A DNA stretch of 64,000 nucleotides from Apostichopus japonicus. Taxonomy: Eukaryota; Echinodermata; Holothuroidea; Aspidochirotida; Stichopodidae. The translations under genes were made by a program, and so were the position numbers. The notes below the pieces were generated by a model. The model was not told where the DNA came from and did not search any database. It worked only from the letters and a program-made list of their open reading frames with translations. This document shows positions 1 through 64,000 of this stretch, piece by piece. Within the stretch, counting starts at the first letter, position 1. Every line of letters begins with the position of its first letter. Location of the stretch: NCBI RefSeq assembly GCF_037975245.1, contig NC_092569.1, positions 33,255,668 to 33,319,667 on the forward strand, given 5' to 3'.

Positions 1-2260
1 GAATATTACGATTGGTGAGCTATCGGCTCTATTCAACTGTAACTTTCTGGAAACTTAGATATGTTCTTTTTTGAAATGTTGTGCGTTATCGAGCATTATT
101 CTGAACACAATTATCTCAATTTATTACTTTATTGCATTTATTATCTTGCCCTTATATTTTCTGCTGATAGCCCCACTATCCTTACTGTACATTCTGTATC
201 ATTTGTTGATACCCAATTAAGAATTACATCATTGATTTTTTTTTGAGAATCAAACAAAGGCGTAAAAAGAAAATCTAAAACAGAAATTTACTAGGCAGAA
301 AATCTACCTTTTACATGTCTTTTTAGAGGCTAAACTATTTAAAATCAACACGAATCTCTTGGAGGAGAACTTTGAAACGTACCAAATACATATACATATT
401 GAAATGTCTAAATGTTATTTCTTAAATAAATCTCAAATTCACACATTTTGTTTTTAATACAACACGTTTCTCGTCCATATTGCGTGCAAAGCCTAAGCGG
501 TCTTGTAACGAGTGCATACGGGTTTTAAAACCCTACATATGATGAAGTATCCATTAACCTATGCTAAGAAAAATAACGTTATGGTTAACTTGTGAACTAA
601 TCGGTTGTTTATCAAAGCAAATATCGGATGAAATTTAAAATGCGAATGTATAAAGCAAGTAACAATTTAAAAAAAAAAACTGAGAAGTTATTCCTTCATG
701 ATGATAATTTGTTCCTTCAATTCATAAAATAATTCACAAAATTTATCTCTCCGTCAAAATGACTGCCGAACTAGTATGATAACATAAATAAAGTTAAGCT
801 TTTGATTTTATAAAAGAACAAATATGCATACGGAAATGATAATTAAACTTTTGAATAAGTTTAATATCTAAATTGCTATATTTACAACGTTATACTGATA
901 TCATCAATCTGTTGGATTTAGTATTCAAAAAAAAAAAATTCCTAATACACAGAAGTTTTATATCTCAAAACTAAAGTATTGATAGGTTTCTCTTGTACAT
1001 AAAAATGGCAGCTTTACGCAGTATAGCAGAAATGTATTTTTTTTTGAGCTAAGAAAACCTCAGTATTGTAACAGTTAACATTAGAGCAATCCAAGCACTT
1101 TCAAATTGGCTTTTCACAAAATTGTTAATATGTTTAGTATTACAATATACAACTGACAACAACTTGGAAATTTGCTCGTTGGCAGGTATCTGTAAAACAT
1201 TACACGACCAACGCATTAATGTAACACACATTTCAATACAGGCAAGTACGTACGAATATATATGATCAGTACATCATGTAAATACCCAAGAGGAAACAGA
1301 ATGTATCTTTAAATGATCAACACTTATTAGCCAAACATCCCCAAAACACCTTATATTCGATACAGGTAATTTGGCAACCAATATTTAAAATCCAAATATC
1401 GTCTCCATTATTGTTATGTACAAAATGTTTATCTTAATAATTCTGTATTTTGTCTTGAAACATTTATTTTTTATGACCAAGCAATGTCATCCTAATATTC
1501 CTTCTTAAAATGTATCAACCTCCTAATTTCAATCGTTCCCCTTACGGGTTAAATTAACACTGTATGTTCTCCAATGTTTTGTTTTCCCTCTGGCGGTCAT
1601 AGCATCGTATTACACATGTATATGTTAAAAATGTATTTGATTCGGTCATGTGCGTTAATCATAGGAATGATTTTTAACTCATGTTAATGTAATAATATTT
1701 TCATAGATTTTTTTAAATTTTTATATATTTAAATAGTCGACATATTTGTAAGAATGTTGCACGAAACGCTGCTTTAAGAATAAAATTAAAGTACGATAAT
1801 TATAGACTAAATTTTATGAAAAGTGATAGGATATTAGTACATATTAAGTACATAAAAACATAATGTGAAAAGTTCTAAGTTCTGAAATTGTGCCTGTAGC
1901 ATCAGAAAGAGCGTCTACTAACCGTCAATAAAAAAACAAGTTTCATGCTAAGAATATTTTTTTTTAAAGTTGTACCAAACCAATGTCAATTTAAAGGAGA
2001 ATAGTAACAAAAAACGTGTTTATTAACATTACTCAATCAACCCAGACAAAACATAAATAAATGCGTATATCTTCTCGCTGTGCGCTTCCGTTGTAAAGTT
2101 CCTGATTCTGTTTTTCAAAAGAACAAAACTGTAGAAATGTTATAATTTATGATTTAGAGCTTTCTTGCCCCGTTGTCGTCAAGACAGGCTTGTATCCATC
2201 ATTTCCTCGTTCTTACTAGAAAAGTCTGTAATTAAAAATATTTAAAATATTACCGTGCAA

Positions 2261-2274
2261 CACGTGATCACGTG
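2261..2274. promoter_or_regulatory. Double E-box palindrome CACGTGATCACGTG
   Basis: This is a perfect 14-bp palindrome containing two CACGTG E-boxes. Related copies are at 5,111-5,124, 39,143-39,156, 41,125-41,138 and 58,687-58,700, always at the same place in the intron 1 repeat. CACGTG is the core site of bHLH-ZIP factors such as USF, MITF and Myc. A role as an intronic enhancer of the FReD genes is inference. Confidence 0.4.
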
Positions 2275-3816
2275 GACAAGAACAGTTATTATTCAAAATC
2301 GTGTTGTTTTAGTGAGTCTAGACGAGGTTTAATTGACAAGAATTTTCAAAATGGATATATATAGAAACTCTATAAATTGCTTTACAAGAAGCTTAAACGT
2401 TCTTGTAACGAGAGCATATAGGTTTCGAAACCCCTACATATGATTAAGTATCCATTAACCTATGCTAATAAAAATAACGTTATGAATAACTTGTGAACTA
2501 GTAATTTGTTTATCAAAGAACATCTCGCATGAAATTAAATATGATAATGTATACAACAAGTAACAATATCATTACACAAGTCGCGAAGTTATTCCTTCAC
2601 GATGACAATTTTTTTTCTGTCAATTCATAAAAAGTATTCATATTTTCCGAATACAAAATGTATCTCTCCGTCAAAACCACAGCCAAACTATTATGGTAAA
2701 ATAGATCAAGTTCAGCTTTTTCTAAAACAAATATTCATACGGACATGATTAATAAACTTTTGAATAAGTTTAATATCCAAATTACTATATTTACAACTTT
2801 ATACCGATATGATCAATCTGTTGGATTTAATATTCGAAAGAAGCATCATTCCTAATACAAAGACATTTAATGTGTCAACATAAAGTATCTATGGTTTTTC
2901 ATGTTCATACAAATGGCAGCTTTACACAATATGGCTGATTTTTTTTCAAGACGAGCTAAGAAAACCTTAGTATTGTAACAGTTTATGTGTGCAACATTTA
3001 AAAATCAATTTTAAACTACAAAAACATTAATAGATCAATTCAACATGAGAGCATTCCAAGTACTTTCAAATTCTCGTTCACAAAAGTGTTACTATGTTAA
3101 GTATTATACTGTATATCTGACAATAACTTGGAAATTTGCTCGCTGGGCAGGTATCTGTAAAACATAACACCTTAAAGGCATTAATGTAACGCACTCTTCA
3201 ATACAGCCCCGTAGGCCTACGTACGAATATACATTGATCAGTTCATCATGCAAATACAGAAGAGGAAACAGAATGTATCTTAAAACGATCAACAATTATT
3301 TGCCAAACAACCCCAAAACACTTTATATTTGATACAGGTCAATTGGCAACCGATATTTGTAAGCCAAGTAACCCCCGTCTCCAACAGTTTTATGTACAAA
3401 ATGTTTATTTTAATATTTCTGTATTTTGTCTTGAAGTTTTCTTTTCATGACCCAGCAATATCAATGTTATTGTTCCTTCTTAAAATGTATCAACCCCTAA
3501 ATTTCAATCGTTCCCCTTACGATTGTGCGGATTAAGGTAACACTGTTTGTTCTCAAATGTCTTGTTTTCCTTCTGGCGGTCATAGCATCGTATAACACAT
3601 GCATCTGTTAATAATGTGTTCGATTCGGTCATGTGCGTTTATCATAGGGATGATTTTGACGCATGTCAATGTAATAATCATCAACTAAATTGAGATATTC
3701 TAATAGCCAACATATTTGTAAGAAGTTTGCACGAAACGCCGCATTAGAATAAAAATAAAAACCTAAATGTTATGAAAAGTGAAAATAAATTATGAATGAA
3801 GTATAATAAAAAAGTC

Positions 3817-4705
3817 TGTCATCGTTGCCGATGTGTGCTATTTGCTTAGAGTGACCAAATGGAATTTCCGCTTGGTCGAGGTCGGGCAGAGGTCAATACT
3901 GCCCATTTACTAGTTGCCTTTCATATCCACCTCGATTTGCATACTTATGTAATCGATGCACAATTACGTAATCGATGTATACTTGCGTATTTTGAAGTGC
4001 ACATGCTTCATTCCTCTCCTGGCTCAGAGAGGCGTCGCATGTGTTCCTGCAGCACTGTTCCTTAGTATGTAAGTATTCTAATTGTTTTATATAAGTATTA
4101 AGGGGCTTGATATTGTAATTGTATATCTCTTTTAATATCGCATTATAGATATTTGCCTTTAATGTGATGTTGCTGCATGCTCGTGCCTGTTATTTATTAT
4201 TGCCTTTTTACTGTGTATTTGTTGTTTGCTTATTTGTAAGAGTATCTGGAGTAGAATATATCGCCAGAGGTTATTACTTTGTTGGTGTTCTGTACATTCT
4301 CCAGAAAGCCGCCGTTAACCCCAGAAAGCCGCCGTTAATCCCTGTAAACCCCTGTACACCGCAGTTTGTCGTGCTGTTGGTTTTGCCCGGTAACGATTGT
4401 AAGTTAATTATCAAGAATGTAATTGTCGCCAATCTTTATCTATGTCTTGTTTCATGTTACCAAATGTTATTTGTTATACTTCTTCCTTTTTGTGCATTGT
4501 TTTATAAGAAGAAATATAATGCATTATTATGTTATTATTGATTTGTTCAATTCATGTGTTTATTTCACCAATGTTTGTATATTATTGTATTGATATCTTT
4601 ACTTTCTAGTTTTCACCGTGGTCTTGTTCAAACCACGCGTGTGAATAAATGGGCTAAAACATACAACCACCTTGTTCAGCTTCATTGAGCGTCGTCTCGG
4701 TGACA
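3817..4705 (+). mobile_element. Solo LTR of an LTR retrotransposon
   Basis: This 889-bp block begins TGTCATC and ends CGGTGACA, so it has TG...CA ends with a short inverted TGTCA/TGACA. It interrupts sequence that is continuous in the duplicates, for example 40,731 'aagtcaatgtgaaacg'. Flanking AGTC (3,813-3,816) and AATC (4,706-4,709) look like a 4-bp target duplication with one change. A TATA-like box near 4,090 and AATAAA near 4,644 fit LTR regulatory layout. No internal coding region or second LTR is present, so it is a solo LTR. The short open frames inside it are not genes. Confidence 0.7.
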
Positions 4706-7700
4706 AATCAATGTGAAACGTTGTTAGTTTTTGAAATTTTGCATATAATATCAAGAAGATCGTCTACTAAACCACAATCGTAAAAAAGATTCATGCTAAG
4801 ATTTTTGTTTTAATTGTACCAAACCAATGTCAAGATAAAGGAGAATAGTAAAACAGACTTGTTTATTAACATTACTCAATCATCCCAGACAAAACAAGAA
4901 ATAAATGCGTATGCCTTCTCGCTGTGCGTTTCCGTTGTAAAGTTCCTGATTCTGTTTTTTTAAAGAACAAAACTGTAGAAAGTTTTGAATTTATGATTCA
5001 GAGCTTTTTGCCACGTTGTCGAGAAGACAGGCCTTGTATCCATCATTTCCTCGTTTCTTGCATGCAAAGTCTATAATTTAAAAACAAATATTGAAAATGT
5101 TACCATACAACACGTGATCACGTAGGCAAGAACGGCTATTATTCAAAATCGTGTTGTTTTGAGAGAATCTAGATGATGTTGATTTTCATAAAATTTCAAA
5201 ATGGATATAACTTTACAGAGTCATATTTGAAATTTGATGTGTCTGTTGAACAGTTAACTATCATTTCTTTTAAAGTTAACAGATATCGTTTACTTAGGCA
5301 CTTATATATTTTCATAACTACTCTGACAAAAATATCGTTTTGAAAACGAATTTTTGCACGACTGGTATATCATTAGCTTATTTCTCCCAACATACTTAAT
5401 TGACGAATTATCGGATAATCTCAGCACATGTAAACCATGTAAGAGTTGTCGTGAACCAATGCACAAATAAAGTACTAACTAATTCTAATATGTAATATTC
5501 AATAGGATAAATGTGATGTCTAACTGAATTAGACGGGTAGTGCATTTCAAGCAATATATCTGAATTATTTCCTCCTTCAACGCAGTATCTTACTTTCTTT
5601 CATACGAAGCTTTTCGCACAGGCGTCAAATGACACTTCCTTTTATATCAAGGGACGAAAAGAAAAATATGTGTCGTTATGATATTATGTGTTATCCTTGA
5701 CTTAGGATACTTCAGAGAATTACGCCAACCATAGGTAAAAAAAAATATTCATGCACGTTTTGTTATGAACAAGAATTTGTTTTCATGGGAGCTGGGTTCA
5801 CGGGGATATTGTGGGGCTTTCAAGAATGGTGTTCTGTCTTAAATGGATACAGTAAACGTAAATTTGCCAAAAGAGTATCCGTTTTTGCTGATGTAGACAA
5901 AGGGTAATCAAAACAGTTTTCGTTATGGATACGCTAACTTGTCTTTTGATATACATGAGGTTATTTTGATTGAGCGTGAATCGTCATATATGTGTTAAGC
6001 TTTGCACAAATATGTTCAACTCCGATCTTAAACTTGTTTTTTTTTATTTATAAAAATATAAAATATTACTTTAACAATGTTTTTGTAGGTTACAGATTAC
6101 TCTGCATAATGTGTGTATATTGAAAGCCTTAGTTATTGCATACGTTCTGAGTACAATATTTCTAAAAAATATCGACATATTTTCTATGAGCAAAAAGTTG
6201 TCGCAAAAAGTTGTAACAGTTGTAGCTTTTAGGCGAAAGAATGTTGACAATTTGCGTCAGTAACTGGGGCGTAAAACGTATACGTGTTTTGTGATGTTGA
6301 AGACAAAAAAGATATATTGTGTTGTTGATGCTTGTCCAAGTCAATCAAGTGGTTTGTACGTATCGAAACAAACAATACTCTTCTTCACAACGGATGAATT
6401 TTCAATTTTGGTTGGTTGCCCTTTTTTGGACATATTTTCAAAACTTGGCTAATTTCAAGCTTTGAGGGTAAATTGCACGTTGTCCCAGTGTATAAGTACC
6501 TCATTAGCATAATATATCCAGTTTCCCGCTATAGATAATTTCACTTAGCTTACAAACGAACACCACTAGGAGATCAAAGATTTACGGATCATGAATTTTC
6601 TTCATTTCTTTTCAAGAAGCTCAGAATAAAGTGTCTCATTGTAAAAATAGAATACAATTTGATGAATATTGTAACTAGAATACGTTTGCAAATAGTTCGA
6701 AATTTCTGCAATTATTTCTTCTTTTTTTTACTTAAATTTCAACAGAAAACGTTGAATTCTTGAATTGCATCGTTTCTGCATAATAGAGACCTTTTCCTTT
6801 TTTGGTAATATGTTAAGGAAGCGTTTGAGGGACACGACCACATTGCAAAACGTCATAAATCTTAAAATCACTGTTTTTAAGAGATGTTCTTAGTATGTGA
6901 AAAAGTGAAAAGGTGAAAATTACCGCTTTTGGTCAATAATATGCAACCTGGGAGCGTTCCAAACAACCTTGGCGGTCTTCAAGGTTTTTTATATTGATAA
7001 AAGCCTAATGATATCAACTATTTTTCTTTTATATTTCACAACACATCTGCAATTAACAACATTCATTACTGCAAAAAAAAAAAATTCATCCGTAAACTGT
7101 ACAGTCGAATACATATATTTTTAAGGACGTGGGTAAGGTTTCAATTTGTTTTTAATCCATGGATAATGCTGATGTTTGTACTTTTAATTTTCTTTCAATA
7201 ATATATTGTAGGTTTTTTTTTTCGCTTTCTCAGATAATATGTCATTCACATTTCGATTAGCATAATGCACAGGGAATTATTACTTTCATCTGCTTATCGT
7301 AGTTATGATCGTTTAATTAAGTTAGTGTATGGTGACTCATGATTGTTTTATGTATAGTAATGATAAATAAGAAGTATTAGAAGACATGCAAACAGACATA
7401 TAATCATATTTTCAAACAATTAAAGCTATTCAATAAAACCTACTTCTAATATTAGCTATGCTTATAAGCAGTATAATCAATGTTAAAGAAATATTAAGAT
7501 TGTGAAACATTTTATTACTGCTTAGATTTTGGAATGTGAAATTTTCTTTCCGTTCTTATCATCTTTTTTCTATAATAATTGACAAGTTGGAAATAGTTCA
7601 TTTATTTGAATCAAGAGCGAAGGCGAAATCAGATTTTATTTTAATAGGCTATACAAATCTGTTTTGTATATTTAAACTTAAAATGATAGTATCTGTTAAA

Positions 7701-8242
7701 ATGAAGGTGTAATAGATAGGCGTATGTCCTGTTTTTTTTGTTTTTGTGATACATTGACCTTCGTACAACCTTCTTAACTCGATATTGTTTCTTCAGAATG
7801 TACTTTGCTTAATCGTACATTTCCTTTATTTTTTTGTTACATCAGATATCGTCAAGTACAAGAGTCAACGATTCAAGTAAGTTTTCGTTCTGTAAGGGTA
7901 ACGGTTAATATAAACTACCGAAAACTAAACAATTAACATAAGTTTGTTATCTAAATCATAATTCGGGAAAAAAAGTTTAATATAGAAAAGAACCATCTAG
8001 ATGTTCTTCATATGTGGTACTTTCTCCTATTTCAATTTGTACGATAAATAATAATTTACAATTCTCAATAATTTCCTCGTACTGTGTACTGAAGTAGTTT
8101 TAGCGCTGATTGGGGTAAATTGTAGATACTCAGCGATAATAAAACTGAAAGAAATACAAGTCATTAGTCAATATTTATTTCAAGCAATAAAAATAGTTCC
8201 GATTATATTTATTCATATTTGTTAGTAATTTGTGCAAAGTAA

Positions 8243-8292
8243 GTTGGCCTGACGTTTCGATCCTAGCAAGGTCTTCTTCAGAGGCTAAATGG
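8243..8292 (-). ncRNA. Hammerhead-ribozyme-like motif (Penelope-type repeat remnant)
   Basis: On the - strand this reads CTGAAGA, then a short stem-loop, then GATCGAAACGTCAGGCC. This matches the CUGANGA and GAAA core boxes of hammerhead ribozymes. The second core stem is imperfect in this copy. A sister copy lies at 44,411-44,456. Such motifs are known in Penelope-like retroelements. No reverse transcriptase is visible nearby, so this is at best a short remnant. Confidence 0.35.
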
Positions 8293-8778
8293 CAAGTAAC
8301 AGTAACATAAGGGACAAAACACGCACTTTGTTTAGACTTTGCATACTGTAGGCTTGTTCAATAATTTGGCACTTTTATATCTCAGGTCAGTGCTGATGAA
8401 CGTTAGATTGTTGTAAGCTAAAAAAAGGTCCAAATCATACCCTCATGTCTAGGAAAGCTATAACTAATCATGTTTGTTTATGTGACCATGTCGCCACAGA
8501 GTCACGGTAGTTCTTTGCGTTAGATTTTCATTTCAAATAAAATATACTTGCTTATATTAGCCTACATGAATATAAGCCTTAAATGATTGTATACATTTTC
8601 TTGTGGTTCATAGTAATTACCATGTTATGTTTACTGTGTTGTTTAAAAAAAAACTATTGCAATGTAGCCATGTATTATATTTCTCTTGAAATAATTCTTT
8701 ACATATGGAACTGTTTCTGCAAAAATTATGATTTTTTCTCATCTTTTTCTTTACATTATCGTGGTGCTAGACTTGCAG

Positions 8779-8943
8779 TATTTTCTATTCCAAACTCCGG
8801 AGTATCCAAGGGATTGTCATGAAGTACTTAACCAATGCTCTTCTACCAACGCCAAATCCGGTGTATACCTGATTAAACCTGACCAGTATCCGGAACCATT
8901 TCAGACATATTGTGATCACAACACTACATCTGGAGGTTGGACA
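8779..8943 (+). pseudogene. Copy 1 exon 2: start of first FReD
   Basis: The 165-bp exon is phase 0 at both ends and runs from an acceptor ending cttgcag to donor gtaagt. It encodes the N-terminal FReD signature PRDCHEVL, a GVYLIKPD strand and the SGGWT motif before the usual intron. The acceptor is chosen so that it splices in phase to the signal exons seen in the other copies. Confidence 0.8.
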
Positions 8944-9342
8944 GTAAGTAATATCTTTCAAGACACGAACACTTACAGTCACAGACGTTACTCTCGAAGA
9001 CACACTTTGTAGAACATATTGGAATTTTCAGTCCATTTTAGTTGTACAGTGTGTCGGGTGATATACCTTGTACGATGTATGAATATTTGAAGCATAATAT
9101 CGGAAACAAAACTACCCAGAGTAATTACATTGAATTTTAATACGATTAGACAACTTATTGTATGTGCATACCAATTGTAGTGATCTAGATATGTATAAAG
9201 ATAAGATATAACGCAACATCACAAAAGTGTTCTATCCTCTTCGTTTTTCTTGATGTGAGCCGCAAATTTTGGCTATAAGGTTTAGATCATAAGATAATGA
9301 AATTTATTCGTTAGTTGTCTACGTATCTTTTGAATTCTTCAG

Positions 9343-9605
9343 GTCATACAACGACGTGTTGATGGATCAATCGGTAATCGAACCTGGGACGAATACAAAA
9401 ACGGAATTGGTTTCTTAGGCAGTGAATTTCTGATAGGTAATGAAAAGTTAGCTCATTTGATAAACCAAAAGAGGTACCAGCTGCGCATCGAGCTAGAGAA
9501 TTATGCAGGTCAGTCATATTCATTGACATACGACAACTTTCGCATTGAAGGATGAATGGGGGAATTTTTCTATAACAAGTCTTGGTGTTGTCGATGGAAT
9601 AACAG
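9343..9605 (+). pseudogene. Copy 1 exon 3 with +1 frameshift
   Basis: It encodes VIQRRVDGS, EYKNGIGF and GSEFLIGNEKL, the typical FReD B-subdomain core. It is 263 bp against 265 bp in copies 2 and 3, because of a 3-bp deletion (lost Phe) and a 1-bp insertion near 9,547. The insertion makes TGA at 9,553-9,555. Confidence 0.85.
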
Positions 9606-9964
9606 GTTAGGCTTTTTTTTAAATTATTTTCTCCATATCTTTGTACTCAAAACGGAAATTGAGGAATGCCTAAAGAAAAGTTTCAATAGAGGAAATGATT
9701 ATCATACACAACTATATTGATTGATTCCCATAGTCGAATACTTGAAAATGTAATAATATTTTGTGTGTGTGACATAAATAAGTATAAGTTGAATGAGACT
9801 TAACAATAACATATCCCGCTTACATTTCATCCTGCGTTAACAATCAGCAAATGTTCCCAGCGGCCAGAGCATTACGATGGTAGCACGATGCGCTAATAAC
9901 GTAATGTAATAACAGTGAGTTAACACTTCAAGCTAGGAATAACTTGTGGTTTCAATTTCCCCAG

Positions 9965-10173
9965 ATTTACCCATTACCTGGTGCTCATCCAACAAGGATA
10001 ATTATGACAATACATGTGAAAGAACTTGTGAGAATCCGAATGATTGCGTCACACCTGATCCAGCGGATCCAGAGAGATGTCTTTGTCCAGAAAAGCACAT
10101 GGTTCTTGAAGACAGCTGCATACATCAAGAGCAATGTGGCTGTTACGTCCAAGAGGAAGGCGTCGTATTAGCA
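9965..10173 (+). pseudogene. Copy 1 exon 4: TIL domain
   Basis: This 209-bp exon enters in phase 1 and leaves in phase 0. The cysteine pattern C..NTCERTC...DC...RCLCPE...DSC...QCGCY fits a trypsin-inhibitor-like (TIL) module running into TILa. The reading frame itself is undamaged. Confidence 0.75.
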
Positions 10174-10554
10174 GTAAGTTTATTTGATGCCGTGCACAAG
10201 TCTTAATGTATAACATGAAAAGTATACTATAACATAACATCGTGGATTTCAATTGATTGACCTTACTTTTTATTTTATCTGTTATTAATTCTCATGATTA
10301 TTGATGATATTGACTTTCACTTCCATTTCGGTTTTACATGTTCTTGCAAAAGTAATTGAGACCTAGCAAAACTACAAGGCATCCAAAGCAATTACACCCT
10401 GAAGGATGAACTTTACCTCATATATTTAAAACCCTCACGACCATTTAGTAGTAGAAATTCAGTTTTACTCAAAGAGCGTTACCAAGCGTTGTACCAACTA
10501 AACATTGATTTTACTTTCACTGAAATTTGTCTTTTAAACATTTATCATTTCCAG

Positions 10555-10854
10555 GAGAGTGAATCTTACATTAATTCTGACTGTTCCTTACGGATAACTT
10601 GCAACAGTAACGTACTTACAAGTGAGAGTTACAGTTGTAGCGCAGACGCAACCTGCGAGAAGCAGAATGATGTCCGTAGATGTTACTGTAACGAATGGTT
10701 TGAAGGTGATGGTCTTACATGTACCCGTAGTGGACCTGTAGATTGTTCTGATCTGTACGCAGCAAACAGAACAAATAACGGAGCATATACCATTTATCCC
10801 GCTGGAAGCTCTGGTTTTGAAGTATATTGTGAAATGTCTAGTGGTGGTTGGACA
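10555..10854 (+). pseudogene. Copy 1 exon 5: TILa/EGF-like and start of second FReD
   Basis: This 300-bp exon is phase 0 at both ends. It encodes the second half of a TILa module, an EGF-like segment ending GDGLTC, then DCSDLY and SSGGWT of the second FReD. The frame is intact. Confidence 0.75.
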
Positions 10855-11106
10855 GTAAGTTTTAACTATTGAAAAAACAGAACTTTATCATGTTAACTTT
10901 TTATTTTCTCATATAACAGGACTTCTTTCACTAACATTTTAATTAAATAATTCAATTATTTGATTAAATTGATCCGTCTTCCTATCGCTTTAATCCAATC
11001 GGATATTGACCTTCACCAATCAATTTATCTAAATTATTGTAGTACAAATGAGATATTTCATATATTACTCACATCCAATCGATAAACTCGTTGATTTTCA
11101 TTCTAG

Positions 11107-11368
11107 ATTTTGCAACGACGTACAAGTAGCTCCGTCAGCTTTTATCGAAACTGGAATGAGTACAAAAACGGGTTTGGAATCCCACCAGGAGATCATTGGA
11201 TTGGCAACGATAAAATATACAAATTGACAAATCAAAAAGCCTACCAACTCCTAATAGAAAAGACAAACACGGAAGGTTCAACATACCACAGCCGTTATTC
11301 ATCTTTCAGCATCAGTAACGAGGGAGACAAATACCAACTCTCTTTGCGTGGCTACAATGGAAATGCTG
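11107..11368 (+). pseudogene. Copy 1 exon 6: second FReD, middle
   Basis: This 262-bp exon enters in phase 0 and leaves in phase 1. It encodes ILQRRTSSSVSFYRNW, GDHWIGNDKIY and the strands up to GYNGNAG. The frame is open. A gtatgt donor follows. Confidence 0.75.
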
Positions 11369-12612
11369 GTATGTATTGTGCTAAATGACAATCATACGCA
11401 GACTTGTAGTTATTACGTAATATCATTCTTGCATAACTACCTGTAGTCGTAATCACACTCTTGGATTTGTACTCGTACATATACTCAGGTCATGTTATAC
11501 ATCTAGTGTATATACTAATGTCAAACTGTATTAGACGTCGAGCTTTGAGTCCCGTGCGCATTGCTCATTAAACAATTGCCTTGCATTTTAGCACGTGTTG
11601 GTAAAATGATATATTGTTGTAACATCATAATATATCGTATCAACCACTCTTATATAGTTAGTAGCGTCTGCCTGCTCGCAAATGTCGAGCTTAAAACATT
11701 AAGGAATAATAACCAGTCTGGAAACCTAAGAACTGCTGCAGCATTTCAGCTTACTTTGTGATTGAAATATGTTATTAAAGAGTGAATTAAATTAATTTCT
11801 TAAAGAACGACTTTATCATTTCCAAACAAAAGAAAATTACGTTTCATTGTTTCATTTGACCATGCAATATTTGTTCATTACATTGATTGAGAGGCCAATG
11901 ATATTACAGTAATAACAACAAAAGTATCAAATAATTCGGACATTTTTTAAGAGATCAGTCGAGACGAATTGTATGTGCTACATTCTTAAAGAGCATTATT
12001 TGCCGCATTTCTTATCATTAGAAATGTTTAATCATATGGTAAACTATTAGTTTGTTGATATCAAATTAAAGTAATCCGTCAGTATGAAATATAGGACGTT
12101 ATCACGAGAGAAGATGATGACATGAATGATACAATCAAACACTTTATTACTCTCCCTCTTATTTGAACACCTAGCATATATTGAATAGTCAAAACTATAT
12201 ATTTCACAAAATGCCGAAAGTGAATGCTTCAACAAATGCACCTTTTACCATTCTGTTAATCTGACACACAGTACTATATTATGAATTAATATTTGTCGAA
12301 GGAAGAGAAATATTAATATGAATACAATATATACATAAAGAAATATATTGTAATACTTCACGATGTTCGCAAATGATGTCCGAGACGAATTGGCAGAATT
12401 GAAACCGCTCCAATAAAATACGCAAACATGACTCCAGCACAAAAATATTACGTAAGCCCAAACTTCAACGAACAAACAACAAACGCAATTATACCCGACA
12501 ACTACAGCAAACGACTCCAAAGTGACATAATAATGTCCATTTATAAAAAAGGAAAAAACTTCATATTTTACAAGAAAACACCTTCATTCATTATTCGCTA
12601 ATTTCCTTCCAG

Positions 12613-12965
12613 GTAACAATGCTATGGGAGCAAATTCAGGATATCGATTTAGTGCGCACAATGAAGACAATGATGGATCGAGTACCTTCGACAGTGCGGA
12701 AAAACACCGAGGTGGCTGGTGGTATCCAAACGATACTAGTACGGGCTCTACCAGCAACTGCTACTCATTCAGCGACCACGTAGCTACAGGTGGCTACGAT
12801 TGCTCTGGCTGTTATTGTTATTATTATTATTGTTGTTATTATTATTATTATTATTGTTATTATTATTATTATCATTACAAATGTTATAATTGCGATGGCT
12901 GTAGTGGTTATTATAATTATAGATGCTGCGCAAACAATAATCCGGTTTATGAGACAAATTTCTAA
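12613..12965 (+). pseudogene. Copy 1 exon 7: FReD C-terminus with Tyr/Cys insert, early stop
   Basis: After acceptor ttccttccag it encodes NNAMGANSGYRFS, the DND calcium-site region and GGWWYP. A Tyr/Cys-rich run follows (12,810-12,876 is a TAT/TGT microsatellite), ending at TAA 12,963-12,965. Sequence homologous to the missing C-terminus (SNLNG...MKI) continues out of use to about 13,080. A possible AATAAA is at 13,519-13,524. Confidence 0.8.
12810..12876 (+). repeat. Coding TAT/TGT trinucleotide repeat, copy 1
   Basis: The run of TTA/TGT triplets reads as Tyr and Cys in the gene frame. It differs in length and arrangement from the homologous stretch of copy 2 (49,985-50,009 and 50,058-50,085), as expected for a slipping microsatellite. 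Confidence 0.85.
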
Positions 12966-13080
12966 TCCTGCGGCTACTCCAATCTGAATGGGGATTACTC
13001 GTCAAACGATTACCGCGGTATCTTCTGGAAGAATCTTCACGGTTCTGATTGCGGAATAACAACAACAACAATGAAAATAC

Positions 13081-14900
13081 AATACAATAAGTCAATGATC
13101 AAAGTAGTGGATTTGAAGTCTTCAAGGTAACAAGGACAGGAAACGGTTGGCGATATAATAACATATATTAAACAAGGAAGTACATATCGAAGCTATAGTG
13201 GAAGTTTGCGTATTTGAAAGATCGAAGTGAAGGAAAGAGACACTAATAAGCCTTCTAAGGTAATACTATATTATGGGGCAAAATACAAAACAACGGTGAA
13301 CTATTTTACCAGTGGGACAGCCAGCACAGAGAACTCGATGGCATTTGATACTTTTTCAATAGTTTTCGATAATTGCATTGGATTCGAAACTTGTCTTTTA
13401 AAATGTTATCAGTAATAATGTCACTGAGAATACTATGAAATTATGCAATGAAATATATTAAAAAATACATCAGTATGCTGACTAGTCATGTTCCTTTCCA
13501 AATGTTGCGATTATATTGAATAAAAGTTAGTGGCAATGTAATGACATCGCTTAACTAGCAATGACATCGTATATGTTTCGACGTACTTTCTTGGATGTTT
13601 ATGCAGTACGTTTGAGAGATCAGTTCTACTTCCAGAACAAAGAGCACTGGTTTATGCACAAACAACACAACCAACCGAAATTACCATAATATGTCCCTTC
13701 TTATTCCTGAATCAATATCCTTACATTGAAAAAATTAGATGATACATTTGCTTTCGATAACGAAAGAAGCGTTTACATGCACGCGAAGTTTATCATATAT
13801 AACCAGGGTTCTGGGAGACTCCTTTAATTAGATATTTGCCAAAGGTACGTATTCAATCAGAGTCACTAACTTACCATTAATCTGCATAGCTTTCTTTCTT
13901 TCTCGCTCACCTCTATGTAAGAATATGATGTAGTGATTGTTCAAATGGTCATCTGCTTGATTGTCCCGACTATAGAAATTATCGTTCTCCGAATTCCTGG
14001 TTAAGTTCGATATACCACCTTATCATACCCAGAAACCCCAGCACGTATTTAAAGCGTACTACTGTGTTTGAAATATAACAAATATGAGTGATATTCCGAC
14101 ATGAATCCCCTTGAAACTTACAAATTTAAAGGAAAGTGTCATTTTCAAGAATTTCACAGAAACAGGAGGGCACAGGTGGGGGGAGGGAGTGGCACGGGAT
14201 GGCAGTGGCCTTTGTATTCCGACTCCACATCCCTGGTATTCAACAACATATAATAGAGTTTTGTTGATTATTTAAAGAACTTGCGTTTTTTCTTTAAGAT
14301 CACAAAACATGTTATATACTTAAGTTTTGTTGTCGCTTGCAAACCTTGGAGTTTCCCTCTACCTTCATTTTCCCGAATACATTTGAAGTAATTTCTAAAT
14401 AGGAAGCATGGGAGTTAAACTTGAGATAAAAGAAATAAAAACATTCAAAAATATAAAAGGAAACAGGTGCGGTCTTTATAAATATAAAAAGCAATTGTTA
14501 GAAAACATGAAATAAACAAAGTTGAAAGAGTGGAAAGATTATAACAAAGGCCCTCATGTCTATATTTTTCACTGACAGCAACCCACCAGCCCATTTCCAG
14601 CACCTACACCAGTGACAATATCACTCGGATATTTCTGAAATACAATTGCTTTGTGTTCAGTTATGGATGCCAAATACTACAAAGAAAAGAAAATGATATT
14701 TGAAATAATCTACGGTTGCTTTTCCCTTAATATGTACAAGCAATATCCAATAACCTAGAACAACTATTATAAATGAAGAAAGAGGTAAATAGAACTGACG
14801 TATTATCCTTACCGTCAGATAATTGCTGGTTCGTATTGACAGAATTGTTATCATTCACAAATATGTTTGGTGATGTATATACATGTTTAAAGCTTCGGTA
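13081..14900. other. 3' flank of copy 1, no gene seen
   Basis: The stretch aligns in patches with 50.3-52.4 kb downstream of copy 2, for example the 'ataaccagggtt' and 'gttgaaa(g/a)agt' landmarks. Short open frames here are not conserved between the two copies. Confidence 0.55.
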
Positions 14901-14949
14901 GTAATTCTACTTCAAATCGGCTGAAATAGAGAGAGAGACTGTGGATGCA

Positions 14950-15321
14950 ACGCTTTCGCACCATTTAACTTCATGGGCTCAGCATTTATTTTTAGCGTTA
15001 TACGTCGACGGTGAACAGCTACCATGGAAACCGTTACGCCCTTAGTTTACGGATGATCGCTACGTCATGGCCTGCATTCGGGATTAAATAGTATGTTCAG
15101 TGACAAAGGCAACCTGATCAGTCGTAGTGACTACGTCAAAGGTTACCAGTTGTATGCCTTTGATATCACACCTGACCTAGCTAGCGGAGGCGACTTTAAT
15201 CTCCGAAAAAGGGTAATGTGCGTCTTGATATGCAATTTGAGCCCTGACTAGAAGTGTGTGTGTGTTTGTATACGCTGAATATGACGTGGTTGTAGTAGTG
15301 GTTAAACCCGCAATGTATTAA
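14950..15321 (+). pseudogene. Relic of F54H12.2-like protein of a Maverick-type element
   Basis: Several frames in succession recall the F54H12.2-like family: VDGEQLPWKPLRP; then, after a stop, NLISRSDYVKGYQLYAFDIT and PDLASGGDFNL; then, after frameshifts, VRLDMQF and VCVFVYAEYDV. Stops and frame changes separate the blocks, so it is dead. In nematodes F54H12.2 sits beside the integrase-bearing F54H12.3, which points to a virus-like DNA transposon. The family assignment is from memory of its motifs, without a search. Confidence 0.55.
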
Positions 15322-15868
15322 TATACAATTAACCCTCTTTTCTGGAACCGTCATTGATACAAAACAATTAAATAAAAGGAGAACCGGGAAGTAATCGGGT
15401 GGCAATTTTCGTTAGATTTGAGCAAATATAATTTTCCTTTACTCCTTTGGACGTCTAATTTCTGGCATTTCAAATTGCCAGAATCTTTTTAATAAGAAAT
15501 GTGCGTGGTAATCAGGATTCAACTATTCGTAAGTTAAAATGACGGTAGCTCTAATGAGACAATTGCGTATATTGTCCTTTTAATAGTCGAGACATGTTTT
15601 CTTTATATTTAAGGTCATACTTGAAAACGGATTCATGCCTCTCAATAAATCCAAAGTTACGAATATACGCCAGAGAGGATTGTGTATTGCTATTGGGAAT
15701 ACCAGCCAGCTGTTATGGAGCTGTCTGTGGCCTTCTCTAAAATCCTTTTGTTGAGGGTCTCCGGTCGGAATTGGATTTTAGACCATATCATGACGTCACA
15801 TGGAAACGATCAACGCATAAATGATTGGTTTTCCAAAAGAAACTCATCATAGAAATATGATGTTAATA

Positions 15869-16096
15869 GAAAGATGATCATATGAAACATTTCCATGAGC
15901 TATATCACAATTTGTTTTAACTGGCAAAGAAACAAGTAATATCGCACATTACATCGTTTTATTTAAAAGCCCTAGAGACAAAACCCAAGTCTCAAATTTG
16001 GCAAAACAGATGCACCCAGAACAAGTCAAATGTATGCAGGAAGCGTTTGCAGATGCTACCAAGGAACCATACGGATATAGATATTCATCAATCTAA
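15869..16096 (+). pseudogene. Relic of packaging-ATPase-like protein (Maverick-type)
   Basis: An open stretch ending at TAA 16,094 contains HYIVLFKSPRDKTQ, NLAKQM, FADAT and PYGY. This is a pattern I associate with the C-terminal part of an A32/FtsK-HerA-like protein common in invertebrate virus-like elements. A frameshifted piece with YHNLF lies just upstream. It follows the F54H12.2-like relic on the same strand, so both probably come from one old insertion. It is absent from unit 2 at the matching place (about 52.4-52.6 kb). Confidence 0.5.
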
Positions 16097-18970
16097 AGCC
16101 TTATACGCCCACGGATTTTCGTATTCGTACAAACACTTTCCACATGAGACCCGGTATGCTTAAGTGATGGAAGCAGAACAAAATATGATAAAACATAGAC
16201 GCATAGTTCTAAAACTTCCTTTGTGAACTGAAGCGCCACCATAGCACCAGCATCACGTCGCTTTAGAAACCATGCCCGTGAAAAGGATTTTTTTTATCAA
16301 AATGTTCCCCCAAAAGGCGAAGGGTTTTCCTACTACACGAGGACACCAAATTAATTACCAGTGTATGTGAATGCGCCGCCAATGTTGTAAAAAATGGCAA
16401 TGTATCGTTACCTTGCGTCCAGAAAGTCGAAACTGTCATGGTACAAGACACATCTAAGGGATCTTTCCATCAAACGCCTATCCAATAACAAGTTTTAATA
16501 AAGACGGGATGGGTTTTTTTATGTTGATATTAAATATTAAATCCCACTCATCACTGTACCACATTATCAATATATGTATGTAGGTGGCGTAAACGACACT
16601 CGAAAATGATAAGATCTTTATTAACTTATATTTGATTGACAAAAGACAATTTCACATGAATATTCATTTTATATCCTAGTTTTTAATAACAATAATGGTT
16701 AGGAACTGCATAGGCTACTCTGTAAACCAAAACAAAATACATAGAGGAAATGGGAGAAAATTAGGAAGAATACGAGAGAAAGTTAACAACATTCCGACAA
16801 CGAAGTATTATTGAATAAATGATTGCGTTAATATTGGCGAATTTATCTTAAATATTGATACAAATATGTTTGAAGGAATTAGAGGGGGCTCTTTCAATTA
16901 AAAATGAAACGTACTCATGTAGCCAAACTGTAAAGTGGATTATGTAGACCTTTTTTTAAATTTTATGTCATGACATGATTTTTCCCAGTAAGTATACTTG
17001 TTGAATGAAAACAACTAATCAATACCACATTTTCATTTTACTCTTTACCTGTCGAATGTGTTGATTTTCCTCAATAATTAACTTAAATGATGGAGAGAAC
17101 AAAACGTTGGAAAATTAGGGTGCATGCGGTTAACATATTTATATTAATAGCTTAGGGTAATATGACTCGGTCAGCATACAACAACAGTTACGGTACATGC
17201 TTACAACATATGCAGGTACATAATGTAATTGTAAGATACAACAGAAAAAATAGAAGAGTATATATAACACAAGAACATTGCATGTGTCTTGAATGATGTC
17301 CTAATGTAGCTTTTTCGTTGTGATATTTTATAGTAAAGAAACAAAACAAAATGAGTGTTGAATATGTTTCAATAGCTATTAGGGTTTTCAAGATATTCAG
17401 CTTTAAAATTTGATAAATGTTAAGCTACATTTGACGTTAATGCATTGTTTTAACAATCTAGTCACTCAATCAAGTGTTTTGTTTTAACTTCATATATGCA
17501 ACAGAAGACCTCATGACTTTCAACACCACCGTCAAATTTTAATACCTTGTAAACATTAAATCTTATGTTTTTGCACAACTGATTTTTATGTTGCATCTGG
17601 GGAATTGACCCGATGTCGTTGTCCTAAGCAATATAGTCCAGTCACTTTAACTGATGGACTTCAACTATGTAAAAGGGTCGGTTAAAACTTAAACGAAGAA
17701 TAGATATACACCCTGGACTGATAATAGTGTTTGTTAACAGGCTACAACATACCAAATTCAAGTTTGATGTACAATTGTAATGTACCATTGTATCACTATA
17801 AGTGAAAATAATTATTCAATAATCATATTAAATTGTGCGTTTTCTTTCTTGAAATAATATCACGTTTAGGCTTGCAAACTTATCAATAGGTAAATGAGTC
17901 TTTTTGTCGAAAATTGACAAAATTTCCTCTTTTTATTTTTGTATCGGAGTATAATATCAACATAATATTTAATGAAGTGTAGGTTAAATGAAACACAATT
18001 TGGTCCACTGTGCACTCATTCTTAGTTTAATTATGAATTGTTTTTCATTAATACACAACATTGAGGAACTGTTATTTAACGTCATACATAGACAAACGTA
18101 CCAAGTTGCTTATTTTGCGTTTTTCTCATGTATAACGTCAGGGTCTCTTGTGCTATTAAGTCTAACAATTAAGTATATGAGCAATATTTTTAATAGGCCT
18201 ATCAACGGAATAAGCTATGAAGCTGTGAATTGAATCAATGGGATTAGTTACACCAACATCCTATCATATATTTTATTAAAATAGGCCTATGTGACTTTAC
18301 GCTCTAACATTAACTCGAAAATTCCATGGACGAAGTATTGAGTCGCTTTATAAAGTAATTGCTGATTAACCTGTATTGGGTAACAAAAACACTGGTGACA
18401 AAATATGAGACCTGTCTGCAGCATAACGAAACAGCTATTTACTAAACTTACCACGATTAATTCGTATTAGCGATTAAAACTACCACTCTCACGAACACGA
18501 ACGTTTAATGTGGTTTTCTGGAAATTTATAACAACATATACAACGTTCCGACAATGTAATCTAATTTAATAAATGATTTAATAAACAAATAAAGGATATT
18601 GCTAAGATATAGGTGAAAAAATATGTTTGAATAATCGCCTAACAACTCCACAAATAAGTATTTCATAGAGTATATGTTGTAAAGGTTGTCCCCCTATCCA
18701 TACACCCACCGGAATCGAATAGAGGGAGCTCTTCCAATTATATTTCGTTTAAAACTTCAACAGAACCATTTCCAATATCCCATATTCCTAACGTATCCCA
18801 ATCCCAGTCATCACTGCACAACTGTATTATATATACAAAGGAGGCGTATACGACACTTTAAATCAAAACATCTTTATTCACGTATATGTGATTGGTAATT
18901 GACAAAAAGACATGAATATTCATTTTTATATCCTAGAATCTGTGAAAATCGATATGTCGAGGGTGACGGT
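16097..18970. other. Repetitive intergenic DNA, no gene seen
   Basis: Blocks near 16.55-16.75 and 18.5-18.95 kb resemble each other and resemble 52.6-53.0 and 53.4 kb, around 'gaatattcattttatatcctag' and 'caacaataatggttagga'. A third related block is at 33.9 kb. The 81-codon open frame at 17,988-18,233 is not kept in the homologous stretch at 54.43 kb. Confidence 0.5.
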
Positions 18971-19062
18971 GTCACAGTATGTTAGCACCAATCAAAATAG
19001 ATCTTAGAGAAGGTTTGGGGTCTCAGCCAATCGCTGCCAAGCACCCCTAATCAAGATGTCTG
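18971..19062 (+). promoter_or_regulatory. CCAAT-box promoter-like arm, left end of inserted block
   Basis: Two CCAAT boxes (18,988-18,992 and 19,027-19,031) sit in about 90 bp that match, in inverted orientation, 33,645-33,745. Downstream lie ATGTCTGCGCCC followed by a stop, a short open frame beginning ATGGCGACTTCC, and at 19,167-19,178 an ATG directly followed by GTGAGT. This layout fits a transcription start with a first exon ending at its ATG. I could not follow a coding chain from it. Confidence 0.4.
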
Positions 19063-19234
19063 CGCCCATAGATGAAAACAAAGTGCAAACCGTAGACTAG
19101 AAGAATGGCGACTTCCAGCTCGACTTCAAGCGTGTATAGTTAAGTTGAAGGAGCATAGAAATAGAGAAATGGTGAGTGGTCGATTCGGGCGCTTTGGAAG
19201 TGATGAGAAGTCCGAATTTCGATATAGCCTACCT

Positions 19235-19287
19235 AGTATTACTAGTAGTAGGCATAGTAACTAGTTACTAGTACTACTAGTAATACT
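19235..19287. repeat. Perfect hairpin with nested palindrome
   Basis: The arms AGTATTACTAGTAGTA (19,235-19,250) and TACTACTAGTAATACT (19,272-19,287) are exact reverse complements. The loop itself contains a tagtaactagttacta palindrome. No function is evident. Confidence 0.7.
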
Positions 19288-19742
19288 GCAACTAGGCGTA
19301 ACTGTGTGTTAGGAATTCATGTAACTGTGTTAGCCTTACTTAGGCCTGCAAACTGTACTGCCAGTGTCATGCAGGGCCATTCACTCTGGTATTTTAATAA
19401 TTACTACCCTAGGTCCTAGGAGTAATATTTAGTTTTGTACTGACCAGTGGATTCAAGGGGGAGGGGGGTCGTTCTTACCCAAAGGCGATTCACAATATGT
19501 CTAATGCCCCATTGTTTGTCCTTGTATATTGTATAACACTGTGCAGCGTATTGTCTGAAATTTTGAAAAATATTACCAAGTACTCACTCCACATGTTATT
19601 CAGCACTTAGGCTATATGTATTTCATAGACTTTTGTGGATGAAATTGGAAGCCCTCAGTTTTGTAATGACTTTCTAAACTGCAGTGATTGAGATCCTTGT
19701 TTGGACAAGGTGTTGAGCTATTTTTATAACATTGTGACAGGT

Positions 19743-20187
19743 GGTCAGCATGAGATCCAAGAGAACTTCATATGTCATTCGAAAGCATTTGGTCAAATAA
19801 TCAAGAACTTGCATTCCATCATCAGTTCTGATGCAGTTGGTCATTGGCCATTTCAAAATCATAGCTAAAGGTGTATGACATTACAATTGAAAACAGAATT
19901 TAGTTAATTAAGGGTGACCGAAGACCATTAATAATGAAGTAATCAAGATTTGTCGTCCAATGACTATCCAGTCTGGCCTTAATCTTTCAAAAGATGGTTT
20001 ACTGACTACACACCCCATTGGCAGTAGATTTCAATGATCGTTAACAGGCTGATAAAAAAAAGGATAGTACTTGCAGTACAAGCACAACCAAAAACATTGG
20101 AAAGGAAAGTAAAGCTGCACTCAAAGACACACAAAATATTTTGCATGGTTCCATGACTGGTCTATGGAAGTTGCCATCATGATAAAT
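19743..20187 (+). other. Weak exon candidates downstream of left promoter arm
   Basis: A segment at 19,743-19,869 has an acceptor-like tgtgacag before it and GTGTATG after it. A second segment after acttgcag at 20,083 reads openly as TTKNIGKESKAALKDTQNIL and stops at 20,187. The two cannot be joined in one frame, so these may be parts of different transcripts or chance. AATAAA signals at 22,363 and 22,426 could end a + strand transcript. Confidence 0.15.
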
Positions 20188-23100
20188 AACAGTATGTCCA
20201 TGATGGATGCCTCGTATGAACGAAGACTCTGGAGCAAAATGTCGTTATTCCATATTTAATGGAGTTACACTTGGTTAATTGAGAGCAAGCACAGTATATG
20301 TAAAATACTGGTGTAAGTCTGAGCAACTGGATATTCGAAAGACTCCCATATTGGAATGTAACTCTTAGCTCAAACCAGCTATGCCGTTTGAACTATTGTG
20401 ACTCAGCATCTTCACTCTGTCAATCTATCTAGCTGTTATCCATCTGTTATTCATCTTTCTACTGTACCTTTTTGAAGTAACTACTGAATGGGCGGTGTGA
20501 AAACCCCCCATAGCACTGCAACTGTATGACAGCCTTTGGCTTAGCCATCCTTTACCAACTTTAAACCCTGCAGTCCTGTGTTTGAGGCAAGTGGGATTGC
20601 TTGACGAAAGATTGAACTATTAAGTTTATGTAGACAGCTCAAAATTGGCAAATTACAAAGCTTCCTACTTGTATTAACATGTAATAGATAACCATCAAGG
20701 TGTTAAGTTTGTTCACCATACATGTATCTGTGCAAGCAGCCTAGGATGTCATCATTTACAGTTTGTATTTAGGAATTCTATAAAATGATGTCTTTTTCTC
20801 TCAGCTTGACACACGATGTGGTCGAATACTTATTTATGAATCAAGTAGAGTCTTGTTTACATGAAACCTGCAGCATTTCATACAACATGCCAGTTTCAGG
20901 GTTTGCAAATCACTCAATCTTTTGGTATACTGTATATTACCAGTTTACAGTGGTAACTTATCAGTAGTATTAAAAAAGCTATGTACATTTTGGGTTAAAA
21001 TTTCACAACTTGAGTGTGGTTTTAATGGATTAGCTGTATTACATTTATCTATGGTTGTTTAAGTGCTCTGGAAACTCTTTTTGTGATGGATTTTTGTGAA
21101 AGTTGGATGCAATTTCCTCTGCAAGGTCACAATTGCAACCACAAGCATTCCTCTGGCAACTAGAAATGTTCATCCTCTCAGTTTAGTCACTGGGCCTGTG
21201 TTCGTTCAATCATCTATTGGAAAAATTTTCAGACATTATACGAGAAGAAATTCAATTATTCCACCTATGGCAGTGAGCAAAACTTTTGCCAAAAGTGTGC
21301 AAAACTGGCAAATACTTCACACAAAATACCCGACATCACACTCATATTTTCATGCATATTGTGTTGAAACCTTTTAATTTGTTCATTCTATTTATGTCAA
21401 GAGACATGTTAAAGGGCATAAGAAGCCTCATAGAGAAAGTTTCATGAGAACAGTAGTAGCAGAAAGACATGACAGTAATCACATGGGGACTGATTTGGCT
21501 GGACGCTGAAATTTTTTAATTTCTACTAGTTTTTTTAATTTTTATGTCTTTCACCAGCCATGATTGCTAATAATGAAGGCATACTGTACATACCTGAATC
21601 GGCAATGGGTTGGGAGGAGGCATATTTCTTGGTCTTGCAGGCTTATGTGTATGTAATTGTTTAAAGCTGCAGTATGGCATATTGCATTTGAACCAATACT
21701 CAATTGTGATAAGTTAAATACTGTCCATGGATACAGTTATTATTTTACCTTTTCAGACATTCTTAGATGTTTACTCATTTAGGTACTGTAAAACTCAATG
21801 TAAAACTTGATAACTCAACAAGGGAAAGATTGATCAATGCCATACTTGGTGGGTGGGTGGTCCATAATTAGTTGATAAACCATATTGATTTTGGTGTTCA
21901 TATCATGAATATTGATGAGGTCACAGGGTTAAACCTCAATCTTCAGATTGCAATAACTACAGTAGACAATCATAAGTCACAGTTTCATCAAAGGTGAGTG
22001 TGTTATTGATAGGTGGCCTACACATGGGGATAAGTGTTGCAATTATAACATTTGTATTTATGAGGAGTTGTGGGCTTTGTAAGGCAATTATTGATCTTGC
22101 TTCATCATTACATACTAAGAGTGTTCCCTGTTTACCAAATCAATGAGCAGCAAGCAAGGAACAATGAAATGTGTTCATTCTGGTTGACAGTACCTTGCCA
22201 TGCCAATTTGCTAAATGTATCTTGGAAATACCATAGCTGGTTGTGTTTCATATGTAAATAAGTATGTGCTTTGTGCTTGATTATTTCTACTTGCGATCTA
22301 GTTGCTGGGAAAAGCAGCGATTTTTTTTGTTATTCTAGTAATATCATAGCATATATTTGGTGAATAAATGCAATACTTTAATTTGGTGACATTGCAACAA
22401 GAGGACTGTACTTGGTGCTTTCAATAAACACAAGTCGCAATTAATAATTGTATTTGATTGTTTATTTCATTAACTATTATTGACCAATGGATGAAAATCC
22501 CCGTTCTTGACATTTTCATTATTACGGAAGGGACTGAAATCTTGTCATGGTGCTCCCTATCATAAAATAATTTAAAAATTTGAGATGAACCCAATTGCCT
22601 GTGATCCTATAACATCATTTGATGTTGTGACAACTATGTCACAAAGCTATTACATTCTTTGGACACGGTCAACAGCAAACCATGATGCTGTCACATTGAA
22701 TATTCAGATAAGGTGACAAACAATTCAGTCTGCTACAATCCGAACTCCTGATTGCTAAATGAGTGCTAAATTGGATTAAAGGGATAGATGCCACGGCATG
22801 AAACATGGAAAGTCGAAGACTAGGTGTTATGAAGAAAAAGTTGTACTTTACTATTTTTGTGAAGGAAAAGGAAAACTTACCGGCATATTGATCTTTGAAG
22901 TGTTACCACTGGGAGGGTGTGGGGGGGGGGGGAGGGGTCCATTGCAACCAGCCTTCACATTGTAACTCCGTTAGCATGTCTACGGCACATACTGAGCAGA
23001 ACATTTTGGGTGTGTCTCTCCCCCCCCTCCCCCACCTCACTGTCATACCCTCACACTGGATGTGAATGACTTTGCAAGTGTGAGGGTCCATGTTTAATGT

Positions 23101-23651
23101 TACCACAAAAAAACATGACTATCTCTCTAGGGAGGCTGATTTATGTATAACATTTCCACTTTTCCCCCTCCCCCATGCCCAAGTGTTTTCGTAGGGAAAT
23201 CTTTATAACAGCCCTTCTAATGCTAAACAACAGCCCGATCATTTTAGTTTGGAAAAGGCAATGGCCAGGCAAAACTTCTTCGCACCAACATCATGCAGTA
23301 TACTACTGCCAAGTGGTTAGAGTGGGGGGGGGGGGTGGGGGCTAAATAACCTCTCATAGGTTGGTCTGATAACACGTTAAGGCTTCAAGCTTTGAAAAAT
23401 GCCAGGTTATGTATCTTACATTAATGCAAACAAAGAGGTACACATGGCTCTGAATGTAAGTAGAACATAAAGAAACTCTAAATGTAAGCTAACAAGAGCG
23501 CCCTCTAATAATATTTCTTTGTTCCTAGGCCACAATTGCATGCCATCTAAACCACGAGACATTTTAAATCGGGCAAAGACTATAAACAATAGTGAGTCCC
23601 ATCTGTGGTCTTGTACCAACAACAGAAGTTCTAAGTCAACGTGGCCTCCCC
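20188..23651. other. Intergenic or untranslated DNA, no gene seen
   Basis: No open frame here has convincing exon borders. Long G or C runs occur at 22,921-22,932 and 23,324-23,342. Confidence 0.4.
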
Positions 23652-24364
23652 CTGTGGCGTAGCCAACATTCTATTGTTAGCCTAGGGTGGCAAGATTTTT
23701 CTTAAGGGGGGGGGGGCAACCCCGTGATGGTTGATGGTAGGAATTACCAAGAAATATATGTATTAATGGGCACCTCATCTGCACAAATACACATCCAATG
23801 GTTCAGGGGAACATGACACACTTTCACTTAATTTACCTCTATTGCAGAGACAGTCGTCGTGGTTTCTGCATAATTCCGCACATTATGAAAAGGATACAAT
23901 GAATAAATTAGCTACTCTAATTCACTACATGCCCAGATTTCCACACAAACAAGTTTCACTAGGCCTATAGGGCCTAGACGTGCAGTGAAAATTCTCCACG
24001 AGTGGCATCATTGGTCGCTGAAAATACACATGGGTTGCTAGCGTTAGTTTGTAATGGTTATACAACCGGCCAAATTATTGGCGCTTATTCTCTAGGACGA
24101 TATTGATCAACGGTCTCCGTATGTGGGTATGATGAATGCCCAAACTGTATAATTACTCGGTCTGATTACCAAGTTCTGACCTTATGAACATGAGCCCTGA
24201 GGTATGAATACTTGTGATTAGAACTCGAAAAAATGTAAAAAGGAAGTATTTTGAATACATCACTGGATTTCGATTGAAGGGGGGGGGCAAGACTGTAGCA
24301 CAAAGCAAATTTTGGGGCATTGCTCTCCCCCCCCCCCCCATGGCTCCCTCTGGCTACGCCACTG
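23652..24364. mobile_element. hAT-type non-autonomous DNA transposon
   Basis: The element begins CTGTGGCGTAGCC and ends GGCTACGCCACTG, so its ends are inverted repeats of the CAGTGGCG type used by many hAT elements. It is flanked by a perfect 8-bp duplication GCCTCCCC (23,644-23,651 and 24,365-24,372), the length hAT transposases make. It is 713 bp long, has poly-G and poly-C tracts near the ends and encodes no visible transposase. Its right target copy touches the stop codon of the - strand gene at 24,372. Confidence 0.85.
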
Positions 24365-24371
24365 GCCTCCC

Positions 24372-25339
24372 CTAGCTGTATAGACTCGGTATGATATCAT
24401 AATTATCCACCTTTTCATTCTCCTTCTCACTCTCTACAATAATGCATTTGATCGTCCTGATAATTGCATCAATGGACGCAGCGAGTCCAATTCTATCACA
24501 AACAGTATTTTTATCGCTTTTTATGACGTTATATTGCGAAGCGGTATTTAGCGCCAATTTAAACTTTGCCCGACTGGCTTGAAATTCTATATTTCAATAA
24601 TAAAGACAAAGCTCATTTTTTCAACGTCATTTCGATTGCCTCCGACCTGTGGTAACTTTCTTAATTTTGTTTTACATTTTTTTATGTCTTTTTTAACATG
24701 CCGCATTTTATTCAAGTAGAAAAGGAAAGATATGAGACTTAAAAAGTAAGAGCAAGTGTCATTGCTGTATATACGCCACAAATTATTATGCCATTGCATG
24801 TTGCATTTCCGACTTATTAACGTACACGACTACGTCACATCCGCTTGGAGTTAAAAGACGGGGAAATCGGGATTTAATTTACAAAACTTACCTTTGCAAT
24901 TAGCTCTCAAGGTAGTTATAAGTTTCAAGTTCACAGATCTTTCCAGTGCTGTGGGGTTTGCCTTAGAAAATATTCTTATGAAGCGCCCTCACATTGAGAG
25001 CAAATTACACTGAGCTAATACATGGATATCACGTGAAAGCATCGGTCTGCCATAATATGCATTCGGAGGTTTAGCTTCCTAGACCTCTTCATTTAGACAC
25101 CATAATTAATCAGGCTAACCCTAATGGTAAACCTATAGGGTTAGGGTAAACTTCCAGCGGCCGCCATAATTGTTTGGAAAATTCTTATCGAAGTCGAAAA
25201 CCTTTCCGCTTAATGCCGCACATATAAATTTTAGTTCCAACCAAGATTTTGACTTTCTTAAGACTTTTTGGACATGCTGCATTCTCCTGTGATTCTGTGA
25301 CGTTATCACAGTCGTTTGGAAGGTGGGGAAGTTTTCCAT
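24372..25339 (-). CDS. Unrecognised 137-residue helical protein, three exons
   Basis: On the - strand the exons are 25,339-25,202 (starts ATGGAAAACTTC, donor GTTTTC), 24,961-24,892 (acceptor ttttctaag, donor GTAAGT) and 24,577-24,372 (acceptor tttcaag, stop TAG). Lengths 138, 70 and 206 bp total 414, exactly 138 codons, and all three phases agree. The protein is rich in Lys, Ala and Leu and looks mostly helical. Examples are QKVLRKSKSWLELKFICAAL in exon 1, ALERSVNLKLITTLRANCK in exon 2 and DRIGLAASIDAIIRTIKCII in exon 3. No signal peptide or membrane span is seen. I do not recognise the family. The reading rests on consistent phases and borders; the first donor is the weakest part. Confidence 0.5.
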
Positions 25340-25931
25340 AGAAACTATTAGTTCTGCAAGTTTCTTTCGATATTTAGCCTCAGTCTGAAAATATGGCCAC
25401 TTTAGTACTTTAACCCTATTTAACTTCTAAACCGGAAGTGGTATGAGCTTCCGTCCCGAATATGTTTGGGAACTAGTGACCCACTAAGCCATAAAATTAG
25501 AAGATCGGACCCCCCTTCAAAGACTCCCCCACTCTTACCCCCCCCCTACCACTCAGAAAACAGGTGTATTGGACAATATAGGCTACAAAACATATGCATT
25601 ATTGTGGATAGCTGATCATGTGAAGGTTTATATAGAAGTTACGTGTAACATGAAATGGCACTAATTTGTCACAGGGTCTCAACATTGCCTTACTGTATTT
25701 TATGTACCTAAAAGTTACAACTATGTCTTATTTAACTTTTTTTTAAACTTTTCCAGGAGTCTGAGTTTAAAGGCTCTCTTTCTATCACTCTGGCACATGC
25801 AGTACTGGTCAGTTGAAATGGTGACATGTAGGCATCACAATGGAAATAATATAATTATTTTGTGCACGTGAGATATAGATGACCCTGGTAAGATCCATTG
25901 ATCAAACTGTGCATCATATTCCGTGTATTAT
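25340..25931. other. Upstream region of the 137-residue gene, no gene seen
   Basis: This would contain the promoter and 5' UTR of the - strand gene. No TATA box is evident. A short telomere-like 'gggttaggg' occurs nearby at 25,137-25,146. Confidence 0.3.
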
Positions 25932-26321
25932 ATTATACAAATAATGAATGGTTATGAGTGCAAATATTTCATGAGTTGAAAGATGGAATGTTCCATTCAA
26001 CGAGGCACAGCCGAGTTGAATGGAAAAAATTACATCTTTCAACGAATGAAATATTTGCACTATTGCACGAATGGAAACCATTCATTATTTGTTTTATACA
26101 ACTCCTTCAAATTTGGATATAATTGGATGTAAAATGCACTCATGCAACAGATTGTTTTGAACAGACAGGTTTCTCTGCTCTTTTACCATTGAAAAAAGTG
26201 CTATCAAAAAAGTATAACGCATTGTTCTATTTCATAGAGTGCAATAGAGCGGATTTGCATGCAATCGACGAGCAATTGACCAATCAAATGGCCGGAATAT
26301 AATTAGGTGTTGTATAAAGGA
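25932..26321. mobile_element. Hairpin-rich inverted-repeat element (MITE-like)
   Basis: The ends read TTATACAA and TTGTATAA. The left half is a large foldback: AATAATGAATGG, GCAAATATTTCAT and GTTGAAAGATG are repeated in inverse order after a centre TCCATTCAACgaggcacagccgaGTTGAATGGA. The right part (26,100-26,321) is single-copy within the element. No coding capacity is visible. Exact ends and target duplication are uncertain. Confidence 0.5.
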
Positions 26322-27325
26322 GGATATTATACAGGGGGAACAGTGAACTTGGTCTGGTAGATCTACACGTCGTCGTCATCCCCACAGGCAAAAAAAGGGG
26401 GTGTATATTACTCTATATTTCATGCCGTTATGTAATGAAAACGCTATTTTAATATTCATGCAGGAAATGTAGCAGAAAAAGTTTACTTTTCAGATTTGGT
26501 GTGTTTGTTTTTGTGGTATAATTTGGTATTCGGTATTACGTCAATGCACTAGGTTTTTTTCAACTTCATTTGATTTTAAGAGCAAAACCGGGTTAAATAA
26601 GTACTTCAGAATCGCACATAAAGTAATACAACATTTCTGGTTCATATGGGTTGAGAGCTGAATGCAGAAGCACTCACTTCCTTCCGCAAATTGTTCTCAG
26701 GTATATTTCGAATCAGCCTGCTGAACTTTGGTCCGGTAGTTAGCTATTCAAACATCTTACACCACTGTGCTGCTGAGGTATTTTTCTTTATTATTCACTT
26801 TTCTTAAAGGATGAGTACATCATTTACAAATGGGTAATGAGCAGCCTAGTAATGAGCAAATAAGAAACCAGAAAGTCAAAGACTTAGTGATTCCTTGCAT
26901 AAAGGAGAAATTTTGTTAGGGCTTTGATTTTAACTTGAGAGATTGGGATATATCACGTTTGTAGGTTATTCACAGTTTGGGCTGTATTGACCTCAAATGA
27001 GTTTCGATCTTCACCAAAAACAATAGGGTTCTTTAATTGATATGGATCATCGATATACCAAGTACAAGCTACCTGAAGGTCATTTATTCTTTAATAACCA
27101 ACATCCCATACATACACACCGACAGTCACCTCAGCATAAATTTGTTTTTGCAGCGGGGGGGGGGGGTGCTAATTCTGACTCTTTTCGTTAACTGACAATT
27201 ATCTACGCCAGTCAATATCTAGTACATCTGAGCAAACGTTTTGCACGTAGTGCTGACGCATGTAACCTTTGGACTTGCTTGATCAGTTCCTTTGGGTATC
27301 GCCTATTTCTGTTAAAGCTACGATC
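26322..27325. other. Intergenic DNA with dispersed repeat fragment, no gene seen
   Basis: A fragment at about 26,990-27,090 ('tgacctcaaatga...caccaaaaacaatagg') belongs to the same repeat family as 27,836-28,110. A G run lies at 27,157-27,168. Confidence 0.35.
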
Positions 27326-27671
27326 TTAGCTCAACAGATCTGCAAACTGTGCTTGCAGTGGCTCGCATGAATTTATCAAGTTTAGTCTTCGTAACGCTAA
27401 AATCTGGCTGACGTGTTCAGGCGGGTTTTAGTAGGACCGTACTGGCATATCAAAATCGTATTGCTTACTACAAAGATACTGAACAGAGAGAACTATAATA
27501 ACTCAGAAACTTACGCGAAATGCAGCGCGTACACCGGTTTCGTTGCGACAGTTTTGTACGGATGCCTGATCCGGACGATAAAATGATATAGACTTGTGCA
27601 TCATGTTCGTAGGGCAGAAACATGTATGTGATGACAGTATGGTCGATGTTGGGTACCGTAGAATGGGTTTT
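27326..27671 (-). CDS. Candidate last two exons of an unrecognised gene
   Basis: On the - strand the segment 27,671-27,515 (acceptor agttttcag, donor GTAAGT) is open and leaves in phase 1. The segment 27,396-27,326 (acceptor cagattttag) continues that phase and stops at TAA. The predicted piece contains VPNIDHTVITYMFLPYEHDA and ends in FADLLS. A second frame of the first segment is also open, and no start exon was found, so this may be chance. Confidence 0.2.
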
Positions 27672-27835
27672 CTGAAAACTACTTCTCTTGACCTCAAAGG
27701 AAATTTGACAGGCATGAAATTCCACAGCGATTTTGTTCTCACCAAAGGCAATCTACGTGCTTTGTTCGTACATTAACGAAATTTCACTTTTAGAGTTATT
27801 TTTTTTTTACAAGATTTTCAGACTTTCACCTCTGC

Positions 27836-28110
27836 TGACCTCAAATGACTGTTGACCCGCGTCCAATATAATAGGGATCTTCTACACAATATGGGCCATC
27901 TACATACTAAGTATGAAATCCCTCCAAGTTACACTTTCCTATAAGATATCGTGTTTACAAGCAGTTTAAGAGGTTTTTAGTTTGACCTCTGTTGACCTCA
28001 AATGACCTTTGACCTCCACCAAAAAAATAGGAGTTTTTTTTCATAATATGGGTTACCCACAGAGTATGAGTTAAATACAAGCTTCAATTATTGAGATATC
28101 GTGTTTACAA
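27836..28110. repeat. Two tandem copies of a dispersed repeat
   Basis: Units at 27,836-27,965 and 27,990-28,110 share 'gacctcaaatgacc', 'aatagg', 'atatggg', 'agtatga' and end 'gatatcgtgtttacaag'. A third partial copy is near 27.0 kb. A (CA)n run follows at 28,119-28,139. Confidence 0.65.
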
Positions 28111-28444
28111 GAAAGTGTCACACACACACACACACACCCACACAATCACCATCGCATTCATTTCTTCAGCCTTTGGCAAGGAATCAAAAAGAGGCCTGTT
28201 TCTGGATATAATGCCCAGAGAATTACAGCAACTGAAATACAATGACTCAGACTTTTCTATTTTATTCTTTTTATTTCAAACCAAAGTATAGTATCAATGT
28301 AAAAATAAACGAGGTACACAAAATATAAATGTATAGGGTAAGAGAAAAGATGTGATAAGGAGCTTGAAATAAACTTGATTGAAATGTACTGTCAAATTTA
28401 TTAAAATCCCAGCTGCCTATACCACTCCATCCCCTCCGAAGACT

Positions 28445-28775
28445 TAATAATAACAATAATGACAACAACGACGATGATGATCTTTCTAATAATAAAAATA
28501 ATCATAATGACGATGATGATGACGATAATAATAGTAACAACAATACTACTAATAATAAGAATGATGACGATGAATAAGAATGATGACGATAAGATGATGA
28601 CGATAATAATAATAATAGTAATCATAGTAACAACAACGACAATAATAATAACAATTAGCATGATGAGGATGACAATGACGATAATAATAATAACTATAAC
28701 ATTAAAAACAACAACAACAATAATAATAACAATAAGAATGACGATGAATAATAATAGTAATAATAATAATAAAAG
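28445..28775. repeat. Compound trinucleotide microsatellite
   Basis: About 330 bp of mixed AAT, GAT and AAC triplets. Long open frames on both strands here arise from the triplet periodicity and are not genes. Confidence 0.85.
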
Positions 28776-30164
28776 GCATTTATACATTAAATTGCCCATG
28801 GATTGGTGTACCTGAAACTCTCAACCCGCCCACCCTCCCCCACCTCACCCCTCCGCTTTTCTTAATGGAGGTGTGCAAGTTATCATGGTTCACTATTTCA
28901 CTCAACAAATGCTGCAACATGCTTGGACCACATAAACACTGAATGCTCCAAACCACTGTACTTCAGATGTTGTCGGCAACTGTTTCCATCGTCGAGGCAT
29001 TTCAAGTAACACACTTTGCATTGAATTGGTGCCTTCATGAATAAAATGTAGTAAAATAAACAAATAGTTAGGAAGCAATACAATATATTTCATAGATTTC
29101 AAGAAGTTACAAAAAAAAAATCAGCAACTGTTCATAACTTTCTGCAGATCATTTCTCATGTTTTTGCTTTGTCGTGGCTCCTGCTTCAAGGTGTCCTGGG
29201 TTACAGGGTATTACACAAAGTCATTGCCCACGAAACCATGAGTATGAAGTATATAATTCAATGGATTTTAATTATTTCTAGAAGTTTATGCTCTTACTCA
29301 TATGCTATGATGATGCTATGATGGATGGCTAGTTGTCAGTTCAAAAAGAACAAATTAAAACCATGACATAAACACAATCATTTCACATACTGAGAGGTGC
29401 CTTGTACTTACTGCATTGGTCATGAAAGAAAACCCATATGTTACCTTCATGTTTAAAGTTAAGTCTCTATTTTTCCATTTCTTCTTTGTTTCAAGTTGTT
29501 TGCTTGTAACCCTATCAAGAATATTGTTTCCCAGAAGACATACTATGTTTATGCTTCTAATTGACAACACCTCTCAGTTTAAGTCAGATACAACCCCCCC
29601 CCCCCTCCCCTGCACCCTAAAGTACTATAAAGTGCTGACTGACAGGTGGTGACTCCCAGTGTCAGCCACTATAGAATAACAATACTTGTCCATACTTTTG
29701 GGGGTATTTTGGCACAGAGATTGGTCAAACTTTTGGCTTTAAAGGTAGTCAGTATAGGCCCCAAATTATAGCATGCTATAACAGCTAGAAGTTTTCAGAA
29801 AGTACTTTCCTGGAGGTCTTTACTATCCAAACTGTTCTCATAAATTGTTAAGGAGCACACAAGATGACTAATGTTCCTGTTAGGAAATTTCCTCGAAGTT
29901 TGTAATAAAAAAAAAGTTTAAGAATTTTGACCAAAGGTGACCATATTTGAATATCTAGCATATTTGGGGCCAATATAGCATACCCTAAAGAGGAACCCCA
30001 CCTGGAATTAGTGATTTACTTGAAACCCTCTCATGCATATCTAGTTTCTTTACCTGGCCTCTGTATTGCACAAAACATTTTACTCATTAACTTTTTTCCT
30101 TGTGTAATGGCAAGAGTTAACAAACACAAATAAACTCAAGAACAATAACTTATGCTTCCATTAT
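28776..30164. other. Intergenic DNA, no gene seen
   Basis: It contains a C run near 29,590-29,603 and short unsupported open frames on both strands. Confidence 0.35.
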
Positions 30165-30165
30165 T

Positions 30166-31353
30166 TTATTCAAGGGTCTCACAAGTATCGCTGGGTATTG
30201 GAGCCAGCGACTCAAAATATTTTAGATATAATTTGCAGAAAACAAAAGAGAACGGTGGACCACACTTAGGGCCTTCAGAGCTAGAAGTGCATCTGTAATG
30301 AAACATAACCAGAAAAGCATTAAAAATATGTGTAAATTGGTCAAACATAACAAAAAGGTTAACCAGTTGTACCTATACAGCTTCCAACAGTTGCCTAAAT
30401 ATTCCACAACAACATAGCATCGATGACTGAGAATAAGAATTACTATCAACGCAGACCATCTACTTAATTTGAATACATTAACAGAGGACATAGTCTTTAC
30501 GACTGTAATAAGACACGTCTGCCTACTCATATCCTGTGTAGATTTCATTCATTAAAACAACGGGACTTCAACAAGTCAACCCCACGGTAGGAATAACAAC
30601 GACACAACCATGTGGCACCGGCTTAACCTAGTGTAATTCACATGGGTAAACATTGTAGTAAAACTGTTGTAAGATAAGTATTATACTCAAGTAAACTGGG
30701 TTTCCTAAATGCATACAACCAGAAAATGTCGTTTGCTCATTGAACAAGACATAACTAGATACCAATATAAATACAGACATATGTACTTTAACGGTTAGTG
30801 GACGTGGCCACCTTTAAATACAGATATATGTGCAATCGTAAACACTAACGGTACATGGGCGCGGCCATTTTAACTACCGCCATCTTACTGAGGGCGCAAT
30901 TCCAAATCTGAATACTTCCCCAACGGGTCAATCTAAAGTACTTCCACACGTGTACTAACATGAGAATCATGCAGGTTCTTATGTTTATCTTACATCTTAG
31001 TTATGGACACAATATATATATATATACTCTTAATTATTACAACAGAAATGAGCATGACAAATAACAGACTTCAAGCCGCTTAATCGATGTTAAGACTATG
31101 ATTCCTACATACACTTAACGTTAACGGTAATCGACCAGTAGCCTATACACAGCGTGCACATTGTTAAATAGACCAGCCTACACTAAGCGAGTGAAACTTG
31201 ACAAAACACCCGAGTGAGCATTGAAACTATAATCGAACTGTGGGCTTGTTTTTAATACGTAAAACACACAAATTACTTGGAAAACATTACATATTGTCTT
31301 CAATATACGAATAATTACCTTTGAAGCTCAACTCGCCCAGCAACGTTTGACAT
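30166..31353 (-). CDS. Candidate two-exon gene for a ~54-residue protein
   Basis: On the - strand a first exon (31,353-31,319) reads MSNVAGRVELQ after GAGAATG and ends AAAG before GTAATT in phase 2. A last exon after gtttcattacag (30,292 down) continues that phase to a TAA at 30,166, with AATAAA overlapping it (30,165-30,170). The junction and poly(A) signal are good. The peptide is short and unrecognised, and other exons may lie between. A second frame of the last exon is open too. Confidence 0.25.
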
Positions 31354-31884
31354 TCTCGAAGAGAAAGTGTATGAACGTAGTTTACTAACAGCAGTCGAAA
31401 TAGAGTGTGTGGAGGGTCGTAAACAACAGACAGACCAGTGCTAAGATTATAGACGCTTAAACAATAGGGATAGTTGTTCTGGTTACACCAACATGCTAAG
31501 AAGCAGTTTCAGGTCAAAGGTTATCACTATGCGCGAGGAATTTGATGAGGTTATATGAGGGCGCTCGATATTCCCTCACACTTGCAAGAATATAAAGAAA
31601 TTCCAAGGGAACTTTACATAGCCACAGGAACAGTGATACAAATTTATGTGTTCACTATGCTGTCCCCAATTCCCACCCCACTCCTTTATCACATATTGTC
31701 ATTTTCTAATAAATTATCATGTGATTATTGCTATTGCAGTTGAAGTCTCCTTTTTACTGAACACTGCCTTGATATACCATTCTATGTGAGATCATACTCA
31801 CCTTCTACACAAGTTTTACAGACACACTATGCACAACATAAACTATACAGTATGTGGATATGAATCCAATTATTCATAAAGTAC

Positions 31885-31989
31885 CTGCACTTTTTGAGGT
31901 AATGTTCCTCCACAGGCTGATGTATGCTGTGTCCACCATTGTTCCATTTACCAGTTTCAGCATTAAACACTTTGGGGTGGTACAGTGCC
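31885..31989 (-). CDS. Candidate internal exon, unrecognised
   Basis: The segment lies between tccattttag and AGgtactt on the - strand and is open as LYHPKVFNAETGKW...IHQPVEEHYLKKC, which looks protein-like. It leaves in phase 2, the same as the first exon at 31,319, so both could join the last exon at 30,292. A second frame is also open. Confidence 0.25.
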
Positions 31990-32430
31990 CTAAAATGGAC
32001 AAAAATTAGACAGATAATATATGTGATTCAGTGACTAATGCATGTCCTTAACGGAAAACTGGGGAACACAGAATAGCAAATACTAAGTGGGAGAAATTAT
32101 GGAGAACATTATACAAGATGAACATTGTTCATGATAACTTTATCTGGAGTGGTGAGTTGCAAAGTTAAGCACAAATGGATTACAAGTGAAAATATGGGTT
32201 TATTTCCAGTCATCTAATGAACACATTGGCTTAAATACAAGAGATGCTCAAAATCATCCATTGTGAGCTCAGCCATGCCAACATGCTGTAATATTTGCAT
32301 AGTTCAACAATCTGCACAACTTTGTAGTTTCTGATGAGAAATGTATGCCTATGTGTGTAATAAAAATTTCCTTTTGTTTAAACTTATGAGCCTACAGAGC
32401 ATCCCGGTGGGAATCTTCAGGTCCACTTAC

Positions 32431-33655
32431 TACAGACATTGTAGAGTGATGGACAATAAAAAGCGAGATTATCACAGAGAAAATTCCTAAGTAGATAATG
32501 TGAGGAAATTCAACGAGAGCTTTGTCACTCAAAACTCCTGTAATTCCTTTTGTTACAAGTCTCATTATGGTGCCGAATAGTTGACCTTCTTTTTGGAAAC
32601 GGTTTGGCTGTATGATATCTGTTGATGGAATTGAACCACCTGCTGAATGAATTCTGCATCACCAGAACAGATTATATAATGGCCTAACAAGTTCCAAAAA
32701 GAAAGAAATCAATTTGGTCTATGTTTCTAGCACCTGGAATTTTAAAACTGAAGTCCAATTTTAGAGTTGAATGTCAAAAAAAAAAAAAAAAATCGTCCCT
32801 TAATACAATTGCCACACATAGGGAATTAAACTTTGGAAAATCATCAGCAGGGGGATGAATGTATGAAAATGATGAATCAGTCATGGATGTGGAGTAAATC
32901 TCCACTTTATGGAAAATACATTCAGGCATCCCACACATTTTGAGAAGATTTCATAAGGGAAGAATAATCTTGTGCAACCTGTAAAAATGTTATTTTGCAG
33001 ACAATGTTATTCATGGCCAATCACAATTTGCAACGAATATCATAACATGTACAGGCCTATTGAAGTTCAATGAGTTTACACAGTTGGAGACCATTGCATT
33101 TCAACATCTCAAACAGACCATTGTTTGTCTTCAAATCTACCATATTTCTGAAATATCATGGGGAAAGAATATCCTCTTGTTTGAACAAACATAGGACTGC
33201 AGAAGAAACATCATATAGCCTAGACCTATACCTGCCTGGAAGATCCACACGAATCGTCAACACGTTCCTCATCATGAGTTTCGTTTTCAGATAATTAGGT
33301 GCAGGTGCCATACGAGCTGTTAACTTTAACATTAAGTGTTAGGCCTTTTCCTATTTAATTATTAGGGCCTTGCCTACTCCAGTCTAACGTCTCAGTGTGT
33401 AACTTGAAGTCATATGGACGAATTGTCAAGTAACGCAATAACATTATTCTGTGCAAATCCGACCACTTTTACTTGGTATTCCTCAGCACAGTCACCGGGC
33501 ACAAATGCATTGCGTTCATATTAAAAATAGGAACTGAAGGTTTCACTTTGGTTGTTCAGCGTAATATAGTGACATAGGCCTTGGCTATTACTAACGTAAT
33601 TCCATGTACACCACTGAAACCGGGTCGTCATAAGTTTACACAAGGGCGCAGACAT
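32431..33655 (-). CDS. Candidate gene for a single-pass membrane protein (two exons)
   Basis: On the - strand, exon 33,655-33,592 begins ATGTCTGCGCCC (MSAPLCKLMTTRFQWCTWNY) and can leave in phase 1 at GTAATA. The exon from 32,642 (or 32,653) to 32,431 is open for about 70 codons, with QPNRFQKEGQLFGTIMRLV and a clear hydrophobic span HIIYLGIFSVIISLFIV. It then meets GTAAGT. The basic start may be a mitochondrial presequence. The downstream exon is unresolved: joining to 31,989 in phase gives an early stop. I do not recognise the family. Confidence 0.4.
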
Positions 33656-33745
33656 GTTGTTTATCCAGGAAATGCCTGCGATTGGCTGAAACCCTAAATC
33701 TCTTCTGAGATCTATTTTGATTGGTGCTAACATTCTGTGATAACG
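33645..33745 (-). promoter_or_regulatory. CCAAT-box promoter-like arm, right end of inserted block
   Basis: Read on the - strand it contains CCAATCAAAATAGATCT and CAGCCAATCGC and leads into ATGTCTGCGCCC at 33,655. It matches 18,971-19,062 in inverted orientation. It is the likely promoter of the membrane-protein candidate; the NF-Y type site is inferred from CCAAT. Confidence 0.45.
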
Positions 33746-34251
33746 TCGTAGTGTGTCCGATGACAGGAATTTGTAAGCAGTATGGGACGCCGAATATGTT
33801 ATTACCTAATTGCTACCAGTAATCCAAAGTGATCTTTGTTGTGTTAGAGGGTGGGACATAACACAAACATAATCAGGTGGATATATTCTAAACGTCTTTG
33901 GAATGGTATTTCTTTTTGTTGATGGAGAAAGATTTCAGTAACAATAATGGTTAGGACTTACATAGGCTGCTCCGTACAGTAGAAATAAAAACACTTAGAC
34001 GGAATGGAAGAAAATGGTGAAGTACGCGAGAGAAATTTAATAATATTCCGACAATGAGTTATTATTGTCGAATTTACTTAAATATTTCTAGATATGTGTT
34101 TGAATAAGCGCCTATCATTTATAAGTATGAGGCGATGGCTCTCCTCCGATATGCCACAGTGGTTGTCGTTAAGACCGCCTACTTACTTGTTGTAATATTA
34201 CAATTAGAGACACTAAAAACATATGTTTGTATAATTTGGCCAAAACACCAT

Positions 34252-34390
<139 letters not shown>

Positions 34391-34756
34391 ATGTATCGAT
34401 ATCATTCAGTGTAACTCACGGTATATATGCGGGTACAACCGTTTGGTTGTTTCTTACTACTAGTTGTCATTTTAATCCAGTGTCAAACATTTTGTCTGAC
34501 ACAGTAATATTTAATATGATCTCTTTAGTAGGCTTATATAATAATTCACTCTGATCCTCTGTCACCACATGCCGAATACAATCCTGTAATCAGAACTAAG
34601 TCATATTTCTCTACTAGGTTATATGAGGAAGGGGGCAAATGCTTTAACACAAGAAGTATGAAATCCGATTTCTTGGCACGTCTGACAATATGCCTTTGTA
34701 TTATTGTAGTAAATAATCCAGCCACGATTCGTCATTTTTCAAGATGTATTTCCTTG

Positions 34757-34820
34757 TGATGTCATCACAATTCGAACACGTGGAACAGTGCTACGTGGCT
34801 CAATCACGTGATATCATAAG
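34757..34820. promoter_or_regulatory. CRE-like and E-box cluster upstream of FReD genes
   Basis: It contains TGATGTCATCA (34,757-34,767) and CACGTG at 34,777-34,782 and 34,805-34,810. The cluster recurs at 35,259-35,320 and, diverged, at 55,443-55,500. It therefore lies about 1-2 kb upstream of the signal exons of both copies 2 and 3. A regulatory role is inferred from this conservation. Confidence 0.35.
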
Positions 34821-35630
34821 GTTTATACGTCCATCAGAATCCGTTAAGTATCGTAAGTTGCCAGCCACGTTGTTTAGCATATAGTATATTGTACATACCA
34901 CCAAGGTAAATAGAAGGCATTACCTTGGAAATGATTGTGTAACGTTAAAGCAGTTAAGGTACTTGAAATCATAATACATAACATGGTGTTTATTCAAATT
35001 GCGTATGGAATGGGTAGTCGCTGCTCATGATCATTTAAAGTGAATCGTATCATTTGAACAGTCATAACTATGAGGTGATGGCTCTCCGACATGTCACAAT
35101 GATTGTCGTTGAGACCGCTTACTTCCTTGTTGTAATATTACAATTAGAGACACTAAAGACTTATGTTTGTATCATTTTGACCAAATCATCATGTAATATA
35201 CACCCATCGATTATTCAGTGTAACACACGGCATATATATTTCAAAATGTATTTCCTTGTGATGTCATCACAATTTGAATACGTGGAACATTGTTACGTGG
35301 CTCAATCACGTGATATCATACGGTTTATAGGTCAATCAGATTCCGTTAAGTATCGTAAGTTGCCAGCCACGTTGTTTAGCATATAGTAGCTTGTACATAC
35401 CAGCATGGAAAATAGAAGGCATTACCTTGCAAATGCTTGTGTAAAGTTAAAGCAGTTAAGGTACTTTGAAATCATAATAAATATCGTGGTGTTTATTCAA
35501 ATTGCGTATGGAATGGGTAGTCCCTGCTCATGTTCATTTAAAGTGAATCGTATCATTTGAACAGTTTACTGCATGAGTGATATTGTAATAAATAAGGGAC
35601 TGATATGAGGAAAACCATCCGATACATATA

Positions 35631-35771
35631 ACTAGTACGGTAACTACTGGTGCCACCTGTAACACATGTTACCGTGTTACGAACACAACGTATAAATTAC
35701 TGATGCACGGCTGTAAGACATGAACAGTAGTAACATGTGTCACAGGTGGCACCAGTAGCAACTGTACTAGT
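35631..35771. mobile_element. Short MITE with ~42-bp inverted repeats
   Basis: The left arm begins ACTAGTACGGTAACTACTGG. The reverse complement of the right arm begins ACTAGTACAGTTGCTACTGG and stays near-identical through CATGTTAC. It sits next to TA on both sides. The homologous stretch of unit 3 (about 55.67 kb) lacks it. Confidence 0.65.
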
Positions 35772-36714
35772 ATGTGTTTGAAGTTAAGTAGGTACTGTAC
35801 CGTTGATTCCAGTTCAAAACTCTCTTTAAATAACGTCAAACCGAGAACGAAGAAAGGCCATGTTCTGGTATACACATAGGCCTTCCTATAGCATAAAACG
35901 ACTAGATTTTACTTCATTTTAGAATCGCGTATCAAATGGCTGGCACAGGAACTACTCTTATGTCCAACAACTGTGTATCAATCAGTTATTACATATGTTA
36001 CAGGACATGAACAGTATTGTCTGTACAAGCCATGAATATCGGGTGGAAAAACAATATTGTTGTTGTAACCAAATTATTGTTAATTATAATATAATTACTC
36101 TCTTTAATGATAGGCCAGCCTAACTTACTATTCCTGTGATTCGTCTAATATTCGAAAGGTGCTGTTTGATATTGATATGTCATGATTCCAAGCGATTTGT
36201 GTTAAAGTATTTTAAAACGTTGTGGGAGTCCTTTGAATACATGATGTCCCATGTCAGCAGAAATGTTTAAACGGCGAATAAACACAGTTTTTAGTGATTA
36301 TCATTAACTTTCCATATTTGACTTATAATTCCGAAATGGTTCAAAATAACGATAAATTGTCATTTATTGTGTGAGATGTACACAACCATTCTTATCCGTT
36401 CCTTGTGCTTGTATTGCGAGTTCTTCCATTCTAACTAAGAATTCGAGATAAAAGAGCTTCTAAATAAATAAAGCACATGTTTATCCTGCAATAATAATGA
36501 CACATAATATAACAGATGTCGATATGGGACACACTAGATTGAAAACATAGATTATGTGACCAGCTGTTAAAGTACATGGTTTTAATGGACATCCGTACGT
36601 ATGCAGGTCTTTCCTTGGGTAACGATTTCACGTTCGTTACTTCTTTGACTGTCTCAGAAGGTCAGCAAGTCTCTCCTTTATTTCGTGCAAATTTGTCTTT
36701 TTCATTTTGGATAG

Positions 36715-36786
36715 ATGGCAGAACTTCGAAGAAAATATATTTTCGTCTTTGCTGTGTTGCTGCTTTTAATCTTAAATGGTTTTCGG
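36715..36786 (+). CDS. Copy 2 exon 1: signal peptide
   Basis: ATG follows 'ggatag' and encodes MAELRRKY, then a hydrophobic core FVFAVLLLLIL and NGFR, ending in phase 0 at gtaagt. About 200 bp around it is strongly conserved at 56,235-56,450, unlike most flanking sequence. That supports it as the real first coding exon 8.2 kb from the next. Confidence 0.75.
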
Positions 36787-39700
36787 GTAAGTCTCTAAAA
36801 CATTAATTAAATCAAATTAATTTATTCAAAGTAAAAATTTACTTGTATAGTTTCTTTCACTAATTGACAATGTTTCAATATTTCATTCACTTTAGCTTTA
36901 AAAAAGACCTGTACCTTTTTCTACATATAAAATGAAACAACTGTCTACATGCGCTGACTTGTTACAACGAGTATTTGTAGAGAATATTACGATTGGTGAG
37001 CTATCGGCTCTATTCAACTGTAACTTTTTTGAAAATTAGATTTTTTTTACAAATGTTGTGCGTTATCGTGCATTTTGTATCTTTATTACTTTATTGCATT
37101 TAATATCTTGTCATTATATATTCTTTTTTAAATAGCCCCCCTATTCGTACGGTCCATTCTGTTCCATTTTGTTGATACCCAAATAGGAATTACATCATTG
37201 AGTTTTTGAGAAAAAAACAAACACGTAAAAAGAAAATCTGCAACAGACTTTTTACTCAGCAGAACATCTACCTTGTACATGTCATTAGCAGAGGCTAAAC
37301 TATTTACAATCAACACGAATCTGTTCGGAGGAAAACTTTGAAACACTTGGAAGAATACAAAATACATAAACATATTGAAATGTCTAAATATTATAGCTTA
37401 AATATATCCAAAATTCACACAATTCTGTTTCAAATAAAAACATGTTTCGCGTCCATCTTGAGTGCAAAGCCATAACGTTTTTGTAACGACAGCATATGAG
37501 TTTCGAACCCTACATAAGATTAAGTATCTATTAACTTATTCTAATGAAAATTTACTTGTGAATTAATCATTTTTTTTATCAAAGTAAATATAGCATGACG
37601 TTTAAAAGACGAATGCATAAAAACAACTTACAATTTCTTCATGATGACAATTTGTTCCGTCAAATCATAAAAGTATTCATTTTGTTCGAATACAGACTTT
37701 ATCTCTCCGATAAAATGAATAAAGTTGAGCTTTTGATTTTTCAAAACAACAAATATGCATTACGGAAATGATAATTGAACTTTTGAATACGTTTAATATC
37801 CAAATTGCTATATTTAAAGCGTTATACTGATATGATCAATCTGTTTGATGTAATGTTCGAAAGAAGCATAATTCCTAATACAAAGACGTTTAATTTGTCA
37901 ACATGTTGATGGTTTTTTCGTGTACATAAAAATGGCAGCTTTACGCTATAGAGCTGATTTTGTTTTTCTTTTTCAAAACGAACTATGAAAACCTCAGTAC
38001 TGTAACAGTTTATGTGTGCAATACAATCAGTTATAAACTACAAAAACAGTTCATAGATCAATTCAACATTAAAGCATTCCGAGCACTTTAAATTTTCGTT
38101 CACAAAAGTGTTAATATGTTAAGTAATACAATATATACCTGACACCAACTTGCACATTTGCTTGCTGGACAGGTTTATGTAAAACATAACACAATAAACG
38201 CATTCATGTAACACACTATTCAATACAGGCACGTAGGCCTACGTAAGAATATATATTGATCAGTTCATCATGCAAATACACAATAGGAAACAGAATGTAT
38301 CTTAAAATGATCAACGATTATTTGCCAAACTTCCCCAAAACACATTATATTTGATAAAGGTAATTTGGCAACCGATATTTGAAAGCCAAATAACACCATT
38401 TTATACTAGGATAATACTGAAAAATCGTTTCTAGTAGTTTTATGAAAAAAAAGTTTATCTTAATAAATCTGTATTTTGTCATGAAACTTTATTTTTCATG
38501 ACCAAACAATGTCAATTTTAATATTCCTTCTTATAATGTATTAACCCCTAAATTTCAATCGTTCATTTTTAACGCATGTCAATGTAATAATCATCAACTA
38601 AATATAAATATTCAAATAGTCATCTTATTTGTTATAAGTTTGCACGAAACGCTGCTTTAAAAATGAAAATAATAGTAAAGTACGACAATTAAAGACTAAA
38701 TGTAATGAAAAGTGATAGGAAATAAAGAATAAAGTATAATAAAAAAATCAATGTGAAACGTTATCAGTTCTGAAATTTGCCCTGTAGCATCAGAAAGATC
38801 GTCTATTAACCCACAATAATAAAAAGATTCTAGCTAAGATTTTTTTTTAAAGTTGTGCCAAACTAATGTCAAGAAAAAGGAGAACAGTAAACAGACTTGT
38901 TTTTTAACACTACTCTATCATCCCAGTCAAAACAATAATTAAATGTATATGTCTTCTTGCTGAATGTTTCCGTTGTAAAGTTCCGGATTCTGTTTTTCGA
39001 AAGAACAAAACTGTAGAAATGTTATAATTTATGATCTAGAGCTTTCTTGCCCCGTTGTCGACAAGACAGGCTTGAAGCCATCATTTCCTCGTTCTTCCTT
39101 GCAAAGTCTGTAATTATAAATATTGAGAATGTTACCGTGCAGCACGTGATCACGTGGACGAGAACGGCTATTATTTAAAATCGTGTTGTTTTTAGTGAGT
39201 CTAGACGAGGTTTTTATTGCCAAGAATTTCCAAAATGGATATAATTTTACAGAAACTCTGTAAATTGTTTTACAAGAAGCCTAAACGTTCTTGTAACAAG
39301 AGCATATGGGTTTCAAAACCCTACATATGATTACGTATCCATTAACCTATTCTAAGGAAAATAACTTTATGATTAACTTGTGAACTAATAATTTGTTTAT
39401 CAAAGAAAATATCGCATGAAATTAAAAATGCGAATGTATAAAACAAGTAACAAATTAAAAAAAAAACGACTTGAGAAAGTATTCCTTCACGATGACAATT
39501 TGTTCTGTCAATTCATAAAATAATTCATATTTTCCGATTACAACATCTCTCCGTCAAAATGACTGCCCAACTAGTATGATTAACTAAATAAAGTTCAGCT
39601 TTTGATTTTTTAAAAGAACAAATATGCATACGGAAATGATAAATAAACTTTTGAATAAGTTTAAGATCCAAATTGCTATATTTACAACTTTATACTGATA

Positions 39701-42700
39701 TGATCAATCTGTTGGATTAATATTCGAAAGAAGTATAATTCCTAATACAAAGACGTTTAATATGTAAACATACATTTATGGTGGGTTTTTCGTGTACATA
39801 AAAATGGCAGCTTGACGAAGTATAGCTTAATTTTTTTCAAACTAGCTAATAAAACCCCAGTATTGCAACAGTTTATATGTACAATATTTAACAATCAAAT
39901 TTAAACTACAAAAACAATAATAGAAGAATTCAGCATTAGAGCATTCCTAGCACTTTCAAATTCTCATTCACAAAAGTGTTAATATGTTAAGTATTACAAT
40001 ATATACTTGACAACAACTTAGAAATTTGCTCGCTGGCAGGTATCTGTAAACCATAACACAATAAACGCATTAATGTAGCACACTATTCAATACAGTCACG
40101 TAGGCATACGTACAAATACATATTGATCAGTTCATCATGCTATACACAAGAGGAAACAGAATGTATCTTAAAATGATCAACAATTATATGCCAAACATCA
40201 CCAAAACACCTTATATTTGATACAGGTAATTTAGCAACCGATATTTGAAAGCCATATAACACCGTTCTATACTAGCTCAATACTGAAACATCGCCTCCAA
40301 CGGCTTTATGTTTATGTTAATAATTCTATATTTAGTCTTTAGATGTTCATGACCAAGCATTATCAATCTTAATATTCCTTTAAAAATGTATCAACCACTT
40401 AATTTCAATCGTTCCTCTTACTATTTTGCAGGTTAAGGTAACACTGTTTGTTTTACAATGTCTTGTTTTCCCTCTGGCGGTCACAGCATTGTATTACACA
40501 ACCATTTGTTAATAATGTGTTCGATTCGGCCATGTGCGTTTATCATAGGGTTGATTTTGAGGCATGTCAATGTAATAACCATCAACTAAATTTAGATCTT
40601 CTAATAATCAACATATTTGTAAAAATTTTGCACGAAACGCCACTTTAAAATAAAATAAAAGTACGAAAATTATAACCAACATGTTATTGAAACGGATAAG
40701 AAACTTAGAATAAAGTATAATAAAACAAGTCAATGTGAAACGTTGTCAGTTCTGAAATTTGCCCTGTAGCATCAGAAAGATCGTCTATTAACCCACAATA
40801 AAAGAAATATTCTAGCTAAGATTTTTTTTTTAAGTTGTGCCAAACTAATGGCAAGAAAAAGGGAGAATAGTAAAACGAACTTGTTTATTAACATTACTCA
40901 ATCATCCCAGATAAAACAATAAATAAATGCACATATCTTCTCGCTGTTCGCTTCCGTTGTAAAGTTCCTGATTCTGTTTTTCCAAAAGAACAAAACTGTA
41001 AAAAAATGTTATGATTTAGAGCTTTCTTGTCACGAAGTCGACAATACAGGCTTGTATCCATCATTTCATCCTTTCTTCCTTTCAAAGTCTATAATTTAAA
41101 AATATTGAAAATTTTACCATACAACACGTGATCACGTAGACAAGAACGGCTATTTTTCAAAACCGTGTTGTTTTGAGGAAATCTAGATGATGTTGATTGT
41201 CAAGAATTTTCAAAATGGATATAACTTTACAGAAACTCTATAAATTGTTTTACGATAAGTCAAATTTGAAATTTGATGTGTCTGTTGAACAGTTACCGAT
41301 TATTTCTTTTAAAGTTAACAGATATCGTTTACTTAGGCACTTATATATTTTATCATAACTACCTTGACAAAAATATCTTTTGGGAGAAGAATTTTTGCAC
41401 GACTCGTATATCATTAGCTTCTTTCTCCCAACATACTTAATAAACGAATTATCGGATAATCTCAGCACATGTAAACCATGTAAGAGTTGTCCTGAACCAA
41501 TGCACAAATAAAATAATGACTAATATGTTATATTCAATAGGATAAATGTGATGTCTTACTTAATTAGACGGATCGGGCATTTTATGCAATATATCTGAAT
41601 TATTTCCTTCAACGTAGTATCTTACTTTCTTTCATACAAAGCTTTGCGCACAGGCGTCAAAATACCACTTCCTTTGATATCAAGAGAAGAAAAGAAAAAT
41701 ATGTGTCGTTATGATATTATGTGTTATCCTTGAATTAGGATACTTCAGAGAATTACGCCAACCAAAGGTTAAAAAAAAATATGCATGCTCGTTTTGGTAT
41801 GAACAAGTATGTGTTTTATGGGAGCTATTTGAGGGTTCACGTGGATGTTCTGGGCGTTCAAAAATGGTTTCTGTCTTGAATAGATACAGTAAACGTCATG
41901 TTGCCGAAAGAGTATCTGCTTTTGCTGATGTGCACAAAGGGTAATTAAAACAGTTTTCGTTATGAATACGCTAACTTGTATTTTGCTATACATGACGTTA
42001 TTTTGAATGAGCGTGAACCATAATTTTTAGCATTTCTTGTAAGAAGTTCGCAATCGTTCCATCACATGTGTTGTAAAGATTTTCATCCTTTTTATTAGTT
42101 TTAGGTAATTAACTTTAGATTACTTGAAAAACAATAATCATGAAGGAAATACAGTTTCCATCAAGTGTCACGCTTTGCCCAAATATTTTCTACTGCGATC
42201 TTAAACTTGTTGTTTTTTTATTTATAAAAATATATTTTATGACTTTAACCATGTTTTCGTAGGTTGCATATAACTCTGCATAATGTATGCACATTGAAAG
42301 CCTCAATTATTGTATACGTTCTGAGTACAATATTTCTAAAAAGATCGACATATTTTTTATGATAAAGCAAAAAGTTGTAACAACAAATGTCTTACTCACA
42401 TATTATACAGTTTTTAGGCGAACGAATGTTGACAATTAGCGTCAGTAGCTGGGGCGTTAAACGTGAACGTGTTTTGTGATGTTGAAGACAAAAAAGATCA
42501 ATTGTGTTGTGATGCTTGCCCAAGTCAATCAAATGGCTTTTACGTATCGAAACAAACGATATTCTTCTTCACAACGGATGAATTTTTATGCATTTTTGTT
42601 GCTCTTTTTTTTTTACATATTTTCAAAACTTGGCTATTTTCTTTAATGTTTTTTTTTTTAAGCTTTTGAGGGTAAATTGCACGTTGTCCCAGTGTATAAG

Positions 42701-45700
42701 TACCTCATTAGCGTAATATATCCAATTTCCCACTATAGATAGTTGCACTTAGCTAAATATACGAACACCACTAGGAGATCAAAGTTTACGGATCATGAAT
42801 TTTCTTCATTTTTTTCAAGAAGGACAGAATTAAATGTCTCATTGTGAAAATAGAATACAATTTGATGAATATTGTAACTAGAATACGTTTGCACATAGTT
42901 CGAAATTTCTGCTATAAGTTCATTTTTTTAATTTAATTTTCCAAACAGAAAATGTTAAATTATTGAATTGCATCGTTTCTGCATAAAAGAGACCTTTTCA
43001 TTTGTGGTAATATGTTACGGAAGCGTACGAAGGACACGAACACATTGCGAAACGTCACAAATCTTAAAGTCACCGTTTTTAAGAGATTGAGAAAATGTAA
43101 AAATACCGCTTTTGGTCAATAATATGCAACTTGGGAGCGTGCCAAACAACTTTGGCTGTCATCAAGTTTTCTTTTATATTGATAAAAGCCTAATTATATC
43201 AGCCAATTTTTATTTTTATAACTAAAACACACCTGCAATAAACAGCATTCATTACTGCCAAACAAAAATATTATGCGGGGAAATGTACAGTCGGATACAT
43301 GTTTTTTTTTTTTTTAAGGACGTGGGTAAGGTCTCAATTTGTTTTTTATTCCATGGATATCGCTGATGTTTGTACTCTTAATTTTCTTTCAATAATATAC
43401 TGTAAGTTTTCTTTTCGCTTTCTCAGATATTATAACATTCACATTTCGATTAGCATAATGCACAGGGAATTATTACTTTCATCTGTTTATCGTTGTTATG
43501 ATCGTTCAATTAAGATAGCGTATGGTGACCTATGATTGTTTTGTGTATAGTAATGAGAATAAGACGTATTAGAAGACATGCAAACAGACATATAATCATA
43601 TTTTCAAAAAAATAAAGTTATTCAATAAACCTACTTTTAATATTAGCTATGCTGATAAGCAGTTAAATCAATGTTATATAAATATTAAGATTGCAAAACA
43701 TGATATTACTGCTTAGAATTTGGCATGTGAATGTTTTTCCCGTTCTTATCACCTTTTTCTATAATAATTTACAAGTTGAAAATTGTTCATTTATCTGAAT
43801 CAAAAGCGAAATCAGATTTAATTTAATGAGCTATACAATTCTGTTCTGTATATTTAAACTTAAAATGATAGGATATGTTAAAGTGAAGGTGTAATAGATT
43901 GGAATATGTCCTGTATTTTGTTATACATTGACCTTCGTACAACATTCTTAACTCGATATTGTTTCTTTAGAATGTACTTTACTTAATCGTACATTCCCTT
44001 CAATTTGTTGTTACCTCAGATATCTTCAAGCACAAGAGTCAACGATTCAAGTAAGTTTAGTTCTGTAGGGGTAACGATTAATTTAACTACCGAGAACTAA
44101 CCAAATAAGAGAAATTTGTTATCTAAATAATAGTTCGGAAAAAGTTTAATTTAGAAAAAAAAACCTAGTTGTACTTTATATGTTTTACTTTCTCCTATTT
44201 CAATTTGTAAGATAAATAATGACTTACAATTCTCAATAATTTCCTTGTACTGTAGATTGAAGTAGTTTTAGCGCTGATTGAGATAAATTGTAGATACTCA
44301 GCGATAATAACACTGAAAGAAATACAAGTCGTTAGTCAATATCTATTTCAAGCAATAAAGATAGTTCCGATTATATGTATTTATACTTGTTAGTCATTTG
44401 TGCAAAGTAAGTTGGCCTGACGTTTCGATCCTAGCAGGACCTTCAGAGGCTAAATGGCAAGTAACAATAACAGAAGGGACAAAACACGCACTTGTTTAGA
44501 CTTTGTGTACTGTAAGCTCGTTCAATAATTTGGCACTTTCACATCTCACGTCAGTGCTGATGAACGTTAGATTGTTGTAAAACAGGTAAAAATAGGGCCA
44601 AATCATACCCTCATGTCGAGGAAAGCTATTACTAATCATGTTTGCTTCTGTGACCATGTCGCCACAGATTCACGGTAGATATTTGCGTTACATTGTCATT
44701 TCAAATAAAATATACTTGCTTATATTAGCCTCCATGAATATTAGCATAAAACGATTGAATACATTTTCTGATGGTTCATAGTAATTACCACGTCATGTTT
44801 ACTGTGTAGTTCAAACAAATCTATTGCAATGTAGCCATATATTATATTTCTCTTGAAACAATTCTTTACATATGGAACCGTATCTGCAACAGTTTTACGA
44901 TTTGTTCTCATCTTCTTCTTTACATTATCTTGGTGCTAGACTTGCAGTATTTTCTATTCCAAACTCCGGAGTATCCAAGGGATTGTCATGAAGTACTTAA
45001 CCAATGCTCTTCTACCAAAGCCAAATCCGGTGTGTACCTGATTAAACCTGACCAGTATCCGGAACCATTTCAGACATATTGTGATCACAACACTACATCT
45101 GGAGGTTGGACAGTAAGTAATATATTTCAAGACGTGAACACTTACAATCACAGACGTTACTCTCCAAGACACACTTTGTAGGAGACATTAGAATTTTCAG
45201 TCCATTTTAGTTGTTCAGTGTGTCGGATGATATACCTTGTACGATGTATGAATATTTGAAGCCTAATATCGGAAACAAAACTACCCAGAGTAATTACATT
45301 GAATTTTAATACGATTATAAAACTTATTTTTTCTCTGCACACCTAGGCTAGTGATCTAGATATGCATTAGGATAAGATATAACGCAACATCACAAATGGA
45401 TTCTGTCCTTTTCGTATTTATTCAGGTGAGCCGCAAATTTTGGCTATAAGATCATAAGATAATGAACTGTATCCGTTAGTTGTCTACATATTTCTTTTAA
45501 TTCTTCAGGTCATACAACGACGTGTTGATGGATCCATCGGTTTTAATCGAACCTGGGACGAATACAAAAACGGAATTGGTTTCTTAGGCAGTGAATTTCT
45601 AATTGGTAATGAAAAGTTAGCTCACTTGATAAACCAAAAGAGGTACAAGCTGCACATCGAGCTAGAGAATTATGCAGGCCAGTCATATTCATTGACATAC

Positions 45701-48700
45701 GACAACTTTCGCATTGCCGATGAATGGGGGAATTATTCTATAACAAGTCTTGGCGGTGTCGAAGGAATAACAGGTAAGACTTTTTTTAAATTATTTTCTC
45801 CATATGTTTGTAGTCAAAACGGAAATTAAAAAATGCTTACAGAAAAAAATCATATATAACTATATTGATTGTTTCCCATAGTCGAATACTTGAAAATGTA
45901 ATATTATTTTATATGTTTGACATAAATGAGAATACGTTGAATGAGCATTAACAATAAAAAATCCGGCTTACATTTGATCTTATGTAAACAATCAGCAAAT
46001 CTTCCGATCGGCCAGAGCACCACGGTGGTAACACGATTCTCTCATAAAAGCGAGTAAGCACTTCAAGCTAGGATAAACTTGTAGTGGTTTCAATTTTCCC
46101 AGATTTACCCATTACCTGGTGCTCATCCAACAAGGATAATTATGACAATACATGTGAAAGAACTTGTGAGAATCCGAATGATTGTGTCATACCGGATCCA
46201 GCGGCTCCAGAAAGATGTCTTTGTCCAGAAAACCACATGGTTCTTGGAGACAGCTGCATACCTCAAGAGCAATGTGCCTGTTACGTCCAAGGGGAAGGCG
46301 TCGTATTAGCAGTAAGTTTATTTGATGCCGTTTACAAGTCTTAATTTATAACATGAAAAGTGCACTATAACATAAAATCTTGGATTTCAATTGATTGACC
46401 TTACTCTTTATTATATCTGTTATTAATTTTCATGATTATTGTTGATATTGATATTCAGCTCTCTTATTCGTTTTACATGTTCTTGCAAAAGTCTTCCTAT
46501 TGAGACCTAGCAAAATAAGGCATCCAAAGCAACTACACCCTGAATAATGAACTTTACCTCACATATTTAAAATGCTCACGACCATTCAATAGTAGAAATT
46601 CAGTTTTACTCAAACAGCGTACCAAGCGTTGTACCAAATAAACATTGATTTTACTTTCACTGGAATATGTCGTTTAACATTTATCATTTCCAGAAGAGTG
46701 AAACTTACATCAATTCTGACTGTTAAACTTGTCGATTATCGCAATACATTTACAGATAACCGTGTGGCGTGTGCATCGCGGTTAAGCAGGGGCCATGGAC
46801 CCGCTTCTGTCGCCGTTGCAGGCAACCTGTCAATCAAGAGATGTATTTCATTTAGAAGGGAATCATAATATCACTTCTACGGGTGTGAATTCCCTTATCA
46901 ACCTTAAAAAATATTATAGGATACTTCTTACCTAAATAGTGCGTTTGAAACGTATTGTAACTTGAGTTTTTAGTTGCAAAAAACCTTCAAGGAATGCAAT
47001 ATTTGACAGCTACTTTAAACAAAAAAATTATGGCAAATTCCTAGACCCCAAACGTCAGAGTTGGCTGCAAAGATCGCATTAAACTTTCTAAAAAGTTGAT
47101 ACCCTTTGCCAGAAAAAGACATTGGAATTGGCCAGCAATTCTTTCAATGCTGTACATATCACTGTGACAACCGCAAATCCATAATTTATTTATTTTTTCC
47201 CCGCTGAATATCTTAAATTAGGAAGGCGAGTTTTACATCAATTCAAGATGTACACAGAGATCAACTTGTAGGAACAACCAGAGTATAGAAGAGAGTTACC
47301 AGTGTAGTGATCACGCAACATGTGATGAGAGGAACGGTGTCCGTAAATGTTACTGTAATGATGGCTACGAAGGGGACGGAGTGAGGTGCACCCACAACTG
47401 CTTCGTTGCTGCCAAAGGAAGTGTAGTAAGGGTAAGGTAGTTTGCATGCTTTGCCTGTAATTTATTTAGACCTAGCGAAAGTACATAGCATGGCAACGCA
47501 ATTATGATACACCCAGAACGATGAACGTTACCTAATATATTTAAAACGCTCATGACCGTATATTAGTGTTAATCCAGTGTGTCATCAAAAGTTGCTAAAA
47601 ATGTAACAAATTAACATATATTTTACTATCTTTGGAATATGTCGTTTTACATTTATCTTTCCAGGAAGGTGAATCATACATTAATTCTGACTGTTCCTTA
47701 CGAATAACTTGCAACAGTAACGTACTCACAAGTGAGAGGTACAGTTGTAGTGCAGACGCAACCTGCGAGGAGCGGAATGATATCCGTAGATGTGACTGTA
47801 TCGAATGGTTTGAAGGTGATGGTCTTACATGTGCCCGCAGTGGACCGAGAGATTGTTCTGATCTTTACACAGCGGGTAGAAGAAATGACGGAATATATAC
47901 CATTTATCCCGCTGGAAGCTCCGGGTTTGAAGTTTTTTGTAAAATGTCTAGTGGGGGATGGACAGTAAGTTTTAGCCATTGACAAGCAATAGCTTTCCAT
48001 GTTAAACTTGTGTTTTCTTATATGACAGGACTTCGTTCACTAACGTTTGAAGTAAATCATTCAATTATTTAATTAAATTGATCCATCTTCCTTTCAGTTT
48101 AAAACAAATCGGATTATTGACCTTCACCAATTAATATCTCTTACTTATTGTAGTACAATGAGACATTTTATACATTACTTACTTGCCATCTATAAACTAA
48201 TTGATTCCCTTTGTAGATTTTGCAACGACGTACAAGTAGCTCCGTCAGCTTTTATCGAAACTGGAATGAGTACAAAAACGGGTTTGGAATTCCAACAGGA
48301 GATCATTGGATTGGCAACGATAAAATATACAAATTGACAAACCAAAAAACCTACCAACTTCTAATAGAAAAGACAAACAGGGAAGGATCAACATACCACA
48401 GCCGTTATTCATCATTTAGAATCAGTAACGAGAGAGACAAATACCGACTGTCATTGGGTGGCTACAATGGAAATGCTGGTATGTATTGTGCTAAATGTCA
48501 ATCATATACGCAGACTTGAAGTTATTGCGTAATCTTATTCTAACATAACTACCTGTTGTCGTAATCATACTCTAGTATTTGTACGCGTACATATACTCCG
48601 GTGTTGTTATAAATCAAGTGTAGAGACTAATGTAGAACTATATACTATACCTCGTGCTTAGAGTCTCGTACTCAATGTTCATTGTATATTTGCTTCACAC

Positions 48701-50263
48701 TTTAGCACGTGTATGTATAATGATATGTTGTAACATCATGAAGAATCATAGCATCCAAGTTCCTATATAGTTTTGCGTCTAATTTCTCGCATTTTCATTC
48801 AGACTTTGTCGACCATAGAAGCATTAAGGAATCATTACTAGTCTAGAAACCTTAAAACTGCTGCAAAATTACAGCTTACTTTATAATTGAAAGAAATTAT
48901 AAAAGAGTGTTTTAAATTAATGTTATTATATATGACTTTAACGTTTCCAAACGAGAGGAAAATGAAGGTTCATTTGATCATACAATGTTCTTTCATGGAA
49001 TTGAATAACAGGCTAATAGTATTTAAAAAAAAAAACAACAAAAGTATCAAAGAAAAACATTATGTTGAGAGATCAGTCGAGACAAAGTGTATGTGTTACT
49101 TTCCGAAAGAGCATCACCTGCCTTAGTTATTATATGAATGTATAATCGTATAATAGGTAAAGCTCAATATTTGTCGATATCAAATGAAAGCAAAAACGTC
49201 AGATGAATGATAAGACGTTTAACGAGAGGATACGATGACAACGATGAGAAAATCAGACAAATCACAACTTTTCCTCTTATCTGAGAACCTAGTATTTTGA
49301 AGAAAGACAAACCTTTCCTTTTGAATAAGCCAAAAGTGAGTACTTAAAAGAATGAGCTGTTGACATTTCTGCTACTCTCACACGTAACTTGAAATCGCTT
49401 CACTACATAATATTCGTCGCAAAATTGAAGTAAAAACAACAATTATAATACAGATCAAAGAAATATACTTTAAAAGTGAACGTTAATATGACCTAAGGTT
49501 CCCAGACGAATTGTCAGAACCTTCCAGAAATAACTGGAACTTGGATTACTATCTTAAAATTTGTAAACTCCCAAAGAAAGCTCATAAACTCGTACATTAA
49601 AGCTCAAACAATTACGTAAGCCTAAACATTATCTTACACAGCAACATACGCACTGACAACCGATAGCTACAGCAAACGAACCTAGAATGGTTTAATAAGA
49701 TCTAATAAGGATATAAATGAATAAAAACTTCATATTTAACAAGAAAATACATTCCCTTACTATTCGCTAATTTCCTTCCAGGTAACAATGCTATGGGAGC
49801 AAATTCAGGACATCGATTTAGCACGCACGGTGAAGACAATGATGGATCGAGTACCTACGACTGTGCAGAAAAACACCGAGGTGGCTGGTGGTATCCAGAC
49901 GATACTAGTACGGGCTCTACCAGCAACTGCTACTCATTCAGCAACCGCGTAGCTACCGGTGGATACGAGTACTCTGACTGTAGCTGTTATTGTTATTATT
50001 ATTATTATTGTCCTTCTAGTCGTCCACATTATAAATGCTATAATTGTGATGGCTGTAGTTATTATTATTGTTATTATTATTATCATAATAGATGCTGCGC
50101 AAACAAAAACCCGGTCTATGAGACAAATTTCTATTCCTGCGGCTATTCCAATCTCAACGGTGACTACTCTTTCAGCGATAACCGCGGTATCTTCTGGAAG
50201 GATCTTCACGGTTCTGATTGCGGTATCACAACAACAACAATGAAAATACGGCCAAGTCAATGA
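36715..50263 (+). CDS. Secreted FReD-TIL-TILa/EGF-FReD protein, copy 2 (intact)
   Basis: Eight exons (36,715-36,786; 44,948-45,112; 45,509-45,773; 46,103-46,311; 47,222-47,431; 47,665-47,964; 48,217-48,478; 49,782-50,263) sum to 1,965 bp, 655 codons with the stop, all borders GT-AG and phases matching. Residues 1-24 are a signal peptide. About 28-167 are the N-terminal two thirds of a FReD lacking the P subdomain. About 168-237 are TIL running into TILa. Residues 238-307 and 308-365 are two TILa/EGF-like modules. Residues 370-654 are a complete FReD with the DND calcium-site region (513-515), GGWWY and SNLNG...MKIRP. Between Cys522 and Cys614 lies an 81-residue Tyr/Cys-rich insert. FReD proteins are secreted lectin-like recognition or adhesion proteins; whether this one acts in immunity or adhesion is open. 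Weakest point: direct splicing across the 8.2-kb first intron. Confidence 0.85.
37443..41250. repeat. Nested tandem duplication inside intron 1 (unit 2)
   Basis: Blocks of about 37,443-39,276 and 39,277-41,250 repeat the same landmarks and correspond to 470-5,215 in unit 1 without the LTR. Confidence 0.75.
44411..44456 (-). ncRNA. Hammerhead-like motif, second copy
   Basis: The - strand reads CTGAAGGTCCTGCTAGGATCGAAACGTCAGGCC, broken here at CTGAAGG / TCCTGCTAGGA / TCGAAACGTC. Stem II now pairs better than in the 8,243-8,292 copy, but the CUGANGA box has lost bases. It occupies the same place in the duplicated unit. Confidence 0.3.
44948..45112 (+). CDS. Copy 2 exon 2: start of first FReD
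   Basis: 165 bp, phase 0 at both ends. It encodes PEYPRDCHEVL, SGVYLIKPD and TSGGWT. The acceptor cttgcag allows in-phase joining to the signal exon. Confidence 0.85.
45509..45773 (+). CDS. Copy 2 exon 3: first FReD, B subdomain
   Basis: 265 bp, phase 0 in and 1 out. It encodes VIQRRVDGS, RTWDEYKNGIGF, GSEFLIGNEKL and ends SITSLGGVEGITG. The next exon is a TIL module, so the first FReD has no P subdomain exon. Confidence 0.85.
46103..46311 (+). CDS. Copy 2 exon 4: TIL domain
   Basis: 209 bp, phase 1 in and 0 out. It has ten cysteines in a TIL spacing (TCERTCENPNDC, RCLCPENHM, DSCIPQEQCACY) and passes into TILa at GVVLA. TIL modules are disulfide-rich units found in protease inhibitors and mucin-type proteins. 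Confidence 0.8.
46694..46726 (+). pseudogene. Truncated duplicate of the TILa/EGF exon with in-frame stop
   Basis: After a retained acceptor (tcatttccag) it matches the first ten codons of exon 6 (KSETYINSDC) and runs into TAA. The homology then breaks off. If used as a terminal exon it would give a short secreted form ending after the TIL domain. Confidence 0.6.
46727..47221 (+). other. Copy-2-specific intron sequence, origin unknown
   Basis: This stretch has no counterpart in copies 1 or 3, where only about 385 bp separate the TIL and EGF exons. I see no coding region or clear repeat ends in it. Confidence 0.45.
47222..47431 (+). CDS. Copy 2 exon 5: extra TILa/EGF-like module
   Basis: 210 bp, phase 0 at both ends, between ttaaattag and gtaagg. 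It encodes EGEFYINSRC, an EGF-like run with CYCNDGYEGDGVRC, and ends NCFVAAKGSVV, like the end of the TIL exon. Its symmetric phase allows insertion without breaking the frame. Copies 1 and 3 lack it. Confidence 0.75.
47665..47964 (+). CDS. Copy 2 exon 6: TILa/EGF-like and start of second FReD
   Basis: 300 bp, phase 0 at both ends. It encodes EGESYINSDC, EWFEGDGLTC, then GPRDCSDLY and the SSGGWT motif of the second FReD. Confidence 0.85.
48217..48478 (+). CDS. Copy 2 exon 7: second FReD, middle
   Basis: 262 bp, phase 0 in and 1 out. It encodes ILQRRTSSSVSFYRNW, GDHWIGNDKIYKL, QLLIEK and GYNGNAG. Confidence 0.85.
49782..50263 (+). CDS. Copy 2 exon 8: FReD P subdomain with Tyr/Cys insert
   Basis: It encodes the calcium-site region GEDNDG, DCAEKHRGGWWY, then 81 residues containing CYCYYYYYC, KCYNCDGC and YYYCYYYYH. 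The family ending CGYSNLNG...GIFW...TMKIRPSQ and TGA (50,261-50,263) follow. A typical FReD has only a few residues between GGWWY and that second Cys. A poly(A) signal AATAAA is at 50,696-50,701. Confidence 0.85.
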
Positions 50264-53200
50264 CAACAGAAGCAAATTTGAAGTCTACAACGTAAAATGG
50301 ATAGGAAACGGTTGGCGATGTTATAAAATAAATTAAATAACGTTGAACGTATTGAAACTAGCAGAGTTTGTGTAACTGGGAGATTTAGGCGAAGAAAAGA
50401 GACACCAATGAACCAATGACCCAATGAACATTTTATAGTCATTACACCATGTGCATTATCCTTAAAATTGATCTGGTATACCGAAAGGAGATCATGTGTA
50501 GACTTGCAAAGATATAATATGTTATGAGGCAAAAAACCAAATGACGGTGAAACATTTTACATTGGGAGCAATTAGCTCATGGAACTCCATGACGTCTGAT
50601 ACCCAGTCATTATCCGATAATTGCATTGAATTAAAACTGTGATTATTAAAATGATACCTTTGATGATAACACTGAGAATACTGTTCCATTATGCAAATAA
50701 AAAATATATGAAACATAGAACCAATATCCTGACTAATATTTTTGCCGATTATATTGAATAGAGGCAAATGGCAGTTTTATGACATCGCCGAACTAGGAAC
50801 GATATCTGATACGTTTCGATATATGCCTACTTTCTGGGTTGTTTAGTTACAATGTGTGAGTGATCAGTTCTACTGACCAGTAGCCTCCATAGTACAGCGT
50901 ATTAGAACATTCACAAAGAACACAACCATCTAAAACTACCTTAATATATATAATGTATTCACAGTTGACTATCCTTATAGTGGCATCATAAAGTCCTACA
51001 TTAGCTTTAGATTATGACAGAAGCTGTTAATTCACACACAGTTGGTCATAGGCTAAATAACCAGGGTTTTAGGCCTCTCCGTTTATAACGTATCTGCCAA
51101 AAAACACATACTCCACCAGACTCACTAACTTTGTCAATTGTCCGTTTGCTTTCTTTCTCTCTAAATCATATCCATCAACCATGTAAGAATATGATATACT
51201 ATGTATTTACTTGGCCATCTGCTTTTCCGGAATACATAATTGGTCGTTTTCCAAATTCCTAGTGCTATAAACACCTGATCATCACCGCCAACCCCCTTGC
51301 AGTCCACACTTATGATGGACAGTGTGTTGTTTATAACGCGCTTGGTTGGGAAAGTCTACCGCCACGAAACCCCTTGAGAATTTATGAAAAAAGGCACATT
51401 TCAATATACTCAAAGAAAGGGAAGTGCACAAATGGGGGGGGGGGCTGGTGGTAGAGGGGGCGGGGCATTATCCTTTATATTCCAGCTGCACATCGCAGGT
51501 ATTCAAGAAGAGATGACGGAGTCCCGTAGATTACTCAGTGATCTGGTGTTTTCATTTCATTTAAGATTACAACAATGAAAGAAGAGTTTCTTTTTAATTT
51601 CACAAAAGGTACACTTTTGATTTATGAAAATGAGATCCTTTGTCGGCCTTTTTAAACGTGATATCAAAGTTTCTTTCACTGTAGGGAAAGAGAGGCGTGC
51701 AGGGGTTGCGACGCTACGCGTAGTTTGAATATATGGCAAAACTACGAGGCAAACGATATTGGCAATGAAACAAAACATGATAATATGTCAACTATCTTGT
51801 CATAGAAATGAGACAACGAATAAATAAATAAATGAAACAAGCTGTAAGTTTTATTCACCGCAGTTCTGTTATTCATGGAAACATTCAGCTTTTTAATTTA
51901 TATCTATAACTCATAATAGTTAAATTGAGAAAATGAAATAAATGCATTAACTAAAAAAAAAACATAACAAATAAAATGAAACAAAAATAAAGGCAACTGT
52001 AAGATAACAGCAAATAAACAAAGGTTGAAAAAGTATAAAGTTTATAACAATGGCTCCAATACTCACATATTTCACTGACAGCACCCACTCTCTCTATCCT
52101 ATTAGACCAGTGAAACTATAACTAGGATTTGTTTTCTGAAATATCATATCATTTATTGATGTCAGAAACTACAACGAAAAGAACATGCGATAGGAAAAAC
52201 CGTCTGTTATTTATCGTCGACTTACGTTGAACAAATATAACAATTGAGAAATAAGATAAATATACTCGTTGCATCATCCTTGTCAATGCCGTAGCATCAT
52301 CGTTGCTTCGTGTTGACATAATTGTTCTTATTCAAAATGGTTTGAGGTGATTCATTTACATGTATAGTGTTCTGGTACTAATTCAACTTGAAAAAAAAGT
52401 TGGGCATATTCGGACAATTAACATTTACACGGATCTTATTTTCATCTCATTGAATGAGATGATATAGCTTTGTTCTCACTTCAGAAGCTTTATGGGTATA
52501 GTTTGGAACATTACCAGAGCCGCTTCCAATACCCCTTATCCCTCACTCATTAGCGCATGAGAGAAAGTTATAACAATGTATACGGAGTTCCGACAATGTA
52601 ATCTAATTGAATACATGATTGAATTAATATTGACGGATATTGAAAAAATATAGGTGAAAAATATGTTTGACTAAACGCTTATCAAAACACAAATAAATAT
52701 TTCATAGACTATATGATGTTAAGGTTCTCTCCCGATCCGTATATCATCCGGATAGATTGGGCCCTTGTAATTGTATGTTCTGTTAGCACTTTAACAAAAC
52801 CATTTCCAATATCCCTTATTTCTCACGTCAATCTCAATCACCATTGTACAACTTCACAAGTTATATACAAATTTAACGTATACGACACTTGAAAATCAAA
52901 GTTCTTTATTCACTTATATTTGATGGACAATACACAAATACATTAATATTCATTTTTATATCCTAGTATCGGTGAAAGTCGTAATATTTCTGGTGACAGT
53001 AACATTTGAAAATCAGCCCTGTAGTAAGACTGCAACTGGTCACTTCTGCACCTTTCAAGGTTATTAGTGTAGAACATTAGCCTGTGTGTTACGTAATCAA
53101 TTCGCCAAGCCTAGCAATGGGAAAGAGCATGGAAAAGTCACCTATTCAGCTCACATTTCCCCCGATCTACTGCGAGAGCCTATTAAAATGCCCGAGGCAG

Positions 53201-56200
53201 GTTCACTGTTATAGCAGTGGCATTAAAGGGTGCATGTTCTGCAGTATGGAAAGCCGCATTTTTACCAAATTGCTGCCAGTATTCACTATGATATTTTTGG
53301 TGTTAAAAGGTTGGACATAACACAATCATAAGCAGGTGGAAATATTCTAAACAATTTTCGAATGGTAATTATTTGTATTGACCGAAGGAGGTTTCAGCAA
53401 CAATAATGGTTAGGATGGATAGGCTATTCTGTAAAACAAAACAAAAAACACAGAGCCGAAATGGGAGAAAATAGTGGAGAACACGAGAGAACGTTAATAC
53501 TACCGACAATTAAGTATTATTAAATAAAAAAACTGTGTTAATATTGCTGAATTTTTCTTAAATATTGCAAGAAATATGTTTGAATAAACGCTTATCAATC
53601 ATTAGTATGGAGTAATTGCTCCCCTCCGATTTGTGTACCCTCCGGAAGCAAATACAGAGGGCTCTTCCAATTAAATTAAAACATACTCATGTAGCCAAAC
53701 TGTAAGGTGGATTATGTAGACCTTTATTTTTTTTTCAATTTTATCTGATGATTATTTTCACAGTAAGTATAATCGTTGAATGGTAGAACTAGTCCATATC
53801 ACATATTTTTTATTTATTCTTTTTCAAGATATTCGCCTTTAAAAATTTTGATAAATCTCTAAAACTCTCCTCTCAAGCAACATTGATGACGACATCGGCT
53901 CCTCGGGGCAGGCCTAAAAATCAATGTTAATTTTTGTTTGATTTAAAAATGAAATAACTGAACCTAGTGATTTCCCTTGTACTTCATATAAAGAACAGAC
54001 AACTTCATGACATTCAACACCATTTAACCTTGGCAGGTTTGTAACACATTGTAAACATTAAATCTTATGATTTCCCCATGCTAGCCAATATAGTCCAGTC
54101 ACTTTAATTGATGGACCCCAGCTATTCAAAGGTCAATTCTTAAACATTAAACAAAGATATACATCCTGGACTGATAATAGTGTTTGTTAACAGTCTACAA
54201 CATACCAAAATCAATTTTCCGCCTAAATTCATCACTTAATGAACCCTTTACATCACTAAAAGTGATAATTATCATTTAAATGGTGAGTTGTACTACTTTA
54301 AATAATATGACGTTTAGTCTTTGAACCCTTTATACAGGTAAATAGGTTTTTCTTTCTATAAATTGTAAAACATTTCCTAGTTTCATTGGTGTATCGAAGT
54401 CTGAGATTAACATAAGTTTGTAATAAAGTGTAAGTAAATTGAAACACAATTCGGTCCACTATACACTCTTTCTTAATGTATGTATTCGTTGTATTTCAAT
54501 AATATACAATATTTAGGATATATTAGTGATGTCATAAATAAATTACAGTTTGTTGCAGAGGGACGTCAATAATTCCAGGTTTCCACTAGTTTGGAGCTTT
54601 GTATATGCGAATCTGTGATAAGTGCAGAAACCTTGAGAATGGATAGAAGTCAGCCCCAATATCCGTCGTTTTCGGGCTCCATACTTGTCTATCCATGTAG
54701 TGGGGGCGGAGGGGAGGGGGGGGTTAGGAGCTTATACTGATCCCTCGTATGTTTATCTAACTGATGTGTGCCAGCAGACTCAGCAGTTACAAGTAGAATA
54801 AAGTTAATGACATTTTTAAGTTGTCGACAACTTCCCTGATACCTTGCTGTAACATCAATCTATTTGGAACATTTATACCTAATCATATATATCAATACTA
54901 GCCAAAACGTCATCAATTGCAAAGAAAAAAAAACAGGATGATTTATTGAAAAAATATCAGCCCAAAACAGATTTGCACATCAATTGACCCATATAATACA
55001 TTTAGTAACACTTTATTTTGAGTTGTTTGTATCATTTACTATACACCCATCATTAGATAACACTCAGTGTAACTACGACATACGTCAAACATTTTGTCTG
55101 ACACAGTAAGTTTAATATGATCTCTTTCGTATTGGCAACCTTTAAAGTGCATGCATTATTTCATAGTTTCTGATATTTTTGTAGGCTTATATAACACTTT
55201 ACTTTCATCCTGTCACCACATGCCGAATACAATCCTGTAATCACACGTAGGTCACATACCACTTCTAGGTTATATGGGGAATGGATATTGAGGCAAATAT
55301 ATTAACAAAGAAGTATGAACTCCGATTTCTCAGAACAGATAATAATCTAGTAATTATTACTAAGGTCGAACACAATATCCTTTGTTTCATTGTAGTGAAG
55401 AATCCGGCGACGATTCCTCCATAATTCAGTATTTACGTCCGTGTGATGCCATCATATCGAGCACGTGAAAGTGCTACGTGCCTAAATCACGTGATATCAT
55501 ACGGTTTGTGTATTGTATTTGGAAATCGTAATAAAACAAAAGTGTTCGTCAAATTGCGTATGAAATGGATAATTTCTGCTTAAGATCAATTATAGTGAAT
55601 TACATCGTTTTAACGGTTTACGGCAAGTATAATATAGTATCAAATAATATACTCTTATGTGGAAATCAATCATATAACTTTTTTTTTTAAACAAAATTAA
55701 CGTTATGTTTTTAACTTCTCAGGAATTTAAACAGAACCACATCGTAAAGAAGAATTGCTCTATTTTCTTTATAGTCAGTGCATACATTGCTTTTTCCCGT
55801 GATTCGTGCAATATCAGAGAAATGCTGTTTGATATGACTATGGCACGAGCCTGAGCGGGTTTTGGTGCTAGAGTATTTTAATAAGTTGTGAGCGCCCATT
55901 GCATACACGATGTCCCATAAGGGTAGAACAGTTTAAACGACAAACAAACACAATTCGTAGTGCTGATCGTTCAACTTCAATATTCGACTTGTTGATTGTT
56001 TAACTCGTAAACATATATAGCAATCAAAAGACAAATGCAAATTTAGTAATTTGTAATGGTACAAAATACAGATGACTTGACATGATGGTATGAAATGTAA
56101 ACAGCCAATCCTGCCAGATGCTTGTGCTTGTTTTGAGATTTCTTCATTATTTTAGTTAACATTTCCAAATAATTGAGCTTCTAATTAAAATGTAGCGCAT

Positions 56201-56374
56201 ATTTATCATGTAATAATAATGACAATTGCATCATTTAGCATGACTTTAATGGACATCCGTACGTATGTAGGTCTTTACTGGTCTAACGATTTCACCTTCA
56301 TTACTTATTTGACTGTCACAGAAGGTCAACAAGTCTCTCATCGTTTGTGAATATCTCTTTATCATTTTGGATCG
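50264..56374. other. Between copies 2 and 3, no gene seen
   Basis: 50.3-52.4 kb matches the 3' flank of copy 1. 52.58-52.98 kb matches 18.5-18.95 kb. 53.22-56.37 kb matches 33.78-36.71 kb. The segment 53.01-53.21 kb is found only here and holds a 78-codon open frame (53,084-53,320) without support. G runs occur at 51,434-51,443 and 54,715-54,722. Confidence 0.5.
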
Positions 56375-56446
56375 ATGGCAGAACTTCGAAGAAAATATAA
56401 TTTCGTCTTTGCTGTATTGCTGCTTTTGAACTTAAATGGTTTTCGG
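56375..56446 (+). CDS. Copy 3 exon 1: signal peptide
   Basis: It differs from the copy 2 exon at only a few positions (Ile to Asn twice) and keeps the CGG/gtaagt donor and phase. Confidence 0.7.
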
Positions 56447-59082
56447 GTAAGTCTCTAAAATATTAATTAAATCAAATTAATTTCTTTCAAGTAAACTTGG
56501 ATTAGAACATGTTTTATTTTTATAATTCTTGGAATATCTTTTCATTTATTGACAATTGGGAAATCAGCATTACATTCACTTCACTTAAAACAAAAAAAAA
56601 ACTTATAATTGTTTTCTAAATATAACAATAAAACAACTGTCTACCTGCGCTGACTTGTTACCACGAGTCTCCGTAAAATAAAGGGTGACAATAGTGGGCT
56701 GTTGACTCTCTTCAAATGTAAGTTTTTGAAACTTAGACTTTTTCGTACAGATTTTGTGCGTTATTTTAGCATTATTGTGTACACAGATGAGCTCACTTCT
56801 TTCCTTTTTATTGCATTTATTTACTTGTCTTGTTTATTTTATATTTTTTCAAAATCCCCCAATAATAATAGCCCATGCATTCTGGCGTATTTGTTTGATA
56901 TAGTTTTGAATTACATCATTGAATTTATGAGAATGAAACAATCACGCAAACAGAAAATCTTCAACAGGCATCTTATTTAACAGAACATTTCCTTTTTATA
57001 AGCTTTTTGCAGACTAAGGCTAAAATATTTGTGATCAACACGAATGTTTGTATGATGACTTTGAAACAGCTGGAAGAATAAAAACTACATATACATGTTA
57101 ATACGTAAATTAAATATGTATCTAAACTTTTCACACAATCTGTTTCAAATAATTCAAGTTTGCGTCTATCTTCAGCACAATGACGGACGGTTCTTGTAAC
57201 GATAGCAAAGGAGTTCCGAAACCCTTCGTTTGTTGAACTATTCATAACATATTTAATGAAAAATTACGTTATGATTAACTCGTGACTTAATATTTCTCAG
57301 CAAAGAAAATATCGCATAAAGTTGAAACATACGATATTTCTTACATTATGCTGATATGATCGATATGTTTGAAGTGATCTTAGAAAGAAGCATTATACAT
57401 ATACAGACGCTTAATTTGTAAATGTAAAGTATTGATCAGTTTTGCATATATATATACAGCGTCAGATTTACGAAGTATAGCTCAACGCTATTTGCAAGAC
57501 AAGCTAATAACACCTCATTATACTTTATACGTAAAAATATTTAACAATAAAAAAATATAAAATATATTAGAATAAAGAATAAGAAGTTTCAAATTCGCTT
57601 CAGCCAAGTGTTAATATTTAGATATTGCAAATATATACCTGATGACATCTTACGTGAAACATACAACTAACACAATCGAGCAAAATACTCATGTAAATAG
57701 GAATATCTAATGATCTGTTTACCATGCACACGCACAGTAGAAAATATACTGTATTTAAATAGTGTAAACAATCATTTGCCAAACATACCAAAGTACTTTA
57801 ATATTGATACTGGTATTTCGGCAACCAACATATGAAAGCCAAATAACGCCGTTTTGTACAAGCACAACACTGCAAATCGTCTCCAATAGTTGTATGTTTA
57901 ATCATTCTAGTTATGTTGTTTTCTAGTTTGAGGCTATCATTCATCATAACCAGAACATTTTAATTTCAATATTCCTCATTAAAAAAGTATTTAACCCTAA
58001 AAATTAAACTTTCTCTTTACGAATCTACGGGATAACACTGTCTTGTTTGCCCTCTGGCTGTCAAAGGATCGTTTCTATCAGTTGAAATGTATTCCATTTG
58101 GACGTGAGCGTTTATCTTAGGGGTGATTTTTAACGCGTAATGTCAATATATTAATCATCAAATAAATACAAATTTGCTAAATATTCAAATAGCCAAAGTA
58201 TTTTGACGAGATTTTCCAAAACAATTTGCTTTTAAAAAGAACAATAAAGTACGACAATTATAACTTAAATGGTATGTAAAACATCAGGAAATAAAGAATA
58301 AAGTATAATCAAGAAGTCTATGTTGCAAAGTTGTTAGTTTTGAAAATGTGCCTGTAGCATCAGAAAGAGCGTCTACGAAGTTCACGATGATGAAAAGGAT
58401 TTACGCTAAGAAAACAAAACAACATTTGTAAAGCTGTTAATAAACCATGCTTTGTAAACGAGAATCGCAAAACAGACATTACTCAATCATCCTAGACAAA
58501 CAATACATACATGTATATGTCCTCTCGCTGTGTGTTTCCGTTGTAAGTTTCTGATTAAGTTTAAGGTAAACTTTAAAATTGTTGTGATTTATGAATTAAA
58601 GCTTTCTGCAACATAAGCTTGTAGCCAGAATTTCCTTAATTGTTCCTTATCTGTTGGATTAAAGTAGCGAAAATATTACCATACAACACGTGATTACGTT
58701 ATTTGGAATGCCTATTATTCAAAATCGTGTTTTTTGTGCTAATCCAGATGATGTTCGGTTATCAAGAATTTTAAAATGTCTATACTTTTACAAACACTTT
58801 ATAAATTGTTTTACTCATCTTTTAAATTTGCTTTGCCTGTTGAACAGTTACTTATAATATTAAATCTTTAATTAACAAGTTGACATTTATTGCGTAAATG
58901 CACTAAGACTTATCATAAGTTTTCCATAAAAACTTTGATAAAAAATACTATTTTGAAGAATAATTCTTTCATGGTATATAATTAACTTCTTTCTACTAAA
59001 GTACTTACTATAATTTACGAATTATCGGGATAATCTCAGCACCTGTAACCGTGTGAGCATTCATAGAGCTGTCCTGCACATA

Positions 59083-59130
<48 letters not shown>

Positions 59131-62100
59131 AATAAATAGAGGCAATACTAATATGACATATTCAATAGGATAAATGAAATGTCTTCCTCAATTAAACGAC
59201 CCGAGCATTTTATTAAATATTTCTGAATTGTTTCCACCTTCAAGAAAAGTAAGTTAAGTTTGGTATTGTGCCTCATACATGATTTACGATGCTTCAAAAG
59301 AATTACGCCACCCAAAGGTCAAACTAATTATTCATATAACTTTTTAATGATGTGTTTCGTGACAGTTATTCAGTGTTCATGGGGCTATTCTGGGGCGTTC
59401 AAAAAAATTAAATGTATACATTAAACGTAAAGTTGCCACAAGTTTCCGTTTTTTGGTGAAATGCACGAAGGGTATTAGAACTGTTTTCGTTATAAATTCC
59501 CTAAGTTGTCATTTTCTATACATTCGTTTATTTTGGTTGAGTGTAAAACATCATTTTTAGCATTTCTGGTGCAAAATTTGCAATCATTTGATCAGATGTG
59601 CTGGAAAGATTTTCATCCTTAACTTAATTAAAGTAGTTTAGTTGAGATTAGTTAAACAAAGTTTAAAATACATTAGTACAAATATGATCAGAAGGTAAAT
59701 AAAGTCTCCATCAAGTATTAAGTCTTGCCCAGATATTTGCTCTGTAATAATGTAAATTATGCAATTAACCAAGCTTTTCTAGGTAACAGCTAACTCTGCA
59801 TAACGTAGGCACGTTGAGAGTCGTCTTTAATCCATTCATTCTGAGTACGATATTTCGAGAAACATCGACAGATTTTGTTTGATGAAGGAATACGTTTTTT
59901 GTCAAACGTAGTCGTTAGAGTTAACTAAGACATTTCGTACGCACATAGTATACAAGTGTACCTGTCAGAAGAACGAATGCTGACAATTAGCAACATTTGT
60001 TGTTGGGCGTAAGAAATAAACATGATGTTAAGGACAAAAGATATCGATGTGTTGTTGCTTATTGCTTTACAATTTTTACGTATTTTTGTTGCTTCGACAT
60101 ATTTGTCAGCTTATACCTTTTTTGCAAGCTTTTGAGCGTGAATTTCCCCGTCGCTCTCGTGTATTAGTATTTCATTTGCATAATAAATCAAATATTCCCC
60201 AATAGATATGCGCACTTATGTTACATTAAAAGATACCACTAGTAGGTCAAATTTCGATTACATCGTTTCAGCATAGTGTATACCTTTTCCTTGTTGGCAA
60301 TATGTTACGAAGGCAAATAAGGCACATGCACATTGACGACTTACACACATTGCAAAACGTCAAAAATCTTCAAATTACCGTTTTGACGAGATGGTCTTAG
60401 TGTGCGAAAGAGTCAAAATTGCTTCCAACATGACAGAACATCACAAATCTGATAAATACCGTGTTTGCACCTAAATATTAACTTACAAGCGTGTCAAACA
60501 ACGTTAGCAGTCACCAGCTATCCTTTATATTGATAAGAGCCTAATCATATCAGTTACTTGATTATTTATAATTCACAACACACCTGCCACGAACGAAATT
60601 CTTTACTACGAAAGATATTATGCAAGAATATGTATTGTCGGATATATGGTTTAATGGTCGTAAGTTCTCAAGTTGTTTTTCAGCGATGGATAAACGCTGA
60701 TGTTTGTATTGATTGAGATAAACTGCGTACTTCAATAATATCCTGTAAGTTTTCTTTTAACTTTCTCAGATAATTAAATCATTCAGATATCGATTAACAT
60801 GATTAAATAGATTGATCTTACTTTTCATCTACTTCTCTTAAATTCGATTTGGTTCAGAAAGTGAGTTAATGGTGACATTTTATTGTTTATGGATAGGTAA
60901 GGAAAGAAATAGAAGTATGAGAAGAACTTAAAAGCAGCGATACGACATAAACTCTTATTTTCAATCGATAAAGGTTATTCAATAAAACTTTTTTTCTCAG
61001 CTTAGGTATGAGCAGTAAAATCAATGTGGAAACTGTTACAAATTGTTATTTTATTTTAATTATCTATAAAATATATCAATTATGTTCGGTAGATATAAAC
61101 TTAATATAACGAGAACTGTTAAAGTGAGGGAGTAATGTACTGGTGTATGTCCTGTATTTTGTAATGCTTTGACCTTCGTACAACCTGTTTAACTTGAAAA
61201 TGTTTGTATAGAATGTATTTATTTTATTTAATCGTGTATTCGCTTTTATTTTCTCTTACCTCAGATATCGTTAACCACAAGATTAAACAATTCAAGTACG
61301 TTGTCATTGTATTAGTCTTAATGCTAAACTCCCGATAAGGGTTAATGTATACTACCGGTAACTAACCATTAAAACAAATTGAGTATCTAAGTAACTCCTC
61401 GGAACAGTTTTATTTAGAAAGGAACTATCCAGATGTACTTCCCATGTGGAATACTTACCTCATTTCAATTCGACGAAATTGACTCATGTGGAATTATTCA
61501 TTACTAGCTTCATTTTATGAAATATCATTGTAAAATCTCGTGCATTTATAAATAAAACTTGTAGTTAATAATACTTGATGGATTTAGTGAACTCACAGAA
61601 AAATGTTAAAATGTTGTCAAAAAAAGTGTATTTCAAATACAAAACAAATCCTGCAATTAGCCTCAACGAGTTTTAGGTCAAAAGTTATTTAACACATTTT
61701 CTTATGGTTTATAGAAGTTACCACGTCATTTGTACTACGTAGTTTAAACAAAGCTATTGCAACGTAACCATATATCATATTTCTGTCGAAATAATTCCTT
61801 ATATATGAAGTTCAGTCTGCAACATTTTTACGTTTTGTTATGATCTTATTCTTAACATTATTGTGGTTCTAGACTTGCAGTATTTTCTATTCCAAACTCC
61901 GGAGTATCCAAGGGATTGTCATGAAGTACTTAACCAATGCTCCTCTACCAACGCCAAATCTGGTGTGTACCTGATTAAACCTGACCAGTACCCGCAACCA
62001 TTTCAGACATATTGTGATTACAACACTACATCTGGAGGTTGGACAGTAAGTGATAGATTTGAAGACGTGTACACAAACAATTACATATGTTACTCTCCAA

Positions 62101-64000
62101 GACGTTGTAGGAAACATTGGAATTTTCAGTCCATTTGGGGTTTACAATGTGTCGGATGATATACCATTTACGACGTTGAGATATTGTAAGCCTAATATCG
62201 GTAACAAAGCTTCTAAGTGTTGTAATTAAATTGAGTCAAATTAATTAATTCGTTTCTCTGTGCATACCTAGGCTAGTTTAGCTATGCATAAATATAGGAT
62301 ATAACATCATGAATGTGTTCTATCCTTTCCGTATTTCCTGATGTGAGCAGCAAAGTTTGGCTATACGTTAAGATCACAAGGGAGTGACATTTATCCGTTA
62401 AATGTCTACCTATCTTTTGATTATTTAGGTGATACAACGACGTGTTGATGGATCCATCGGTTTTAATCGAACCTGGGAGGAATACAAACACGGTATTGGT
62501 TTCTTAGGCAGTGAATTTCTGATTGGTAATGAAAGGTTAGCTCACTTGATAAACCAAAAGAGGTACCAGCTGCGCATCGAGTTTGAGAATTATGCAGACC
62601 AGTCATATTACTTGACATACGACGATCTTCGCATTGCCGATGAATGGGGGAATTATTCTATAACAAGTCTTGGTGTTGCCAAAGGAACAACAGGTTAGAT
62701 TGTTTTAACATTTTATAAATATCTTTGTACTCAAAACGAAAATTGAAGAATGCTTAAAGAAAAGTTTCAACAAAGAAACGGATAGCATCCACAACTTAAT
62801 ATATTGATTAACATAGTATAATACTCGGAGCAAAAAATGTAATATTAGTTTATGTTGACAACAATATGTATAAGTTGAAAGAGCTTCACATATATAAAAC
62901 CTTAATTTCACTTGATCCTTTGTTAAAAATCAGCAAATGCTCCGAGAGTCCAGATCATCACGATGGTAAGAACGATTCGCTAACAACGTACTGTCATAAA
63001 AGTGAGTAAACACTTCTAGCTAGGATTGCTGTGGTTTAATTTCCCCAAGATTTAAAAATCACCTGGTGTTCAACCAACAAGAATAATTATGATAAAACAT
63101 GTGAAAGAACTTGTGAAAATCCAACTGATTGTGTCATGCCGGATCCAGCGGATCCAGAGAGATGCCTTTGTCCAGAAAACCACATGGTTCTTGGAGACAG
63201 CTGCATACCTCAAGAGCAATGTGGCTGTTACGTCCAAGGAAAATGCGTCGTATTAGCAGTAAGTTTATTTTGATGCAGTTCATAAGTCTTAATAAATATT
63301 ATAAAAAGTACACTATAACACAAAGTCTAGTATATCAATGGAATGACATTATTTTTTCCTCGCTGTGTTATTAATTTTAATGATTATTGATGATAGTGAT
63401 TTTTATTTCCATTTCGGATATACATATTCTTGCACAAGTCTTCTAATTTGAGACCTAGCGAAAATAAAAGGCGTCCAACGCAATTACACCCATAAGGATG
63501 AACTTTACTTAATATATAGAAAACGCTTATAACCGTTTAGTAGAAGCAATTTCAGTTTGTCCCAAAAGAGCGTTACATATGTAACAAATTAAAAGTTGTT
63601 TTACTTTGTATGGAATATGCCGTTTAACATTTATCATTTTCAGGAAGGTGAATCATACATTAATTCCGACTGTTCCTTACGGATAACTTGCAACAGTAAC
63701 GTACTTACAAGTGAGAGTTACAGTTGTAGCGCAGACGCAACCTGCGAGGAGCGGAATGATGTCCGTAGATGTTACTGTAACGAATGGTTTGAAGGCGATG
63801 GTCTTACATGTACCCGTAGTGGACCGAGAGATTGTTCCGATCTTTACACAGCAGATAGAAGAAATAGCGGAAAATATACTATATATCCCGCTGAGAGCTC
63901 CGGTTTTGAAGTTTGTTGTGAAATGTATAGTGCGGGGTGGACGGTGAGTTTTAAGTATTGAAAAATAAATACTTTGCCATGTTAACATTGTATTGTCTCA
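56375..64000 (+). CDS. Secreted FReD-TIL-EGF-FReD protein, copy 3 (runs off window)
   Basis: Exons are 56,375-56,446 (signal peptide MAELRRKYNFVFAVLLLL), 61,881-62,045, 62,429-62,693, 63,050-63,258 and 63,644-63,943, all open with phases as in copy 2. The middle and C-terminal FReD exons lie beyond the right edge. The extra TILa/EGF exon is absent, as in copy 1. In the last visible exon the usual YCEM...SGGWT motif reads CCEMYSAGWT, a Phe/Tyr-to-Cys and Gly-to-Ala change in a conserved place. Intron 1 is 5.4 kb, shorter than in copy 2. Whether the gene is functional cannot be told without the missing exons. Confidence 0.75.
56447..61880 (+). other. Intron 1 of copy 3
   Basis: It is a diverged version of the intron 1 of units 1 and 2, with a single copy of the nested block (about 57.15-58.8 kb), a degenerate E-box palindrome at 58,687 and a (TA)n tract at 59,087-59,125. 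No exon is seen. Confidence 0.6.
59087..59125. repeat. (TA)n microsatellite
   Basis: A TA run of about 39 bp in intron 1 of copy 3, absent from the matching place in units 1 and 2. Confidence 0.9.
61881..62045 (+). CDS. Copy 3 exon 2: start of first FReD
   Basis: 165 bp, phase 0 at both ends, with PEYPRDCHEVL, SGVYLIKPD and TSGGWT. A gtaagt donor follows. Confidence 0.8.
62429..62693 (+). CDS. Copy 3 exon 3: first FReD, B subdomain
   Basis: 265 bp as in copy 2, with RTWEEYKHGIGF and GSEFLIGNERL, and no frameshift. Confidence 0.8.
63050..63258 (+). CDS. Copy 3 exon 4: TIL domain
   Basis: 209 bp after acceptor ttccccaag. It keeps all TIL cysteines and gains one more near its end (QGKCVVLA against QGEGVVLA). 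Confidence 0.8.
63644..63943 (+). CDS. Copy 3 exon 5: TILa/EGF-like and start of second FReD
   Basis: 300 bp with EGESYINSDC, EWFEGDGLTC and PRDCSDLY. The donor is gtgagt rather than the gtaagt of the other copies. Confidence 0.8.

Follow-up and report, generated by a model that had tools for sequence, protein, structure and literature searches.

FReDs are recognition folds in wide use across animals, and the loop with which this report is concerned joins the FReD calcium site to the ligand site. In FIBCD1, according to the part of the published account available to us, a bridge between Cys401 and Cys414 (13 apart) links the calcium site and the acetyl pocket; the acetyl group is held by the backbone NH of Cys414 and His415, and the pocket is lined by Tyr405, His415, Tyr431 and Trp443 (PMC3908420). 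Tandem arrays of FReD genes have likewise been described in the FREP clusters of the sea cucumber Apostichopus japonicus (21 tandem genes), and the accessible portion of that report mentions no insert of the kind presented below (PMC5638244). No published account of such a FReD insert was found among the titles and abstract openings listed, a scope that does not prove it to be unpublished.

Here we describe a tandemly duplicated gene in which this loop is interrupted by 81 additional codons. The reading that we favour, with a probability of about 0.6, is a true and old 81-residue coding insertion with a core grown by slippage, which would form a surface loop if expressed, in a FReD family undergoing birth-and-death.

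Gene cluster and domain architecture

The window, that is, the whole stretch of DNA analysed, comprises 64,000 bases of animal-type genomic DNA with 34% GC. Comparison between copies with tblastn delineated one gene in three tandem copies, all on the + strand: copy A (matches at 8797-13082), copy B (44948-50263) and copy C, which runs from 61899 past the window end and has its last exon outside the window. The repeat unit is larger than the exons, with 1-14039 around copy A corresponding to 36982-51295 around copy B, and the repeat shared by B and C beginning at 34055. A perfect TA microsatellite of 131 bases (34256-34386) is situated between copies A and B.

Copy B has the Pfam domain order FReD1 (first two exons only)-TILa-EGF-EGF-FReD2, and its exons show GT-AG at the intron borders wherever introns flank them. 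When joined, they exceed the Fibrinogen_C (PF00147) cut-off of 22 with both FReDs (E 1.1e-84, 284.1 bits). The first FReD1 exon (44948..45112, +) was delimited by tblastn and sequence borders, its start being taken from the acceptor and approximate; identity among all three copies reaches 100% at 44944-45003. It is followed by the second FReD1 exon (45509..45773, +), downstream of which no P-subdomain exon was seen, by the TILa-domain exon (46103..46311, +; Pfam PF12714 and splice sites) and by the first EGF-like exon (47222..47431, +; Pfam EGF_3). The second EGF-like domain shares an exon with the start of FReD2 (47665..47964, +), and the FReD2 middle exon lies at 48217..48478 (+), both being placed by tblastn, Pfam and splice sites. 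The last exon (49782..50263, +, including the stop) encodes the P subdomain of FReD2 together with the insert. The EGF-like exon at 47222-47431 appears to be extra, as a separate counterpart was not found in copies A and C.

A search for a second P-subdomain exon elsewhere in the 64-kb window returned none. None was found after FReD1, which is directly followed by the TILa exon with its phase-1 border (45509-46311), an order that is the same in copies A and C; exon shuffling seems to have replaced or removed the final exon of FReD1. Entry into the FReD2 last exon is in phase 1 as well (exon phases were taken from the sequence), so splicing of FReD1 onto it would be possible in principle.

Upstream of the first FReD1 exon, from 42165 on, three-way conservation identified no signal peptide or first exon, and so the proposal that the gene product is probably secreted draws on its domain type. 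Two segments in the conservation scan upstream of FReD1, 43392-43449 and 44765-44868, did pass the cut.

An 81-codon insert in the P subdomain of copy B

The insert occupies 49895..50137 (+) in the last exon of FReD2, between GGWWY and CGYSNLNG, and its 81 codons include 11 for Cys and 20 for Tyr (TAT 17, TAC 3, TGT 7 and TGC 4). An earlier, sequence-only reading of this DNA had reported 81 residues between these motifs in the second gene copy, our copy B, and that length holds; the range it gave, 49879-50142, also takes in GGWWY and the second loop cysteine, so that the insert proper is somewhat shorter. Both loop cysteines of copy B are present and lie 92 apart, as had been proposed, whereas those of the FIBCD1 type, going by the part of that report available to us, are 13 apart. 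The densest core, also much as first described, covers 49979..50098 (+) and has 25 Tyr or Cys among 40 residues (10 Cys, 15 Tyr), mostly from TAT and TGT codons; an equally dense 40-residue stretch, obtained with another tie-break, starts at 49964 (8 Cys + 17 Tyr, 25/40).

Database comparisons place the insert precisely within the domain. The Pfam Fibrinogen_C match is split at it, with profile positions 141-175 before the insert (25.1 bits) and 176-221 after it (23.8 bits), so the positions that abut in the profile are 175 and 176. A search of the PDB with the last exon matched tenascin-R on both sides of the insert: its residues 177 and 178 are adjacent, and in the query 79 residues separate the two matches. 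Both comparisons bear out the claim that family members have few residues at this point. The PDB search with the whole of FReD2 yielded 68 distinct sequences at E up to 1e-10, and in the best 60 of these 68 the top matching stretch stops at query residue 166-203, which corresponds to the start or interior of the insert. On its own, the insert has no match in Pfam at E up to 1. AlphaFold applied to the last exon alone gave a mean pLDDT of 32 and no usable structure.

Apart from the insert, copy B resembles known FReDs. Positions 2-221 of the 221 in PF00147 are covered, FReD2 matching 2-177 and the post-insert piece 176-221, and both the calcium-loop Asp-x-Asp and NLNG...MKIRP are present. The best PDB matches are angiopoietin-1 (E 1.2e-42) and ficolin-1. 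Copy B differs from the family in the 81 extra loop residues and in one extra residue of the calcium loop.

Composition by itself is a poor guide at this locus. Outside the gene copies, microsatellites also produce stop-free readings rich in Tyr and Cys, namely at 28701 on the - strand (22/40, 6 Cys) and at 34253 (21/40, no Cys), and similar readings from microsatellites elsewhere mean that composition alone is no evidence of a protein feature. What is above chance is that the insert sits inside the Fibrinogen_C domain and that its ends are conserved in the manner of an exon.

The origin of the sequence was sought both within and beyond the window. Elsewhere in the window, the matches listed for the insert ends beyond copies A and B were just 10-11 bases long. 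Among 27 viral-contig and 185 genome-contig pattern matches, from collections that are not animal, no relative was confirmed. Derivation from duplicated neighbouring P-subdomain sequence was also considered and is not relied upon: a 23-column match in copy B had a score that 2 of 2000 dinucleotide-shuffled sequences also reached, but these regions had been picked after inspection, and repeating the test on copy A gave nothing (score reached in 329 of 2000 shuffles).

Evidence against a missed intron

Since normal FReDs have almost no residues at this position and the core is repetitive and AT-rich, the insert might be an unrecognised intron whose removal gives an ordinary P subdomain. The last exon of copy B contains 26 GT and 21 AG dinucleotides, from which 12 GT-AG pairs were weighed (donors 49881, 49888, 49891, 49908, 49949 and 49959 with acceptors ending at 50091 and 50122). 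Only 3 of the 12 keep the frame. Two of them introduce a stop where the flanking parts meet, and the remaining pair, 49949-50122, is weak, with a donor of 5/9 and an acceptor of 47% pyrimidine; its use would still leave 23 extra residues. Between copies, moreover, the insert ends diverge as an exon does (see below). With no good GT-AG pair among those weighed and with ends that diverge like coding sequence, the insert is read as exon, and we consider a missed intron very improbable. The sequence-only reading had named transcripts that splice out this segment as the finding that would overturn it, and the GT-AG pairs lend such splicing little support.

The same insert in copy A

The insert had been attributed to the second copy. 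It is indeed present there, yet not there alone: copy A carries a homologue at 12726..12968 (+), also of 81 codons including one stop, with 12 Cys and 24 Tyr. By tblastn, the last exon of B and copy A share 75.5% identity over 184 columns, some of them intronic. In both copies the insert is flanked in the same frame on both sides, and the motif HYKCYNCDGCS within it is identical. The occurrence of the same insert in copy A indicates that the insertion is older than the A/B duplication.

Triplet repeats can be mis-assembled, and an assembly or sequencing artefact at the repeat was considered as an alternative. Two diverged copies 37 kb apart nevertheless have the same insert, frame, non-repeat ends and internal motif, and an artefact is accordingly held to be extremely improbable.

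Between A and B the TAT/TGT core has changed far more than the ends, which are 93% and 92% identical, with no net change in length. Alignments differ on the route to this equal length: there are 0 gaps at the nucleotide level, 3 compensating gaps in protein-guided alignments (whole codons by construction) and one gap of 6 bases in blastn. The description of the loop as slippage-prone is compatible with this pattern of a changed core, conserved ends and a maintained frame.

Divergence, selection and the state of the copies

The non-repeat ends of the insert, counted with the second loop Cys codon and without the 123-base core, differ between A and B at 9 of 123 sites (5/72 + 4/51). The rest of the P-subdomain coding sequence differs at 21/217 sites, the adjacent upstream last intron at 340/1214 and the 3' flank at 256/838. 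The insert ends are thus distinct from the intron (Fisher p 7e-8) and the 3' flank (5e-9), and not from the other coding sequence (0.55); their rate of change is that of coding DNA. An intron so diverged argues against recent conversion of a long block, while gene conversion confined to the last exon could be a source of the low divergence of the insert ends.

Shared exon pieces gave dN/dS values of 0.37 for A-B (4 pieces), 0.33 for B-C (5) and 0.22 for A-C (4), the second FReD1 exon of copy A being excluded for its frameshift, and the exons of the family look to be under purifying selection. Between A and B, dN/dS of the P subdomain is 0.71 before the insert and 0.11 after it. For the insert ends it is 0.31, from 4 synonymous and 5 nonsynonymous changes (the copy A stop among the latter), with an approximate Fisher p of 0.08 that is not significant. 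The core has a dN of 0.23 and a dS of 0.40 (dN/dS 0.57).

These values also bear on a rival explanation, in which neutral microsatellite expansion took place in a decaying tandem array, and the insert, translated now or in the past, is without function in two copies that are both becoming pseudogenes. In copy A the last exon has a stop placed two codons ahead of the second loop Cys, Ser stands in place of the first loop Cys, and the frame of FReD1 shifts near 9539-9549; with one of the two copies seen to carry the insert broken in this way, a relaxed or drifting gene is conceivable. The high divergence of the core and a post-stop stretch of copy B that is open only in another frame point in the same direction. 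On the other hand, the exons seen in copy B are free of internal stops, dN/dS of the compared exons is well below 1, and the insert ends are conserved as much as the surrounding domain. We regard decay as possible, if doubtful, and retain the old coding insertion as the preferred reading. The five pieces compared in copy C are likewise without a stop.

The C-terminus of copy B adds some complexity. The frame is open across the insert up to ...MKIRPSQ* at 50263, so that the earlier statement of a frame kept to the normal C-terminus is correct as far as MKIRP; from the region of the stop, however, a different frame is open for about 26 codons (50256..50336, +), in a stretch similar to 13091-13171 in copy A. 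The two stretches, VNDNRSKFEVYNV... and VNDQSSGFEVFKV..., are alike at 14 of 26 residues with aligned stops, and at the DNA level identity is 78% across 73 sites, which is intermediate between coding sequence and flank. The stretch may once have been a C-terminal tail; copy B would then be shortened.

Predicted consequences for the binding face

The loop had been described as lying next to the calcium and ligand sites, and this is supported by its correspondence to the loop of FIBCD1, TL5A and ficolin, which is bounded by the Cys401-Cys414-equivalent pair in the available part of the FIBCD1 report (PMC3908420). Compared with that same partial account, EDNDG of copy B aligns with the calcium-site residues Asp393/Asp395, with one extra residue after it, and marks a predicted calcium site. 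The His415 and Tyr405 of the FIBCD1/TL5A type, as given there, are replaced in copy B by Gly and His, judged by spacing from the cysteines, and in copy A the first of the two loop cysteines is Ser. Position 405 is the weaker sign, since ficolin-1 has Phe there, and angiopoietins have Cys-Gly at the second loop Cys just as copy B does. His at 405, Gly at 415 and an insert that directly precedes the second Cys make a FIBCD1-type acetyl pocket unlikely in the copy B protein.

Under the favoured reading of an old coding insertion, the core would have grown by triplet slippage, which would maintain the frame and, in this frame, supply Tyr and Cys. If copy B is expressed, the insert would then form a surface loop with several disulfides on the face by which other FReDs bind their ligands, and an acetyl-type pocket would give way to a contact or cross-linking surface rich in Tyr and Cys. 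The 11 extra cysteines, together with one more in HGSDCG, would probably make this a multi-disulfide loop; from composition alone, tyrosine cross-linking and a part in adhesion may be possible. The cluster as a whole would be in birth-and-death, with copy A broken and copy B maybe lacking its C-terminal tail.

The sequence-only reading went further and suggested a new way to diversify a lectin-like or adhesive protein. In the strongest form of this idea, as we would put it, a slippage-prone TAT/TGT array would have been placed and kept at the FReD binding face as a germline device, with in-frame triplet changes creating new disulfide and tyrosine patterns in the duplicated family; we consider this improbable.

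If it is tolerated, an insert of 81 residues and of this age would show that the loop can accommodate an entire additional disulfide-rich module and that variation at a binding face can arise from a microsatellite. Should drift be all there is, the locus would be a clear case of triplet slippage surviving in a conserved domain during the birth-and-death of tandem genes.

As a minor observation, the core contains a near-repeat of two 31-base units (49978-50008 and 50053-50083) that are 87% identical, perhaps an internal duplication.
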